Virus record (IMG/VR): IMGVR_UViG_3300034051_000134
Coordinates: 1 to 52,944 of that record
DNA: 52,944 bases
Strand: one strand, 5' to 3'
Source: a virus
In this document: positions 1-52,944 of the stretch, in pieces
Layout of the letters: every line of letters starts with the position of its first letter
How positions within the stretch are numbered: the first letter of the stretch is position 1
Program-made: the position numbers and the translations under genes
Notes under the pieces: generated by a model
The model's database searches: none
What the model was told of the DNA's origin: nothing
Seen by the model: only the letters and a program-made list of their open reading frames with translations

Positions 1-3000
1 ACTGGTGGAATCCATTTTGTTGTGAAATTTTCATCTACATAAAGTCTTTTTATCTCAGTACCTTCTTCTGTATTCGCATACAACACACCAATCGCTTCGT
101 TTGAACCTTGTGTTGAAACACCTAAATTAACTAAATTAGTTGTTCCAGCGTATGGCCAACCATAATCTAATTGTAAAAGTATTTGAAGTGGATTAATTGG
201 ATCAACATAAGTTATAGTACCTGAAAAAGGAAACCCTGGATTTGCAGTACTTGTTAATTGACATTTAAGACCAGCTACTATTTGACTATTAACGCTGGAC
301 AATGTAAGACTAACTGGTATATCTCCCAAAGTAACTGTTCCAGACGCTACTGAGTTTGTAGGTGAATTATAAATAATTCCTCTAATTGCATCTAGTGTAT
401 CGTAAGGTACACCTGTTGTATCACCTGTTATTGTTTCTACTCCTGTGTAATATTTATAATCGTTAGTTTGAGCTGGAGAAAACGGTTGTACTTGTGGATA
501 AGAATAGTTTGCGTCATTTCCAAAGAAAGTAACAGTTTGTCCACTAGATCCAAACCCACTTTGATAAGCGCCTAATAATCTAACACCAACAGCATATTCT
601 TGCAATTCGTCTTCTGCTTCAATAGTAAAAGAAGTTGTAAGAGATTTTGGTTGTCCATAGGTTGTTTGACCAGTAAATTCATCATAAGCTGTATTTACTA
701 CTAAAGGTCCTATTTTGTAAGAAGGCACAGTTGGAGGATTAGGTATTCCAAAATTATTTTCGTTATTTACCAGTTGCCAAGAGAAAGGAGCTGATGGATT
801 CCATTTTCTTTTATACAAATATATTTCAACTTCTCCTCTTGAATTGGCAAAATTAGTAGTTGGATCATCAGGACCAGCAGGACATATTGGAATTGCATTA
901 ACTGTTAATTTTATTTTAAATCTATATTCACCTTGATCCAAGCCGTCTGGTATAATATTGTTTTCACCAAATGTTGCCGCATTAACTGATTCTACATTCT
1001 CAATTACTAAGTAATTACTATTAGAACCTGGAATTTCAGGAAGATAAACATTTGATGGGTTTGGATTTTTACCTATATAAGCCATACCATAGGAGTTTGC
1101 AAAACTACTTCCAGAACCACCACATGAACCAGAACTATATACATTTGAACTAATATAATTAGGTCTTAACCAATATGGCATCGGAGCGTCACCTACGTTA
1201 ACGGTAAGCTCAATGTCGTTATAAAGAGTTCCAAATGTGGTATTTTCAGGTTGTAATGAGCTTCCATTGGTTGTATTAATAGCATCTTGTACTCTTATAG
1301 TTAAGTTATATACACTTAAAGGGACTGAAGAGTTTTGTAAACTTAAAACGCCAGTATATGGGTTTATTGTAAAATAGTTTCCAGTGTTACCACTTTCTAT
1401 GCTCCATTTTAAATTAGATTTTGCATAGGTTGGAACTGGCTGAGAAGGTGCATGAAAAGAACCGTTTTTAGCTTCTAATGTAGCGAACGCCGTTGTATTT
1501 TGCGTTATACTATAATTAACGATTGATGTTGTTATAGTTGGTGCAATATTACTTAATCTGCCTTTCATTGTTAAAGTAGTTGCCGTTGAAGGTTCAGCTA
1601 TGTTTGTAACAAAAAACGAAAAGGTATAATTTTGAACAGTATTTGCTGTGTTATTAAAAACAAAAGGATTACTATCAGGTGTTGGTGTATAATCTATAAA
1701 CAATCTATATACATCGTTTCCACCAGAAGTACCTGCTTCTATACCAAATTCAGATGTTCTAATATTACCCGCATCATCTACGACTTCTAACAACGTAACC
1801 GTTGTATTAGCAAAAGGAAAACCTTGTTGACCAATTGGTACAAATTGACTTGTTATATATTTTGAATCTGATTGTCCAAAGTTGTTTACGTTAAGATCTG
1901 TACCATCAGGATCTTGGTTTTCAAAATGAAGATATTCAAAATCTGCAAAACCAGTAGGTCCTGAAAAGCCAGTTAAGACTTCAGCATTTAAGTCAGATAT
2001 TAAACCAGTGGAAGCTGTTTCCCAAAATATCTCTAGTAAACTTTGTTCAGGTCTTGTTTCATACACGCTTAAAAATGGTATCATATCAGATGCTACAACG
2101 CCTATATCATTAACGGTAGAAACTCTACCTATTAAAGGTTTATTTTGTAATTGATAAAAGTTTAATCCAGCAGTTCCACTTAAGTTATCTTCAGAACTAT
2201 CAATAAAGTTAAATTCATCAGCGTAAGCAATTGATATTACTGTATCTGCTTTTCTAGTAGGAAAATATTGTCTATTTTCTGCTCTAGTTATAATAAAAGT
2301 TACATAATCAGGATTTGAAATACTTGATTTTAAAACCCAGTTTGGTGAAGATATTGTTATGGTACCAGCAGTTCCAACAACTACATTAGAAACAACAACA
2401 GTATTACCTAACCATCTATAAGGACTAGGTTGAGTTCCTCCTAAAGGTGGTGTGTTTGGAACAGGTTCGTTAGCTTGAACACATTGAATTCCGTCACCTG
2501 GTTTTATAAATATCCAATCTTCATTACCAGCCGTTAAAGTACTATATCTTATAGTAGTTACTTTAGCTGAAAAAGCTGGATCATTTCCAGTTATTGTTAA
2601 ATTGTCTTTTGTGTTCTCTACTCTACCGTATAATTGCACACTACTTCTGTATTGCTTTTGATCAGGTCCTACTTCAGACAAGTCTCTAGGCACTTTATTA
2701 ATGTTATCGTTAATTAATACGATATGAGATGTATTACCAGTTTCGCTTACTGGAAATTGTGTTGTGTTTATACCGTTTTGTAATGTAGGCGTAGTAGTTG
2801 ATCCAGTAGTTGAGTATACAACTTGAGATCCTGAGGTTTGATTCTTAGGATAACCATTTAACATGCCTGGTAAATAAACATTATAATAATCTTGTTCTTG
2901 TTGTTTTACAACTATCTTATAAGAATACCATCCGATAGGATTATATTCATAAGAAAACTTAATATCTTTAACTCCCCCAAGTTGAGGTGTATATAAATAA

Positions 3001-4925
3001 ATATCATTAACTCTTCCGTCTGTAGTTACTACATAAGAACCTGAGTATGGAATAGTTGGGGTTGGTGATACATTAGTTACTTTTACATAATCTGTATAAA
3101 AACCTCTCATTATATCACCAGGAAGAGGTATAGTGTTAGTTCCTCCAACTGCTGGTGGATCTAATGTAAAAGTATATGTTGTGTTTGTTATTGTTGATGC
3201 AGTGATTGCAAAACCTGAACTTGACTTTGGTATAGCGTATAAGCCAGGTTGACCAGTAGGTATATCTCTTAACTGATCTATTGGTGCGTTTAAATATAAT
3301 ATTAATGCATCACCAAACCAAGATCTAACATCTGTAAAAAGAGTTGTATCTTCATAACTTGAATAAACGGTCGAACCTTTTGCATAAGTTCCATCACCTA
3401 TTAAAGCACCAGTTAAATCTACTGAAGATAATATCACAGGCGATTGTCTGCCAAATTTATCAGCAATAACAAAACCTACTTGATAGTTTCTATTCTTTTT
3501 TAATGTATGGTTTGGATATTCTATAAAACTAGTTTCAATATCTGATTTAGGTTGAACTGATACGTTATAGTTTATAGATGACAAAGAAGTATATTTATCA
3601 TAATAATTACCATAAATTATTCTATTACCTGCTGATTCTTGAGCTTTAGCTCTAACAGGTACTTTGTCGTAAACTCTTGTTGTTTGATCTTCAGGTAATG
3701 TTTTATATGGTTTTTGTGATTGATAAGGTTGTACGTAGTAATTGTTGTTTGTGTTAATTGTAGTATTTATAGAAGAAACAGGTATTGTTTCAAAAACCTT
3801 AACAGCTAATGAATCTGATTCTTTGTATAAAATGTCAATCTCTTGTATTTTATAACTATTACTTAAATTTCCTATTTTGTCTGGAAGAGGTACAATTAAA
3901 TCTATATTGTTTACATTGTTTTCAAACCAATTTATAACAGTACTTCTATAAGCATCTGTTTCGTTACCATCTATAAAAAAACCTTTTTGTTTTGGAACAT
4001 AAGCTATTTGTGTGAATGGTGCCATTAAAGAATACTCGTTGTCATCATATTTAAAACGATAACTAAAACGAACATATTTGTCTTCTAAAAATGCTGGATC
4101 ACCTGGCCAAGAAGGCACATCTGACTTGTCTGACATTGTTGAAATTAAAAAAGTCAACACTTCATCTGTCGATATATTATTTAAAGGCGCTTTATATAAA
4201 GTAACAGCACCTGTAGCGATATTATAATCTGTAACAGTAATATATTCACTTCCTGATATATCATCAGATATAACTGTCATTCCTTTTGATATACTAGTTC
4301 CAATTGGAACATTGAAAACAGTAGTACTTGTAACACTAGAAACTTTTGCAGTTACTTTTCTATATAATGATATTGGATCAACTGGAGCATATTTCGCGAC
4401 AGATATTTGCTCTTCCGTAGTATAATAACTAGAAGAGCTTAATGCTTTGTTAACGTTTATTTTCCTTGGTTGATTTCTATTATCAGTCCAAAACAACAAA
4501 CCTTCAATTAAATTAATACCTGTTACTTTAAATTCTTTATTTTTAGCAAAGTTTAAAAACAATCCCTCAACAAGCACTGAATAAGTTCCAGCACCATTAA
4601 GATCATACATTGTTATCATCATTGTACCACTAGTAGGTGGTGTTATCTTGCTTGGTTCATCATCATTGTAGTCAGTCAAAAACTGATATATACAATTATT
4701 TTGATTATCCATAAACACACCTATGCATTCTAAATCTGGATTGTCATAATCTGTTAAAGGTAATTTTTCGTTACCTAAAACGTTTTGTAAAGTACCAATG
4801 TCATCAGTTTCAGACTTTCCAACAGATATATTTAAAGCAGATCTGTATTCACCGTTAGGTAAAAGTCTATCATCTAAATCTTGATTCATTTTAGATTTTA
4901 GAAAACTATTTTTTACTTCAGCCAT
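1..4925 (-). CDS. Giant tail protein (tail stabilization/muzzle-like), 3' end beyond the window
   Basis: An uninterrupted frame runs from an ATG at 4925 to the left edge, giving at least 1641 residues with no stop. The protein is rich in Thr, Ser, Asn, Gly and Tyr and looks like beta-structured virion material. The stretch around residues 1140-1215 resembles a cadherin-like repeat (Asn-Tyr-Phe-Thr-Ile-Asn-Pro-Tyr-Thr-Gly followed by Tyr-Asn-Leu-Thr-Ile-Arg-Val-Gln-Asp). It lies immediately downstream of the tail-ring gene, where crAss-like podoviruses carry a very large tail protein called tail stabilization or muzzle protein. The placement is family knowledge; the exact role is inferred from order and size. 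The C-terminus is not visible. Confidence 0.75.
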   Translation of the reverse strand, partial: MAEVKNSFLKSKMNQDLDDRLLPNGEYRSALNISVGKSETDDIGTLQNVLGNEKLPLTDYDNPDLECIGVFMDNQNNCIYQFLTDYNDDEPSKITPPTSGTMMITMYDLNGAGTYSVLVEGLFLNFAKNKEFKVTGINLIEGLLFWTDNRNQPRKINVNKALSSSSYYTTEEQISVAKYAPVDPISLYRKVTAKVSSVTSTTVFNVPIGTSISKGMTVISDDISGSEYITVTDYNIATGAVTLYKAPLNNISTDEVLTFLISTMSDKSDVPSWPGDPAFLEDKYVRFSYRFKYDDNEYSLMAPFTQIAYVPKQKGFFIDGNETDAYRSTVINWFENNVNNIDLIVPLPDKIGNLSNSYKIQEIDILYKESDSLAVKVFETIPVSSINTTINTNNNYYVQPYQSQKPYKTLPEDQTTRVYDKVPVRAKAQESAGNRIIYGNYYDKYTSLSSINYNVSVQPKSDIETSFIEYPNHTLKKNRNYQVGFVIADKFGRQSPVILSSVDLTGALIGDGTYAKGSTVYSSYEDTTLFTDVRSWFGDALILYLNAPIDQLRDIPTGQPGLYAIPKSSSGFAITASTITNTTYTFTLDPPAVGGTNTIPLPGDIMRGFYTDYVKVTNVSPTPTIPYSGSYVVTTDGRVNDIYLYTPQLGGVKDIKFSYEYNPIGWYSYKIVVKQQEQDYYNVYLPGMLNGYPKNQTSGSQVVYSTTGSTTTPTLQNGINTTQFPVSETGNTSHIVLINDNINKVPRDLSEVGPDQKQYRSSVQLYGRVENTKDNLTITGNDPAFSAKVTTIRYSTLTAGNEDWIFIKPGDGIQCVQANEPVPNTPPLGGTQPSPYRWLGNTVVVSNVVVGTAGTITISSPNWVLKSSISNPDYVTFIITRAENRQYFPTRKADTVISIAYADEFNFIDSSEDNLSGTAGLNFYQLQNKPLIGRVSTVNDIGVVASDMIPFLSVYETRPEQSLLEIFWETASTGLISDLNAEVLTGFSGPTGFADFEYLHFENQDPDGTDLNVNNFGQSDSKYITSQFVPIGQQGFPFANTTVTLLEVVDDAGNIRTSEFGIEAGTSGGNDVYRLFIDYTPTPDSNPFVFNNTANTVQNYTFSFFVTNIAEPSTATTLTMKGRLSNIAPTITTSIVNYSITQNTTAFATLEAKNGSFHAPSQPVPTYAKSNLKWSIESGNTGNYFTINPYTGVLSLQNSSVPLSVYNLTIRVQDAINTTNGSSLQPENTTFGTLYNDIELTVNVGDAPMPYWLRPNYISSNVYSSGSCGGSGSSFANSYGMAYIGKNPNPSNVYLPEIPGSNSNYLVIENVESVNAATFGENNIIPDGLDQGEYRFKIKLTVNAIPICPAGPDDPTTNFANSRGEVEIYLYKRKWNPSAPFSWQLVNNENNFGIPNPPTVPSYKIGPLVVNTAYDEFTGQTTYGQPKSLTTSFTIEAEDELQEYAVGVRLLGAYQSGFGSSGQTVTFFGNDANYSYPQVQPFSPAQTNDYKYYTGVETITGDTTGVPYDTLDAIRGIIYNSPTNSVASGTVTLGDIPVSLTLSSVNSQIVAGLKCQLTSTANPGFPFSGTITYVDPINPLQILLQLDYGWPYAGTTNLVNLGVSTQGSNEAIGVLYANTEEGTEIKRLYVDENFTTKWIPP

Positions 4926-4931
4926 ATTTTT

Positions 4932-6134
4932 TTAATGTTTTATCCATTTAGATTGTCCTCTGAATACTTGAGATATTTCTTCCAACTTGATATTAGATAA
5001 TCTTATTTTGGTATTTCTTAATTTAGCGTTTTTCTCTTGTTTTAATCTCTGTACCAAATATTCTGGTTGATTAGCTCTAGTAGAAACAATAGCATGTAAT
5101 ATATATGCATACATTGCTTCTTCTGCCATCTTAGGAACTCTAGAGTCTAATTCATAAGCTAAACCATCTGATACATATTCTAATACTAATAACGAATGTA
5201 CTAAGTTACTAGAAAAAGATATTTTACCTTGTCTGTCGTTTATAAAAAAATTACCATTATAATTAGCATACTGAGGATCCATTCCATATTGTCTTCCGTA
5301 GTAATTTCCTCTATTAATGTAACCATTTTCACTTCTGTTATTAAAATCTTCGTTAAATAAAAGGTTGTTATTGTTTTCTTTATATCTTTCTTCAGTCAAA
5401 GAAGTACCCTGTATGTTGTCATCAAAACTACTTTGTATTGGTTGACCTATGTTATCTTGTAACGGAGTTTCGTAAGGATCTATAGTTAACGATGTTGGAT
5501 ATATAATATGTTTTATACCATGATGATCTATTCTAGACATTTTAACATAGTTAACATAGTCTTGAGGCAATATCAAACTTAAACTAGGAGGTACAGTTAA
5601 TTCTTGTGATTTAATACTTTTTAAAGTATCATAACTAAATTCTTGCAAAGCTCTTTTAGCGTGGAAAAGAACATCTGTTCTCTTAACGTTTGATATTAAT
5701 TTACCATCTCCAACATAAGCGACTATAAAGTTATTTATAATATCGTCTAAAGATATATAAGAATAACCTCCATAGTTATTTTCAACCGCTTCACCGTAAG
5801 CATCGTAATTACCATAGTTACCACCTTCTAGTGATTTTAATTGAACAACAATAACATGACCAATCGGAATTGCGGTAGGAAAAGTTATAGTATTATTTAG
5901 TAACGTGTATGGTGTTAAGTACTCGTCGTAGTCTATACCATCTGCACTTTTATATAGTTTAAAATTATTTAAAGTATAATCTGCTTCGTTTTGATCCCAA
6001 CTTCCTAAGTACAAGTCTGTATTAAAATCAAATGTAAACTTTGTTTGTGCTAAATCTTGTACTTGAAAACCCTGTGAACCAGCGTAGTACTGTCTATTTG
6101 TTTCGGTTATTAAACCTCCATTAGGAAACGCCAT
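4932..6134 (-). CDS. Tail ring/tail tubular-like protein
   Basis: This 400 aa protein has the pattern of podoviral tail tubular or ring proteins: a region near residues 130-215 reads as a domain in which Arg-Thr-Asp-Val, Ala-Lys-Arg-Ala-Leu-Gln-Glu and Leu-Pro-Gln-Asp-Tyr-Val-Asn-Tyr-Val occur in order. Such motifs recur in the gene next to the giant tail protein in crAss-like phages. It would form part of the ring stack below the portal. It is separated by only a few bases from the giant tail gene and from the 310 aa gene upstream, so all three are probably co-transcribed. Assignment rests on motif memory and synteny. Confidence 0.65.
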   Translation of the reverse strand: MAFPNGGLITETNRQYYAGSQGFQVQDLAQTKFTFDFNTDLYLGSWDQNEADYTLNNFKLYKSADGIDYDEYLTPYTLLNNTITFPTAIPIGHVIVVQLKSLEGGNYGNYDAYGEAVENNYGGYSYISLDDIINNFIVAYVGDGKLISNVKRTDVLFHAKRALQEFSYDTLKSIKSQELTVPPSLSLILPQDYVNYVKMSRIDHHGIKHIIYPTSLTIDPYETPLQDNIGQPIQSSFDDNIQGTSLTEERYKENNNNLLFNEDFNNRSENGYINRGNYYGRQYGMDPQYANYNGNFFINDRQGKISFSSNLVHSLLVLEYVSDGLAYELDSRVPKMAEEAMYAYILHAIVSTRANQPEYLVQRLKQEKNAKLRNTKIRLSNIKLEEISQVFRGQSKWIKH

Positions 6135-6140
6135 ATTCTA

Positions 6141-7073
6141 TTATGATTTTGAATTAATGTTTTCAGTTTGTATTTGTTGAGCGGCTGCTTGAACTATCTG
6201 AGGATCTTTTATCACAATACCAGAATACAACAGTATTTTTGTTATAACGTTTGTTTGCTCTGATGGCATTAACTCAAATTGTTGTGACGTATTTGGGTTG
6301 TATAGATAAGTATAGTTCGTTTGAGGTGTTGCTGTAAAGTTCCATATAACATTTTTAGGTTTTCTAATATAAGAAGCAGAAACACCTGTAGTTATTGTTT
6401 CAGGATATACGTATAGTTTTTCGTCTTGGTATATATATAGTGGATATTTTTCAGTCGGTTTTGTTAAAGGTGATTTATTAACATATAACAAATCATTTCT
6501 TTGCACTCTCTGCATTTCTATTGAGTCGTTATATATTACAGTACCTAATCTGTAAAAGTCATTAGCAGTAACAGTAACAAGTACAGTAAACACCGTGCTT
6601 GGTTGATCTGTTAATGTTATAGTATTACTAACTGTAGAGTATTGAGATGGGTTTTGAAGCACACCATTAAAGTATACTTTCATTAAACCGTCTTGTATTG
6701 TTGCTTGGTTTATCTGGTTATTGTCTAATAAATAAACTTGTTGATTTATTACAGTTGGGAAAGAATAAGAATAAATAGTAGAACCTGAAGAAGTAGGAAG
6801 TGACCATTGGTTATTAACCGTGTCCCAAGTGCAATTACCAATAGTTTTAAATACTGATATCTGCTCGTCTAGGTTTTTTATTCTATTAGAATACTCACTA
6901 TCGTTCTCTGGTATTCTTAATTGTTGATTAAGATCTTCAAAATAACTTTCAAACGTTTCAAGTTGAACTTGTGTTGCTACTTTATTAAATTCATCAGGAG
7001 TCATATATCCTCGCTGTTCTTTATTAAGTATTAATAAAACTGTTTTGTAAACTGTATCTACATTTATAGCCAT
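6141..7073 (-). CDS. Virion protein, probable head-tail ring component
   Basis: A 310 aa protein with a helical N-terminal region (residues about 8-75, containing Leu-Asn-Lys-Glu-Gln-Arg-Gly-Tyr and a Phe-Glu-Ser-Tyr-Phe-Glu-Asp-Leu-Asn segment), then a Thr/Val-rich beta region. This N-terminal pattern is common in uncharacterised structural proteins of Bacteroidota phages that sit between the capsid and tail genes. The position between the 292 aa protein and the tail-ring gene supports a role in the connector or tail ring. No enzymatic motif is visible. Confidence 0.55.
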   Translation of the reverse strand: MAINVDTVYKTVLLILNKEQRGYMTPDEFNKVATQVQLETFESYFEDLNQQLRIPENDSEYSNRIKNLDEQISVFKTIGNCTWDTVNNQWSLPTSSGSTIYSYSFPTVINQQVYLLDNNQINQATIQDGLMKVYFNGVLQNPSQYSTVSNTITLTDQPSTVFTVLVTVTANDFYRLGTVIYNDSIEMQRVQRNDLLYVNKSPLTKPTEKYPLYIYQDEKLYVYPETITTGVSASYIRKPKNVIWNFTATPQTNYTYLYNPNTSQQFELMPSEQTNVITKILLYSGIVIKDPQIVQAAAQQIQTENINSKS

Positions 7074-7096
7074 TTGTTATCTTTATTATAGTATTA

Positions 7097-7121
7097 AAGC
7101 GGTAGTTTTTAGTTACCGCTT
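7097..7121 (-). terminator. Hairpin after the 292 aa structural gene
   Basis: An 8-bp perfect stem (AAGCGGTA with TACCGCTT) encloses a 9-nt loop, located 20 nt past the stop of the gene ending at 7141. The following minus-strand sequence is A/T-rich but lacks a long U run, so it may be a partial terminator or an mRNA-stabilising hairpin. Confidence 0.5.
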
Positions 7122-7140
7122 ATGTACTAGTATTATACTT

Positions 7141-8019
7141 TTATTTTAATTTTTTCTCAATAGATCTTAGAATATTTATTCCTTCATCTGTTTTGAAAAA
7201 TGCTGCCATAGCTGAATACGGGTTTTCATCAAATGGCACTGTCATTAATTTTCTATCGTTTTCGCCCCACATAAAAGTTCTATTATCTTGAGATAATTTA
7301 ATTATGTTTGATTCTGTTGCTACGATAGCAATATTTCTAAGTTGAACATTATCATCATTCGCTAATTCTAAGAACAAATAAGGATTTGACCTAGCTAATA
7401 GTAATAAATCTCTTTTTATCTCCTTAGAGCTCATCTTATTGACTCTAGAACCAGCTTCTACTCTTACTATTGCTTCCGCTTGGTCTATGTCCATTTCAAA
7501 AGCAGCATTCATAGCTTCCATTTCTATTTCTAAGTGTTCTAATTCATCAATAGCTTCTTCTTTAGGATCAAACTCATAATATTTGTTGTTTAAACCAGGA
7601 TGATAAATAGATAATAATTTTTGAAGACTTTGTTTTTCTTTTGGTACATTTAATATACCATTCTCAAATACGATATGACCTAACGTAACTTGACCTTTCT
7701 GATCTCTAACCAGAGGTGAGTTTTGGTTTGTTGCATATCTTATTTCTTCTTGTTCTCCGGTTTCTTTATTAAACCAAAGTAAAGGGTATCTAGAAGAGTG
7801 TCTTGATTGTAAAGTGTATGTTATTGGTAAATCTACATCAGATATAACATAAGTTCTATCTTTTATTTCCCAACCACTTTTAAGATTTGCTTCTTTATTT
7901 TTTATAATTTTAGTTACAACTTCTACAGGTTCGTTAACTTCTATTTCATTAACCATATTAATTTCTTCTGTAACTGTATCTAATTCTTTTTTTATTGGTG
8001 TTTTTGCTTTTATTGCCAT
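7141..8019 (-). CDS. Conserved structural-region protein of unknown function
   Basis: A 292 aa acidic protein. Residues 1-45 are Lys/Glu/Val-rich and look disordered. Residues 50-140 contain a compact region (Tyr-Thr-Leu-Gln-Ser-Arg-His-Ser-Ser-Arg then Leu-Leu-Trp-Phe). Residues 150-290 are mainly helical with Glu-rich segments. It lies just downstream of the major capsid gene and is bounded by hairpins on both sides, so its message level may be set separately from the capsid gene. No known domain was recognised; a head-completion or decoration role is only inferred from position. Confidence 0.5.
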   Translation of the reverse strand: MAIKAKTPIKKELDTVTEEINMVNEIEVNEPVEVVTKIIKNKEANLKSGWEIKDRTYVISDVDLPITYTLQSRHSSRYPLLWFNKETGEQEEIRYATNQNSPLVRDQKGQVTLGHIVFENGILNVPKEKQSLQKLLSIYHPGLNNKYYEFDPKEEAIDELEHLEIEMEAMNAAFEMDIDQAEAIVRVEAGSRVNKMSSKEIKRDLLLLARSNPYLFLELANDDNVQLRNIAIVATESNIIKLSQDNRTFMWGENDRKLMTVPFDENPYSAMAAFFKTDEGINILRSIEKKLK

Positions 8020-8057
8020 GATATAATATAATTTAATATTTCTAATTAAAGGTATTT

Positions 8058-8086
8058 ATTACCCCCGTAGTTTCAACGAGGGTAAT
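8058..8086 (-). terminator. Hairpin terminator after the major capsid gene
   Basis: An 11-bp stem (ATTACCCTCGT with ACGGGGGTAAT on the minus strand, one G-T pair) with a 7-nt loop lies 17 nt past the capsid stop. No long U run follows, but the strong stem directly after the most highly expressed virion gene fits a terminator or 3' stabiliser. Confidence 0.6.
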
Positions 8087-8102
8087 ATAACCTATTTTTA
8101 AT

Positions 8103-9596
8103 CTACGATGCAGATGAAGTGAATAACACGAAGTTATTAGCACCTTGAGTAACTAAACATCTTTCAGATAAGAAGTGTACTTGCATTGCATCTAAGTCAG
8201 AAGTGTAAGCACCACCAACTGATCCAGTGATCCAAGATTTCATTCTTCTGTCGTCAGCTTGAGAAGCTCTATAACGAACGTGTAAGAAAGGTCTACGGAT
8301 ATTTGTTCCTAATTGTTGATCGTATACTGTAGAAGTTCCAGCAGGAACTAAGATACCATCAATTGAAGTAGTAGCCATACCTCCACGAGTAGAAGCATCG
8401 TTTAAGTATTTCCAGTCAGTTTTGTAGAAATCGTAAGATCCACGACGGAAACCAGAGAAACCTAAGTTTAACGCCATTTGCTCAGAGTTTTCAAATAAAC
8501 CGTAAGAACTACCTCCTTGGTATACTCCAGTTGTAGGAGCACCTACTCCAGCTAACATATCATCAAAATCAAGAGAAGTAGCTCTGTTCAAGAAGAACAT
8601 GTTTTCTTCAATTGCTCCCTGAGTATCTAAACCTTTTAAGATAGAATCAAAATCATTCAAACCTCCAGCAGCTGTAAAGTTGTTCACAACATTTCCTCTT
8701 TGCTTAACAGCAGAGAATAAACCTTGAGTACCTTTGATGTTGTTGCTTCCTAATGTAGAACCACCACCAACTAATTCACCTTCAATAACTGACATTTCTA
8801 AGTAATCTTCAAAACGTAATCTTGTTTCAGATTCTGCTTTTAAGTACCATAAGAAACCGCTAGTACCATCTTCTGTAGCAACTTCAACCCAACCGATTTG
8901 AGCAGTGTCAGATCCAGAGATTTGGTATCTTTCTTTGATGATGATTGGAGAGTTACTGTACTGAGTGAAAGAAGGTGTTACAGAGTTAATAGTAGCATCT
9001 GTAGTACCTTTTGCAAATTCAGAACCGTAAACGAATATTTTAAGGTCTGTTGCTCCAGCGAAGTTAACTGCGTTTCCTGCACCAGTAGTTAAATCTAACT
9101 GAGTGTAAGGTTTAACTGTGATTACAGCTGGGTTTGTAGATCCACCTGCTCCAGTTGTAGCATTTGCAGTAGAAGCTGTTACATAAACTTTAAGTTCTTT
9201 TCCTGTAGAAGGACTCATAACTACTAAAGTTTGACCTACAGAAATAACATTGTTTACAAAGTTAATTCCTGTTCCACCTGTAACGAATGTTAAAGTAGTA
9301 GCACTTGCACAAGTAACATTGTTATATGCAATATGTAATCTGTTTTGTTCAGACCAAACTACTTGGTCAGAAGACATTGGCATTTCAGCACCAACCATAC
9401 GTAAGAATCCAGATAAAGTTCTGTTTCCATAACGTTCTACTTCTGCTTCGTATACTTCTGGTAAGTATTGTTGTGCGAAATCATTACCACTTCCATCCGT
9501 GAAGTTTAGGTAATTTGTCTCTAAAGCTTGTTGTTTTTGAGACGGTTTAAGGGTACCGTAAGGTGTCCCTGTAATCGAGTTAACCATTGCTGACAT
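8103..9596 (-). CDS. Major capsid protein
   Basis: A 497 aa protein directly downstream of the scaffold-like gene, in the portal-scaffold-MCP order used by crAss-like phages, whose MCPs are close to 500 aa. The sequence is rich in Gly, Ala, Ser and Thr, with an N-terminal stretch containing Phe-Ala-Gln-Gln-Tyr-Leu-Pro-Glu-Val-Tyr-Glu-Ala-Glu, typical of HK97-fold capsid N-termini, and an internal Thr/Ala-rich beta insertion at about residues 95-210. Codon use is more regular and the GC content visibly higher than in neighbouring genes, as expected for a highly expressed gene. It is followed by a strong hairpin. The call rests on order, size and composition. Confidence 0.8.
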   Translation of the reverse strand: MSAMVNSITGTPYGTLKPSQKQQALETNYLNFTDGSGNDFAQQYLPEVYEAEVERYGNRTLSGFLRMVGAEMPMSSDQVVWSEQNRLHIAYNNVTCASATTLTFVTGGTGINFVNNVISVGQTLVVMSPSTGKELKVYVTASTANATTGAGGSTNPAVITVKPYTQLDLTTGAGNAVNFAGATDLKIFVYGSEFAKGTTDATINSVTPSFTQYSNSPIIIKERYQISGSDTAQIGWVEVATEDGTSGFLWYLKAESETRLRFEDYLEMSVIEGELVGGGSTLGSNNIKGTQGLFSAVKQRGNVVNNFTAAGGLNDFDSILKGLDTQGAIEENMFFLNRATSLDFDDMLAGVGAPTTGVYQGGSSYGLFENSEQMALNLGFSGFRRGSYDFYKTDWKYLNDASTRGGMATTSIDGILVPAGTSTVYDQQLGTNIRRPFLHVRYRASQADDRRMKSWITGSVGGAYTSDLDAMQVHFLSERCLVTQGANNFVLFTSSAS

Positions 9597-9607
9597 AATC
9601 GTAATTT

Positions 9608-10714
9608 TTAATTGTTAAATTTCTTTGTTTGTATTCTTAATTTAGAAGAATCAAAACCACTGATAGCTTTAACTTTTAAACCATTAATAAAAACTTCACC
9701 AGGCGCTTGCCTTGGTTGGTTTATAGATTGGTTCTTAGATCCGCTAACAACTTCTTTAACCGCATCAGCTTTTCCTTGCTCATAAAAGTGTTGAGCAATT
9801 TTATCTGAATTCATAGCAGTGTATAAAGCTTTGTGATAACCTGCAGCATCATTAACATTTCCATCTTTATCAAGGAACTTCCCTATAAAATTGTTAATAT
9901 CAGACTGTTTTTCAGCAATTTGATCGTTGTTCTGAATACCATATCTAAATCTTTTTTCACCAACTGAGTATTCAAAACCTTTGAAATCGTTAGTAAATAA
10001 GCTTTTAGTTTCATTCTTGAACTTGTCGTGTCGCTGTTTGGCTTCGTCTTCGTTCTTCTTGTATCTATTGAAAAAGTCAAAAACCTCTTTTTGATCTTGA
10101 TTCATACCCGGTTTAAGTTTTATCTCATCGTAGTATTTATCTTTTATAGACTCTAAATGTTTTTTGGCTTTAGCAACCTCTTCTTTGAAGGCGAGTTTCT
10201 TTTTTCTAATATCTCGCTCTTCTTCTAAATCCTCATCATAAGAAAAATTATCTTCAATTAAGAAATCAATTTCTTCTTTATCTAAATGAGTTTTTGTGTT
10301 TGTATAATATTCTTTTAGTAACGTTAATTCGTTTACATTTGAATAATCAGTGTTAAGTCTAACATAATCCTCAACTGTACCACCTGTTTCCTCCATGAAA
10401 GAAACTAATTTTTCAATGTTTTCTGGTAATACTTTTTGAGTAATAACTGGTTCAACTACTGGTTCTGGAGTTTCAACAACTTCATTTGGAATTTCTTCCA
10501 TAACAACAGTTTCATCGGTGTTTTCTACAACAATTACTTCTGGTTGTTCAACAGGAGTTTCTTCAGATGTATTAGGTATTACTACTTTCGTTACATCTGC
10601 TTCTTTTGCAGGTACAGATAAATCTACCTTAGTTAAACTTTGTTCTGCATTTAAGTTTTTTGGTTTTCTTTTTTGGATTTTAAAATCACCTTCTTGTTTA
10701 ATAATTTCTGACAT
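9608..10714 (-). CDS. Scaffold-like protein
   Basis: A 368 aa, highly charged Glu/Lys/Val protein lying between portal and major capsid genes. Residues 30-90 are Val/Glu/Pro-rich and likely disordered; residues 120-245 are predicted coiled coil with dense Lys/Glu heptads; the C-terminus is short and basic. Position and composition match head scaffolding proteins, which guide procapsid assembly and then leave. No protease motif was seen in it. Confidence 0.65.
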   Translation of the reverse strand: MSEIIKQEGDFKIQKRKPKNLNAEQSLTKVDLSVPAKEADVTKVVIPNTSEETPVEQPEVIVVENTDETVVMEEIPNEVVETPEPVVEPVITQKVLPENIEKLVSFMEETGGTVEDYVRLNTDYSNVNELTLLKEYYTNTKTHLDKEEIDFLIEDNFSYDEDLEEERDIRKKKLAFKEEVAKAKKHLESIKDKYYDEIKLKPGMNQDQKEVFDFFNRYKKNEDEAKQRHDKFKNETKSLFTNDFKGFEYSVGEKRFRYGIQNNDQIAEKQSDINNFIGKFLDKDGNVNDAAGYHKALYTAMNSDKIAQHFYEQGKADAVKEVVSGSKNQSINQPRQAPGEVFINGLKVKAISGFDSSKLRIQTKKFNN

Positions 10715-10741
10715 AATATAATATAATTAAATAATTTGTTT

Positions 10742-13138
10742 TTATTGCATTGCAAAATCTTCTAATCCATTAAATCCTGATGATTCAAAATTAACTGGCA
10801 GAGAGTTTGTGTTTCTTTGGTTTATTAACTCTGAAGCTTGTGTTGCTTGAATTTTAGTTCTAGCGTCTTTTCTGTCTTCTGCTAATTGTAACCCTTGTGT
10901 TTTTGTTTGAGAATCTAACTGAGCTAGTTGCATATTATATTGAAACTCTTGTTCTAGCAATTGTTGTTTTAATTGCATTTCTGTTTGAAGTTTCTCTAAC
11001 GCGAAATCTGCTTTTGCTCTTTCTATGTTAATAGTCTCTTGTGTTAGAGCTTGTTGTTTTTGAACTTCAAATAAAGCTGTTTGTTGAGCGGTTTGTTGAT
11101 TAGCTTGAGCTTGAGCATTTATATTTGCCATTTGTTGCTCTTGTACCATTTTTTGTTTCTTAGTTTTTCTAAGTTTCAAAAGTTGATTAGCTAACTTTAA
11201 GTTTTTGATCTGTCTAATATCGATAGCATCATCCAGATCTATTGTACCGCTTTGTAAAGCAACTTGTATGTTTTGTTCTAACATCATTTTTTCTTCTTCA
11301 TCTGGTTCTAATTCTAAGTATATACCAAAATCATGAAGATTTAAACTTTTTATTTCTCTTAAAGTAGAAGTATTGTATGTTGTTATACTTTGTTCTAATA
11401 CTTTAGCTGTTAATGGAAAGTCTAAACAGTCTGCTATTCTAAGAGAGATGTTCTCGCATGTTCTAAGAGTTAAATATAAACTCGCTTGTAAAATATGCTT
11501 AGTAGCAGTATTTGATGCATTAGCGGCCATCTTTTGAATACCTACTAAAGCGTCTCTTTCTGGAGCACTACCGTCTCTTGCTTCGTTTAGTCCGGTCACA
11601 TCTCTTATCATTTGTAAATAATATTGATAAGTTTGTATAAGCGCTGCTATTTTAGCTTGACCAGAAGAACTTGATAATTCTTGGATAGGTACTTTACCTT
11701 GATTTAAACCACCGTCTTGCGATATTGATCTACCAACTATACTACCTGTTTGGAAATACATATTAAGTGCTTCTGCAGGATTATAATTAGTACCATTACC
11801 TAGATCAACTTCGGCTAAACCATCTACGTCTAAGAACACACCATCTGGTATTATTCTAGACATAACTTGTTGTAACTTCAAGTGTGTTAATTGAATCATA
11901 TCGGCAAAGCCTGTAATTCTATTAACTAATGAATCTACTCTACCTTTATAAATTCTAGGAGCACATATAACGTAGTTCATTTCTACTTTAGTAGTATCAG
12001 CGTATGGTCTTGTCATATTCTCAGACAGTTTCCATTCGATCATTTGATTTGTACCTAATATTTTTGCTCCAGTGTATAAAACCTCTATACTTCTTGACAC
12101 TCTTTCAAAGTTATCATTTGGTGGAGGATTAAAATCATCTGTTTTTTCTATTGCTTTTTCTAAACCATTTTCACCTTGTTTTATTTTAAAAACTTGGTTC
12201 ATATATGTTTTATATTCGAAGTATAGTACTTGAACTGTGTTTTCATCGTAGTTACCCCAACCTGTTATATATTGTCTGTTACCAGGCATATTCTGTATTC
12301 TCTGCAACTCTTCTTCTGAGATACCAGGGAATTGTTTTTTTAACTCAGGTATTGTAACTGCTTTTACTTCTCCAACATAGTATATATCTTCAAAGTTTGG
12401 ATCTTCTGTATAAGAGTAAACTAAATAAGCTGGATCAACGTATTCTGTTCTAATACCTTCACTAGTGTTAAAGTTTGTTTTAACGCAAGCTATTCCTAAT
12501 ACTGTTAGATCGTAATTTAATCTTCTTCTTGTTAAATCCCACTTGTTGTTCGCAAGAACATTATTAATAGCTTCTTCTTCAGCAATCTCGATAGATTGTT
12601 TGTAAGAAAGTTGCATGTGTAAATCTAATTCTTCTTTAGTCTCTGGTAACTCGTCTTGAGGTAATGGAGATGCATTAAAATCTTTACCAGTTAAATCTTT
12701 TGCTTTGTTTATCAAATCTTGAGAATACATATCTCTCAAAATAGATTGAGCATAAGATGTTCTTGCTTTTAAAGATTCTGGATCTTGAGCGTATGCTTTT
12801 ATGTCGTATGTTTTTTGCGACATTCCATTTACTACAATATCAACAAACTTTGAAACAACAGGAACAGGTTTCCAGTCGATGTTTAAGTAAGATAAATCTC
12901 CGTTTATAGATAATTCATCTTTATATTTCTGTACTGATTGCTCTCCTCTTGCATATAATCTTAATTGATGAAAGTTATTCCAATTAGAAGTGTATCTATT
13001 CTGTGTAGTCCTTCCTTGATCAAACCATTCTTGTTCTATAGCGCGTGAGACTTGCAGACCATAATCTTCTGAAGCCTTTACAGAATCAGGTACTACCTGA
13101 CTTGGGAACGAACTATCTGTATTTGTGTATACTTTCAT
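10742..13138 (-). CDS. Portal protein
   Basis: A 798 aa protein abutting the large terminase gene, the size and place expected for a crAss-like portal. It has a mixed alpha/beta body with conserved-looking segments such as Trp-Lys-Pro-Val-Pro-Val-Val-Ser-Lys-Phe-Val-Asp and Tyr-Val-Asp-Pro-Ala-Tyr-Leu-Val near residues 90 and 235. The C-terminal part (about 620-760) is a long Gln/Ala-rich coiled coil, as in portal barrel or crown regions. The portal forms the dodecameric vertex through which TerL packages DNA. The stop codon is directly followed by the next gene's leader, and its ATG at 13138 abuts the TerL stop. Confidence 0.8.
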   Translation of the reverse strand: MKVYTNTDSSFPSQVVPDSVKASEDYGLQVSRAIEQEWFDQGRTTQNRYTSNWNNFHQLRLYARGEQSVQKYKDELSINGDLSYLNIDWKPVPVVSKFVDIVVNGMSQKTYDIKAYAQDPESLKARTSYAQSILRDMYSQDLINKAKDLTGKDFNASPLPQDELPETKEELDLHMQLSYKQSIEIAEEEAINNVLANNKWDLTRRRLNYDLTVLGIACVKTNFNTSEGIRTEYVDPAYLVYSYTEDPNFEDIYYVGEVKAVTIPELKKQFPGISEEELQRIQNMPGNRQYITGWGNYDENTVQVLYFEYKTYMNQVFKIKQGENGLEKAIEKTDDFNPPPNDNFERVSRSIEVLYTGAKILGTNQMIEWKLSENMTRPYADTTKVEMNYVICAPRIYKGRVDSLVNRITGFADMIQLTHLKLQQVMSRIIPDGVFLDVDGLAEVDLGNGTNYNPAEALNMYFQTGSIVGRSISQDGGLNQGKVPIQELSSSSGQAKIAALIQTYQYYLQMIRDVTGLNEARDGSAPERDALVGIQKMAANASNTATKHILQASLYLTLRTCENISLRIADCLDFPLTAKVLEQSITTYNTSTLREIKSLNLHDFGIYLELEPDEEEKMMLEQNIQVALQSGTIDLDDAIDIRQIKNLKLANQLLKLRKTKKQKMVQEQQMANINAQAQANQQTAQQTALFEVQKQQALTQETINIERAKADFALEKLQTEMQLKQQLLEQEFQYNMQLAQLDSQTKTQGLQLAEDRKDARTKIQATQASELINQRNTNSLPVNFESSGFNGLEDFAMQ

Positions 13139-15361
13139 TTACTTATTTATTTTTGATGAAGAACCTGTGTTATCATATTTTTTAATTCCTAAATCATAAA
13201 CCCTTCTTACCAAAGGAGCATTTGGAGTGTATTTGCTTTTGTTACACGCCATTATCGCTAGACCAGAACTAATAGAAGCATCAAATTTTGTTCTATCGTT
13301 TATGTTGAATCTTGCCCAGTCATTAAGTGTTCTGTTAAAATACATATCACCATAACCTGTTTCTTTTAATCCAACATATTCTTCTATATAAGATTCTATA
13401 GCAGCTGCGTGAGCTTGCTTTATATCTTGACTTGAGTTTGGAATGCCTCCAATATCTCTTTCTGTTATAGATAAATTATTCCAAGATTTATCTGGTCTGT
13501 TCATTGAGTAGCCTCTATAACCTCTTCTTTTAAAATGAAAAAGTAATCTAGGTTTATTATTCTCTGCTAATATAGGCATTCCGTAAAATACGCAAGCCAT
13601 TAATACTTCTTCAAAGAATATCTCAGCAGTCTGTGGTCTAGCTATATATTCTAAGAAAAAACTACTTGGTGGAACATCTTCCATTGAAAACTTAGTTAAA
13701 CCACTTAAAGCACCATTAGATCCTTTACCGTCTACTGTTCCTGATATATCGTAAGGGTCGCATCCAAAAGCACCACAATGCTCATTGCCTGGATATTTGA
13801 CACCGTTTTTAATTATAATATTGTTTTGAAGATGAACTGGTGGAATCCAAGATACTAAAAATCTACCATCTTTATTTGGATTAAATATAACCCTAGTATC
13901 TGGTATGCCATTTTCCCATTGGAAACTTCCTCTAGTTATAATGTTTGTATTTCTTAAATCTTCATTATAATCTATTTGTTCATATATTTTTGTAAGATTA
14001 AACAAAGATTGCTTTGCCTCATCTCTAAACGCATGTTGTTCTGTTCTTGGAAACTGTCTGTAGTATTCATTTAAACCATCTTGATCAGATTTTAAACCAT
14101 CTACTTCATTTTGCCAATGTTCTATAACACCGTATTCAATATAGTTACCATCTACTCCTTTAACTGGTTTTTCTGGATTATCGAATACAGGTAAGCCATA
14201 AGTATCAATGAATCCCTCGTAGGACCACTCCATAGGTATAAACAAGCTATATAATCCTGAACTAGTTTGTCCATTACGGTTTCTTTTTGTAACATCAGAG
14301 TTGTAGTATAATTTCTTAAAATTTTCACCACCTTTATCTAAAGCATTAGAAGTAGAACCCATCATACATTTACCAATAATTCTACTACCTAACCTTAGTG
14401 TTGTTTTTGTTACACGCCAGTTGTTTAATATATTATCAGGTTTTTCCCATTTACCACTTTCATCATGAACTAATAGTTTTAATTTTTCACCATCATAACT
14501 ATTGTCTCCAGTATTCTTCCAGTCAATGGTTGTATCAAGACCTTCCATTTCTTCTAAAGATTCGTTAGAATCTAGTTTCTTTCTAGTTAACTTAGAAGCC
14601 GGAACTCTATATGCTAACTCTGTTTTTGGTCTATCCATACCATCTTGGATAGGCTTAAAAAAGAAAGGATAATTAATTGAAATTGGAACTACTTTGTCTG
14701 TAAACATTTTTTTAGCATCTGCTCCAGATTTTGATAGAATACCAAATCTAGAATCACTAGATATAGTCGCTAGATTAACTAGTTCAGAAGAAGACATAAA
14801 AGAAAAACCAGAACGTCTGTTTTTAAGGTAACACATACCATAACATCTTGGATCTGCTTTACAAGCTTCCCAGAATATAAAAAATAACCTGTTTGATTCC
14901 CTGTAGTCTGGGGCACCAATATCTATCTTGCTCCACTGTAAGTACATGTAATGCGTACCTGTTATATAAGTAGGTTTTCCGTTGTTATAAAAGAATAAAC
15001 CTTCTTCTCTGTATTTAAACTCGTTGTCTATGTAGTCATACCATCTGTCTTTAAAAACCTCTGGCTGTCTATTCCAATCGAATGTGCTTTTTATTTTACT
15101 TATTTCTTTTGGAAACTCCATTTGTTCCCAGTATTGATCTTCTTTTTTATTAGATCTAGAGTAAGTATCTTCTGCTAATGGTAATGCTATTTTTAAGTCT
15201 TGGATTTCAAGTATCTCACCAATCTTTCCAGTCTTACTAATAACAACCATGTCATAATCCTTATCATACCCATATTTCCATTTTTTAAGACGGTTGTTTT
15301 GTTTTAAAACACTAGGTTTTATATGAGCATCTACTATTTTATATAAACTTTGCTCGTACAT
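13139..15361 (-). CDS. terL: Terminase large subunit
   Basis: A 740 aa packaging motor ATPase/nuclease. Visible landmarks are an atypical Walker A region (Lys-Asn-Arg-Arg-Ser-Gly-Phe-Ser near residue 180), a Walker B Leu-Leu-Val-His-Asp-Glu near residue 297 and a putative nuclease Asp in Gly-Cys-Asp-Pro-Tyr-Asp near residue 535. Tyr/Trp-rich N-terminal sequence (Tyr-Met-Tyr-Leu-Gln-Trp-Ser-Lys) is typical of TerL from crAss-like and related Bacteroidota phages. The gene overlaps the 91 aa upstream gene by one base (TAATG), indicating translational coupling, and is followed at once by the portal gene. Confidence 0.85.
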   Translation of the reverse strand: MYEQSLYKIVDAHIKPSVLKQNNRLKKWKYGYDKDYDMVVISKTGKIGEILEIQDLKIALPLAEDTYSRSNKKEDQYWEQMEFPKEISKIKSTFDWNRQPEVFKDRWYDYIDNEFKYREEGLFFYNNGKPTYITGTHYMYLQWSKIDIGAPDYRESNRLFFIFWEACKADPRCYGMCYLKNRRSGFSFMSSSELVNLATISSDSRFGILSKSGADAKKMFTDKVVPISINYPFFFKPIQDGMDRPKTELAYRVPASKLTRKKLDSNESLEEMEGLDTTIDWKNTGDNSYDGEKLKLLVHDESGKWEKPDNILNNWRVTKTTLRLGSRIIGKCMMGSTSNALDKGGENFKKLYYNSDVTKRNRNGQTSSGLYSLFIPMEWSYEGFIDTYGLPVFDNPEKPVKGVDGNYIEYGVIEHWQNEVDGLKSDQDGLNEYYRQFPRTEQHAFRDEAKQSLFNLTKIYEQIDYNEDLRNTNIITRGSFQWENGIPDTRVIFNPNKDGRFLVSWIPPVHLQNNIIIKNGVKYPGNEHCGAFGCDPYDISGTVDGKGSNGALSGLTKFSMEDVPPSSFFLEYIARPQTAEIFFEEVLMACVFYGMPILAENNKPRLLFHFKRRGYRGYSMNRPDKSWNNLSITERDIGGIPNSSQDIKQAHAAAIESYIEEYVGLKETGYGDMYFNRTLNDWARFNINDRTKFDASISSGLAIMACNKSKYTPNAPLVRRVYDLGIKKYDNTGSSSKINK

Positions 15362-15636
15362 TACTTAGATCTCCCTTCTGCAAAACCTTTAAAAACTTTA
15401 GTCTCAGTTTCTTTTTCAACATCAAGTAATAGTTTTTCTTCTTCTTGTATTCTACTTAATATTTCAAAAGCATCAAATATAGCTAGTTTTTTAGTTGCTG
15501 CTGCATTTTTTAATTTATCAGCAGATAAATCATCTTCGCCATTTTCTATAATAGCTTCTTCAGCAACCTTTATTAACTCAAGTACTGCTTTGTGCCCAGC
15601 TTGGATTATATTCTGTTTCGTTTCCTTTATATTCAT
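15361..15636 (-). CDS. Small helical protein, candidate terminase small subunit
   Basis: A 91 aa protein, almost entirely helical and charged, directly upstream of and overlapping the TerL start. Small terminase subunits are often short, helical and encoded just before TerL, which is the only basis for this call. No helix-turn-helix could be recognised with confidence. Its 5' end overlaps the upstream 202 aa gene by 59 bases in another frame, an unusually long overlap; no internal Met offers a shorter start. Confidence 0.45.
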   Translation of the reverse strand: MNIKETKQNIIQAGHKAVLELIKVAEEAIIENGEDDLSADKLKNAAATKKLAIFDAFEILSRIQEEEKLLLDVEKETETKVFKGFAEGRSK

Positions 15637-16186
15637 ATTTAATTACAATATCATTAGATTTCATGCAGTATAGTCTTTGTCCATCAACTATAAATTCAAA
15701 CTCTCCAAGTGGAGTATAACCAACTAAGTCTCCTTCGTTGATTTTAAGTGCTTCTAAAGAACTATTTCCATATTTTAATATACCAATAAGCTTTTGTTCT
15801 TTATCTAACTCAAATTTATCTTTATTCCTTAATGGTTTTATAAAACACCTGTTTCCAAGTGCTTTCCATTTCTTATCTGTCTTATATAAATATATCTGAT
15901 CCACATTACAAAAATATAAATCTTCCATGAAGTATGATCTACTGTTTTTTTGATTACCTCTTATGTCATAGAATCTTCTAAAAACATTATGATGTATTAT
16001 TACTAGATCACCAACTTTAATGTCAGTCGAATAAGCTAGCGGGATTGCAACAACCTCCGCTAAATTATTCACAGATTTAAAACTTTCTATTTTTGTATTT
16101 AGTATAAGATCTTTTCCTTCTACTTTAATTTTGTTATCGTACCTATCACCTACTGGTTTAACGATAAAATCAAATACACTTCTCAT
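15578..16186 (-). CDS. Tandem GroES-like (co-chaperonin fold) protein
   Basis: A 202 aa protein that reads as two successive GroES-like beta barrels. Repeat 1 has Phe-Ile-Val-Lys-Pro at 7-11, a glycine-poor loop, Leu-Ala-Glu-Val-Val-Ala-Ile at 42-48 and Val-Gly-Asp-Leu-Val-Ile-Ile at 58-64. Repeat 2 has Cys-Phe-Ile-Lys-Pro-Leu at 114-119, Gly-Ile-Leu-Lys-Tyr-Gly at 135-140, Glu-Gly-Asp-Leu-Val-Gly-Tyr at 151-157 and Arg-Leu-Tyr-Cys-Met-Lys-Ser-Asn-Asp-Ile-Val at 171-181, matching the end of GroES. T4 gp31 shows that phages can supply their own co-chaperonin for capsid folding, so a capsid-assembly role is plausible. This is separate from the single-domain GroES at 19899-20159. Confidence 0.6.
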   Translation of the reverse strand: MRSVFDFIVKPVGDRYDNKIKVEGKDLILNTKIESFKSVNNLAEVVAIPLAYSTDIKVGDLVIIHHNVFRRFYDIRGNQKNSRSYFMEDLYFCNVDQIYLYKTDKKWKALGNRCFIKPLRNKDKFELDKEQKLIGILKYGNSSLEALKINEGDLVGYTPLGEFEFIVDGQRLYCMKSNDIVIKYEYKGNETEYNPSWAQSST

Positions 16187-16416
16187 TAGTATTCTAAATC
16201 ATACTCAACGGATATTGCCATGTTTGAATTAAATTTCTTCCACGGCATTACCTCGTCTCCTTTTTTAATATATATGTTATACGAATGATCTTCATTGTCT
16301 AGTTTTATATAAGCAATTTCATGACCTCCATAAACAGATTGTCCTATAGAATAATGCATTGCTTCATTTTTGTAATCTGCGCCAATGCTTATCTTTCTTA
16401 TAACATTATTACTCAT
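16186..16416 (-). CDS. Small protein of unknown function
   Basis: A 76 aa protein with beta-type alternation (Tyr-Gly-Gly-His-Glu-Ile-Ala-Tyr-Ile) and a Lys-Lys-Gly-Asp-Glu-Val-Met-Pro-Trp segment. It shares one base with the next gene downstream and overlaps the upstream gene by 8 bases, so it belongs to one operon leading to terL. No family was recognised. Confidence 0.55.
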   Translation of the reverse strand: MSNNVIRKISIGADYKNEAMHYSIGQSVYGGHEIAYIKLDNEDHSYNIYIKKGDEVMPWKKFNSNMAISVEYDLEY

Positions 16417-16654
16417 TAGGTTTTTCTATTTCTTCATAACTACCATCTTCTAAATTAATATTGATAGCTCCATACTCAGACTCTAAAACAGTTTTAAACT
16501 CTTCAACTTCTTTGTTAACTTCAGCAACCTGATGTAATAGAGAATGTTTTTGAGCTTCTAATACACCGATGTTTGTTAACAAGGTGTTTAAGTCTTTTTG
16601 TTGAGAAACGATTTTTTCTAATTGTTCTTTTGTAATCTTTTTTGCTTTTGCCAT
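16409..16654 (-). CDS. Small coiled-coil protein
   Basis: An 81 aa protein beginning with a Lys-rich N-terminus and continuing as a coiled coil (residues about 8-60, heptads rich in Leu, Gln, Val and Glu), then an acidic tail. It overlaps the downstream 76 aa gene and starts 30 bases after the tRNA gene on the same strand. Function unknown; virion assembly is suggested only by neighbours. Confidence 0.55.
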   Translation of the reverse strand: MAKAKKITKEQLEKIVSQQKDLNTLLTNIGVLEAQKHSLLHQVAEVNKEVEEFKTVLESEYGAININLEDGSYEEIEKPNE

Positions 16655-16683
16655 TTTTATTTAATTTAATTATTAGTATTAGT

Positions 16684-16755
16684 AGCAACGTACTGGAGTC
16701 GAACCAGTTTAAGCGAGCTTATGAGACTCGTGAGATACCTTACCTCCCACCTGCT
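16684..16755 (-). tRNA. tRNA with CAT anticodon (Met or lysidine-type Ile)
   Basis: On the minus strand the 72 nt fold into a cloverleaf: D-arm with GAGG/TCTC-like pairing and a loop containing GG, anticodon stem CGAGT/GCTCG with loop CTCATAA (anticodon CAT), and a perfect T-stem ACTGG/CCAGT around TTCGACT. The acceptor is the weak part: AGCA pairs with TGCT, but the inner end needs a bulge or mismatch. CCA is not encoded. It begins at the stop codon of the gene ending at 16754, so it would be processed from the late operon transcript. Confidence 0.65.
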
Positions 16756-16993
16756 ATTTTTTAAATATTTTGTTGTATAAACTTTGTTTTTTCATTGGTA
16801 CCTCTAAAACAACGTCACCAGGAAACTTATAATTGCTTCCTGGTTTCATTACTTTTTTATTTCCTTTATTGTCTATGCCTAATACTGGAAAATCTACATC
16901 TTCCATAGTTATATCTCCGCTCGGTATAATATTATAAGAGTTGTCTTTATCTGGACTATTTCTTTTATAACCTTTTGTAGATATATTTTTCAT
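16754..16993 (-). CDS. Small protein of unknown function
   Basis: A 79 aa basic protein with a Lys/Asn/Asp-rich N-terminus and a Gly-Asp-Val-Val-Leu-Glu-Val-Pro-Met segment near the end. It is adjacent to the 233 aa basic gene, and the stop codon overlaps the first bases of the tRNA. Similar composition to the other small late proteins suggests a virion component, but no family was recognised. Confidence 0.5.
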   Translation of the reverse strand: MKNISTKGYKRNSPDKDNSYNIIPSGDITMEDVDFPVLGIDNKGNKKVMKPGSNYKFPGDVVLEVPMKKQSLYNKIFKK

Positions 16994-17695
16994 TTAGCAT
17001 TTTTTCATTTTCATTGGAGCTTTTTTATCAGCTTTTGGTCGTGCGGCAGTTCCGTTTTTATCTAAACTTCTACCTTCTGGACGTTTTGAACCTGTTTTAA
17101 TTCTTTCACGGTCGGCAGTCGTCATTTTGCCCATTCTGTCTTGATGTGTTTTTTCACCCTCTGCACTTTTACTTGGCATCTTAGAAACTTGTTTAGCTGG
17201 AGATTTACCAGATTTAAGTTTTGACATCTGTCTAGTTGGAGAAGCTTTTCTAAAAGCGGTTACTAAACTAGTTGGGAAATCACGCTCTAATTGACCCTGT
17301 CTATCGTATGTGTCTCCAAATTTTGATGGAGTCATGTAACCACCATCTGTGTACTTTCCTCTGTTTACTCTTGGTATTTTTTTCTCAGATCTAGTTTTAT
17401 TAGCAGCTTCGTTACCTATTCTACCAGCCATTTTTTTAGATAATGTTTTGTCTAGTTTCATAGCGTTATTAGCAGCCGAAGTACTGTCTGATTTAGCAAC
17501 CATTTCAGAAGCTATTCTTTTTTTGTTTTCTGCAGCAAAGTTTTCGATTTCACTACCTAGTTCTCTAAAAGTTTTACCTGAATAAGGATCTTTTTTCTTT
17601 TCTTGATACATTGGTGAACCTCCCATTAACATAGGAGAAATTCCTGATCCAGTCTTTTTACTATTGCCTCTACCTGGTGTTTGTTTGTAAGCCAT
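16994..17695 (-). CDS. Basic low-complexity protein, candidate DNA-associated virion protein
   Basis: A 233 aa protein dominated by Lys, Arg, Ser, Gly, Met and Pro with few hydrophobic segments. It contains several Ser-Pro-(Met/Thr/Ala) motifs and a very basic C-terminus ending in Met-Lys-Met-Lys-Lys-Cys. The composition predicts disorder and nucleic-acid binding. It lies in the late virion region with other basic proteins (30594-31374). A DNA-condensing or internal virion role is inferred from composition only. Confidence 0.55.
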   Translation of the reverse strand: MAYKQTPGRGNSKKTGSGISPMLMGGSPMYQEKKKDPYSGKTFRELGSEIENFAAENKKRIASEMVAKSDSTSAANNAMKLDKTLSKKMAGRIGNEAANKTRSEKKIPRVNRGKYTDGGYMTPSKFGDTYDRQGQLERDFPTSLVTAFRKASPTRQMSKLKSGKSPAKQVSKMPSKSAEGEKTHQDRMGKMTTADRERIKTGSKRPEGRSLDKNGTAARPKADKKAPMKMKKC

Positions 17696-17713
17696 TTTTT
17701 TGTTTTTGTTAAG

Positions 17714-18058
17714 TTATTTTCTTTCGTAAATTAATATATCCCTAGAATCTGAAAAAACATCGGCAACCATAGTGTTATCGTCCATTGTTACTAATTTATT
17801 TGTAGATTTCCAGTTATTTTTAGCATAATAAGTTTCAAAGTATAGAGCGTTATCATGTATTTTGTATCTAACTACTTTAACTTCTTCGTTAGAATCTTTT
17901 AAAGTTATTGTTATTTTAATTTCTTTTTTATCTAATATTTTAAATTCAACATTGTGGAATTCTGTTTCCCAAGTTCCTTCTAAAAATTTAGGTGTAATTT
18001 TCTGAGCGTTAGAAAATAAAGAAAAAGCTAACATTGTAATAATAAATAAATTTCTCAT
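17714..18058 (-). CDS. Secreted protein with Sec signal peptide
   Basis: A 114 aa protein with a clear signal peptide (residues 1-18, hydrophobic Leu-Phe-Ile-Ile-Thr-Met-Leu-Ala-Phe core, cleavage near Ser-Asn-Ala-Gln) of the kind common in Flavobacteriia. The mature part starts with Leu-Glu-Gly-Thr-Trp-Glu-Thr-Glu and shows alternating beta strands, resembling a small lipocalin-like or calycin-like barrel. It would act in the periplasm or outside. A promoter-like site lies about 45 nt upstream of the ATG. Its function for a phage is unknown. Confidence 0.6.
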   Translation of the reverse strand: MRNLFIITMLAFSLFSNAQKITPKFLEGTWETEFHNVEFKILDKKEIKITITLKDSNEEVKVVRYKIHDNALYFETYYAKNNWKSTNKLVTMDDNTMVADVFSDSRDILIYERK

Positions 18059-18088
18059 AGTGTATGTATTTAATTAGATTAGTATTAA

Positions 18089-18103
18089 TATATATATCAC
18101 ACG
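18089..18103 (-). promoter_or_regulatory. Candidate late promoter (CGTGTGATATATATA)
   Basis: On the minus strand this site reads CGTGTGATATATATA and begins 45 nt upstream of the ATG at 18058. The same CG(A/T)GTGAT core occurs at similar distances before groEL and before the 31374 gene. No direct evidence of transcription is available. Confidence 0.4.
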
Positions 18104-18105
18104 TA

Positions 18106-18441
18106 TTATTTACTTTTTATGTTTTTTCCTTGTTTTGCATAAGCTTCTTTTTCCCAAGGTAAATTTTTAGCTCCTTCTTTCATTTTAGATCTAAGATATT
18201 TCTTTCCTTTCCAAGTAACTGTTTTATCGTCGTATGCTAGATCACCTCTCTTCATTTGATCGATATGAACTTTCTCGTGGGATATAGTTTTATTTTTCTT
18301 TAACTCTAAAGGAGATACATTCTTATTAATTAATATAGTACCGTTTGATTGTGCCATTCCTAAAACGTTATCGTCCATATCTGTACTGTATATAGGAGTA
18401 TTATCGATATTATAAGGTGGACCAGACATTTTAAAAGCCAT
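18106..18441 (-). CDS. HExxH zincin-like virion-region protein
   Basis: A 111 aa protein with His55-Glu56-Lys-Val-His59, a zinc-protease signature, followed by Gly-Asp-Leu-Ala-Tyr-Asp-Asp and then Pro-Trp-Glu-Lys-Glu-Ala-Tyr near residues 94-100, which could supply the third zinc-ligand Glu. The N-terminus (Phe-Lys-Met-Ser-Gly-Pro-Pro) resembles other small late proteins here. Compact proteins with this layout occur in marine phages, but their targets are unknown. Metal binding is predicted; proteolysis is inference. It could instead be an inactive structural domain. Confidence 0.55.
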   Translation of the reverse strand: MAFKMSGPPYNIDNTPIYSTDMDDNVLGMAQSNGTILINKNVSPLELKKNKTISHEKVHIDQMKRGDLAYDDKTVTWKGKKYLRSKMKEGAKNLPWEKEAYAKQGKNIKSK

Positions 18442-18451
18442 AATTCTTTGT

Positions 18452-18871
18452 TTAAATTTTTTTAACGTCAGAAGCCAAAGTAGGTTTTACAAATTCATTG
18501 TATTCTTTTATTCTTGAATCTACTTTGTTTTTTCTTTCAGTTAATCTACCTGTTTTTTTACTAGCTTTTGCTTTTTCAGCGTCTGTGCTAGAATCAGATA
18601 TTTTACTGTTTATTTTTTCTGTTCTCTTGTTTATTCTTTCTGACTTAGCAATATCACTTTTGTTTTCATCACCAGCAGTTCTAGAAGATATAGCCGCACC
18701 AACAACTTTACCAACAGAAGCTATTGCTTCAGCAGCACCACCATCAGAGTAAGTTGCTTCAGGATTGAAACCACCAGACTCGTAAGCACCACCTTGACCT
18801 CCTTGGTTTACAATACTTCTCCTTAACATAAAAGGAGAACCAGTATTTTTATTTATAATACCTAAAGACAT
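18452..18871 (-). CDS. Hydrophilic late protein of unknown function
   Basis: A 139 aa protein with a glycine-rich N-terminal half (Gly-Gly-Gln-Gly-Gly-Ala-Tyr) and a Lys/Ser/Asp/Glu-rich helical second half. Many basic and acidic residues alternate, suggesting coiled coil or disorder. It is tightly spaced with the genes on either side. No family was recognised; position suggests a minor virion component. Confidence 0.5.
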   Translation of the reverse strand: MSLGIINKNTGSPFMLRRSIVNQGGQGGAYESGGFNPEATYSDGGAAEAIASVGKVVGAAISSRTAGDENKSDIAKSERINKRTEKINSKISDSSTDAEKAKASKKTGRLTERKNKVDSRIKEYNEFVKPTLASDVKKI

Positions 18872-18873
18872 GA

Positions 18874-19095
18874 TTATCTCATTTTAGCTCTTGATGTGAT
18901 AGGAACACCACATTCACAAGGCTTAGGATCATCAAATCTAAGTTTTATACCGTCTTTACCAGAACTAGATCCTTTTCCTTTTGGATAACCAGTTGTGTCA
19001 AAAGGACCATTCCAAAGAGCGTTTGCTCCAACTCCAGACATTTTAGCTTCTCTATCAAAAACCGTAGTAGGATGCTTTGTTTCGTTTAAATTCAT
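18874..19095 (-). CDS. Small late protein with a Cys-x-Cys motif
   Basis: A 73 aa protein, Gly/Lys-rich, with Pro-Cys-Glu-Cys-Gly near residues 59-63. Asn-Gly-Pro-Phe-Asp-Thr-Thr-Gly-Tyr precedes a Lys-Gly-Ser-Ser-Ser-Gly-Lys stretch. It ends three bases before the 139 aa gene. Function unknown. Confidence 0.5.
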   Translation of the reverse strand: MNLNETKHPTTVFDREAKMSGVGANALWNGPFDTTGYPKGKGSSSGKDGIKLRFDDPKPCECGVPITSRAKMR

Positions 19096-19112
19096 TTTCT
19101 TATTTTTTACTG

Positions 19113-19457
19113 TTAGTAGTTGTTTAACCCGTAACCAGGTGTAATGCTCGTTTGAACTCCAGCTGGTGGCATAACAGGTTGATTTGTTGATTGATCCATA
19201 GTAGGATCTATCGATTGCCCAGTCAAAGGATCTGTCATTTGCATAAACGGAGTATTCATCATTGGTTTACCCATAACACCTTGTACTGTGTCTTGGTTAC
19301 TAATGGCTTTTGGGTTTATGTTGTTATATTGTAATCCAGGTTTCATACTTCTAACTTGACCATAAGGAGTTTGCATAGGATCCATATTGTCTGGTTGCAT
19401 CATAGAAGGATCTACAATACTTTGTTTCATTGGGCTATTTTTAGTTTTAAAATCCAT
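19113..19457 (-). CDS. Met/Pro/Gln-rich low-complexity protein
   Basis: A 114 aa protein with unusual composition: many Met, Pro, Gln, Asn and Thr, few charges after the first residues, and repeated Pro-Met-(Asn/Gln/Thr) pieces. It is probably disordered. It overlaps the 151 aa winged-helix gene by 11 bases. Likely a minor virion protein; no family was recognised. Confidence 0.5.
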   Translation of the reverse strand: MDFKTKNSPMKQSIVDPSMMQPDNMDPMQTPYGQVRSMKPGLQYNNINPKAISNQDTVQGVMGKPMMNTPFMQMTDPLTGQSIDPTMDQSTNQPVMPPAGVQTSITPGYGLNNY

Positions 19458-19902
19458 TGTTTCTTGTTTTATCTTTGTTTGTATTTTCTATAGCAGTAAT
19501 CATTACTGTGTCAGTATATGTTTTACCACTCATTATTGAGTTTCTATGACTTGTTGGTATATCTTCTATACCTAACATTATACGGTACATTTTACTTATT
19601 AGCTGTTTGCACTTGAAAGAAACTTTATATATATTGTATTTCTGAGTTGTATGGTTTCGTTCTCTCCAAACCGTTATCCAACCTTCTTTTAACAAATTGT
19701 TCCAGCGCCTATTATTCCAACTATATGTATAAGTACCTGTTTTAAAATCTTGTTTTGTAAAAAACTCCATACAGTCAAGGTAAATCAATAACTCTAAATC
19801 TGCGTCGGATAAACCATTGTTTTTACAAGCCCATTTTCTTATTATTCTGTAATGCTTTAATAGACCTATTTTCTTTATATCAGTAGGTTCTATTCTCGTC
19901 AT
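19447..19902 (-). CDS. Winged-helix (MarR-like) DNA-binding protein candidate
   Basis: A 151 aa protein whose residues about 15-110 read as a winged helix-turn-helix: helices around Ile-Arg-Lys-Trp-Ala-Cys and Asp-Leu-Glu-Leu-Leu-Ile-Tyr-Leu, a recognition-helix candidate Trp-Asn-Asn-Arg-Arg-Trp-Asn-Asn-Leu-Leu, and a wing with Gly-Trp-Ile-Thr-Val-Trp-Arg-Glu-Arg. The C-terminus (110-151) is polar. It lies in the late operon directly after groES (overlap 4 bases). It may regulate late transcription, but this is inferred from fold only. Confidence 0.5.
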   Translation of the reverse strand: MTRIEPTDIKKIGLLKHYRIIRKWACKNNGLSDADLELLIYLDCMEFFTKQDFKTGTYTYSWNNRRWNNLLKEGWITVWRERNHTTQKYNIYKVSFKCKQLISKMYRIMLGIEDIPTSHRNSIMSGKTYTDTVMITAIENTNKDKTRNNGF

Positions 19903-20159
19903 AATACTACAACTACATCAGTTACCTTAATTACATAATATGTTTCTTTATCTGGTTCAATCTTATGTCCAGCATGTCTATCAAAGAATATATGATCGTT
20001 TTCTTTTATACCTACTACTTCGTCTCCTACTTTCCAAACTACAGCTTCTACATATCTAATATCTTCTCTATGGTTTTCGGCTAATAGAAGTCCTCCTTTT
20101 GTTTCAGTAGTACCTTCTTTTATTTTCTTTATCAGTAGTGTTTTACCTATCGCTCTCAT
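19899..20159 (-). CDS. groES: Co-chaperonin GroES
   Basis: An 86 aa co-chaperonin, a little shorter than the usual 95-97 aa. It has the N-terminal strand Leu-Leu-Ile-Lys-Lys, a mobile loop with the hydrophobic Gly-Gly-Leu-Leu-Leu that docks on GroEL, Val-Gly-Asp-Glu-Val in place of the usual Val-Gly-Asp, and Tyr-Val-Ile-Lys-Val-Thr-Asp-Val-Val at the C-terminal strand. The roof-loop region appears shortened. It is encoded immediately downstream of groEL with a one-base overlap, so the pair is co-translated. It would cap the phage or host GroEL ring during virion protein folding. Confidence 0.8.
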   Translation of the reverse strand: MRAIGKTLLIKKIKEGTTETKGGLLLAENHREDIRYVEAVVWKVGDEVVGIKENDHIFFDRHAGHKIEPDKETYYVIKVTDVVVVL

Positions 20160-21703
20160 TATGCTCTTAAATTATTAATTACACAATCAGTTGATAATAT
20201 GGTAGTAGCTACAGAAGCAGCGTTTCTTAAAGCACTTTTAGTAACTAATAAAGGGTCAATAATTCCTGCATCAATCATGTTAACAGTTTTACCTGTTATT
20301 ACATCAAGACCATATCCAATCTTTGAAAATGATTCTAATGGTGCATATTCTATTCCAGCGTTATCTAATATTGTATTAAAAGGTGCTCTAATTGAATTTA
20401 GTAATATTTCTTCACCATCAGAAAAACTATCTATACTATGAGCAGCGTTTAATAAAGCGATTCCTCCACCTGGCACAATACCTTCTTTAATAGCAGCTTT
20501 TGTAGCACAGATTGCATCTTCTATTCTATCTGCTTTTTCTTTTAGTTCTATCTCAGAATTAGCACCAACTTTTACAACAGCAATCTTAGCTGTTAAACGT
20601 GCTAATCTTTTTTCTAGTTTAATAACAGTATTACTACTATTCTTTTCTAGTAATGATTTTTTAATATCATCTATAATATTTAATATTTCTTCAGAACTCT
20701 CTTCCACGTGAAGTATTGTTTCTTCATGATTAGTAATACTCTTTAAACAAGTACCTAGTAATTCTGGTTGTATTAAATCTAAGTCATCTCCTAGATCTTC
20801 GTTGATTAAAGTAGCTCCAGTTAACAAAGCTAAATCATCAAATATTTCTTTTCTATTAACACCAAAAGTAGGAGCGTTTATAACGTTTACCTTTATGTTA
20901 CCTTTTGATTTATTCATAGCTAATGTAGATAAAACCACTTGGTCTAAATCTGCAATTATAAGCAATGATTTATTATTTTTTATCACGTATTCTAAAACAG
21001 ACTGTATCTGTCTTATACTATCTACTGGAGATTCTATTAGTAATACTAATGGATTATCTAGTTCTGCCGTCTTGTTTTTTTGATTAGTAATGAAATGAGA
21101 GTTTGTTAATCCCATATCACATTGAACTCCTTCAACTACTTGTAGACTACACTCTGGATCAGCAGATGTTTCCATCATAACTATCCCTGTGTTTCCTACA
21201 GATCTAAAAGCATCTCCAACTAACTTACCTAGTTCCGGGTCGTTATTAGTTGATATAGTTGCAATTTGATCTAACATATCACCTTCTACGGTTATAGATA
21301 TGTCTTCAAGGTATTTTATAACTTTATCAACAGCTTTGTTTATACCTTCTTTAATTTTTCTAGCATTTGGATTTTCAACAGCATAAGCGTTCTTTAAAAT
21401 AGCATGAGCAAGAACAGTCGCGGTAGTTGTACCATCACCTGCTTCTCTTACTGTTTTTCTAGCAGCTTCTTTTAATAGTGTTGCTCCCATGTTTTCAACA
21501 GGATCTAATAGAATTATAGAGTCAGCTACTGTAACACCATCTTTTGTTATAACTGGTTTTCCAAACTGATCTTCTAAAAGAACACACTTACCACTAGCAC
21601 CTAGTGTTGAACTAACAGCCATTGTTAGTTTCTTTATTCCTTCAAATACTTTCTCACTAGCTTCGGTACCGAAACTTAGATTTTTAACTATTGCTTCTGA
21701 CAT
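20159..21703 (-). CDS. groEL: Chaperonin GroEL
   Basis: A 514 aa chaperonin covering the full equatorial-intermediate-apical layout. Asp90 in Ala-Gly-Asp-Gly-Thr-Thr-Thr (E. coli Asp87) and the Asp in Arg-Ile-Glu-Asp-Ala (E. coli Asp398) are present, so ATPase activity is expected. Gly-Gly-Gly-Ile-Ala-Leu near 408 matches the GroEL signature. It ends after Asp-Cys-Val-Ile-Asn-Asn-Leu-Arg-Ala and lacks the C-terminal Gly-Gly-Met tail of bacterial GroEL. The apical domain is divergent. A promoter-like site lies about 40 nt upstream. Placement between lysis and assembly genes suggests it folds capsid or tail proteins. Confidence 0.92.
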   Translation of the reverse strand: MSEAIVKNLSFGTEASEKVFEGIKKLTMAVSSTLGASGKCVLLEDQFGKPVITKDGVTVADSIILLDPVENMGATLLKEAARKTVREAGDGTTTATVLAHAILKNAYAVENPNARKIKEGINKAVDKVIKYLEDISITVEGDMLDQIATISTNNDPELGKLVGDAFRSVGNTGIVMMETSADPECSLQVVEGVQCDMGLTNSHFITNQKNKTAELDNPLVLLIESPVDSIRQIQSVLEYVIKNNKSLLIIADLDQVVLSTLAMNKSKGNIKVNVINAPTFGVNRKEIFDDLALLTGATLINEDLGDDLDLIQPELLGTCLKSITNHEETILHVEESSEEILNIIDDIKKSLLEKNSSNTVIKLEKRLARLTAKIAVVKVGANSEIELKEKADRIEDAICATKAAIKEGIVPGGGIALLNAAHSIDSFSDGEEILLNSIRAPFNTILDNAGIEYAPLESFSKIGYGLDVITGKTVNMIDAGIIDPLLVTKSALRNAASVATTILSTDCVINNLRA

Positions 21704-21730
21704 TTTTTATTTGATTAAATTTATATATTG

Positions 21731-21743
21731 TATATATCACTCG
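21731..21743 (-). promoter_or_regulatory. Candidate late promoter upstream of groEL
   Basis: On the minus strand the site reads CGAGTGATATATA, starting 40 nt before the groEL ATG. It shares CG(A/T)GTGAT with the sites at 18089 and 31410. It lies in a 53-nt gap between groEL and the spanin gene, the only gap in this stretch large enough for a promoter. Confidence 0.45.
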
Positions 21744-21756
21744 TTTTTTGTAACTT

Positions 21757-22221
21757 TTACAATAAACCAATGAGTCTTCTTCTATTTCTCCATATTGTAT
21801 AAAGTATTAATAATAAAATCAATAACCACGAGATCCAAGCATAACTAGCTTTTTTATCAACTGTTTTAACTTTATCTTTCTTAAGTTCTTTAACTACTGT
21901 TTTAGACTGTTCTAAGCTTGTTTTAGACACTTTATTGTCTTCAGAGTATATAGTGTTGTCTTTTTTCTTTTTGATCTTAATACGCGCGTTAAAATACTTC
22001 TTTCCTTCAACTACAAATTCTTTTGTTGAATCAATTGCGGTTACTTCTATTTCGTGTGTTTCTACATCATATTTAATCTCTGTTTTAACAACTTCAATTA
22101 CTGAGTCTTTTTTCGTTACAACTTCTACTGTTGTTTTTTCTTCTACTTTTTCTTGTTTGTTTACTTTTCTTGCACCACAGGCAAAAAACAATGTAGATAA
22201 TAATATTAAAATATATTTCAT
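21757..22221 (-). CDS. Unimolecular spanin (u-spanin) candidate
   Basis: A 154 aa protein with both signatures of a u-spanin: an N-terminal lipoprotein signal (hydrophobic residues 3-13, lipobox Phe-Phe-Ala-Cys with Cys15) that would anchor it in the outer membrane, and a C-terminal transmembrane segment (about 127-144) followed by an Arg-rich end for the inner membrane. The middle is Lys/Val/Glu-rich and could span the periplasm. U-spanins such as T1 gp11 fuse the two membranes in the last step of lysis. It lies 4 bases downstream of the endolysin gene. Confidence 0.75.
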   Translation of the reverse strand: MKYILILLSTLFFACGARKVNKQEKVEEKTTVEVVTKKDSVIEVVKTEIKYDVETHEIEVTAIDSTKEFVVEGKKYFNARIKIKKKKDNTIYSEDNKVSKTSLEQSKTVVKELKKDKVKTVDKKASYAWISWLLILLLILYTIWRNRRRLIGLL

Positions 22222-22225
22222 AGTT

Positions 22226-22690
22226 TTATTCTTTTATTTCAAAATGCATCCAATCGTAATTCTTTTCTCTACCTAAAGATATAAACCCATGCTTGTAAAA
22301 TATATCAATCATAGCTTTATATTCTGGCCTTGCAAACCTTGCTGTTTTATGTGTTTCGTGCAATTGGTTTCTAACTGGATCTAAATCAACGGCTATTCCC
22401 CAAGCGTGCATAGATAAACTTGTGCCTCCTTGTTTTTTTCTATAATTAAAACAACCTCCAAACAAATCAATTCCTAGTTCTTTTATTTTAGCATAACCAT
22501 ATACTCTGTGTATTTCATTAAACACTGCTAAAAATCTACCAGAAACTAATTTGTGACATCTCATCTTTGTTACAACAGTGTCATTGTCCCAAGCTAAACG
22601 CATCGGATAAGGTAACATTATTGTTACTAAATAGTTCTCTCCAATTACATTAGGCTCACCATATTTAGATTTAATCTGTTTTGTTGTCAT
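22226..22690 (-). CDS. M15-family peptidase endolysin
   Basis: A 154 aa zinc peptidase of the M15 (VanY/L-Ala-D-Glu peptidase) type. The zinc ligands are visible as Ser-Met-His95-Ala-Trp-Gly-Ile-Ala-Val-Asp102 and Asp146-Trp-Met-His149-Phe-Glu. The length is close to the T5-type endolysin. It would cut peptide cross-bridges of peptidoglycan. There is no signal peptide, so export would depend on a holin; two small membrane proteins are encoded just upstream and the spanin just downstream. Confidence 0.85.
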   Translation of the reverse strand: MTTKQIKSKYGEPNVIGENYLVTIMLPYPMRLAWDNDTVVTKMRCHKLVSGRFLAVFNEIHRVYGYAKIKELGIDLFGGCFNYRKKQGGTSLSMHAWGIAVDLDPVRNQLHETHKTARFARPEYKAMIDIFYKHGFISLGREKNYDWMHFEIKE

Positions 22691-22844
22691 TTTTCTTGTT
22701 TCTTAGTGTTTCTACTGTTTTTAGAATAGTGTAAAATATCGATGTTATTAACAACATTATTTTTAAAGTATTTTCTAAGTTTGAAAAGCTTAATGCCATA
22801 GTTATACTATTTAGCGTGTAAAGTTTAAGATCCGTGTTAGACAT
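22671..22844 (-). CDS. Small membrane protein in lysis cassette
   Basis: A 57 aa frame from ATG at 22844 to TAA at 22671. It contains one hydrophobic segment (about residues 28-43, Leu-Lys-Ile-Met-Leu-Leu-Ile-Thr-Ser-Ile-Phe-Tyr) followed by a Lys/Arg/Asn-rich tail. It overlaps the holin-like gene by 8 bases and the endolysin gene by 20 bases. This packing supports a real gene. It could be a holin partner or antiholin. Confidence 0.5.
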   Translation of the reverse strand: MSNTDLKLYTLNSITMALSFSNLENTLKIMLLITSIFYTILKTVETLRNKKNDNKTD

Positions 22845-23034
22845 TTTTAGTTTTCATTAGACGTTCAACAATATTTGTAACTCCTTCTATTGTTATATAA
22901 GAAGTTGCAACAATAACCCAATCAGTAGATGTAAGATTTCCATAAAATAATCCTGCTGAAGCAATTACAAACACAGTTAATTTTCTACTAACCCATTTAT
23001 TTAAAAACAGATCTACTTTTTCTTTATTACTCAT
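22837..23034 (-). CDS. Holin candidate
   Basis: A 65 aa protein with a charged N-terminus, then two hydrophobic segments (about 18-33 and 38-52) separated by a short Ser-Thr-Asp turn, and a basic C-terminus. This two-span layout is typical for small phage holins. It heads the lysis cassette: holin candidate, small membrane protein, endolysin, spanin. Confidence 0.6.
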   Translation of the reverse strand: MSNKEKVDLFLNKWVSRKLTVFVIASAGLFYGNLTSTDWVIVATSYITIEGVTNIVERLMKTKNV

Positions 23035-23056
23035 TATTTATTAATTTATTTTTTAA

Positions 23057-23491
23057 TTAAAAGCACGATCCAGTAACTGCTACTTCTCCATTATTAAAAG
23101 TACTTACTATCATCCAAATATATGCTGGATCACATTCACCTGTTTGAATTCCACGATATGGACTACGTCTGTTGTACGTTAATGGTGATGTTCCAGCTAC
23201 GTCAGCATATACAAAATCACCAACATCAGGTAAAGGATTAGATCCATTATGCCAAGCTTGTGTACAACATGATGGATTGTCATTACAAATTTCCTCAGAA
23301 CTACCCTTTTGATCAGTTATATAAAATAAAGTCAATCCTCCGCCTGGACCATACCCATAAAATTCACTTACATAGTCAGGTTCTGAAAACCCAACAGCGC
23401 TAGACATAGCTCTCAATGAGTTAGGTGTTTCAGTTCCTAACTCACCTGCTATCATTGAAAAACTTAATGGTCCGCTAGTAGGTAAAGCCAT
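23057..23491 (-). CDS. Small tail/fibre-region protein
   Basis: A 144 aa protein starting Met-Ala-Leu-Pro-Thr-Ser-Gly-Pro-Leu-Ser-Phe. This N-terminal module, ending in Phe-Tyr-Gly-Tyr-Gly near residue 48, recurs at the start of adsorption-apparatus proteins in Bacteroidota and marine phages. The rest is Gly/Cys-rich, with Cys residues at Cys-Asn-Asp-Asn-Pro-Ser-Cys-Cys and near the end. It lies beside the fibre genes, so a tail-tip or accessory receptor-binding role is inferred. Confidence 0.55.
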   Translation of the reverse strand: MALPTSGPLSFSMIAGELGTETPNSLRAMSSAVGFSEPDYVSEFYGYGPGGGLTLFYITDQKGSSEEICNDNPSCCTQAWHNGSNPLPDVGDFVYADVAGTSPLTYNRRSPYRGIQTGECDPAYIWMIVSTFNNGEVAVTGSCF

Positions 23492-23495
23492 GGTA

Positions 23496-23873
23496 TTATT
23501 TTTTTACTTTTGCTTCAACAACTGGTTCAGGTGGAGTAGGTGTTGGAGTTGGAGGTGTTCCCCAAGGTAAACCTGGATCATGGATGTTTTTAGCTTCAAT
23601 TTGTTTTTCAATCTGAGCGTTAACATGTTCTTCATAAGACCCAACGACTACTGCTTGAATCCAAGCGATAACTTCAGCTTCTGTTAATTGATCGTAAGGG
23701 ATAAATTTTTCAGGATCAATAGATGTTAAAGGAAAAGGTGTTGCTCCTGCAAACACGCCTTGATCACCATTTTCATCTGTACCTGTTTTTGTCCAATAAG
23801 TTTGTACTACAGCATTTTCAACGCCATCAGCGTCAATTGTTTTCATATCTGTTACTGCCCAAGTGTATTCCAT
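23496..23873 (-). CDS. Small tail-fibre-region protein
   Basis: A 125 aa acidic protein with Phe-Ile-Pro-Tyr-Asp-Gln-Leu-Thr-Glu-Ala-Glu-Val near residues 57-68 and a Pro/Thr-rich tail (Pro-Thr-Pro-Thr-Pro-Thr-Pro-Pro). Proteins of this pattern are found beside tail-fibre genes in marine phages. It ends 5 bases before the 144 aa gene and starts 6 bases after the large fibre stop. A fibre assembly or accessory role is inferred. Confidence 0.55.
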   Translation of the reverse strand: MEYTWAVTDMKTIDADGVENAVVQTYWTKTGTDENGDQGVFAGATPFPLTSIDPEKFIPYDQLTEAEVIAWIQAVVVGSYEEHVNAQIEKQIEAKNIHDPGLPWGTPPTPTPTPPEPVVEAKVKK

Positions 23874-23878
23874 AATTT

Positions 23879-26800
23879 TTATTTATTTATTAATTTATTT
23901 ACTAATTCTTTTAAATCGTTTATTTGTTGTTGTTGTTCTTTTATTGCTTCTATCAATAGAGGTGTTAATTTACCATAATCAAGAGTTTTATATCCGTGTC
24001 CTATTGGTGCGTCTTTAATTATCTCTGGTAATACCGCTTCAACTTCCTGTGCTGATAAACCAACTTCTAGTTTTTTCTTATATCCAAAAGCTTGTGCTTT
24101 TTCGTTTGGTTCGTAATAAAAACCGTTTAATGATAACACTTTATCTAAAGCATTTTCTATATTACCTTTCTTGTCTTTAAGTCTTTCGTCAGAGTAATAT
24201 GCTACAATGTCACCTGCTACTCTAATTGAATCACCTGTATCGCTACCATCAAAATAGAAAGCGGAGTCATTAGCATCCATGAATACTGTACCATAAATTC
24301 TTCCACCACTGTCGAAGTATTTACTATTTATCCATTGATTTTCGTTAAGAACTCTTTGTTCGCCACCACCATAAGCACCAGTGCCACTAAATAAGCCACC
24401 AGAAGTCCATCTCATTTGCCAACCGTTAGAATTATTATGCATACCAGATTCTCCAGAAGTACTATTAGTCATAAAACTAACGTTACCATTTGATCCATAC
24501 TGCATTTCTATACCTGCCCATCCATTTCTACTTCCTTCTATTTTCCAAGATCCATAACTACTGTTGTTTGGATAAATATGTGCTTGGTTAATACTAGAAT
24601 AAAATCCATGAGATCCGGTTAATTCTGTCCAAGTTCTAAATCTATTATATGCTCCAACGTTACCTGTATCTATTGCAGATAAAACAGATGTACTAGCTGG
24701 GTCTAAATAATAACCAGTGTTGTTACTATCGTAGAAGACAGGAGCTTTCATATCTGTACCAGACAATAAAGAACCTTGAACTAGCATAGTACTGTCTTGA
24801 TATTTAGCATATTGTGCTTTTGCTACTGGAGATGTTATTGGTGTATAAGTACCGTATGACATCACATAATCACCTCCAGCTGAATTAGCATACACCATAG
24901 TAATATTACCTACTATAGAATATATCCAATATGTCGTTCCGCCACGTAACCATATTATAGCTTGAGAAGATTCATATTGATCAATATAATTACCAAGGCA
25001 GGTTGTTGTTGATGTTAATTGCTCTAAATTAAAATAACTTGCTCCATAACCCCAACCTGTAGGTTTAAATGAGAATCTAGCATTAAACGTACTAAACCCA
25101 ACACCAGTAAATCCAGGATCTTCGTAACCACCTCTTTCTATCATGAATTCAGCATACTGTTTATCTGTTGCGCTTGCTCCAGTATAAATAGCTACAGGGT
25201 AAAAAGTACTTGCGTTACCTCCTACTGTAAAGTTTGTTCTATTTGGATTATCAATCCTTCTGGCTTGTTCAGCAATATTGGCAGTTGCAGCGACATTAGC
25301 AAAATTTGCATCGTCAGCAAAACTAGCAGAACCTGTTATATTACCAGTTATTGTATTTGCTACTGTTAAACCTACAAGATTACTTGTTGCTGATGGGTCT
25401 ACGTAATATGCTGTGTTATCTGAATCGTAGAATATAGGTGACCTAGAACTAGTTCTTGAGAACGTGTTACCGCTGTAGTCCCAACGCAGACTCCAGTTGT
25501 CGCCACCTAAATTAGTTGCCAGTTCTCCGCCTTGATGACCACTTAGTTGTGGTCCGTCAATTGTCACCCCGCTGAATCCAGCATTTTGGTATCGTAAATA
25601 GTGGTTGGGATCAGAAAGACTAACAAGATGCAGTTTAGCTCCAGCTGAAAGACTTACGGTACTTAATTGTGAGCTACCTGCTGGATCTAAATAATATCCT
25701 GTATTGTCAGAATCATAAAATATAGGTGCTCTCATTGATGTTCTAGCACTTAAGAAACCTCCAGAGTTATTTAAACTAAGTTCTTCTTGAGCTGTAGTAT
25801 AATTATAGAATCTAAACGCTCCTTGGAAATGATAAGTTTCCCATTTAAGGTTTCCGTTTTCGTTATAAAAAATGCCAGCAGCACCATTAATTGGAGCATT
25901 AATCATTAATTGATTATCATTGCCGTTTAACGCTAACGTAGTTATATTTGAATTACTATTAGGATCTAAAAAATATGCAGTATTATTACTGTCATAAAAT
26001 ACAGGTGCTCTAAAATCACCAGACGTTTGATATGTACCTGTTCCACCTGTTTTATTTGTTAAGTTGTTAAAGTCAACACTTCCTGCAGAAGTAGCACTAT
26101 CAGCTATTCTTGCGCTGTCGACTCTAACTCCATAAGTATTAGCTCCATTCCAACCCATTAATGTTGGATATGTGCTAGACCAAACAACTTGTGCATTTGC
26201 ATTATTACAAGCCGTTCCACTTGGTGTAGTGGATGCTGAAGCATCAAATATCACATGACTATTACCATAGTTTTTCCAACCTAATAAACCTACAACATTA
26301 TCTTTGGCTGGTGTACTTGCCCAGTTACTTTGATAACTAAGTAAACTTCCGGCAGTGCCAGATATATTGCCAGTTATTGTATTTGTAACAGTTAGTCCAA
26401 CAAGATTACTAGTAGCTGATGGGTCTACATAATATGCGGTGTTATCATAGTCGTAATATATTGGAGAATACATAGCTGTCTGTGTGCTCCAGGCTCCATT
26501 GTCTTCACACCAAGAACCCCAACTTCCGCCTGCCGTTAAGAATCCAATTCTATTTGAGTTGCAGTGTATTTGTCTATCTCCTTCATCTCCATCTCTCATT
26601 ATGATGTTTGAAGAATTTTGCCCATCTGCACTAATATAAAGTGTAGTGCCATGAATATGAACATTCTTATTAGTCTCTACTCTAAGTCCCCAACCTTGAT
26701 CATTTGTTAAAAATCCAATTGAGCTATTAGTATCTGCGTGAATAGAACCTCTGTATGTTGTTTGATAATTACCATAAAAATCAAGATAAATAGTTGAGCC

Positions 26801-27802
26801 AGCTCCATTGCCTGTTATGCCCCATCTTGCTCCTCCTATTGAATATATATGATTTCCATTAGCTTGATTATATAAACCTGTATTACTGTTGTAGTTTCTA
26901 AACCAACCATAATTATAAAATTCATTTCCAGTTACTACGTTTAAATTACTACTTCCGTTTGGATCTACATAATACCCAGTGTTATCTGAATCGTAGAATA
27001 TAGGTGCTCTAAAGTCACCACTAGTTTGATATGTTCCAGTACCTCCTGTTTTGTTAGTTAAGTTATTAAAATCAACACTACCTGCTGATCCTGCTGTATT
27101 AGCATAATTAACAGATTGTGATCCTATATTCGATGTAGTAATAGCTGTTGCCGCGTTTTGAGGTGTATACCCTAACCAACCAGCAATTGTTTTATTAACC
27201 CACAGTGTGCCGTTATAACCAAGTATATCTCCGTTTACAGGAACATTTGTTTTTAAGTCAACATCGTGTATTTCATTAAGTTCAAATCCGTTTTGTACGT
27301 TTACAAATATCTCTCCGTTATTTGAGTTTACCCTAGTAACAATACCAAGGAAAACTAAATGCGCAGGTGCATAAGGTTTATTTATTAATCCATAAATAAG
27401 ATTACCATTTGTGCCTAACCATACTGGATCACCTACTATAGCTCCGATTGTATTTAATCCAGCTAATCTACCTATCTGTACAACGTCAGCCATACCATTA
27501 ATAGCTACAGTTGCATTAAGTAAACCTAAAGTTTTTGATGATGTAGCTTCAGACGTGTTAGACGCTTTACCTACAATTATATTTGTTCCGTCAGCACCTG
27601 TTACATATACAGCTTGTCCTTTGTTTATAGCGACACCCGCTTTGACTAGGTTCTGAACATCACTAGCAATTGAAGAACCTTGAGCAATCCAACTAACTGT
27701 TGAACCGTTCGAAGATAGTATTTGTCCTGAAGTCCCATTGGAGCCTGAAGAATCCCTCAGACCCGCTTGGAGTTCTATGTCACTTTTAAATTTTTGACTC
27801 AT
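23879..27802 (-). CDS. Tail fibre with C-terminal S74 intramolecular chaperone
   Basis: A 1307 aa fibre. The C-terminal ~105 residues form a peptidase S74/endosialidase chaperone domain: Ser-Asp-Glu-Arg-Leu-Lys (with the self-cleavage Ser), Gly-Leu-Ser-Ala-Gln-Glu-Val, Tyr-Gly-Lys-Leu-Thr-Pro-Leu-Leu and a terminal coiled coil. Such domains trimerise the fibre and then cleave off. The shaft carries at least six copies of a Phe-Tyr-Asp-Ser-(Asp/Asn)-Asn-Thr-(Ala/Gly)-Tyr-Tyr motif near residues 270, 447, 605, 693, 790 and 1022, with a divergent seventh near 1172. A two-copy Val-Asp-Phe-Asn-Asn-Leu-Thr-Asn-Lys module also occurs. This is the main receptor-binding candidate. Confidence 0.85.
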   Translation of the reverse strand: MSQKFKSDIELQAGLRDSSGSNGTSGQILSSNGSTVSWIAQGSSIASDVQNLVKAGVAINKGQAVYVTGADGTNIIVGKASNTSEATSSKTLGLLNATVAINGMADVVQIGRLAGLNTIGAIVGDPVWLGTNGNLIYGLINKPYAPAHLVFLGIVTRVNSNNGEIFVNVQNGFELNEIHDVDLKTNVPVNGDILGYNGTLWVNKTIAGWLGYTPQNAATAITTSNIGSQSVNYANTAGSAGSVDFNNLTNKTGGTGTYQTSGDFRAPIFYDSDNTGYYVDPNGSSNLNVVTGNEFYNYGWFRNYNSNTGLYNQANGNHIYSIGGARWGITGNGAGSTIYLDFYGNYQTTYRGSIHADTNSSIGFLTNDQGWGLRVETNKNVHIHGTTLYISADGQNSSNIIMRDGDEGDRQIHCNSNRIGFLTAGGSWGSWCEDNGAWSTQTAMYSPIYYDYDNTAYYVDPSATSNLVGLTVTNTITGNISGTAGSLLSYQSNWASTPAKDNVVGLLGWKNYGNSHVIFDASASTTPSGTACNNANAQVVWSSTYPTLMGWNGANTYGVRVDSARIADSATSAGSVDFNNLTNKTGGTGTYQTSGDFRAPVFYDSNNTAYFLDPNSNSNITTLALNGNDNQLMINAPINGAAGIFYNENGNLKWETYHFQGAFRFYNYTTAQEELSLNNSGGFLSARTSMRAPIFYDSDNTGYYLDPAGSSQLSTVSLSAGAKLHLVSLSDPNHYLRYQNAGFSGVTIDGPQLSGHQGGELATNLGGDNWSLRWDYSGNTFSRTSSRSPIFYDSDNTAYYVDPSATSNLVGLTVANTITGNITGSASFADDANFANVAATANIAEQARRIDNPNRTNFTVGGNASTFYPVAIYTGASATDKQYAEFMIERGGYEDPGFTGVGFSTFNARFSFKPTGWGYGASYFNLEQLTSTTTCLGNYIDQYESSQAIIWLRGGTTYWIYSIVGNITMVYANSAGGDYVMSYGTYTPITSPVAKAQYAKYQDSTMLVQGSLLSGTDMKAPVFYDSNNTGYYLDPASTSVLSAIDTGNVGAYNRFRTWTELTGSHGFYSSINQAHIYPNNSSYGSWKIEGSRNGWAGIEMQYGSNGNVSFMTNSTSGESGMHNNSNGWQMRWTSGGLFSGTGAYGGGEQRVLNENQWINSKYFDSGGRIYGTVFMDANDSAFYFDGSDTGDSIRVAGDIVAYYSDERLKDKKGNIENALDKVLSLNGFYYEPNEKAQAFGYKKKLEVGLSAQEVEAVLPEIIKDAPIGHGYKTLDYGKLTPLLIEAIKEQQQQINDLKELVNKLINK
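24240..27001 (-). repeat. Repeated shaft module within the tail-fibre gene
   Basis: Six near-copies of a ~17-residue coding module (core Phe-Tyr-Asp-Ser-Asp-Asn-Thr-Gly-Tyr-Tyr) occur at about 26945-27001, 26400-26461, 25945-26010, 25675-25735, 25370-25440 and 24690-24745, with a diverged copy near 24240-24300. The copies remain similar at the DNA level, so recombination between them could shorten or extend the fibre. Confidence 0.75.
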
Positions 27803-27819
27803 ATTAAATTTGGATTAAA

Positions 27820-29196
27820 TTATCCAACCTTCGTTACTAATACTCTAATAGGGTTGGTTGGTGCCGTTGCGAACGTTACTGTAAGTGTATTAACTGTTGG
27901 ACGCGCAACGTCTGTGAATATTGTTTCAAATGTAACTGTATCATATAATTGTACATTAACATCTTTTGTGTTTAGGTTATGTGTTACAGTCGATGTAACT
28001 GATATTGTAGTAGCATAATTAGTTACGGCTGGTGTAGCTGTAATCGTAATTGTGTCTGTTGTATCATTTGTAGTAAGTGTTATACCTGTTCCTGATAAGA
28101 AAGTTAACGTATCGTTGTTAGAATCAGCTATAATAGTGTTTTGACCACCTACTGCAATATTTTTAAATATGTTCTGAGAAGAACCTCCATCAAGGTTTGA
28201 AACAAAAGCCGTACCATTAGAATAAGTAACACCAATTCCACCGCCAAATGAATTCACATTACCAATACCTACTTGAGTTAAACTAGCTAGATCAATATTA
28301 CTTTGAACTACAGTCCAATCAGTTAATGTTGTAGGTGTATCAATCTCAGCAATTAATACATCGCCAACTCTAACTTGCTCTGTAAAGAAAAGACCATCTG
28401 CTGTAACTGTATATGTCCAACCTCTTTTTATACCAGCGATTGTTGGAGGTGAGTCTAAGTTTGGAGTATTTGTAAAAGCATTATATCCACCTTGATATAT
28501 TAAACCACCTGCTACAGAAGCATCGACATACGCTTTAACAGCGGCGCTAGTAGGTAACGTTGTATCGTTATCGTTGTTTGGAATTCCTTCTGCTGCAGTT
28601 ACGATTGTAGCTGTAGTAAAGTTATCAATGTCTAAAACATTATTAGCTACAGTAGTAGATATAGAAGTTGTACCTGATCCAGTTACTTCTCCTGTCAATG
28701 TAATGTTTGCGTTGCTTGCGTTTATTGTTAACGTATTACCTACTAAAGAAGTAGTTACGTTTGTACCACCTGCAAATGTTATGTTTGTTCCAGAGCTTAC
28801 AGTAGTTGGTCCACCAGTTCCACCTTGAATAGACCAAGTGTATGTACCAGGAATTGCGGCTATAGGAGACCAAGTATTATCTCCTCGAAGATATACTGTA
28901 CTATCTGGAGTTCCAGTAGCACTAAGATCAGCTGTTAATGTAGCTGCTCCACCTTGTGTGGTGTTAGGCGTTAGGTTTATAAACGTACCATCTGTAGCCG
29001 TAAAAGAAGTAACTCCTCCTCCTACTTCTACCCAAGCACCATTTGCCCAAACTTTTAATACATCTAAAGTAGTATCGTAGTAAAGTTGTCCCTCTACACC
29101 TGTTCCAGCTGCTGTGTTATTTGGTTGATTCTCAATCCTAGCTTTTATTAACTCGTTTTGATTGAGGTTTATGCTATTTAAAAAATTAATTGCCAT
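27820..29196 (-). CDS. Fibre/baseplate-region structural protein
   Basis: A 458 aa Thr/Val/Asn-rich beta protein. The N-terminal part (residues 30-60, Gly-Thr-Gly-Val-Glu-Gly-Gln-Leu-Tyr-Tyr-Asp) is common in tail-fibre-like proteins; residues 105-195 are Gly/Thr-rich; the C-terminal ~70 residues (Thr-His-Asn-Leu-Asn-Thr-Lys-Asp-Val-Asn-Val-Gln-Leu-Tyr) resemble a small phage tail domain that also appears at the end of the next gene upstream. It lies 17 bases before the fibre gene. Probably a fibre base or second receptor-binding subunit. Confidence 0.6.
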   Translation of the reverse strand: MAINFLNSINLNQNELIKARIENQPNNTAAGTGVEGQLYYDTTLDVLKVWANGAWVEVGGGVTSFTATDGTFINLTPNTTQGGAATLTADLSATGTPDSTVYLRGDNTWSPIAAIPGTYTWSIQGGTGGPTTVSSGTNITFAGGTNVTTSLVGNTLTINASNANITLTGEVTGSGTTSISTTVANNVLDIDNFTTATIVTAAEGIPNNDNDTTLPTSAAVKAYVDASVAGGLIYQGGYNAFTNTPNLDSPPTIAGIKRGWTYTVTADGLFFTEQVRVGDVLIAEIDTPTTLTDWTVVQSNIDLASLTQVGIGNVNSFGGGIGVTYSNGTAFVSNLDGGSSQNIFKNIAVGGQNTIIADSNNDTLTFLSGTGITLTTNDTTDTITITATPAVTNYATTISVTSTVTHNLNTKDVNVQLYDTVTFETIFTDVARPTVNTLTVTFATAPTNPIRVLVTKVG

Positions 29197-29215
29197 TTTC
29201 TATTTTTTTTATTAA

Positions 29216-29962
29216 TTAGTTCATATATGCTTTGCCAGAAAACCCAGCTGAAAATTCTATTTGTAGTTCGTTCTCGTTTAAATAAACAACATCTCCGTAC
29301 ATCGTAACATTGTTTATGTTTACAACACTAACTGAAGGGAATTTATCTAAATTATGTGTTATTGTCCAAATCGTAGAAGGTACCGATTGTGTGTATACAA
29401 AAGTTTTATCACCAACAATAGGATCAATATCTGGATTAACAAAACCTGGATATACTGCAATGGCATAGAATTTATCTTGTAGTATACTTCCATGCGCACC
29501 AACAGATTCTAATACGATGTCTACAAAATTAGGTTGACCTGAAACTGGACTTATACTAATGAATTTATATATACCGAAATTATTTAAGTCGTCACATTGT
29601 GCGATTATAATAGCTTGATTAACTAAAGTGTTTATATAGTCTATAATAAGATTACCTGATGTAGCAAACTTACTTAATCTTAATGTTGTTATGTTATTAA
29701 ATAAAGTATTTGTTCCTCCTCCATTTATAAAACTTATTGAACCGTTTTTTCTACCTGGAGCAATGTTGTTTTGAAAAAAGAAATTACTTTGACCAGCAAT
29801 AGCAATAGCGCTTATTTCGTTGTAGAATTCAGCGATACTACCTATCTCAAAGTTTTTAGTTACATTCCTATTTTTTCCGTTTACAACCTTAGTTGATGAA
29901 CCTATAACAAGATCTGTAGCTAGTATATTCGTATTCGTTGGGTAGCTATAGATTATTGCCAT
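29216..29962 (-). CDS. Tail/adsorption structural protein
   Basis: A 248 aa protein with a short N-terminal anchor-like region (Tyr-Pro-Thr-Asn-Thr then Asp-Leu-Val-Ile-Gly-Ser) that resembles the start of the next gene upstream, a beta-rich centre and a C-terminal Thr-Ile-Thr-His-Asn-Leu-Asp-Lys-Phe-Pro-Ser-Val module. That module matches the C-terminal domain of the 458 aa protein in style. The shared ends suggest these proteins dock onto the same tail structure. Confidence 0.55.
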   Translation of the reverse strand: MAIIYSYPTNTNILATDLVIGSSTKVVNGKNRNVTKNFEIGSIAEFYNEISAIAIAGQSNFFFQNNIAPGRKNGSISFINGGGTNTLFNNITTLRLSKFATSGNLIIDYINTLVNQAIIIAQCDDLNNFGIYKFISISPVSGQPNFVDIVLESVGAHGSILQDKFYAIAVYPGFVNPDIDPIVGDKTFVYTQSVPSTIWTITHNLDKFPSVSVVNINNVTMYGDVVYLNENELQIEFSAGFSGKAYMN

Positions 29963-29963
29963 G

Positions 29964-30575
29964 TTATACTAATTTTATTTGTTCTACTACTATGCTAAAT
30001 GTAGGTATTGGTTCAAACGGGCTTGTATCGCTAGAAGCAAATAATCCTCCGTCGTCCGTTCCGTTTTTACCTAATCTAAAATCAAATGTATCACCTGCAT
30101 CAAAAGCTTTTGTTATATTATAATGTTGTACATTTGGTGTATAACGGTATTGTGCTAATCCACTGTAAGTTGGAGTGGCTTGTGTATTATTGTGAAATCC
30201 TGCTAACAACAATATGAGCGGAGATGCCAAATCACCACCTACGCCAAAACTAGCAGTAGCGTTTATAGTATATAAACCAGCGTCGTTAAAAGTTATTGTT
30301 CCGTCAGCTGCTAAAGATACCGGGTTATTTATATTTACCTGAGCTGGTCCAATTGGCAAAATCAATTCTTCTCCGTCGTTTACCACTATATTGTCACTAG
30401 CATCGGCCGCTACTAATACTTCTGTAAACTGTATTGGTGTATTCTCTACGAATAAAACTCTAACAGAATTCATTTGAAAATTCTTGGTTGTATTGCCATC
30501 TTCTTTTATTTCTGTACCTAACAGTAAATCGTCTAATTCAGGTGTAGTTACTGGGTATGATATTATTCCAGACAT
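29964..30575 (-). CDS. Structural protein with C1q/TNF-like jelly-roll pattern
   Basis: A 203 aa protein. The first 45 residues (Tyr-Pro-Val-Thr-Thr-Pro-Glu-Leu-Asp-Asp-Leu-Leu-Leu-Gly) parallel the N-terminus of the 248 aa neighbour. Residues 80-200 read as a jelly roll: Phe-Asn-Asp-Ala-Gly-Leu-Tyr-Thr-Ile-Asn-Ala, then Phe-Asp-Ala-Gly-Asp-Thr-Phe-Asp-Phe-Arg, the order seen in C1q/TNF-like phage head or tail decorations. A role as a surface-binding tip is inferred. Confidence 0.55.
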   Translation of the reverse strand: MSGIISYPVTTPELDDLLLGTEIKEDGNTTKNFQMNSVRVLFVENTPIQFTEVLVAADASDNIVVNDGEELILPIGPAQVNINNPVSLAADGTITFNDAGLYTINATASFGVGGDLASPLILLLAGFHNNTQATPTYSGLAQYRYTPNVQHYNITKAFDAGDTFDFRLGKNGTDDGGLFASSDTSPFEPIPTFSIVVEQIKLV

Positions 30576-30593
30576 GTATGTATAATTAATTGT

Positions 30594-31082
30594 TTAACAA
30601 TTCCACTTGTCTAACGCAAGTTTCTTTCTAGTTGGTTCTCCATTTGGTTTCTTCATTGCTCCCGGCATACCAGACATTCTAGCACAGAAAGATTTTCTAC
30701 GCTTAGCGTCTTTACTACCTGCCTTTAATTCTGAAGGTTTCTTAGTTACAGCAGTCTGTAATTTAGAACCTGGGTTTTCTCTTCTATAACTTGCAACTCC
30801 TTTAGCGTTCAATCCTCCTTTAGGATCTTTACCTTCTTTACGAGTCCAAGCAGCAGTCTTTCTTAAAGGACTTTCTTTCTTAATCTTCTTTTCTTCTTTT
30901 AACATGTTTTTTGTAGGTTTGTTTCCAGAACCTCTATTAGCACGTATATTATCCCATAAACCTCTTTGAGACACACTACCATCTTTTCTTTTAATCATTT
31001 CTTTCTTTGGTGGTGTTTGCCCAGATTTATTACTCATAACACCAGACTTAGGTGCTGTGGGTTCTACTTTTTTAACTCCCAT
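30594..31082 (-). CDS. Basic conserved phage protein of unknown function
   Basis: A 162 aa very basic protein. The second half has a conserved-looking pattern: Trp-Thr-Arg-Lys-Glu-Gly-Lys-Asp-Pro-Lys-Gly-Gly-Leu-Asn, then Arg-Arg-Lys-Ser-Phe-Cys-Ala-Arg-Met-Ser-Gly, ending Lys-Trp-Asn-Cys. I recognise this pattern from cyanophage and large-virus proteins of unknown function. The N-terminal half is Lys/Pro-rich and disordered. Nucleic-acid binding or a virion role is inferred from charge and location. Confidence 0.6.
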   Translation of the reverse strand: MGVKKVEPTAPKSGVMSNKSGQTPPKKEMIKRKDGSVSQRGLWDNIRANRGSGNKPTKNMLKEEKKIKKESPLRKTAAWTRKEGKDPKGGLNAKGVASYRRENPGSKLQTAVTKKPSELKAGSKDAKRRKSFCARMSGMPGAMKKPNGEPTRKKLALDKWNC

Positions 31083-31083
31083 A

Positions 31084-31374
31084 TTATCTTATTATATATT
31101 TCTTGCCACTCTCTTTTTTAGTCCCTTCGCCTTCGTTACCACGGTTTTGTTTTACACTTTCCCATCTTCCATCTTCGTGATCCCAATCCTTACCTTTTCC
31201 TGCAGGATCTTTTCTACGCATTCTCTGTGAGTGTGCCTTCTTCTTTCGTCTGTCGTCAGTTTTAGCATAGGCAAGATCTCTCTCCGCTTTGGCCTTAGCC
31301 GCTTTTGGAGAAAGTTTTTGCTTTAATAAAGGTGACTGATTTTCTAAAGATTGACTTCTTAATTGAAATGCCAT
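31084..31374 (-). CDS. Small basic protein, first gene of the late arm
   Basis: A 96 aa protein rich in Lys, Arg, Gln and Glu, predicted helical then disordered. It is the first gene of the leftward arm, starting 43 bases from a promoter-like site, and ends one base from the next basic gene. Function unknown; the charge suggests nucleic-acid contact. Confidence 0.55.
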   Translation of the reverse strand: MAFQLRSQSLENQSPLLKQKLSPKAAKAKAERDLAYAKTDDRRKKKAHSQRMRRKDPAGKGKDWDHEDGRWESVKQNRGNEGEGTKKESGKKYIIR

Positions 31375-31409
31375 AGCTAATTTTTAACGAGTAATATATA
31401 CTCTCTCTA

Positions 31410-31417
31410 ATCACACG
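31410..31417 (-). promoter_or_regulatory. Candidate late promoter at head of leftward arm
   Basis: The minus strand reads CGTGTGAT here, 43 nt before the ATG at 31374, followed by a TATATATTAC segment. The core and distance match the sites before groEL (21731) and the secreted protein gene (18089), although the sequence right after the core (TAGAGAG) differs. Confidence 0.4.
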
Positions 31418-31771
31418 AAAAAGTAAATATTTACATTAGCCACTATACTGGTTAAAAGTGCCTTAAAACAGCATAAATGGCCATTATAATGGTTATGTGT
31501 TATATTATAGACAATATGACTTGTTCTGTCCATAATATTATGCGTTGTAAAAAAAATATTAAAAAAAATTTTTTGGGCCTGGGTGAATTTGATGAGATGT
31601 AGAGAATTATTGTGTTACTACCTAATTTCTATTTTTATTTTCGAAAAGGAAAACGCTTTTCATTTTGCCGGGTCCCCCAACTTTTTAGCTTTTGGGTTGA
31701 TGATGTGAGTCATACGTGCGTGATGTCGTAATAGGATTTAGCTTTTACCTTATGCGTATGTATAGCACTCG

Positions 31772-31805
31772 CACGGAGTTACTACGATCTTAATAAGATG
31801 TTATG
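31772..31805 (+). promoter_or_regulatory. Decayed copy of early promoter motif
   Basis: CACGGAGTTA, then 15 nt, then GATGTTATG. The spacing is exactly that of the intact copies, but the second element has lost GATAATATA. It is preceded by TGTATAGCACT, as are copies at 32382 and 32774, and lies directly before the intact copy at 31808, which suggests a tandem duplication followed by decay. Confidence 0.45.
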
Positions 31806-31807
31806 TT

Positions 31808-31847
31808 CACGGACTTACAAGAATATGATGTTGATAATATATATGAA
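31808..31847 (+). promoter_or_regulatory. Early promoter motif, copy 1
   Basis: CACGGACTTA (31808-31817), a 15-nt spacer, then GATAATATATATGAA (31833-31847). It lies 37 nt before the ATG of the 88 aa gene. One of seven copies with identical spacing. Confidence 0.75.
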
Positions 31848-31883
31848 GATTAATTAAGATCTTTATAATTTAATTTAATAACT

Positions 31884-32150
31884 ATGTCAAAATCAACAGC
31901 AGCTGCAGCAGCAGCACCACAAGTAGCATTAACTACTAAAAGATTCGTAATCAGAAAATCGCTGATTGGAACTAATACAGTAATAACATTCATGAACAAT
32001 AAGAATGTTGAATGCATATACAATCATGATAAAGTATATGACCAATTAAAAGCTAAGTTTGATGCAATGCCATGCTTCGCTAAATACGGTAGTTATACTA
32101 ATACTAATAATCTGCCAGCATTCGTAAGAGCTTTAAAAGAAATAGTATAA
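31884..32150 (+). CDS. Small early protein, paralogue 1
   Basis: An 88 aa basic protein with an Ala-rich start (residues 5-15) and a conserved core from residue 18: Thr-Thr-Lys-Arg-Phe-Val-Ile-Arg-Lys-Ser-Leu-Ile-Gly, then Tyr-Asn-His-Asp, then Met-Pro-Cys-Phe and Lys-Tyr-Gly-Ser-Tyr-Thr-Asn. The same core is present in the gene at 32852, so the two are paralogues. It is the first gene of the rightward arm, under promoter copy 1. No known family was recognised; early position suggests host takeover. Confidence 0.65.
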   Translation: MSKSTAAAAAAPQVALTTKRFVIRKSLIGTNTVITFMNNKNVECIYNHDKVYDQLKAKFDAMPCFAKYGSYTNTNNLPAFVRALKEIV

Positions 32151-32160
32151 TGCATCGATC

Positions 32161-32190
32161 TAAGCAAATCGTTAAACTGCTTATTTTATT
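32161..32190 (+). terminator. Weak hairpin terminator
   Basis: TAAGCA pairs with TGCTTA around an 11-nt loop and is followed by TTTTATT, ten bases after the stop of the 88 aa gene. Short stem, so it may be leaky into the next small frame. Confidence 0.4.
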
Positions 32191-32212
32191 AATCTAACTA
32201 AATCATATAATC

Positions 32213-32314
32213 ATGAGACACATATCTAATACAATCAATCAGATCAAACCGCTAATAGTACTTGCATTATACATCGGAGTATACTTCGCGTTACAATTCA
32301 TGATGTCAGTGTAA
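32213..32314 (+). CDS. Short membrane peptide
   Basis: A 33 aa frame from ATG 32213 to TAA 32314. Residues 13-31 are hydrophobic and could span the membrane (Pro-Leu-Ile-Val-Leu-Ala-Leu-Tyr-Ile-Gly-Val-Tyr-Phe). It sits between a weak and a strong terminator in the early region. It has no paralogue here; coding status is uncertain because of its size. Confidence 0.4.
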   Translation: MRHISNTINQIKPLIVLALYIGVYFALQFMMSV

Positions 32315-32335
32315 CATATCATAACAACTAAACAA

Positions 32336-32359
32336 GGCCACTATATGTGGTCTTTTTTT
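32336..32359 (+). terminator. Rho-independent terminator
   Basis: GGCCAC and GTGGTC form a 6-bp stem (one G-T) with a 5-nt loop, followed by seven T. It closes the first early cassette before promoter copy 2. Confidence 0.8.
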
Positions 32360-32381
32360 AGCATTAATGTGTATAGCACTC

Positions 32382-32421
32382 CACGGACTTACAAGTTTTC
32401 TATTAGGATAATATATTTGAA
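32382..32421 (+). promoter_or_regulatory. Early promoter motif, copy 2
   Basis: CACGGACTTA (32382-32391), 15 nt, then GATAATATATTTGAA (32407-32421). The second element contains TATATTTG, which fits the Bacteroidota TAnnTTTG -7 consensus. It lies 16 nt before the ATG at 32437 and 22 nt after a terminator. Confidence 0.75.
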
Positions 32422-32436
32422 ATTAAATTATATCTT

Positions 32437-32661
32437 ATGAAATTACTTAAAGCAGTCAGCAAAGAATCTGGCACAGTGTACACAGAATACACAGATGGCA
32501 CAAATACATTTATCTATGAAGATGATGTGTTAGTGAGAGTTATAACAGCATCATTTGATGCTACAATATCTAACTCTGATAACAGTTTAGTTGAATTTAC
32601 AGCACCAGATGCAACACTAGAGTTCTTAGGATCTGTAGTAGATAAGTATTATGACATATAA
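32437..32661 (+). CDS. Small acidic early protein
   Basis: A 74 aa acidic protein with a beta-like N-terminus (Thr-Val-Tyr-Thr-Glu-Tyr-Thr-Asp-Gly-Thr) and an Asp/Glu-rich remainder ending Asp-Lys-Tyr-Tyr-Asp. It has its own promoter motif and its own terminator, so it is a single-gene cassette. Such small acidic early proteins often bind host proteins, but no family was recognised. Confidence 0.6.
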   Translation: MKLLKAVSKESGTVYTEYTDGTNTFIYEDDVLVRVITASFDATISNSDNSLVEFTAPDATLEFLGSVVDKYYDI

Positions 32662-32671
32662 CTAAATAAAG

Positions 32672-32691
32672 CCCTAGAAATAGGGTTTTTT
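32672..32691 (+). terminator. Rho-independent terminator
   Basis: CCCTA-GAAA-TAGGG with six T following, 10 bases after the stop of the 74 aa gene. The GNRA-type tetraloop makes it strong. Confidence 0.8.
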
Positions 32692-32773
32692 ACTCTACCT
32701 ATTGGTGGAATGGGCAGGCAGAGCCGACTTTAGTTGCTAAAGCTAGTTTTAAGGTCCATTATGTATAGCACTT

Positions 32774-32813
32774 CACGGACTTACGACATTTTATTATTGA
32801 TAATATATACGAA
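32774..32813 (+). promoter_or_regulatory. Early promoter motif, copy 3
   Basis: CACGGACTTA (32774-32783), 15 nt, then GATAATATATACGAA (32799-32813). It is preceded by TGTATAGCACTT like copy 2 and lies 39 nt before the ATG at 32852. Confidence 0.75.
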
Positions 32814-32851
32814 GATTGATTTTAATCTTTATAATTTTAATATTTTATACT

Positions 32852-33145
32852 ATGTCAACAAAAAAATCAAGTGCAGTTGTAGCGCCAGTGGCAGCTCCTG
32901 CAGTAGTATCAACTACAAATCAATTAACTACAAAAAGATTTGTTATTCGCAAGTCATTAATTGGAAGTAATACTGTTATAAGTTTTACTAATCATAAGAA
33001 CGAGTTGAAAGTTTACAACCACGACTTAGTTTATAACGCTTTGCGAGCAAAATTTGACTTAATGCCTTGCTTCGACAAGTATGGAAGTTATACTAACTCG
33101 AAAGATTTACCAGTCTTCGTAAGAAATTTACCAACATTGGTATAA
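32852..33145 (+). CDS. Small early protein, paralogue 2
   Basis: A 97 aa paralogue of the 31884 gene: an Ala/Val/Pro-rich N-terminus of about 20 residues, then the shared core Leu-Thr-Thr-Lys-Arg-Phe-Val-Ile-Arg-Lys-Ser and a conserved Met-Pro-Cys-Phe-Asp-Lys-Tyr-Gly-Ser-Tyr end. I chose ATG 32852 because it lies at the same place relative to the motif and aligns with the start of paralogue 1; upstream in-frame codons are A/T-rich leader. It is bracketed by promoter copy 3 and a strong terminator. Confidence 0.65.
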   Translation: MSTKKSSAVVAPVAAPAVVSTTNQLTTKRFVIRKSLIGSNTVISFTNHKNELKVYNHDLVYNALRAKFDLMPCFDKYGSYTNSKDLPVFVRNLPTLV

Positions 33146-33155
33146 TTATTAAATA

Positions 33156-33181
33156 AGGCCACTTCGGTGGTCTTTTTTTTT
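33156..33181 (+). terminator. Strong rho-independent terminator
   Basis: GGCCAC-TTCG-GTGGTC followed by about ten T. The stem is the same as in the 32336 terminator, with a stable TTCG tetraloop, supporting duplication of the whole cassette. Confidence 0.85.
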
Positions 33182-33214
33182 ATCTTTTTGAAGCAATAGT
33201 AAGCACTACAAAAG

Positions 33215-33260
33215 TGTGACAATAGCCTGTTACTATATAATATAAGACCCTAATGTCACA
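33215..33260. repeat. 46-bp dyad element, copy 1
   Basis: TGTGACAATAG at the left end is mirrored by CTAATGTCACA at the right, with 24 bases between. A second copy of identical length and ends lies at 40831-40876. The half-site reads TGTGACAWTAG. The shape suggests a dimeric protein binding site or operator. Confidence 0.7.
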
Positions 33261-33323
33261 GTTTTTAAATTAACGACTTTGTTGTGCCATTATTTCCTGT
33301 TTAGTAGCTTTTGCTATACACTT

Positions 33324-33363
33324 CACGGACTTATTTTGTTTCACTTCAGATAATATATATGAA
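33324..33363 (+). promoter_or_regulatory. Early promoter motif, copy 4
   Basis: CACGGACTTA (33324-33333), 15 nt, then GATAATATATATGAA (33349-33363). No gene starts within 200 bases; the next ATG used is at 33569 beyond promoter copy 5. A transcript from here would begin with a ~125-nt structured non-coding segment. Confidence 0.7.
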
Positions 33364-33491
33364 ATTAAACGTTCATACTACCAATATTGTGGTTAAAAGT
33401 GCATAGAGATGATGAGAGATGTAGTAATATACCTCTCAACTGTTTTGTTCTAATAAACATTTTCACACCTTAGAACTAACTAGATTATCTA

Positions 33492-33531
33492 TACGGACTT
33501 AATAATATTATAGTGTGATAATATATTCGAA
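33492..33531 (+). promoter_or_regulatory. Early promoter motif, copy 5
   Basis: TACGGACTTA (33492-33501), 15 nt, then GATAATATATTCGAA (33517-33531), 38 nt before the ATG at 33569. It would drive the run of small genes that follows to about 35.1 kb. Confidence 0.75.
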
Positions 33532-33568
33532 ATTAAATTATAACATTAATCTTTAATACCTATTTACT

Positions 33569-33775
33569 ATGTCAACAACAGTTCAAACTTACAAAAGACG
33601 AGGTTCAACTATATGGTTGAATAAAAGAGAATACCGTGGTTTTTTAATTGGTAATCTACCACAAAGATTTGCCTTCATTTATAACGAAGATAAAGAGCAA
33701 GAAGGTATAACCTCATGGTTTAACCACAAAGGTTGGACTTTCATACTAGAAGATGATTTAAAAACTGGTTGGTAA
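33569..33775 (+). CDS. Small basic early protein
   Basis: A 68 aa protein with alternating strands (Ser-Thr-Ile-Trp-Leu-Asn-Lys-Arg, then Phe-Ala-Phe-Ile-Tyr) and a Trp-rich end (Ser-Trp-Phe-Asn-His-Lys-Gly-Trp-Thr-Phe, last residues Thr-Gly-Trp). It follows promoter copy 5 and is spaced one base from the next gene. Function unknown. Confidence 0.6.
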   Translation: MSTTVQTYKRRGSTIWLNKREYRGFLIGNLPQRFAFIYNEDKEQEGITSWFNHKGWTFILEDDLKTGW

Positions 33776-33776
33776 T

Positions 33777-33956
33777 ATGAGTCAACAAGTTAATGATGCT
33801 ATCGATGGTTTCAAGGCTTTCATCAAATGTGGTGGAAGCAGAGACCAGGTAGTCAGAGAAATATCAGAGTATATTTACACTCAATGTACTTGGAAAACAA
33901 ACTATGATAGAAGTGTTATATTAGAAGAATTAATTAATATAGTGTACAATGACTAA
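33777..33956 (+). CDS. Small early protein of unknown function
   Basis: A 59 aa frame (ATG 33777 to TAA 33956), helical, with Cys in Phe-Ile-Lys-Cys-Gly-Gly and Gln-Cys-Thr-Trp. It starts one base after the previous stop and overlaps the next start by 8 bases, so it is embedded in a tight operon, which supports it being real. Confidence 0.55.
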   Translation: MSQQVNDAIDGFKAFIKCGGSRDQVVREISEYIYTQCTWKTNYDRSVILEELINIVYND

Positions 33957-34110
33957 ACAGTATTTAATAACATTAGCAATAAACTTTTGTCTGTTTCATA
34001 ATAAGATATATGAGTCAGATGTAATAGAGATAATGGAATACCTAGACTCTTTTACAATAGAAGAAATATTAAGAGATTACAATGAAATAGTAGAAGAAAT
34101 AACCCTTTAA
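33949..34110 (+). CDS. Small early protein of unknown function
   Basis: A 53 aa frame (ATG 33949 to TAA 34110), acidic and helical in its second half (Ile-Glu-Glu-Ile-Leu-Arg-Asp-Tyr). It overlaps the preceding gene by 8 bases (AATGACTAA type). Function unknown. Confidence 0.5.
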   Translation: MTKQYLITLAINFCLFHNKIYESDVIEIMEYLDSFTIEEILRDYNEIVEEITL

Positions 34111-34121
34111 ACAATTAAATT

Positions 34122-34220
34122 ATGAAGAAGCAAGCAAACATTATTAGTGTATTATTATTCAAGTTCAAAGTAGTATTTAAAGACTTAGCTAACGCAGCAG
34201 CGTGGGTGCAAAGAACATAA
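34122..34220 (+). CDS. Very small basic peptide
   Basis: A 32 aa frame (ATG 34122 to TAA 34220) with an amphipathic hydrophobic/basic pattern (Ser-Val-Leu-Leu-Phe-Lys-Phe-Lys-Val-Val). It fits between neighbours with 11 and 2 bases to spare. Possibly membrane-associated; coding status is not certain. Confidence 0.4.
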   Translation: MKKQANIISVLLFKFKVVFKDLANAAAWVQRT

Positions 34221-34222
34221 CT

Positions 34223-34390
34223 ATGTATTTAAGTATATTAGATTACCGTGATGGCAAGGTATTAATACATAAGATACCAGATGGTTTAGATATTGAAGAA
34301 TATGTAGAAGATTATATTACAGATAACTTTGATATGAGACACGTAGAATATATGACCACTAGTGAATTGAACTTAGAAATAAATAATTAA
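34223..34390 (+). CDS. Small acidic early protein
   Basis: A 55 aa frame. I chose ATG 34223 over an upstream GTG at 34202 because the ATG starts two bases after the previous stop and the upstream part would overlap that gene. The protein is acidic (Ile-Glu-Glu-Tyr-Val-Glu-Asp-Tyr-Ile) with no recognisable domain. Confidence 0.5.
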   Translation: MYLSILDYRDGKVLIHKIPDGLDIEEYVEDYITDNFDMRHVEYMTTSELNLEINN

Positions 34391-34392
34391 AT

Positions 34393-34617
34393 ATGGAAGC
34401 AGCAGCAATAGTAGCTATGCAGTATTGTAATAATATTCGTAGACAAAGAATAGATCAACATCTAGTTAATAACGCTAACGAGAAAAAGTGTAGCGGTTTA
34501 ACAAACAGAGAATACAACAGTACAATAATTAGGCAGAAGTCTACATTCAGTAAAAGCAAGAAATTCTCTTGTACTAGATTGTGGAATCATAGACACGTAA
34601 GACGTGGCGAAGAATAA
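34393..34617 (+). CDS. Small basic early protein
   Basis: A 74 aa Arg/Lys/Asn-rich protein with three scattered Cys and an Arg-His-Val-Arg-Arg-Gly end. The charge suggests nucleic-acid binding. It starts two bases after the previous stop. No domain was recognised. Confidence 0.5.
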   Translation: MEAAAIVAMQYCNNIRRQRIDQHLVNNANEKKCSGLTNREYNSTIIRQKSTFSKSKKFSCTRLWNHRHVRRGEE

Positions 34618-34648
34618 ATTTGTATCATTAACTTTAAATTATATTATC

Positions 34649-35146
34649 ATGGGAATTAGAATTAGTCAAGTGCCAAATGAGCACAAAGAAAAAGTAGTAT
34701 TAAACATGCTAAAACAAAGAGGTCCATTAGATACTCTTAGATGCGTTGAAGAAGATCTTTCGCTAGCAATGGCTTTTAGTTGGCGTGAAGCACCTGAAGG
34801 CCAAAGGTTTTGGGACGATATAGACGAGAACAGGAATTCGGCAGAAGACGATGCTAAATTAGCGGAGTTCGTTGCGGAAGCTGAAAGACGTGGGTTTGCT
34901 ATTGGCGTCAATACTAAACATGGTCTTATACTAGATAAGAACCCACATACTTCAGAATATCAAGAGCATGAGTTATTAAGTTTTGAAGGTGAATATCATT
35001 TCTTTTATCATAACATCAAGGTGTTTAAAAATGGTAAATGGATTAAACCTCTTAAGTCAAAACAAACTGCTAATGATGACATGCCAGAAATGGCTGCTAT
35101 ACACGCTTTGTTTAGCGATTTAATGAGAGATTTAAGAAGAAATTAG
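34649..35146 (+). CDS. Early protein of unknown function
   Basis: A 165 aa protein. ATG 34649 was preferred over an upstream start at 34604, which would overlap the previous gene and add an unlikely leader. The N-terminal part is helical (residues 8-45), the centre acidic (Asp-Glu-Asn-Arg-Asn-Ser-Ala-Glu-Asp-Asp) and the end basic. Tyr/Phe/His-rich Tyr-His-Phe-Phe-Tyr-His lies near residue 123. No family was recognised. Confidence 0.55.
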   Translation: MGIRISQVPNEHKEKVVLNMLKQRGPLDTLRCVEEDLSLAMAFSWREAPEGQRFWDDIDENRNSAEDDAKLAEFVAEAERRGFAIGVNTKHGLILDKNPHTSEYQEHELLSFEGEYHFFYHNIKVFKNGKWIKPLKSKQTANDDMPEMAAIHALFSDLMRDLRRN

Positions 35147-35189
35147 TAATGTAACCAAGTGTTTTGCTTGGTAAAGCCTCTTACTAAGG

Positions 35190-35255
35190 AGTCAGGTAGC
35201 TGAATGGAAGCGCCACGCTGATAAAGTGGATAAGGTTCGAGTCCTCGCCTGACTA
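35190..35255 (+). tRNA. Short tRNA-like gene, probable Ile (GAT)
   Basis: A 66-nt fold with acceptor AGTCAGG/CCTGACT (7 perfect pairs), a short D-arm (GCT/AGC), anticodon arm CCACG/AGTGG (one mismatch at the loop end) with loop CTGATAA, giving anticodon GAT, and a T-arm around TTCGAGT with three of five good pairs. The variable region is almost absent, so it is about seven nt shorter than normal. No CCA is encoded. Confidence 0.6.
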
Positions 35256-35276
35256 CTAACTTTAAAATATATAGAT

Positions 35277-35426
35277 ATGAGTATAATGGCAAGTTTAGAT
35301 TCCTTATCTAAAGAGTATTTCGAAGTAAATTATGATTCTTTAACTATGTACCAACAGCAAGTGATAATTGAATTATATAGATTAGAAGAATTCCCTAAAT
35401 GCCTTACGGACTTATTAATAAAATAG
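35277..35426 (+). CDS. Small early protein of unknown function
   Basis: A 49 aa frame (ATG 35277 to TAG 35426), helical, with Gln-Gln-Gln near residue 27. Its last codons overlap promoter copy 6 (TACGGACTTA encodes part of Leu-Thr-Asp-Leu). Function unknown. Confidence 0.45.
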   Translation: MSIMASLDSLSKEYFEVNYDSLTMYQQQVIIELYRLEEFPKCLTDLLIK

Positions 35427-35444
35427 TGAGATAATATATTTGAA
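35405..35444 (+). promoter_or_regulatory. Early promoter motif, copy 6
   Basis: TACGGACTTA (35405-35414), 15 nt, then GATAATATATTTGAA (35430-35444), containing TATATTTG. It lies 17 nt before ATG 35461 and overlaps the 3' end of the preceding 49 aa frame. Confidence 0.75.
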
Positions 35445-35460
35445 TTTAAAAACAAACATT

Positions 35461-35649
35461 ATGTACTGTAGATGTGGAAGTCAAATGCATCCTGTTAGGA
35501 TAGAGTTAGGTTATAAGACATGTGTAAACTGTTCAACTATGAAAACATATAGTTATATACCTATTATAGAACATAAAACAGGTAATACAATTCAGATTGT
35601 AAGTCAAGAATTAAGTGCGGCGGTTCACAAGTCGTGGCGTAGAAAGTAA
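35461..35649 (+). CDS. Small zinc-ribbon-like protein
   Basis: A 62 aa basic protein with Cys3-Arg-Cys5 and Cys-Val-Asn-Cys near residues 24-27, the arrangement of a small zinc ribbon. ATG 35461 was chosen because an upstream in-frame start at 35440 lies inside the promoter motif. It may bind DNA or RNA polymerase; no specific family was recognised. Confidence 0.55.
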   Translation: MYCRCGSQMHPVRIELGYKTCVNCSTMKTYSYIPIIEHKTGNTIQIVSQELSAAVHKSWRRK

Positions 35650-35667
35650 CATTTAAAACAAATAGAT

Positions 35668-35940
35668 ATGAGTAGATTATTAAGTAGAGAAGTATTAAAG
35701 TATATTGGAGTTGTTGTAAACGACTATCAATTTGACAAGAACAATGAAGGATATTTAGGTTTTATAAACATAGAACCTATTGACAGCGGTGAAAATACGT
35801 TTGCTTCATTGGAATTAGTAAAAAATTACAAAGACTATGAACCATTGTTACAGTCATTAGGTATGGAATTTGAAAGTGTACCTACAAAAGATGAAATGAT
35901 AATAATATGTAAACTAAATAATACACAATATGTAAACTAA
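35668..35940 (+). CDS. Small early protein of unknown function
   Basis: A 90 aa protein with mixed alpha/beta character: Tyr-Leu-Gly-Phe-Ile-Asn-Ile-Glu-Pro near residue 28, then Met-Ile-Ile-Ile-Cys-Lys-Leu near the end. It lies in the operon under promoter copy 6. No domain was recognised. Confidence 0.5.
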   Translation: MSRLLSREVLKYIGVVVNDYQFDKNNEGYLGFINIEPIDSGENTFASLELVKNYKDYEPLLQSLGMEFESVPTKDEMIIICKLNNTQYVN

Positions 35941-35952
35941 ATAATAAATATT

Positions 35953-36063
35953 ATGGAAGAATATAGTGATTGTTGTGGTGCTGGTAGACACTACATATTT
36001 GATGAATTATGTGCTGACTGTTTAGAACATTGTGATTTTGAAACAGAACCAGACGAGTCTTAG
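35953..36063 (+). CDS. Very small Cys-rich protein
   Basis: A 36 aa frame (ATG 35953 to TAG 36063) with Cys7-Cys8, Cys22-x2-Cys25 and Cys29, plus an acidic tail. The Cys spacing could bind one zinc ion. It follows two other small genes under promoter copy 6. Its small size leaves some doubt. Confidence 0.45.
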   Translation: MEEYSDCCGAGRHYIFDELCADCLEHCDFETEPDES

Positions 36064-36095
36064 CGACTTGCTATACACACTTTGACATAGTGCGG

Positions 36096-36162
36096 CGGAT
36101 AAATATGGTTATGACGTTATTGACAACGGAGTTACGTCGATGGTTCGATTCCATCTTATCCT
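36096..36162 (+). tRNA. tRNA-like element (uncertain)
   Basis: GGATAA at the 5' end pairs with TTATCC at the 3' end, and a perfect T-arm GATGG-TTCGATT-CCATC sits just before it. The 36 nt between are too short for a normal D-arm plus anticodon arm plus variable loop, and no clean anticodon stem was found (CGTT/AACG around ATTGAC is the best). It may be a degenerate tRNA or a tRNA-like processing signal. Confidence 0.35.
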
Positions 36163-36212
36163 CAAAGTTACCGTATTGGTAATTATTATTTAACCCTTTA
36201 AACCCTTTAATT

Positions 36213-37250
36213 ATGGCGACAGCTAGAAAAACAAAAGCAGTAGTAGAAGAAGTACAAGGCGTAGGCGCTGACTTCGTATTCATGGACAAATCACTTAGTA
36301 TCTTAGACATTGGTCTTAAGACTGGTAAAAACATCGTACTCTATGGTCCAGGTGGTCACGGTAAATCAGAACTTACATTAGCATATCTTGCTGAAAAAGG
36401 TATTGACCCTTATGTTATTACAATGGGTACAGGTATGACTACGGATAGATTATTCGGTGGTCTTGATATACCTACATTCGAAAAAACAGGTAAAATCGAG
36501 TACTTAGTTGAAAACTCTTTTATGAATAACGAGTATGTTATATTCGAAGAATTATTCGATGCTCCTGATTTTATATTAGAACAATTAAAAGATATTTTAT
36601 CTTCTAAAGTGTTCAGAAATGGTACGCAGATTTTCCCTATCAAAACAAAGTTCATCATCTGTTGTACTAATCGTACTCGTGAAGAATTCTCTAAAAACGC
36701 ATCGTTAAAAGCTTTAATGGAACGTTTTCCACTTGAGTTAAATGTTATATGGGATAATTATACTGAAGCTAGTTACAATAAATTATTGGAAACAAAGTTC
36801 GGCGAAGGTAATATAGATCCTATTATTCCATTCTTATTACAAGAGTATCACCGTGGTGGTATTACAATATCACCTCGTGTTGCTGTAACTGCTTATACAG
36901 TTTATCAAGAATGTGGTCCAGACTCATTAAGTTTTATCGCAGAGTTTGCTAAAAAACCTACGTTAATCTCTGATACGCTTAAAAAATACCAAAGCACATT
37001 AAAATTCAGAAAATTATCTAACGATCTTGATGTTACTATCAATGAGTTACAAAGTAATAACATGATTACTACTGATGAAAAAGCTAAATTTACTAGCGAT
37101 CTTGGTTTACTTGCTACAGGTATTAAAGAAATGAAAAAATTAACTGTAACAGACGATCTTATTTCGACTCACGCTTCATTAATCAAAACAGCTACAGAAT
37201 TGTATACAAGTTTGTCTAAGAAACAAACTGTATCTTCAATAATGGAATAA
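36213..37250 (+). CDS. MoxR-family AAA+ ATPase
   Basis: A 345 aa AAA+ ATPase with Walker A Gly45-Pro-Gly-Gly-His-Gly-Lys-Ser52, Walker B Val-Ile-Phe-Glu-Glu (109-113), a sensor-like Cys-Cys-Thr-Asn-Arg-Thr near 148-153 and Met-Glu-Arg-Phe-Pro-Leu-Glu (arginine-finger region) after it. The pattern is that of MoxR/CobS-type ATPases, which act with a von Willebrand factor A partner to remodel or insert metal into target proteins. The VWA partner is encoded 20 bases downstream. An N-terminal Lys-rich tail precedes the domain. Confidence 0.8.
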   Translation: MATARKTKAVVEEVQGVGADFVFMDKSLSILDIGLKTGKNIVLYGPGGHGKSELTLAYLAEKGIDPYVITMGTGMTTDRLFGGLDIPTFEKTGKIEYLVENSFMNNEYVIFEELFDAPDFILEQLKDILSSKVFRNGTQIFPIKTKFIICCTNRTREEFSKNASLKALMERFPLELNVIWDNYTEASYNKLLETKFGEGNIDPIIPFLLQEYHRGGITISPRVAVTAYTVYQECGPDSLSFIAEFAKKPTLISDTLKKYQSTLKFRKLSNDLDVTINELQSNNMITTDEKAKFTSDLGLLATGIKEMKKLTVTDDLISTHASLIKTATELYTSLSKKQTVSSIME

Positions 37251-37270
37251 TTAACCTTAAATAACAAGAC

Positions 37271-38707
37271 ATGAGTAAATATTGGAGTAAATATTATGGT
37301 CGTAACGATGGTTATGACGATGATTATGGTTATGATGATTATGGTTATGGTTATGGTGGTTCTAAATCTTATACTAAAAATGTTTGGCAACCAAGTATAT
37401 GGTCTAATTATTCTTGGAATGGTGCTAGTGTTGTAGATGATAATTCTAATTTATCTATAAAAGATCCTATTACGTATATAACACCTACAAAAGCAGACAT
37501 CAAAGCTAAGACTCATGTATGGGCTGAAAAGTCTTTAGATACAATTAAAGAGTTAGCTAGAGTTTGTTATTTCAAGATGATTGATGAGCGTGATTATTTT
37601 CAAGAAAAATATTCAGACACAAGTAAATTATCTGAAAGCGAAGTTGCAGACTATGAAAAGAAAAAACAATTGTATGATTCTTTGTTTGATACTTTTATTC
37701 CAGGTAATACTCCACTAGAACAAGCTATTGCCATCTACAAAAAAATAGGTGGCAACAGCGAGATTGGTGATCGTGGCGAAGAACAAGATGTTGATTTTGA
37801 AACTAGCTTAAACTTCGATAGAAAAATATATTCTGATGCAGACATTAACGACCAACTTGACTTCAATGAATTAAGTAAAGAGCGTAAAATGGATATATTA
37901 GATAAAATATCTATCGTTGGTAATCTTGGTGATCAGTTCAAAGTAGAAAAAGAAGTTGAAGAAAAAATTGTATCTAACTCTGACCAATACGCTAAAAAGA
38001 TTATGCGTGACTATGCTCAGTTCAGCAATATAGAGTTATATCAAAAAATGTTTCCAAACTTTCGTACTAAGTTCTTAACTAAAGACTTAACAGTCAACGT
38101 ACCTGTAGATAAAAAAGAACAAAAACAAAAGATAATTATATTATTAGATTTTTCTGGTAGTATGGGTTATCCTGAAAAACAGATATGGGTGAATGCTATA
38201 CTCATTGACCGTTTAAAATACGTTATGAAAGAAGAAGCTGAAGTTTTCTTTAGTTACTTTATACATAACCCAAGTAAATTACAGTTTCATCATCTTAAAA
38301 ACAGAGAAGATGTAATGAACTTCTGGACATGGTTTTCTAACGACCCTAATGGTGGTACGACTGATATTGGTGGTATTGTAACTAGTATTGCTAATGACAT
38401 CGAACAACAACGTTTAGGTAATCTAGATATAGATTTATCACAGGAAAAACCAGAAATATTAATTATAAATGATGGTCAAGACGAAGTTGGCTATGATACT
38501 TTACCCTATAAAGTAAACGCAATATCATTAATGGAATTCAGTGACGAGTTAAAAACACTATGTATTAAAACTGGTGGTAAACAAGTTAGAGTTGATCGTG
38601 ACTGTTCTGTTACTGCTTATGCAGAAGAAGGTACTACTATCATTGATGATGGTAAAAAAGCTCAAATGGCTGAAAAAGCACAAAATGCTGTTTCTAATGC
38701 TTTTTAA
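37271..38707 (+). CDS. VWA-domain partner of the MoxR ATPase
   Basis: A 478 aa protein. Residues 10-32 are a Gly/Tyr/Asp-rich low-complexity stretch. Residues 70-260 are helical and charged. The VWA domain (about 285-450) has the MIDAS motif Asp293-Phe-Ser295-Gly-Ser297 and Gly-Gly-Thr-Thr-Asp near 364, so metal binding is expected. Partnering with the upstream MoxR ATPase follows the RavA-ViaA and CobS-CobT pattern. Followed by a strong terminator. The client is unknown; virion or host protein remodelling are both possible. Confidence 0.8.
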   Translation: MSKYWSKYYGRNDGYDDDYGYDDYGYGYGGSKSYTKNVWQPSIWSNYSWNGASVVDDNSNLSIKDPITYITPTKADIKAKTHVWAEKSLDTIKELARVCYFKMIDERDYFQEKYSDTSKLSESEVADYEKKKQLYDSLFDTFIPGNTPLEQAIAIYKKIGGNSEIGDRGEEQDVDFETSLNFDRKIYSDADINDQLDFNELSKERKMDILDKISIVGNLGDQFKVEKEVEEKIVSNSDQYAKKIMRDYAQFSNIELYQKMFPNFRTKFLTKDLTVNVPVDKKEQKQKIIILLDFSGSMGYPEKQIWVNAILIDRLKYVMKEEAEVFFSYFIHNPSKLQFHHLKNREDVMNFWTWFSNDPNGGTTDIGGIVTSIANDIEQQRLGNLDIDLSQEKPEILIINDGQDEVGYDTLPYKVNAISLMEFSDELKTLCIKTGGKQVRVDRDCSVTAYAEEGTTIIDDGKKAQMAEKAQNAVSNAF

Positions 38708-38716
38708 CAATTTAAA

Positions 38717-38749
38717 GGGCCCACTGTGAAAGGTGGGTCTTTTTATTTT
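38717..38749 (+). terminator. Rho-independent terminator after the MoxR-VWA operon
   Basis: GGCCCAC and GTGGGTC (one G-T pair) form a 7-bp stem with an 8-nt loop, followed by TTTTTATTTTA, ten bases after the VWA stop. Confidence 0.8.
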
Positions 38750-38790
38750 ATACTTTACTATTAACCATTAATACTCAAATGATTTATATT

Positions 38791-39009
38791 ATGAAAGAAG
38801 ATTATATAAAAATGAGAAATAAAAAAATAGTAGATACTAATTTCTTTTATCAATATGCTTTATTAAAAGGATTTAAAGGTACATTTGCTGAATTTAACGC
38901 TGGCGCCATACACTTAATGGTTGACCATGCTTTTGATCATTTAGATCGAGAATTCGAACTTACTACATTACATGACAAACAAGGTAATTTCATTAAAATA
39001 GTAGAGTAA
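38791..39009 (+). CDS. Small early protein of unknown function
   Basis: A 72 aa basic/helical protein; Phe-Phe-Tyr-Gln-Tyr-Ala-Leu-Leu-Lys-Gly-Phe and His-Ala-Phe-Asp-His-Leu-Asp segments are visible. ATG 38791 is chosen over 38779 because the leader before it is A/T-rich without coding bias; both are possible. No domain was recognised. Confidence 0.5.
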   Translation: MKEDYIKMRNKKIVDTNFFYQYALLKGFKGTFAEFNAGAIHLMVDHAFDHLDREFELTTLHDKQGNFIKIVE

Positions 39010-39047
39010 CACTTTGCTATACACACTAAAACTTAAAACAAAAAATC

Positions 39048-39350
39048 ATGGCAAAATTAACAGAAAAAACAGCAGACGGAACTAGTTTCCATAATTCTAC
39101 TATATACGCTACAGTAGATGAATTAAATGAAGTATTAGGTCAAGCACAATGGCAATATAATGATGGTAGTGACAAAGTAAACTTCGAATGGACATGTGAA
39201 ACAGACAATGGTGATGTTTTTACAATTTATGACTGGAAAGAATATAGAACTATTGAAACAGATGAAGAAATTGAATGGCACATTGGTGGTTGTAGTTCTG
39301 CTATAACATTTGAAGCAGCTAGAGAAGTAGAACTTTTATTAACTCAGTAA
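39048..39350 (+). CDS. Small acidic early protein
   Basis: A 100 aa acidic protein with Phe-Glu-Trp-Thr-Cys-Glu-Thr-Asp and Ile-Tyr-Asp-Trp-Lys-Glu-Tyr segments, alternating strands and one C-terminal helix. Acidic small beta proteins of this size in early phage regions can mimic DNA, but this is not shown. It starts 38 bases after the previous stop and is one base from the next gene. Confidence 0.55.
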   Translation: MAKLTEKTADGTSFHNSTIYATVDELNEVLGQAQWQYNDGSDKVNFEWTCETDNGDVFTIYDWKEYRTIETDEEIEWHIGGCSSAITFEAAREVELLLTQ

Positions 39351-39351
39351 T

Positions 39352-39567
39352 ATGAATATTATAGAATTAAAAGAAAGAACTAGTGACAAAGCTTTTTCTA
39401 AACTATCTTCACTTAGATTTGAATTAGTGTCTTTAGAAAGAGATTATTATATGGGTTTAACAGGTGGAGTAACGCTAAATGAATTAGAAGGCGTTATTAA
39501 TCATGTTAAAAAAGAAATAGATATATGGAATTATATAGCTGCTTTAATAGAAAAAGATAACACCTAA
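39352..39567 (+). CDS. Small helical protein
   Basis: A 71 aa protein with two predicted helices rich in Leu, Glu and Lys (about 3-30 and 45-68) and a Gly-Leu-Thr-Gly-Gly-Val-Thr turn. It begins one base after the previous stop. Unknown function. Confidence 0.5.
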   Translation: MNIIELKERTSDKAFSKLSSLRFELVSLERDYYMGLTGGVTLNELEGVINHVKKEIDIWNYIAALIEKDNT

Positions 39568-39577
39568 AACAGTTATT

Positions 39578-39868
39578 ATGGAAGATAAAGATATATTAGG
39601 AAAAGAATTTATTTGTTGTAGATTTGATAGTACAGATAGGTTAAAATTCCATGGTGCTTATGAAGATATTATTGGTTGTACAAGTACTGTATTAGACTTT
39701 CATAGTACATATAAGGAATATGCTCAAGTAGAAATAACTTTAAAAAACGGCAAAAAAGACACAAGACATTTTCCTACCGAAGTTATCAAACAGCAGATTC
39801 AAGAAAGAGAAAGTAGACCAATAGAATATTATTTTGATGAAGTAAGAAAAATATTAGCTATGTTATGA
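39578..39868 (+). CDS. Small early protein of unknown function
   Basis: A 96 aa protein with Phe-Ile-Cys-Cys-Arg-Phe-Asp near residue 10 and a C-terminal helix. The centre alternates hydrophobic and polar residues as in a small barrel (Thr-Ser-Thr-Val-Leu-Asp-Phe, Ala-Gln-Val-Glu-Ile-Thr-Leu). Its stop overlaps the next start (ATGA). Confidence 0.5.
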   Translation: MEDKDILGKEFICCRFDSTDRLKFHGAYEDIIGCTSTVLDFHSTYKEYAQVEITLKNGKKDTRHFPTEVIKQQIQERESRPIEYYFDEVRKILAML

Positions 39869-40014
39869 GTAAATTAATATACATGCACCAGACAGCAGAA
39901 CTATTATCTAAAGAAGAGTTTGATCGCTTGTTATCAATAGGTCAAATAAAATTAGATATAAACGAAGTTCCTTATTTATTAATCGAAGATAAAACAGAAG
40001 AAGAAAATGAGTAA
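39865..40014 (+). CDS. Small acidic peptide
   Basis: A 49 aa frame (ATG 39865 to TAA 40014) that overlaps the upstream stop by 4 bases and the downstream start by 8 bases, strong packing evidence. Acidic C-terminus (Lys-Thr-Glu-Glu-Glu-Asn-Glu). Unknown. Confidence 0.5.
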   Translation: MSKLIYMHQTAELLSKEEFDRLLSIGQIKLDINEVPYLLIEDKTEEENE

Positions 40015-40270
40015 AATAAAAACAGAATTAATTGCACCAGAGTTCTTTGAAGGAGAAATATACACTGAAGGAAAAGAAGTTACAAACTTTTTTTCAGGTG
40101 AATCAGTGTTTCTAGATCCAATTAGTCTAAGTATATACGACTTTATAAAAGGTTGTGAAGAATTTTCTAATTCAGGAATATTAAGTAAAGGCATAATACG
40201 TGACTTTGACATGTCTATTGACTGGTTCATTAAAAATAACCCTGAAGCATATATGATTTTATTAGATTAA
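40007..40270 (+). CDS. Small acidic early protein
   Basis: An 87 aa acidic protein with an aromatic-rich centre (Phe-Phe-Ser-Gly-Glu, Asp-Phe-Ile) and a helical end. It overlaps the previous gene by 8 bases. Function unknown. Confidence 0.5.
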   Translation: MSKIKTELIAPEFFEGEIYTEGKEVTNFFSGESVFLDPISLSIYDFIKGCEEFSNSGILSKGIIRDFDMSIDWFIKNNPEAYMILLD

Positions 40271-40273
40271 TTT

Positions 40274-40375
40274 ATGATAAAAAATGTATTAAACTTAATA
40301 AAACTAGTAATATTTTATGTTACTATCATTGTTATCTTCTTAGTATTGAAGATGAAAGAAATAGGTAGAATATAA
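40274..40375 (+). CDS. Short membrane peptide
   Basis: A 33 aa frame (ATG 40274 to TAA 40375) with a hydrophobic stretch from about residue 8 to 25 (Leu-Ile-Lys-Leu-Val-Ile-Phe-Tyr-Val-Thr-Ile-Ile-Val-Ile-Phe) and a basic tail. One transmembrane span is likely. It starts three bases after the previous stop. Confidence 0.45.
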   Translation: MIKNVLNLIKLVIFYVTIIVIFLVLKMKEIGRI

Positions 40376-40381
40376 AAACTA

Positions 40382-40421
40382 CACGGACTTAATAGAAAAG
40401 TTTGTAGATAATATCGTAACA
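40382..40421 (+). promoter_or_regulatory. Early promoter motif, copy 7 (weaker second element)
   Basis: CACGGACTTA (40382-40391), 15 nt, then GATAATATCGTAACA (40407-40421). The second element keeps GATAATAT but loses the ATnYGAA end. It lies 16 nt before ATG 40437 and heads the operon that includes the HTH regulator and the sigma factor. Confidence 0.65.
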
Positions 40422-40436
40422 ATTAAACAAATATAT

Positions 40437-40712
40437 ATGACGAAAGAAGAGATGAATGAATTAGCCGATGTTATTGTAGGTAAAATGTACAATAAACAAA
40501 AAGAGTTAGACAAAGAGTTTATTAAAGACCTTGAAAGCAGTGGTATACCTATAGAGGTTCATCAAAGAGTTGAAGATGACCAAAAGCTTTTAATGGAACT
40601 AAGTAAATTAAAAGTTATGTTGGAAGCGTTTAAAGTAAATGAGCAATACGAAGAAGCTGGATTATGTGTAAAACGTATTAAAGAGATCGAAAATATATTA
40701 AATGGAACGTAA
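40437..40712 (+). CDS. Small coiled-coil protein
   Basis: A 91 aa helical protein with repeated Leu/Glu/Lys heptads from residue 17 to 90 and a Glu-Ala-Gly-Leu-Cys-Val-Lys-Arg turn; the second half resembles the UVR-type Lys-Leu-(x)-Ala-Phe ... Glu-Gln-Tyr-Glu-Glu-Ala pattern. It is the first gene under promoter copy 7. Function unknown. Confidence 0.5.
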   Translation: MTKEEMNELADVIVGKMYNKQKELDKEFIKDLESSGIPIEVHQRVEDDQKLLMELSKLKVMLEAFKVNEQYEEAGLCVKRIKEIENILNGT

Positions 40713-40733
40713 GATGAAAATAGGCACTTAAAT

Positions 40734-40835
40734 ATGGGTAAATCAAAAGAATATTTCGAAGAAACAAGAAATGAAATGAATAATGAATGTGATTGCGAAG
40801 AAGAATATTATATTAATAATTATACAGAACTGTGA
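40734..40835 (+). CDS. Very small acidic peptide
   Basis: A 33 aa frame (ATG 40734 to TGA 40835) with Cys-Asp-Cys and many Glu/Asn. Its stop codon lies inside the left half-site of the second 46-bp dyad. Coding status uncertain. Confidence 0.35.
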   Translation: MGKSKEYFEETRNEMNNECDCEEEYYINNYTEL

Positions 40836-40876
40836 CAATAGGCTGTATATATAACTAGTAAGGGGCTAATGTCACA
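40831..40876. repeat. 46-bp dyad element, copy 2 (candidate operator)
   Basis: TGTGACAATAG on the left and CTAATGTCACA on the right, 46 bp overall, same length and ends as the copy at 33215. The right half contains the ATG (40869) of the HTH gene, so a protein bound here would block that gene's ribosome access region or transcription start. Confidence 0.75.
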
Positions 40877-41486
40877 CGATAGAAAAATAAAGTATTTAAC
40901 AGATAGGCGTATAATATATAGACGAGCACCTATTAATGACCAACCATCAGCGAGGTTTGATTGGGGTGATTATTATGAAAATGGTACTAGTGAATATTAC
41001 GAGTTGTTTAGAAGCAAAGCTAAGATAAATACTTATAAAAGTCTAAAGTGGCATATATTAGTTATATGGTATCTTAATCCTCAATTAGATCAAGATAAAT
41101 TAGAAAATTTATTTAGATTTATATGTGATAAGTCAAATAACTTTGTTACCTTTAATGTTTCAGAGCACATATTAAAAACAATACTTCATGATGTTAGCAT
41201 GCATGATTTAGAACGGCCACCGAAAAACAAAGTACGTAAGATAATTTTTAAAGACACATGTCAATTAACGGCGGAACAAAAACTACAAATCGTAGGTCAA
41301 ATTATTGGTCGTAAAAAACTTTCAGAGTCCGAGATTTATGATGCTATGCTATACACTCATGATGAAGGCAATAAAATAACGGTTGACAAATTAGCTAGTT
41401 ACTTAAATTGCTCTACAAGAACTATATACAGAAACATGAGTAATGAACTTAAAAAAGAAAAAGAATTATTAAATCAAAATATTTAA
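40869..41486 (+). CDS. HTH-containing putative regulator
   Basis: A 205 aa basic protein whose C-terminal part (about 170-197) is a helix-turn-helix: Val-Asp-Lys-Leu-Ala-Ser-Tyr-Leu-Asn-Cys-Ser-Thr-Arg-Thr-Ile-Tyr-Arg. The N-terminal 60 residues are Arg/Tyr-rich and the centre helical. Its start codon lies within the 46-bp dyad, suggesting autoregulation. It is upstream of the sigma factor in the operon under promoter copy 7. It could also be a replication initiator; no family was recognised. Confidence 0.6.
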   Translation: MSHDRKIKYLTDRRIIYRRAPINDQPSARFDWGDYYENGTSEYYELFRSKAKINTYKSLKWHILVIWYLNPQLDQDKLENLFRFICDKSNNFVTFNVSEHILKTILHDVSMHDLERPPKNKVRKIIFKDTCQLTAEQKLQIVGQIIGRKKLSESEIYDAMLYTHDEGNKITVDKLASYLNCSTRTIYRNMSNELKKEKELLNQNI

Positions 41487-41497
41487 AACTAAACAAC

Positions 41498-41614
41498 ATG
41501 GAAGAAGCTATTAAATTTAACGAATGGATGAAAAACATGCGTAATCTATATTACTCAGACAATGAACAAATGAATAAAGCATTCTTAAAAATAACAGGAT
41601 ATGAAAAAGTATAA
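41498..41614 (+). CDS. Very small protein
   Basis: A 38 aa frame (ATG 41498 to TAA 41614), helical, with Trp-Met-Lys-Asn-Met-Arg near residue 10. It overlaps the sigma-factor start by 14 bases, which could couple their translation. Function unknown. Confidence 0.45.
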   Translation: MEEAIKFNEWMKNMRNLYYSDNEQMNKAFLKITGYEKV

Positions 41615-42383
41615 CTTACAAAACCATCTAATATATAAAAACGATGTAAAAAAGACTATTGGTAGATTAGAACAAAAGCAATACAACGAGTATTCAAGAG
41701 ACGATCTGATAAACATGTTTCTTCCGTTAGTAGAAAATATAGCTAAAAAGTTTTCAACTGCAGACCAAGCTTCTGGTATTTTAGATATAAACGACTTAAT
41801 ACAAGAAGGTAGTATAGGATTAATAATGTCAGTAGATAAAATAGACTGGGACAAAATAAACACATCTGAGAACCAAGAACAGACAATCAAATCATTTCTA
41901 TCTAAACGTATTAAAGGACGCATTAGATATGCGATAAATGTATATAGAGGGACAATGAGAATCCCTGAATATAAAATAAATGAAATACGTAAAAATCCTG
42001 AAGACAAACAGATACTTGAAATGTTTTTTAATAGTATATTTAAAAGTATAGATATCGGTTTTAACGATGCTGACTCTTCAGACTTCTATCCTAATTCAGA
42101 AAAAGGTATGTATCAATATGAAGACAAATCAACTGAATATAATATAGATCTACTAAATGCTTATTTACTTAGTATATTTAAGAAACATTTAACAGATGTT
42201 GAAGCAAACGTATTAAGACTTAGTTATGGTTTAGACTGTGATAAGCATTCAGCAAATGCAATTGCAGAAATTTTAGACTTCAAAGGTCCAAGTGCTTATG
42301 TAAGGGTTTCAGAATTAAAAAAGTTTGCTATTTCAAAATTAATAGCTAACGTCGATGCTTCACAAGTAATTGACTTCATGTAA
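41601..42383 (+). CDS. Sigma-70-family RNA polymerase sigma factor
   Basis: A 260 aa protein with recognisable region 2 (about 35-120): Leu-Pro-Leu-Val-Glu-Asn-Ile-Ala-Lys-Lys-Phe-Ser, Asp-Leu-Ile-Gln-Glu-Gly-Ser-Ile-Gly-Leu and Arg-Ile-Lys-Gly-Arg-Ile-Arg. Region 4 (about 195-250) has Leu-Thr-Asp-Val-Glu-Ala-Asn-Val-Leu-Arg-Leu and a helix-turn-helix ending Ala-Tyr-Val-Arg-Val-Ser-Glu-Leu-Lys-Lys. Region 3 is replaced by an acidic linker. It would redirect host RNA polymerase. It lies before the replication genes, so a middle or late switch is plausible; candidate target sites are the motifs listed here. Confidence 0.8.
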   Translation: MKKYNLQNHLIYKNDVKKTIGRLEQKQYNEYSRDDLINMFLPLVENIAKKFSTADQASGILDINDLIQEGSIGLIMSVDKIDWDKINTSENQEQTIKSFLSKRIKGRIRYAINVYRGTMRIPEYKINEIRKNPEDKQILEMFFNSIFKSIDIGFNDADSSDFYPNSEKGMYQYEDKSTEYNIDLLNAYLLSIFKKHLTDVEANVLRLSYGLDCDKHSANAIAEILDFKGPSAYVRVSELKKFAISKLIANVDASQVIDFM

Positions 42384-42442
42384 GTTATGTCAAAAATGTG
42401 TGATTATATATATAACAACTTAAACTAATTAAATCAAATATA

Positions 42443-43003
42443 ATGAGTAAAATTGAAATGAGTTTATCTGAAAAGTTGTCTAAAATTCAAATTGAATTTA
42501 AAGCAAACAAAAGTAGGTATAATTCCTTTGGTAAGTACAACTTCCGTTCTGCAGAAGATATACTTGAAGGTCTAAAACCTTTTAATGCACAATATGGCGT
42601 ATTCTTTACAGTTAACGAAGATTATCTGTATTCGCATGAATTACCAGTTATTATCAGCAAAGCTGCTATACACGATGTAAATAGCGATGCTGTTATCGAA
42701 GTAAAAGCAATTGTCGGTGTAGACTTACAACAAAAAGGTATGCAAACGCCTCAAGCTTTTGGTTCAGCATCTTCTTACGGTAAAAAATATGCTTTAGGTA
42801 ATTTATTACTTATTGATGATACTGCTGACGCAGACGCTTCAAATACGCATGGTAAAGAACCAGTTGTTAAAACAAAATTAGATGTTAAAGATGATGCTTT
42901 TGAGAAAGCAAAACAATTCGTGGCTAATGGAGGTTCTATTGATACTATTAAAGGTAAATATGACTTAAGCAAAGAAGCAGTAACAATCTTATCAAAACTA
43001 TAG
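42443..43003 (+). CDS. ERF-family ssDNA-annealing protein
   Basis: A 186 aa protein with the ERF superfamily pattern: an N-terminal segment Lys-Tyr-Asn-Phe-Arg-Ser-Ala-Glu-Asp-Ile, Val-Glu-Val-type strands in the centre, and Gly-Ser-Ala-Ser-Ser-Tyr-Gly-Lys-Lys-Tyr-Ala-Leu (about 106-117). The P22 Erf family anneals single strands during recombination and end repair. The C-terminus (135-186) is a short helical tail. The exonuclease gene starts one base after it, the usual synaptase/exonuclease pairing. Confidence 0.8.
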   Translation: MSKIEMSLSEKLSKIQIEFKANKSRYNSFGKYNFRSAEDILEGLKPFNAQYGVFFTVNEDYLYSHELPVIISKAAIHDVNSDAVIEVKAIVGVDLQQKGMQTPQAFGSASSYGKKYALGNLLLIDDTADADASNTHGKEPVVKTKLDVKDDAFEKAKQFVANGGSIDTIKGKYDLSKEAVTILSKL

Positions 43004-43004
43004 T

Positions 43005-43736
43005 ATGAAGAAAGAACTTATATTAGAAAAGTTAAAAGATGATGCAGAATACTATGGTGACTTTGGTAAACAATTTCTTAGTAATTCAAATATAGCTACA
43101 TTGCTTACAAATCCTTTGGCTTTAAAAGATCCACAGCAACCTAATGTAAACTTTTTAGTTGGTGGTTATTTTCATACAGCTATATTGGAACCAGACAAAC
43201 TTAAGAAATACAAAGTAATACAATCATCAACAAGAAACACTAACATATATAAAGAAATATCCGAAGGTGAAATGTGTTTATTGCAGCACGAAGTTGATCA
43301 ATTAGAGTTAATGATAGACAAAGTACTTTCAAATGAAGTATGTCGTGGTTTAATAAGGTCAGACAATGTAGATTATGAAGTTCCTGGTATTGCTGAAATA
43401 AGTGGCGCTATGTGGAAAGGAAAAGCAGATATATTAAATCATTCAGAAAAACTAATTATAGATCTTAAAACAACATCTAACATATTAGACTTTAAGTATT
43501 CTGCAAAGAAATATAATTATGATAGTCAAGCTTATATATACAAACAACTGTTTGGCTATGATTTAGTATTTATGGCAATAGATAAGAATACACATCAAAT
43601 AGGTGTTTATGATTGCTCTGATGAATTCTTAAACAGAGGAAAAGAGAAAGTAGAAAAAGCAGTAGAAGCATATAATCTTTTTTATAATAACCCAGAATTT
43701 AAACCTGAAAACTATTTTATCAATTTAACACTTTAA
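43005..43736 (+). CDS. PD-(D/E)XK exonuclease of the recombination module
   Basis: A 243 aa protein with the core Gly-Lys-Ala-Asp-Ile-Leu (about 145-150) followed by Leu-Ile-Ile-Asp-Leu-Lys-Thr-Thr (about 157-164), the D...(D/E)xK nuclease motif of RecE/lambda-exo-like enzymes, and an upstream Gly-Gly-Tyr-Phe-His-Thr-Ala. Gln-Ala-Tyr-Ile-Tyr helix follows. It would resect DNA ends to load the ERF annealing protein encoded one base upstream. Confidence 0.75.
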   Translation: MKKELILEKLKDDAEYYGDFGKQFLSNSNIATLLTNPLALKDPQQPNVNFLVGGYFHTAILEPDKLKKYKVIQSSTRNTNIYKEISEGEMCLLQHEVDQLELMIDKVLSNEVCRGLIRSDNVDYEVPGIAEISGAMWKGKADILNHSEKLIIDLKTTSNILDFKYSAKKYNYDSQAYIYKQLFGYDLVFMAIDKNTHQIGVYDCSDEFLNRGKEKVEKAVEAYNLFYNNPEFKPENYFINLTL

Positions 43737-43742
43737 TTATTT

Positions 43743-43868
43743 ATGACGAGACCAAAGAAGACAACACCTGTTGTACCACCAGACTTAAAAGTCTATAAAG
43801 AAACAAAACAACAACTTAGTATTTACCAAAAAGTTAAACAATTTTTAAACCAATTTAATATATTCTAA
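43743..43868 (+). CDS. Very small basic protein
   Basis: A 41 aa frame (ATG 43743 to TAA 43868), Lys/Pro/Gln-rich, with a helical C-terminal half. It fits neatly between exonuclease and SSB genes. Function unknown. Confidence 0.4.
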   Translation: MTRPKKTTPVVPPDLKVYKETKQQLSIYQKVKQFLNQFNIF

Positions 43869-43869
43869 T

Positions 43870-44190
43870 ATGGCATCAATTATCAATGCAAGCATTAATC
43901 TTAATGAAATTCCAAAGCACAAGATTATAGACGGTAAAAAAGGAAAATACCTGCCCATAACTATAGTCTTAAACGATGAACCAGATAATTTTGGTAATCA
44001 AGGTCCAATCACTGTTGGTCAAAGTAAAGAAGAAAGAGAATCTAAGGCAGCAAAAGTTTACTTAGGTAATGTTAAAGTGTCTTGGACTAATGGTAATAAT
44101 GTAGATGTTGGACCTAGAGACGGTCAACCACAACAACGTAGTGCTCCTGCGAAACAAGTATCTGCACCAGAAGATGATTTACCATTTTAA
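43870..44190 (+). CDS. Single-stranded DNA-binding protein candidate
   Basis: A 106 aa protein with a beta-rich OB-like core (residues 1-85) and a disordered Gln/Pro/Ser-rich tail ending in Glu-Asp-Asp-Leu-Pro-Phe, the acidic tip typical of SSB proteins that recruits partner enzymes. It lies between the recombination pair and the primase-helicase, as expected for a phage SSB. The core is shorter than bacterial SSB. Confidence 0.7.
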   Translation: MASIINASINLNEIPKHKIIDGKKGKYLPITIVLNDEPDNFGNQGPITVGQSKEERESKAAKVYLGNVKVSWTNGNNVDVGPRDGQPQQRSAPAKQVSAPEDDLPF

Positions 44191-44300
44191 TAAATAGGTC
44201 GTTAGCCGACACCACTGCAGAGGTTACAAATAAGAATCGGCTTTTATGTGCTGTGACGGTTTTTGAACCATCGCCCAACAACACCTTTAGTAGTTAGTTA
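44191..44300 (+). ncRNA. Structured non-coding segment before the primase-helicase gene
   Basis: No frame was seen. AGCCGA (44204-44209) pairs with TCGGCT (44237-44242) around an inner ACC/GGT stem, and GACGGTT pairs with AACCATC (six of seven) around TTTG near 44255-44272. A terminator-like hairpin follows at once. It could be a small RNA, an attenuator or a leader of the primase-helicase gene; no known riboswitch class was recognised. Confidence 0.4.
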
Positions 44301-44324
44301 AACCCCATTAATTGGGGTTTTTCT
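44301..44324 (+). terminator. Rho-independent terminator
   Basis: AACCCCA and TTGGGGTT form a strong stem with a short loop, followed by TTTTTCT, 37 bases before the primase-helicase ATG. With the structured segment upstream it may attenuate transcription into replication genes. Confidence 0.75.
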
Positions 44325-44358
44325 ATCTATAATTAGTAACAATTAAATCAAATAACAA

Positions 44359-46080
44359 ATGCAAGTAAACAACACGGAGATCAATGGTTTCTTGATTGAT
44401 ACATTCAATAAGTATGGTCTTGAAGAAGGTAAAACACAAGGTATTTGCCCTTTGTGTTCTTCTGATAGAAAACCCAAGAATGAGAAAGCAAAATGCGCAT
44501 CTTACGACTGGGAACGTGGTCTTGGAACTTGTCATAATTGTAATAAGTCATTTCAGTTACATACTTATCAACGTAAAGGTTCTAGTGAAAAGGTTTATGT
44601 TAAACCACCAGTTAAAGAACATGTTGAAGAAATGCAAATAAGTGAACCAGTGATAAAATGGTTTAACGATCGTGGTATTTCAAAAGAAACTCTTTATGAA
44701 TTACAAATATCAGAGGGAAAAGAATTTATGCCTCAAACAGGCAAAGAAGAGAATGCTATACACTTCAATTACTTTGTTGGCGATGAATTAGTCAACATAA
44801 AATATAGAGATGGTCATAAGCATTTTAAATTATATAAAGGCGCGGAAAAAGTATTCTATAACATAAACAGTATTGTAGGTTACGAGTATTGTGTAATAGT
44901 AGAAGGTGAAATGGACGTGTTAGCTTTACACGAAGCTGGTATAACAAATGTTATATCTGTTCCAAACGGTGCTACTTTGAATACAAATAACTTAGATTAC
45001 CTAGACAGTTGTATTGATTACTTTGATGATAAAGAAAAGATTATACTAGCAGTAGATTCTGATGCCGCTGGTCAAGCATTACAAACAGAATTAATACGTA
45101 GATTAGGTTCAGAAGTATGCTATTTAGCATCGTTTGAAGATTGTAAAGATGCGAATGAATACTTATTAAAGTATGGTAAAGAAAAGTTATCGCAAAGAAT
45201 ATCTCAATCAAGACCTGTTCCATTAGAAAACGTAAAAACATTTAAAGACATAGAAGATGATGTTACAGATTTCGTTAGAAATGGTTTTAAACCTGGTTTC
45301 CAAGTTGGGTTGGACAATTTTGATAGTATATTTTCTACATATACTGGCCAATTCATTACAGTCACTGGAATACCTAGTTCTGGTAAATCTGACTTCGTTG
45401 ACCAAATGGTTGTTGGATATAACAATAACTATGGCTGGAAAGCTGCTTTCGCTTCACCTGAGAATCAACCAACTTATCTACATGCTCATAAGTTAATGCG
45501 TAAAACCTGGGGAGATATGCCTTCGCCAGAAGAAATACACGGTGAAAAATGGAATCAAGTAGCTAGTCACGTTAATGACAGTTATTTTTTCATAGACATG
45601 GAAAGATATACGTTAGAATCTGTTCTTAGAAAAGGCGCTGAGCTAGTTAAACGAAAAGGTATTAAATGTTTAGTTATAGATCCTTTTAACAAAGTTAGAG
45701 CAACTGATGCTTCTGGAGATGTTAATGTTTATACATTAGAATATCTACAACAGATAGAGATATTTGCTAAAAAATACGATGTGTTAGTTATAGTAGTTGC
45801 TCACCCAACTAAAATGTATAAAGACAAAGATGGTAAAATAGAAGAACCAACAATGTATAACATTAAAGGTGGTGGTGAATGGTATGATGCATCTTATCAT
45901 GGTTTATTAGTGCATAGAGATTATGAACAAAAAACAGTTAAATGTAAAGTATTAAAAGTTAAGTTCCAAAACTTAGGTGAGAATGGAGCTGAAGCACATT
46001 TTAAATGGGAACCAAGATCTGGTTGTTTTATACCTCATATACCTATAGACACTAGTAATAGCAAACTACCCTGGGAATAA
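44359..46080 (+). CDS. T7-type primase-helicase
   Basis: A 573 aa bifunctional replication enzyme. Residues 28-65 form a zinc-binding primase domain (Cys30-x2-Cys33 ... Cys58-x2-Cys61). Toprim domain follows with Glu182-Gly-Glu-Met-Asp and Asp233-Ser-Asp235. The C-terminal RecA/DnaB-like helicase has Walker A Gly-Ile-Pro-Ser-Ser-Gly-Lys-Ser (337-344) and Walker B Cys-Leu-Val-Ile-Asp-Pro-Phe-Asn near 435. The layout is that of T7 gp4: it primes and unwinds DNA at the fork. The stop overlaps the next start (TAATG). Confidence 0.9.
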   Translation: MQVNNTEINGFLIDTFNKYGLEEGKTQGICPLCSSDRKPKNEKAKCASYDWERGLGTCHNCNKSFQLHTYQRKGSSEKVYVKPPVKEHVEEMQISEPVIKWFNDRGISKETLYELQISEGKEFMPQTGKEENAIHFNYFVGDELVNIKYRDGHKHFKLYKGAEKVFYNINSIVGYEYCVIVEGEMDVLALHEAGITNVISVPNGATLNTNNLDYLDSCIDYFDDKEKIILAVDSDAAGQALQTELIRRLGSEVCYLASFEDCKDANEYLLKYGKEKLSQRISQSRPVPLENVKTFKDIEDDVTDFVRNGFKPGFQVGLDNFDSIFSTYTGQFITVTGIPSSGKSDFVDQMVVGYNNNYGWKAAFASPENQPTYLHAHKLMRKTWGDMPSPEEIHGEKWNQVASHVNDSYFFIDMERYTLESVLRKGAELVKRKGIKCLVIDPFNKVRATDASGDVNVYTLEYLQQIEIFAKKYDVLVIVVAHPTKMYKDKDGKIEEPTMYNIKGGGEWYDASYHGLLVHRDYEQKTVKCKVLKVKFQNLGENGAEAHFKWEPRSGCFIPHIPIDTSNSKLPWE

Positions 46081-46325
46081 TGGCAAAAAGAACTGTTATA
46101 GATATGGGTAATTACTTATACTCTACTAAAGAAAAAGAAGCAAGAGATTGGTGTATTAAAAATGGAATATATATATCTCCATTAGCAAAATCAACTTTAG
46201 AATGGTATATATGTATTGAAATGAATAAAAAAACAAGTATTAGTCCAGAGTCTTATAGGAAAATGGAAATATGGAAAAAAATGTACGAATTTTATATTTA
46301 CTATTATGAAAAATACAAAAAATAG
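46080..46325 (+). CDS. Small basic protein of unknown function
   Basis: An 81 aa Lys/Tyr-rich protein with Glu-Ala-Arg-Asp-Trp-Cys-Ile-Lys-Asn-Gly near residue 19 and a helical end. It sits between the primase-helicase (one-base overlap) and the ThyA-family gene (20-base overlap). Unknown. Confidence 0.5.
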   Translation: MAKRTVIDMGNYLYSTKEKEARDWCIKNGIYISPLAKSTLEWYICIEMNKKTSISPESYRKMEIWKKMYEFYIYYYEKYKK

Positions 46326-46944
46326 TTTTAAAAATGCCGATGAAGCATTTGTTTATTTTTTAGATAAAATAAGACAAGATGGTGTTGATTTCGATAATAC
46401 AAAAGCTTTGTTCAATATTGGTTTCGAGATTCAAAACCCTGAAGACAATCACATAGAATACACTGAAAGAAAATGGAATCCTACTTATGCTATGAGGGAA
46501 TGGCAATGGTATCTATCTGGTGATCCTTCTGGTGTTGAAATATCTAAGTATGCACCAATGTGGAAAAACATGATGGACGCTGATGGCAACGTTAGGTCTA
46601 ATTACGGTTGGCAATGGAGAAGAAACGATCAAATAGGTAAAGTTATAAAACTATTACAAGATAATCCAAATACTAGAAAAGCAACAATATCGATATACGA
46701 TGGTAAAGAAATAGACACATATTCTAATGACACTCCTTGCACATACGCAGTTCAATTCACAATCTTAGACGGAAAATTAAACATGTCTGTTCTAATGCGT
46801 TCTAATGATCTCTGGTATGGTTTCTGTAACGATCAATTCTGTTTTTCAATGTTACAAAAAGATGTTGCTGATATTTTACAATTAGAAGTTGGTACATATT
46901 ATCACTTTGCACATAACTTACATTTATACAACGATAAACTATGA
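46306..46944 (+). CDS. ThyA-family enzyme, likely dCMP hydroxymethylase
   Basis: A 212 aa protein of the thymidylate synthase fold, shorter than ThyA (264 aa in E. coli). The catalytic Cys145 lies in Asp-Thr-Pro-Cys-Thr, and Arg165-Ser-Asn-Asp168 binds the nucleotide phosphate. Aligned without gaps to the E. coli segment from Arg166, the position of Asn177 is Asp176 here. Asn there selects dUMP and Asp selects dCMP in T4 gp42-type hydroxymethylases. The C-terminus ends at His-Asn-Leu-His-Leu-Tyr, near the conserved His/Tyr pair. So the product may be 5-hydroxymethyl-dCMP, inferred from this residue. Confidence 0.7.
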   Translation: MKNTKNSFKNADEAFVYFLDKIRQDGVDFDNTKALFNIGFEIQNPEDNHIEYTERKWNPTYAMREWQWYLSGDPSGVEISKYAPMWKNMMDADGNVRSNYGWQWRRNDQIGKVIKLLQDNPNTRKATISIYDGKEIDTYSNDTPCTYAVQFTILDGKLNMSVLMRSNDLWYGFCNDQFCFSMLQKDVADILQLEVGTYYHFAHNLHLYNDKL

Positions 46945-47135
46945 TAATAAGGATAGAAAGACAACACGACCAAATTACAACAGAGTTTCATAACTTTGAT
47001 GTAGATTTAGAACAAATATTTGATGCTTTTAAAGGTATGTTAGTTGCTACTGGTTGGCATCCTATGACTATTGACCAACATATAATTGAAATGGCTAGTG
47101 TTTTAAAAGAAGATTTAAACTCAGGACCTTATTAA
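46941..47135 (+). CDS. Small acidic protein
   Basis: A 64 aa protein with an N-terminal beta strand (Ile-Ile-Arg-Ile-Glu-Arg), and a helix around Glu-Gln-Ile-Phe-Asp-Ala-Phe-Lys-Gly-Met. It overlaps the ThyA-family stop by 4 bases. Function unknown. Confidence 0.5.
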   Translation: MIIRIERQHDQITTEFHNFDVDLEQIFDAFKGMLVATGWHPMTIDQHIIEMASVLKEDLNSGPY

Positions 47136-47146
47136 AAAATTGTAAT

Positions 47147-47389
47147 ATGGAAGATAATGTTTTAACTATACTAACTTTAAGATTAAATAAAATTGGTATT
47201 AATATAGAGTTATCAGGAAATTATCCTTGGATATATCTTGATAAAGTAAATGGTAATGAAATAAAAGAAGAAGATTATTATTTTGGAAACCACGGATTTA
47301 CTATTGCTTTTTTGCCGAATAAAATTGGTAAAAAAATGGAAATAACTGATATATCAAAAACATTTGAAATAATAAGAAAATATAAATAA
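47147..47389 (+). CDS. Small protein of unknown function
   Basis: An 80 aa protein with Trp-Ile-Tyr-Leu-Asp-Lys-Val-Asn-Gly-Asn and Gly-Phe-Thr-Ile-Ala-Phe segments. This pattern resembles small phage proteins sometimes found in replication regions, but no function is known to me. It is one base from the next frame. Confidence 0.5.
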   Translation: MEDNVLTILTLRLNKIGINIELSGNYPWIYLDKVNGNEIKEEDYYFGNHGFTIAFLPNKIGKKMEITDISKTFEIIRKYK

Positions 47390-47390
47390 A

Positions 47391-47561
47391 ATGAAAGAAA
47401 TAGACGAAACAAAAATAAACAGGTTAGAGATAATTAATCACGCTAATAATGATCTTACCGTAGGCAGATTACTAACTTTATATAAAGAAATTGGTGATTT
47501 TGAAGGTATAGAAATATCTGTACAAGACGGCGGTAAAACTCTAAAAATATTCTTAGACTAG
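47391..47561 (+). CDS. Small protein of unknown function
   Basis: A 56 aa frame (ATG 47391 to TAG 47561), helical N-terminal half then a short beta hairpin (Ile-Glu-Ile-Ser-Val-Gln-Asp-Gly-Gly-Lys-Thr). It shares its last base with the GTG start of the next gene, which supports translation coupling. Confidence 0.5.
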   Translation: MKEIDETKINRLEIINHANNDLTVGRLLTLYKEIGDFEGIEISVQDGGKTLKIFLD

Positions 47562-47788
47562 TGAAACAGTTCTTAACGTTTACAATAATATGGATAGCTA
47601 ACAACTTATCAATACCATTTTGGATGGTTGGTCATATACATTTAAGTACAAACGTATATAAAGACATACACGAGATAATAGCATCGTTAGGAATGAATAT
47701 AATAGTTGCAATAGGATTTATAATAGAGTATAAACAAACTTTAAAAAACAAAAAAGAAGATTATGAGTACAACTTTCGGAATACCTAA
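47561..47788 (+). CDS. Small membrane protein
   Basis: A 75 aa protein starting with GTG, with two hydrophobic segments (about 5-24 and 41-56) and a charged tail (Lys-Asn-Lys-Lys-Glu-Asp). Two transmembrane spans are likely. It overlaps the next gene by 26 bases. Possibly a membrane-targeted host-takeover protein or superinfection exclusion factor, but there is no direct evidence. Confidence 0.5.
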   Translation: MKQFLTFTIIWIANNLSIPFWMVGHIHLSTNVYKDIHEIIASLGMNIIVAIGFIIEYKQTLKNKKEDYEYNFRNT

Positions 47789-48200
47789 ATCACAGGTTAA
47801 TATAGATAGACTTTTAGATGAAAATGGTGAGTTACACGAGTATATAGATACTTCTTTTTTTGAAAACGTTTTCTTTAGAGGTAGAAATGATAGGTGGTTA
47901 AGTCCTTTTGGTGAAATGTTGCCAAGAGATATGAGAGTATTTCCACTAGATAATAGTGCACAAGGCATATATACTATAGGAGATATAAAAGATTATTTAA
48001 AAAGCAAGGTAAATCCAATATACAAGTTAAATAACAGTAATGGAGCTATGTTATGTAATAAGTGTAGATCAGTAATTTCTACAGGTGAAAAAACAAACGA
48101 ACTATATTGTGAAAAATGTAAAGATGATAAAATAATTAAAATTTATTATGAACAAATGGAAAAAGAAGTTGATAAAGATCAAAATAATGTAAATAAATGA
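47763..48200 (+). CDS. Protein with C-terminal zinc ribbon
   Basis: A 145 aa protein. The N-terminal 80 residues are Asp/Arg/Phe-rich with no known fold. The C-terminal part carries Cys-Asn-Lys-Cys (about 101-104) and Cys-Glu-Lys-Cys (about 121-124), a Cys4 zinc ribbon. It overlaps the GIY-YIG/MazG start by 4 bases, so the two are co-translated. Nucleic-acid binding is plausible. Confidence 0.55.
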   Translation: MSTTFGIPKSQVNIDRLLDENGELHEYIDTSFFENVFFRGRNDRWLSPFGEMLPRDMRVFPLDNSAQGIYTIGDIKDYLKSKVNPIYKLNNSNGAMLCNKCRSVISTGEKTNELYCEKCKDDKIIKIYYEQMEKEVDKDQNNVNK

Positions 48201-49021
48201 GTATGAAGTATTATTTATATCATATTTTTGGTAAAAAGATCGGCGTAACGTGTGATCTTAAGGATAGGTTAACAAGACAACAAGGTTATGCTTGTGGCGA
48301 ATATGAAGTTCTAGACTCTAGCGATGATATAGATTATATATCTGAAAAAGAATTAGAACTTCAACTTGTCTATGGTTACAAAGTAGATAGGCAATCTTAT
48401 AAACAATTAATAACTAGTAGAAAAACTAAAAAATCAAATCAAATGGTATTAAACGTAACAGAACAAACAACGACATTTCCTTTTCCAGTAAATAAGTTAA
48501 AAGGTAATCTAATGGATAACATTGGTATGGAAATAGAAACTCATTTTGGTAAATATGGTTTAACTTATGAATTAGCTGAATGGATTGTTAAAAACGCTAA
48601 AACGTCTATGTATAACCCTTCTAGGTGTTACATATACAATAAAGCAATGAGTGAATTTTTAAAACAGCAAGACACATCTTGTTTAGACGAAACTAACGAA
48701 GCTCCTAATGTATATGACTTAATTAGACAATGGGCAGATGATCGTGGTATATATAAGTCTGGTGATACTAAAACTCAGTTTGCTAAATTACAAGAAGAAG
48801 CTGGTGAATTAGCCAGAGCAATTCTTAAGAATGACAGAGCAGAATTTATTGATGCGATTGGCGATATGATGGTTGTGTTAACTAATTTAGCCGCGTTAGA
48901 AGGATTAAAAGTAGAAGACTGTGTTGTATCGGCTTATGATGTAATTAAATCAAGACAAGGCAAAATGGTCAATGGAACATTTGTTAAACAAGTAAACGAA
49001 CATTTAAAATCAACTTTATAA
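48197..49021 (+). CDS. GIY-YIG-like/MazG-like fusion protein
   Basis: A 274 aa two-domain protein. Residues 1-75 resemble a compact GIY-YIG nuclease: Tyr-Tyr-Leu-Tyr-His-Ile, Lys-Lys-Ile-Gly-Val-Thr-Cys-Asp-Leu-Lys-Asp-Arg24 and Glu50-Lys-Glu, the expected Tyr, Arg and Glu order. Residues 175-265 are a MazG-like NTP pyrophosphohydrolase: Lys-Leu-Gln-Glu200-Glu201-Ala-Gly-Glu204 and Glu217-Phe-Ile-Asp-Ala-Ile-Gly-Asp223. The middle (100-165) is helical. MazG enzymes hydrolyse nucleotides; a GIY-YIG partner is unusual. Upstream zinc-ribbon gene overlaps by 4 bases. Confidence 0.7.
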   Translation: MSMKYYLYHIFGKKIGVTCDLKDRLTRQQGYACGEYEVLDSSDDIDYISEKELELQLVYGYKVDRQSYKQLITSRKTKKSNQMVLNVTEQTTTFPFPVNKLKGNLMDNIGMEIETHFGKYGLTYELAEWIVKNAKTSMYNPSRCYIYNKAMSEFLKQQDTSCLDETNEAPNVYDLIRQWADDRGIYKSGDTKTQFAKLQEEAGELARAILKNDRAEFIDAIGDMMVVLTNLAALEGLKVEDCVVSAYDVIKSRQGKMVNGTFVKQVNEHLKSTL

Positions 49022-49022
49022 T

Positions 49023-49379
49023 ATGACAGAAAAGAAAATTGCATTTAGAGATCCAATAGTAGAAAGAGTAGTAGACAAATTAGTATCAAGATCAGATGTA
49101 GGTTATGCTAAGTATGGCAATACGTTACACGACGAGCGTACTAAAAAAATGAAAGGTCTTTTTAAGTATCTAAATGACGTTCAGGAAGAGTTAATGGATG
49201 CTGTGCTATACATACAAGCGTGTAAAGAAGAAATTCAAGATTTAACAGAAGAAGCTTTGTTACAAGAATTCAAAGACGTTCCAGATGGTCATAACTACAA
49301 ATTTGTTATAGACGAAGAAAGAATGGACGTGATAGGTCAGAATGGTAATGAAGGTTTACATTATGAAGAGAATAGTTAG
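49023..49379 (+). CDS. MazG-like phage protein
   Basis: A 118 aa protein with the phage pattern Arg-Ser-Asp-Val-Gly-Tyr-Ala-Lys-Tyr-Gly-Asn-Thr-Leu (about 23-35), then Gln-Glu-Glu-Leu-Met-Asp-Ala-Val-Leu-Tyr-Ile (about 54-64), as in small helical MazG-like nucleotide hydrolases of phages. The tail is acidic. It starts one base after the GIY-YIG/MazG gene. A role in nucleotide-pool control is likely, substrate unknown. Confidence 0.65.
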   Translation: MTEKKIAFRDPIVERVVDKLVSRSDVGYAKYGNTLHDERTKKMKGLFKYLNDVQEELMDAVLYIQACKEEIQDLTEEALLQEFKDVPDGHNYKFVIDEERMDVIGQNGNEGLHYEENS

Positions 49380-49818
49380 AAAAAAAGGACCAGTGGTTTC
49401 AAAGAAGGTGGTATACGACGGTATCACCTTCGCTTCTGGTTTAGAAAAGTACATGTACAAAATTCTAAAAGACGCTGGATTAAAGTTTAAGTACGAAGGT
49501 CAAACATTTGAATTGCTACCTGCTTTTCATTTTAGTAATGAATGTTATGAAAGACAATCTAACGGTAAAGGTGATTATGTAAATAGAGGAAACAAAAAGG
49601 TATTAAATCTAAAATATACACCTGATTTTATTGGAGATGATTTTATAATAGAAACAAAAGGTAGAGCTAATGATTCTTTTCCACTACGATGGAAAATGTT
49701 TAAGTATTTAATGGCAATAGAAGAAGATAAAAGAAAATTATACAAACCTCAAAGTCAAAAAGAATGTGATGCAACTATTGAATTAATCTTAAAAAATAGA
49801 AATTATGACGTTAAATAA
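49363..49818 (+). CDS. PD-(D/E)XK-type phage nuclease
   Basis: A 151 aa protein. ATG 49363 is chosen over 49342 to reduce overlap with the upstream gene to 17 bases. Landmarks: Phe-Ala-Ser-Gly-Leu-Glu-Lys-Tyr (about 23-30), Tyr-Thr-Pro-Asp-Phe-Ile-Gly (about 86-92) and Ile-Ile-Glu-Thr-Lys-Gly (about 96-101), the D...ExK nuclease core with the upstream Glu. This layout matches the DUF1064-like and T7 endonuclease-like group that cut branched or phage DNA. A resolvase or degradation role is possible. Confidence 0.7.
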   Translation: MKRIVRKKGPVVSKKVVYDGITFASGLEKYMYKILKDAGLKFKYEGQTFELLPAFHFSNECYERQSNGKGDYVNRGNKKVLNLKYTPDFIGDDFIIETKGRANDSFPLRWKMFKYLMAIEEDKRKLYKPQSQKECDATIELILKNRNYDVK

Positions 49819-49966
49819 TAACGAATATGAAGAATGGGAATTTGAAGTGGGTTTATATCCAGGTTTATTATTAGGTTTTAGAGTATATGACGATCCAATA
49901 AACCAAGAAAGATGTTTCGCTTTATATATTCCATTTATATCAATTTCACTAACGATAATATATTAA
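49805..49966 (+). CDS. Small acidic/hydrophobic protein
   Basis: A 53 aa frame (ATG 49805 to TAA 49966). Residues 1-14 are acidic, then a Gly-Leu-Tyr-Pro-Gly-Leu-Leu-Leu-Gly stretch and a hydrophobic end. It overlaps the nuclease stop by 14 bases and ends 10 bases before the reductase ATG. Unknown. Confidence 0.4.
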   Translation: MTLNNNEYEEWEFEVGLYPGLLLGFRVYDDPINQERCFALYIPFISISLTIIY

Positions 49967-49976
49967 AAAACAATTA

Positions 49977-51845
49977 ATGAGTTTAACACTAGACAAACAG
50001 ATTTTATCTGAAATTACGGTATACACTAAGTACGCTAAATATCTTCCGCAAAAAGAAAGGCGAGAAACTTGGGAAGAATTAGTAACAAGGAATATGGAAA
50101 TGCATATAGAGAAGTTTCCTCAACTAAAAGAAAGTATAAAAGGTATTTATGAAAATTTTGTATTTAATAAAAAGGTTTTACCATCAATGCGTAGTTTACA
50201 ATTCGGCGGTAAAGCAATCGAGCTCAATAATGCACGGATTTATAATTGTGCTTTTCTACCTGTTGATAGCATACATAGTTTTTCAGAGACGATGTTCTTG
50301 TTACTTGGTGGAACTGGTGTTGGGTATTCAGTCCAAAATCATCAAATAGAAAAATTACCAGAAATTAGAAAACCTAATTACGATAGAAAGAAAAGATATG
50401 TAGTTCAAGACAGTATTATTGGTTGGGCAGACGCAGTTAAAACCTTGTTTAAGTCTTATACTGGAGGATTAACATCTCATATAGAGTTTGATTTATCAGA
50501 TATTAGGCAGAAAGGAGCGCTGCTTGTTACCGCTGGTGGTAAAGCACCTGGTCCAGAACCATTGAGATTAGCTTTAGTCAAAATTGAAGCTATTCTTAGA
50601 GAAAAAGAAGACAGATCAAAGTTAACAGATATTGAATGCCACGATATTCAATGTCATATTGCAGACGCTGTATTAGCAGGTGGAATTAGAAGAGCGGCAA
50701 TGATTTCTTTGTTTGATTTAGACAGCACAGCAATGTTAAACTGTAAAGCAGGTAATTGGTGGGAAGACAATCCACAGAGAGGTAGAGCTAATAATTCTGT
50801 TGTTTTAGTACGTCATAAGATTAACAAAAAGACTTTTGATAAAGTATGGGAAAGAATTGAGGCATCTGGATCTGGTGAACCTGGTATATATTTAACTAAC
50901 GACAAAGACTGGGGAACTAATCCTTGCTGTGAAATTGCTTTAAGACCTTATCAATTCTGTAACTTAACAGAGATTAATATGTCTGATATAGATAGTCAAG
51001 AAGAGTTTAACGCTAGATCATCAGCAGCATCGTTCTTAGGTACATTACAAGCGTCATATTCTGATTTTCATTATCTACGTGATATATGGAGAAAAAACAC
51101 AGAGAAAGACGCGTTATTAGGTGTATCAATGACTGGTATCGCATCAGAGTATAACTTAACTTTAAATTATGAAGAAGCAGCAAACGTTGTCAAGACTACA
51201 AATGCTGAAGTCGCTAAATCAATTGGAATCAATGTTGCAGCAAGAACAACAGCAGTTAAACCAGCAGGTACAACTAGCTTGGTTCTTGGTACCTCTTCTG
51301 GTATTCATGCTTGGCATAATGATTACTATATTCGTCGCATGCGATTAGGGAAAAACGAAGCTATATATTCTTATTTAGCAATTAATCACCCAGAACTGTT
51401 AGAAGATGAATATTTTAATCCTACACTGCAATCTGTAATTTCTGTTCCTCAGAAAGCACCAGAAGGAGCAATAACAAGACATGAGTCTACATTAGATGCT
51501 CTTGAAAGAGTAAAACTAATATCTAAAGACTGGGTTAAACCTGGTCATATTAAAGGTAATAATACTCATAATGTTTCTTGTACTGTTTCAGTTAGAGATG
51601 ATGAATGGAAAATCATTGGTGAATGGATGTGGGCAAACAAAGATTATTATAATGGCTTATCTGTTTTACCCTATAATGGAGGTACTTATAAACAAACGCC
51701 ATTTGAAGATTGTACTAAAGAGGTTTATGAGCAAATGATGTCTACATTAAAAGATGTTGATTTATCTAAAGTTGTAGAAGTACAAGATAATACTAATTTC
51801 TCAGACTCTGCTGCTTGTGGAGGTGGTAATTGTGAAATTGTATAG
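49977..51845 (+). CDS. nrdJ: B12-type (class II) ribonucleotide reductase
   Basis: A 622 aa monomeric-type ribonucleotide reductase. Catalytic Asn315-Pro-Cys317-Cys-Glu319 and the redox pair Cys91 (Tyr-Asn-Cys-Ala-Phe) with Cys328 (Phe-Cys-Asn-Leu) are present; the C-terminal Cys614-Gly-Gly-Gly-Asn-Cys619 tail would shuttle electrons. Gly-Gly-Thr-Gly-Val-Gly-Tyr-Ser (111-118) and Lys-Pro-Ala-Gly-Thr-Thr-Ser fit the family. No small (radical) subunit gene is nearby, which fits an adenosylcobalamin-dependent enzyme. It supplies deoxynucleotides and would depend on host or environmental cobalamin. It is shorter than the Lactobacillus enzyme. Confidence 0.85.
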   Translation: MSLTLDKQILSEITVYTKYAKYLPQKERRETWEELVTRNMEMHIEKFPQLKESIKGIYENFVFNKKVLPSMRSLQFGGKAIELNNARIYNCAFLPVDSIHSFSETMFLLLGGTGVGYSVQNHQIEKLPEIRKPNYDRKKRYVVQDSIIGWADAVKTLFKSYTGGLTSHIEFDLSDIRQKGALLVTAGGKAPGPEPLRLALVKIEAILREKEDRSKLTDIECHDIQCHIADAVLAGGIRRAAMISLFDLDSTAMLNCKAGNWWEDNPQRGRANNSVVLVRHKINKKTFDKVWERIEASGSGEPGIYLTNDKDWGTNPCCEIALRPYQFCNLTEINMSDIDSQEEFNARSSAASFLGTLQASYSDFHYLRDIWRKNTEKDALLGVSMTGIASEYNLTLNYEEAANVVKTTNAEVAKSIGINVAARTTAVKPAGTTSLVLGTSSGIHAWHNDYYIRRMRLGKNEAIYSYLAINHPELLEDEYFNPTLQSVISVPQKAPEGAITRHESTLDALERVKLISKDWVKPGHIKGNNTHNVSCTVSVRDDEWKIIGEWMWANKDYYNGLSVLPYNGGTYKQTPFEDCTKEVYEQMMSTLKDVDLSKVVEVQDNTNFSDSAACGGGNCEIV

Positions 51846-51873
51846 TTATTTAGGAACTAAATGTTGGATATAT

Positions 51874-51902
51874 ACCTGCTACATAAATGATTTGTGGCAG
51901 GT
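51874..51902 (+). terminator. Hairpin after the ribonucleotide reductase gene
   Basis: ACCTGCTACA and TGTGGCAGGT form a 10-bp stem (one T-G) with a 9-nt loop, 29 bases after the reductase stop. It is followed by TTAACAACATT, not a U run, so it may be a processing or stabilising hairpin instead of a terminator. Confidence 0.45.
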
Positions 51903-51926
51903 TAACAACATTAAAAAAGAAAAGAT

Positions 51927-52499
51927 ATGATATATGTAGTAGATAATTTCTTAGAACAAAGTTATTATGATTTTTATTCTTATACTATTCAAAACAATGA
52001 AAACACTGAAGTAGTTATGGGTGAAAAATCTTTCTATGTTCAAAAAGCTGATGAAGATTTTATTGAAGTAGTTTGTAATATACTTTCTGAAAAAGAAAAC
52101 AAAACTATACAACCTATATTATCTTTTTTTAGATGTGCTACTGATAAATTAGATAATGACTTAAGAATACACTCTGACTATATAATTGAAGGTGTTAAAC
52201 CAGATAGAGCTTGTGTCTTATACATGTCTAAATCAGAAATAGAAGGTTTAAATGGGACTGCTTTTTGGGAACATGAACGCTATGGCGATAAACTGCCTGA
52301 TTATGTTACTGCTGAAGAATTTGATAGAATGATATTAGAAGATTCTAATGAAGAAAAAAAGTGGAAATTAAGATCACTTATAGGTAATAATGAAAATAGA
52401 TTAGTTAGTTATCCTTCTAATTATTTTCATAGTAAATATCCAGCGACTGCTTGGGAAAAAGGAAGATATGTATTTGTAATGTTTTATAAAACAATTTAA
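51927..52499 (+). CDS. 2OG-Fe(II) oxygenase
   Basis: A 190 aa oxygenase of the prolyl-4-hydroxylase-like fold. The iron ligands are His82-Ser-Asp84 and His168 (Asn-Tyr-Phe-His-Ser), and Arg180 would bind 2-oxoglutarate (Gly-Arg-Tyr-Val-Phe-Val-Met-Phe-Tyr). The layout is complete, so activity is expected. Phage members act on protein or nucleic-acid substrates that are mostly unknown. It follows the reductase with a hairpin between and starts a short operon. Confidence 0.8.
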   Translation: MIYVVDNFLEQSYYDFYSYTIQNNENTEVVMGEKSFYVQKADEDFIEVVCNILSEKENKTIQPILSFFRCATDKLDNDLRIHSDYIIEGVKPDRACVLYMSKSEIEGLNGTAFWEHERYGDKLPDYVTAEEFDRMILEDSNEEKKWKLRSLIGNNENRLVSYPSNYFHSKYPATAWEKGRYVFVMFYKTI

Positions 52500-52500
52500 T

Positions 52501-52734
52501 ATGAAAGAACAAACTTTAGTTGAAATGAAGAATAAGGTAGAAGCTCTAGTAAGAGTTCTACAACAAGTAATGAATGAACAGCAAAATTTAACTACATTAG
52601 CCGCTGGAACATTTCAAACTTTAAAATTAATGCCTGGTTATGATGAAGCTATTAAGTCTATGACTGAGAAAGCTAAGAAAGAAAAAGAAGAAATTGATGG
52701 TTTAGAAATGGGTCAAATAGTTGAAAATGAGTAG
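52501..52734 (+). CDS. Small coiled-coil protein
   Basis: A 77 aa helical protein rich in Glu, Lys, Gln and Leu (heptads about 4-32 and 48-70), with Leu-Met-Pro-Gly-Tyr-Asp in the middle. It starts one base after the oxygenase stop, so it is in the same operon. Function unknown. Confidence 0.5.
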   Translation: MKEQTLVEMKNKVEALVRVLQQVMNEQQNLTTLAAGTFQTLKLMPGYDEAIKSMTEKAKKEKEEIDGLEMGQIVENE

Positions 52735-52933
52735 AATGCCGTCAAGACTTATTGGCTATGATAGTGCTTTTTTGCACTATACAGGTCATACTGTGCTAAC
52801 AAGTGATCCAATGAGTTGGATTGTAAATGAAATTCCAATACCAAAACCAGAAAAAGAATTAACAGAAAAACAATTATTCAGTAAACTTAAAAAAGAACTA
52901 AAAGAAGTAGTAAATCGTACCAGCGCGATATAG
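52727..52933 (+). CDS. Small protein of unknown function
   Basis: A 68 aa protein. ATG 52727 is preferred over TTG 52721. Leu-Thr-Ser-Asp-Pro-Met-Ser-Trp-Ile-Val-Asn-Glu-Ile-Pro-Ile near residue 24-38 is a distinctive segment; the C-terminal half is a Lys/Glu helix. It overlaps the previous stop by 8 bases and ends about 11 bases before the window edge. Confidence 0.5.
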   Translation: MSRMPSRLIGYDSAFLHYTGHTVLTSDPMSWIVNEIPIPKPEKELTEKQLFSKLKKELKEVVNRTSAI

Positions 52934-52944
52934 AGGTGCAACGC

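Follow-up and report, generated by a model that had tools for sequence, protein, structure and literature searches.

A repeated bipartite motif that probably acts as the early promoter class of an uncultured phage, likely of Bacteroidota

Seven near-identical sequences in the DNA analysed here (the window, positions 1 to 52,944 of IMG/VR record IMGVR_UViG_3300034051_000134) are probably what turns on the earliest genes in an uncultured phage, likely one infecting Bacteroidota. They are best read as a promoter class of their own, placed before the first rightward genes and common to a large phage family, and we give a probability of roughly 0.6 to the reading that this early class fires first, that a phage sigma factor drives a second class, and that host RNA polymerase reads the early class with a determinant other than the usual one. 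The initial annotation had offered a promoter class of its own as one of two readings, and this one is supported; the link that it drew to the Bacteroidota -7 box is not supported.

The early-class motif and its inferred start

Pattern searches revealed CGGACTTA-N15-GATAATAT at exactly seven places in the window, all on the plus strand and always with 15 nt between the elements, confirming the coordinates, orientation and invariant spacer first proposed; an exact CGGACTTA is found nowhere else in the window, whichever strand is read. The full string YACGGACTTA-N15-GATAATATATNYGAA, originally ascribed to all seven copies, occurs at six of them, whereas the copy at 40382 ends at GATAATAT and fails the full string even with 3 mismatches because CGTAACAATTAAA comes after its GATAATAT. 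The six start codons reported behind copies are present where they had been placed, with the last four bases of each motif-to-start distance hinging on the chosen motif end. The motif is far above expectation in shuffled sequence (100 dinucleotide shuffles gave 0.00 expected for the long pattern, and the short pattern at up to 3 mismatches has 8 matches, the eighth at 31774, against 0.71 expected from dinucleotide shuffles).

The search of both strands of the genome and its relatives that had been suggested returned seven sites in the genome and a family-wide spread among the relatives. The genome is record G001, which is 68,048 bp with a 127-bp end repeat and 100% identical to the window; it holds seven matches at up to 2 mismatches, and the motif stands nowhere else in the 68-kb record. 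Scanning both of its strands with a weight matrix built from 69 clade sites (distinct sites from 13 contigs, the window's seven among them, with the likely chance hits G005 at 32768 and G013 at 27250 left out) picked out exactly seven sites, which score 36-66 bits, with every other position at 8 bits or less.

Coordinates of predicted features in the window
Feature	Coordinates	Strand	Details
Decayed tandem motif copy (probable)	31774..31804	+	3 mismatches in 16 specified bases; 36 bp upstream of first copy
Early-class promoter 1	31810..31845	+	-35 element 31810-31817, -10 element 31833-31840, inferred +1 31845; precedes ORF 31884-32150
Leader hairpin	31845..31864	+	begins at inferred +1 of promoter 1 (G001, same sequence)
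Early-class promoter 2	32384..32419	+	inferred +1 32419; precedes ORF 32437-32661
Early-class promoter 3	32776..32811	+	inferred +1 32811; precedes ATG 32852 (ORF to 33145)
Early-class promoter 4, orphan (motif copy 33324)	33326..33361	+	no gene start behind
Early-class promoter 5	33494..33529	+	inferred +1 33529; precedes ORF 33569-33775
Early-class promoter 6	35407..35442	+	inferred +1 35442; precedes ATG 35461 (62-aa ORF)
Early-class promoter 7	40384..40419	+	lacks ATNYGAA tail; inferred +1 40419; precedes ORF 40437-40712, then HTH and sigma genes
205-aa protein, C-terminal helix-turn-helix (HTH)	40869..41486	+	HTH_11 24.0 bits, just below cut-off 25
260-aa sigma-70-family factor	41601..42383	+	region 2; probable region 4
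Second-class promoter GTAAG-N15-GTGATTATA	42380..42408	+	overlaps sigma stop codon; before ERF/replication genes (ATG 42443)
Second-class promoter GTAAA-N15-GTGAT	31406..31434	-	before first gene of leftward block (ATG 31374)
Second-class promoter GTAAA-N15-GTGATATAT	21732..21760	-	before groEL (ATG 21703)
Second-class promoter, -35 with one mismatch (ATAAA)	18092..18120	-	before ORF 17714-18058

Aligned on an inferred start, the early class has CGGACT at -35 to -30, a 17-bp spacer, GATAAT at -12 to -7 and a start 6 nt further at a Y/R step. This is the layout of a sigma-70-type bipartite promoter across the 69 clade sites (about 17 bp between elements, a -10 at -12 to -7, a purine at the inferred start), where -1 is Y in 0.90 and +1 is G in 0.90 of cases; the Y/R step is missing from the 40382 copy. 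The geometry is supported by ATGs at the inferred +1 and by leader hairpins near it. In the sigma-encoding loci, 34 sites have an ATG at a distance of exactly 12 nt from the G of GATAAT and none has one at 11 or 13 nt; the distances 10 nt (17 sites) and 14 nt (13 sites) form further maxima, and an ATG at distance 10 would precede the inferred +1. Of 62 leaders, 20 have a perfect hairpin (6 bp or more) that starts at the inferred +1, as against 12 at -1 and 18 one base inside (nested stems counted more than once), and among non-extendable stems 8 start at +1 and 6 at -1. Within the window the leader at 32811 also has a hairpin, and the five leaders other than this one and that in the table fold at 0.0 kcal/mol over 30 nt.

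Two of the genes behind these sites, the ORF from 32852 to 33145 and that at 31884-32150, are paralogues. Downstream of the counterpart of promoter 4, relatives G021 and G022 carry an 85-aa ORF that is missing in the window, and on this comparison the copy without a gene has lost that gene.

Spread among relatives and a putative second promoter class

The wider survey took in 20 of the 26 motif contigs (G026 without its last 1,195 bases) and the best 80 of 455 sigma-encoding stretches, with genes called by a simple ATG-ORF picker; shuffles for upstream-region counts, leader folding and the post-sigma element kept base composition alone. It yielded 556 accepted early-class sites over 97 loci, 72 of them with three or more, under an acceptance score that demands the bases common to both early forms; four contigs are present twice and many loci are related, so that counts over loci are not independent. 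In 74 loci the early class stood in 183 of 680 sigma-strand upstream regions, against 1.9 when shuffled. Its upstream element has two forms, CGGACTTA in the window's clade and another in, for example, L120 and L174, and one and the same sigma helix, AYVRVSELKK, accompanies either form in different loci. On the sigma tree (71 rows, 60 of them different, with 13 CGGACTTA rows from 10 contigs) the upstream half would have switched form at least three times; the block from -37 to -22 varies between phage clades and the -10 is constant. Sigma relatives also occurred in metagenome-assembled genome bins (8 loci in six bins: Aliivibrio, Halieaceae, Gammaproteobacteria, Ilumatobacteraceae, Saprospiraceae and Flavobacteriaceae), and since these are of mixed phyla and mostly short contigs, they were not used for host assignment.

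Downstream of the window's early sites lie an HTH gene and the sigma gene. In 95 of 97 loci, some of them truncated where a contig ends, the HTH gene precedes sigma, and fold comparison of its protein gave short HTH matches alone, with Z at most 6.1, which led to no family assignment. For the sigma, region 2 is recognised by PF04542 (26 bits, cut-off 24) and phrog_351, and the model superposes on region 2 of an RpoD (7xya_F) with Z 11.1 and rmsd 2.4 over 98 residues; region 4 has a weak profile match to SigA region 4 (10.5 bits) and confidently predicted helices, with whole-chain fits at rmsd about 20. Among early sites in loci counted with at most 10 kb of flank, 425 of 463 are upstream of sigma and 38 of 463 downstream.

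Aligning the upstream regions of orthologues uncovered a second class, GTAAA-N15-GTRATWATA, which adjoins the 3' side of the sigma gene and precedes genes of the leftward structural block. GTRA[TC]WATA occurs within 130 nt after the sigma stop in 81 of 88 loci, against 2.4 when shuffled, and 66 of these 81 elements have GTAAA (up to 1 mismatch) at a fixed distance, though it was absent from the search criterion. In L175 an early-type promoter takes the place of the others' second class. The -10 core RATWAT (in which the search itself fixed R-12 and A-11 for the second class) and a 17-bp spacing are common to both classes, which would fit one sigma for both. A late motif from 8-mer counts, ATATTATA, was rejected, with 11 of 20 sites at one homologous gene start and the rest scattered, as were window matches to the second class at minus 19526-19503 and minus 17811 (likely chance).

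Which factor reads the early class

Neither phage class looks host-like, and we conclude from sequence comparison that the early class is not the TAnnTTTG promoter of Bacteroidota. Its first element was correctly described at the outset as unlike the TTTG -33 box, with CGGACTTA in 7/7 copies. The second had been called often TAnnTTTG-like; it is so in only 2/7 copies (32382 and 35405), as TATATTTG, and with the inferred start it is GATAAT, not TATATTTG, that falls at -12 to -7. In F. johnsoniae transcription starts 4-5 nt after the -7 box, according to PMC6847099, and with the inferred +1 the early class agrees with the six conserved -7 bases at A-11 and T-7 alone. The complete host pattern, TTTG-N17-23-TAnnTTTG, was found in 0/169 and 0/110 upstream regions. 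TAnnTTTG itself is near background in sigma-carrying relatives: it stands in 26/279 upstream regions of 11 such contigs (18.1 shuffled) and, in 74 loci with motif overlaps excluded, in 18/680 on the sigma strand (18.95 shuffled) and 2/70 on the other (4.3 shuffled). The 15 plus-strand matches in the 11 contigs comprise seven that are the motif itself and eight scattered ones; the minus strand of these contigs has a slight excess (13/110 against 6.6 shuffled), and 8 of the 13 fall within a single stretch ahead of the terminase gene that appears to be coding. A search of the 11 contigs for a promoter of host type in front of the HTH-sigma operon or of the first early gene brought out no prominent one. 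The host is likely of this phylum, and four relatives that lack the sigma are enriched for TAnnTTTG (8/20, 9/18, 10/40 and 14/38 upstream regions, against 0.8, 1.7, 3.0 and 3.5 shuffled).

In the cascade that we propose, the motif would serve a large family of uncultured tailed phages, whose hosts are most likely Bacteroidota, as their early promoter class, and would drive small early genes together with the operon of the HTH protein and sigma; the position of these sites is plain and their timing conjectural. The sigma would then steer host core RNA polymerase to the second class, again placed by position with recognition presumed, and thereby turn on the replication operon and the late genes of the leftward structural block. 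Host RNA polymerase would read the early class through a specificity determinant other than the usual -33/-7 code, and a separate factor would probably bind the -37 to -22 part, because that block differs between phage clades and the -10 does not, and either form of it goes with one sigma helix; this step is the least certain. That the sigma at 41601 reads the early motif, as the initial annotation hinted, is doubtful, because its gene lies downstream of motif copies and the second class is the better candidate for its target.

It is nonetheless conceivable, if unlikely, that the sigma reads both classes, with the early element as a -35 replacement bound by a phage activator (perhaps the HTH neighbour) and the sigma supplied by the virion or at a low basal level. 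In its favour, apart from the shared -10 core and spacing, sigma is encoded by 11 of the 19 contigs with at least two motif copies, and the remaining 8 stop no more than 2.6 kb from their last copy on the side where sigma is expected, while neither class appears in 116 upstream regions of the four sigma-lacking relatives. Of the sigma columns, P230 alone, in the region 4.2 turn, is shared by two CGGACTTA lineages while being rare in the others, but a third such lineage (G017) has V there, in L126, L128 and L130 an almost unchanged region 4.2 helix accompanies the other early element, and the sigma gene itself stands behind early-class copies. We rejected covariation as a means of assigning the reader: sigma and HTH show 1 such column each, and the controls ERF, exonuclease and primase show 2, 3 and 4, so that the test does not discriminate (MoxR and vWA rows came from the window's clade only).

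The early class could also be read by a polymerase or specificity factor that enters the cell along with the DNA, in the manner of N4 or crAss-like phages; early promoters unlike the host's have otherwise been described in phages, such as N4, that bring in a polymerase. We consider this improbable and rejected a virion RNA polymerase as a candidate: the 3346-aa late protein has no Pfam or PHROG match at E 0.01, and DxDxD, looked for in proteins above 1,500 aa (unaligned sequences), has no constant place in the 8 of 11 contigs that have it and is missing from G001, G005 and G009, both weak negatives. Very improbable, finally, is that the motif is not a promoter but an operator, a site for replication or packaging, or an element that recurs across the early region and acts at the RNA level; the conserved block does exceed the usual -35/-10 pair in length, but the motif is tied to gene starts and confined to the coding strand in the window, the Y/R step, ATG spacing and hairpins are linked to +1, and the sole copy without a gene has lost its gene.

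Relation to known systems

Enterobacterial phages are known to encode sigma factors that have promoters of their own. One characterised example, 7-11 gp47, reads late promoters of the form GTAAtg-16-aCTA, as described in PMC8948821, and these resemble our second class in sequence. As in 7-11 and phiEco32, a phage sigma here is associated with its own class before late genes, absent without the sigma (a computed association over four sigma-lacking genomes). In contrast, the early promoters of those phages are read there by the host sigma-70 holoenzyme, whereas upstream TAnnTTTG counts gave no sign of host primary-sigma promoters before early genes here; and their hosts are enterobacterial, unlike the likely Bacteroidota host of the present phage.

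T4 middle promoters pair a MotA box at -30 with a sigma-70 -10. By analogy, the early class may likewise combine a conserved -10 with another conserved block that replaces the -35 at a fixed distance, though its genes are likely the earliest. Elemovirus, Pachyviridae (Flavobacterium, Cellulophaga and Tenacibaculum phages) and MW202828 have terminase relatives at 32-65% identity, and elemo and MW202828 carry GroEL/GroES genes, a point in common with the window, which has groEL. They differ in that neither promoter class lies upstream of genes in the four genomes examined (genome-wide, single matches are scattered, with GATAATAT 13 times in elemo and 7 in MW202828 and the second-class pattern twice in elemo), and in this comparison the sigma had no match in the phage collection at E 1e-3. 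Our searches of the open-access literature brought up no description of these promoter classes for Bacteroidota phages.

Tentatively, and with more doubt than confidence, one may suppose that this lineage abandoned the host promoter code entirely, its earliest genes depending on a bipartite promoter of their own whose upstream half switched at least three times, so that a specificity factor supplied by phage or virion would have to start transcription before the phage sigma takes over at the second class. With hundreds of natural sites and relatives that lack the sigma for comparison, one can directly test how phages begin transcription in hosts from a phylum whose primary sigma is unusual, and a compact promoter/sigma pair for Bacteroidota may prove a useful tool.

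Probable early-class promoters in the window and its relatives

The initial annotation had described seven plus-strand copies of the early-class motif (CGGACTTA-N15-GATAATAT), and their coordinates, strand and fixed 15-nt spacer between CGGACTTA and GATAATAT were all correct, while the full motif tail holds in six copies and not in the one at 40382, which diverges past GATAATAT. By chance the long pattern is expected nil times and the short pattern, at 3 mismatches, 0.71 times. The window lies, identical along its entire length, within a 68,048-bp record that carries 127-bp repeats at its ends, and a pattern search together with a weight matrix (trained on sites including the seven window copies) recovered the same seven sites there and no others. 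The copy at 33324 had been singled out as lacking a nearby start codon, and it is indeed exceptional because a gene is missing: in G021 and G022, two closely related virus contigs, an 85-aa ORF follows a matching promoter that is identical throughout the aligned block; the window lacks this ORF, and there the following promoter is now close by. Immediately 5' of several copies (near 32370, 32765, 33315 and elsewhere) lies TGTATAGCACT or its near inverse TGCTATACAC, also found near 36070, 39015 and 41347. The small paralogous early proteins (TKRFVIRKSLIG...), a family also present in relatives, each have their own early-class promoter.

Features of the window
Feature	Position	Remark
Early-class copies	31808, 32382, 32774, 33324, 33492, 35405, 40382	plus strand
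Small paralogous early proteins	31884-32150; 32852-33145
46-bp inverted repeat (TGTGACAATAG ... CTAATGTCACA)	33215-33260; 40831-40876	two copies
HTH gene	40869-41486	plus strand, 205 aa
Sigma gene	41601-42383	plus strand, 260 aa
Second-class site behind sigma gene	42380
Second-class sites, leftward	31434, 21760, 18120	three
tRNA gene	35190-35255	Rfam RF00005, 42.5 bits
Phage-encoded GroEL	20159-21703	PF00118
GroES-like protein	15578-16186
MoxR-type AAA ATPase, then 478-aa protein	36213-38707	PF20030 (ATPase)

Searching for the exact core pattern yielded 34 stretches in 26 virus contigs, 19 of which hold at least two copies (up to 2 mismatches). A sigma relative (51-100% identity) is encoded in 11 of the 26, all among the multi-copy contigs, and the remaining 8 multi-copy contigs, judging by positions, stop within 2.6 kb of their last copy at the end expected to hold sigma; chance may explain the seven contigs with a single copy. 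Searched with a sigma profile, the virus collection gave 455 encoding stretches, the best 80 being used, and genome bins gave 8 loci. Across 86 sigma loci, GATA[AC]TAT with room upstream occurs 546 times on the sigma strand versus 56 on the opposite strand, and a loose filter accepted 556 sites in 97 loci, with at least three sites in 72. On a sigma tree of 71 rows, 13 (10 contigs) carry CACGGACTTA without a second block, 51 carry TTACAAAnnnAATACGA and 7 are mixed; the CGGACTTA form requires at least three gains or losses and therefore does not mark a single clade. GATAATAT and the spacing are constant across loci, partly since the search required both.

The putative start site and the host promoter code

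In 69 clade sites from 13 contigs, position -1 is Y in 0.90 and position +1 is G in 0.90. Over the sigma-encoding loci, 34 sites have an ATG spaced exactly 12 nt from the first base of GATAAT, and no site has one at 11 or 13 nt. Of 62 leaders, 20 have a hairpin with a perfect stem of 6 or more pairs starting at this +1, the arms varying in sequence yet staying complementary. The Y/R step, ATG spacing and hairpin starts agree on a single putative +1. Other observations do not fit it: the ATG distances also peak at 10 nt (17 sites) and 14 nt (13 sites), 12 leaders have a hairpin that starts one base further upstream, and in the window five leaders lack a hairpin. Given this start, CGGACT would occupy -35 to -30 and GATAAT -12 to -7, with 17 bp between.

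Genes generally lack Shine-Dalgarno sequences (1 of 77, with 2.6 shuffled), and A stands at -3 in 0.71; by comparison with F. johnsoniae (PMC6847099) these features fit a Bacteroidota host, and the terminase relatives do too. Four terminase relatives that lack sigma show enrichment of TAnnTTTG, the -7 box of Bacteroidota primary-sigma promoters, upstream of genes, and neither phage class occurs in their 116 upstream regions. In 11 sigma-carrying contigs TAnnTTTG lies upstream in 26 of 279 cases (18.1 shuffled), and across 74 loci, with motif overlaps excluded, in 18 of 680 (18.95 shuffled) and 2 of 70 (4.3 shuffled); counted on the minus strand alone, the 11 contigs gave 13 of 110 (6.6 shuffled), and 8 of these hits share a single, apparently coding, stretch that precedes the terminase gene. 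With GATAAT predicted at -12 to -7 and TAnnTTTG near shuffled level in sigma carriers, the earlier suggestion of a Bacteroidota-type box in the motif was not borne out. One sigma-lacking relative, MW202828.1 (L201 and L202), holds the palindrome GTGTCGTTAACGACAC in 14-15 copies, of which at least 8 precede rightward genes; it also has a gene annotated as a repressor.

ARAGORN missed the tRNA gene, and neither Rfam nor ARAGORN matched a tRNA-like stretch near 36095-36165. The MoxR-type ATPase and 478-aa protein resemble MoxR-vWA pairs, with matches only in the window's own clade among the loci compared.

A probable second promoter class and the HTH-sigma pair

The second class (GTAAA-N15-GTRATWATA) was first suggested by aligned upstream regions of leftward orthologues, in which GTRAT follows GTAAA with constant spacing. 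Pairs 20 nt apart, start to start, number 14 versus 0.24 shuffled per spacing, and over all loci 38, no other spacing giving more than 10. The all-loci count on the sigma strand is 40 at 20 nt and up to 23 at other spacings, most of these 20-nt pairs being due to sites directly behind the sigma gene: among 45 different sites that precede ORFs on this strand, 31 are 756-814 nt away from the start of sigma, immediately 3' of the gene. A relaxed element stands there in 81 of 88 loci (2.4 shuffled), with GTAAA at no more than 1 mismatch in 66 of the 81. Distances from sigma stop to second-class -10 in these 81 of 88 loci step by ~11 nt (19, 30-32, 41-43, 52-54), a pattern that would fit a role of helical phase. 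For 11 of 76 sites the ATG is 11 or 12 nt away from the base at -12, so the geometry can equal that of the early class; the two classes also have similar -10 cores (GATAAT in the early, RATWAT in the second).

Sigma has region 2 and probably region 4. The HTH protein is encoded upstream of it in 95 of 97 loci, and its confident model (mean pLDDT 89.7) places the HTH at the C-terminus, the N-terminal part being barely covered among the structural matches listed. One copy of the 46-bp inverted repeat spans the HTH gene's start codon, relatives likewise carry the repeat at this gene, and similar arms occur upstream of the first leftward gene; the repeat may be an operator bound by the HTH protein.

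Candidate readers and a proposed cascade

Sigma most likely reads the second class, as suggested by position, GTAAA constancy across clades and the precedent of phage 7-11 (PMC8948821), a phage sigma with its own promoter class. For the early class, sigma is also a candidate reader, since motif and sigma co-occur across contigs; the early copies, however, precede sigma (425 of 463 early sites in the fetched loci lie upstream of it) yet do not resemble host promoters. At odds of about two to one we favor host polymerase with another specificity determinant, from the host or an early phage gene, over sigma. In the open-access journal literature searched, no paper described either class. The most likely order is that the early class would fire first, expressing small genes and the HTH-sigma pair, and that sigma would then drive replication and structural genes.
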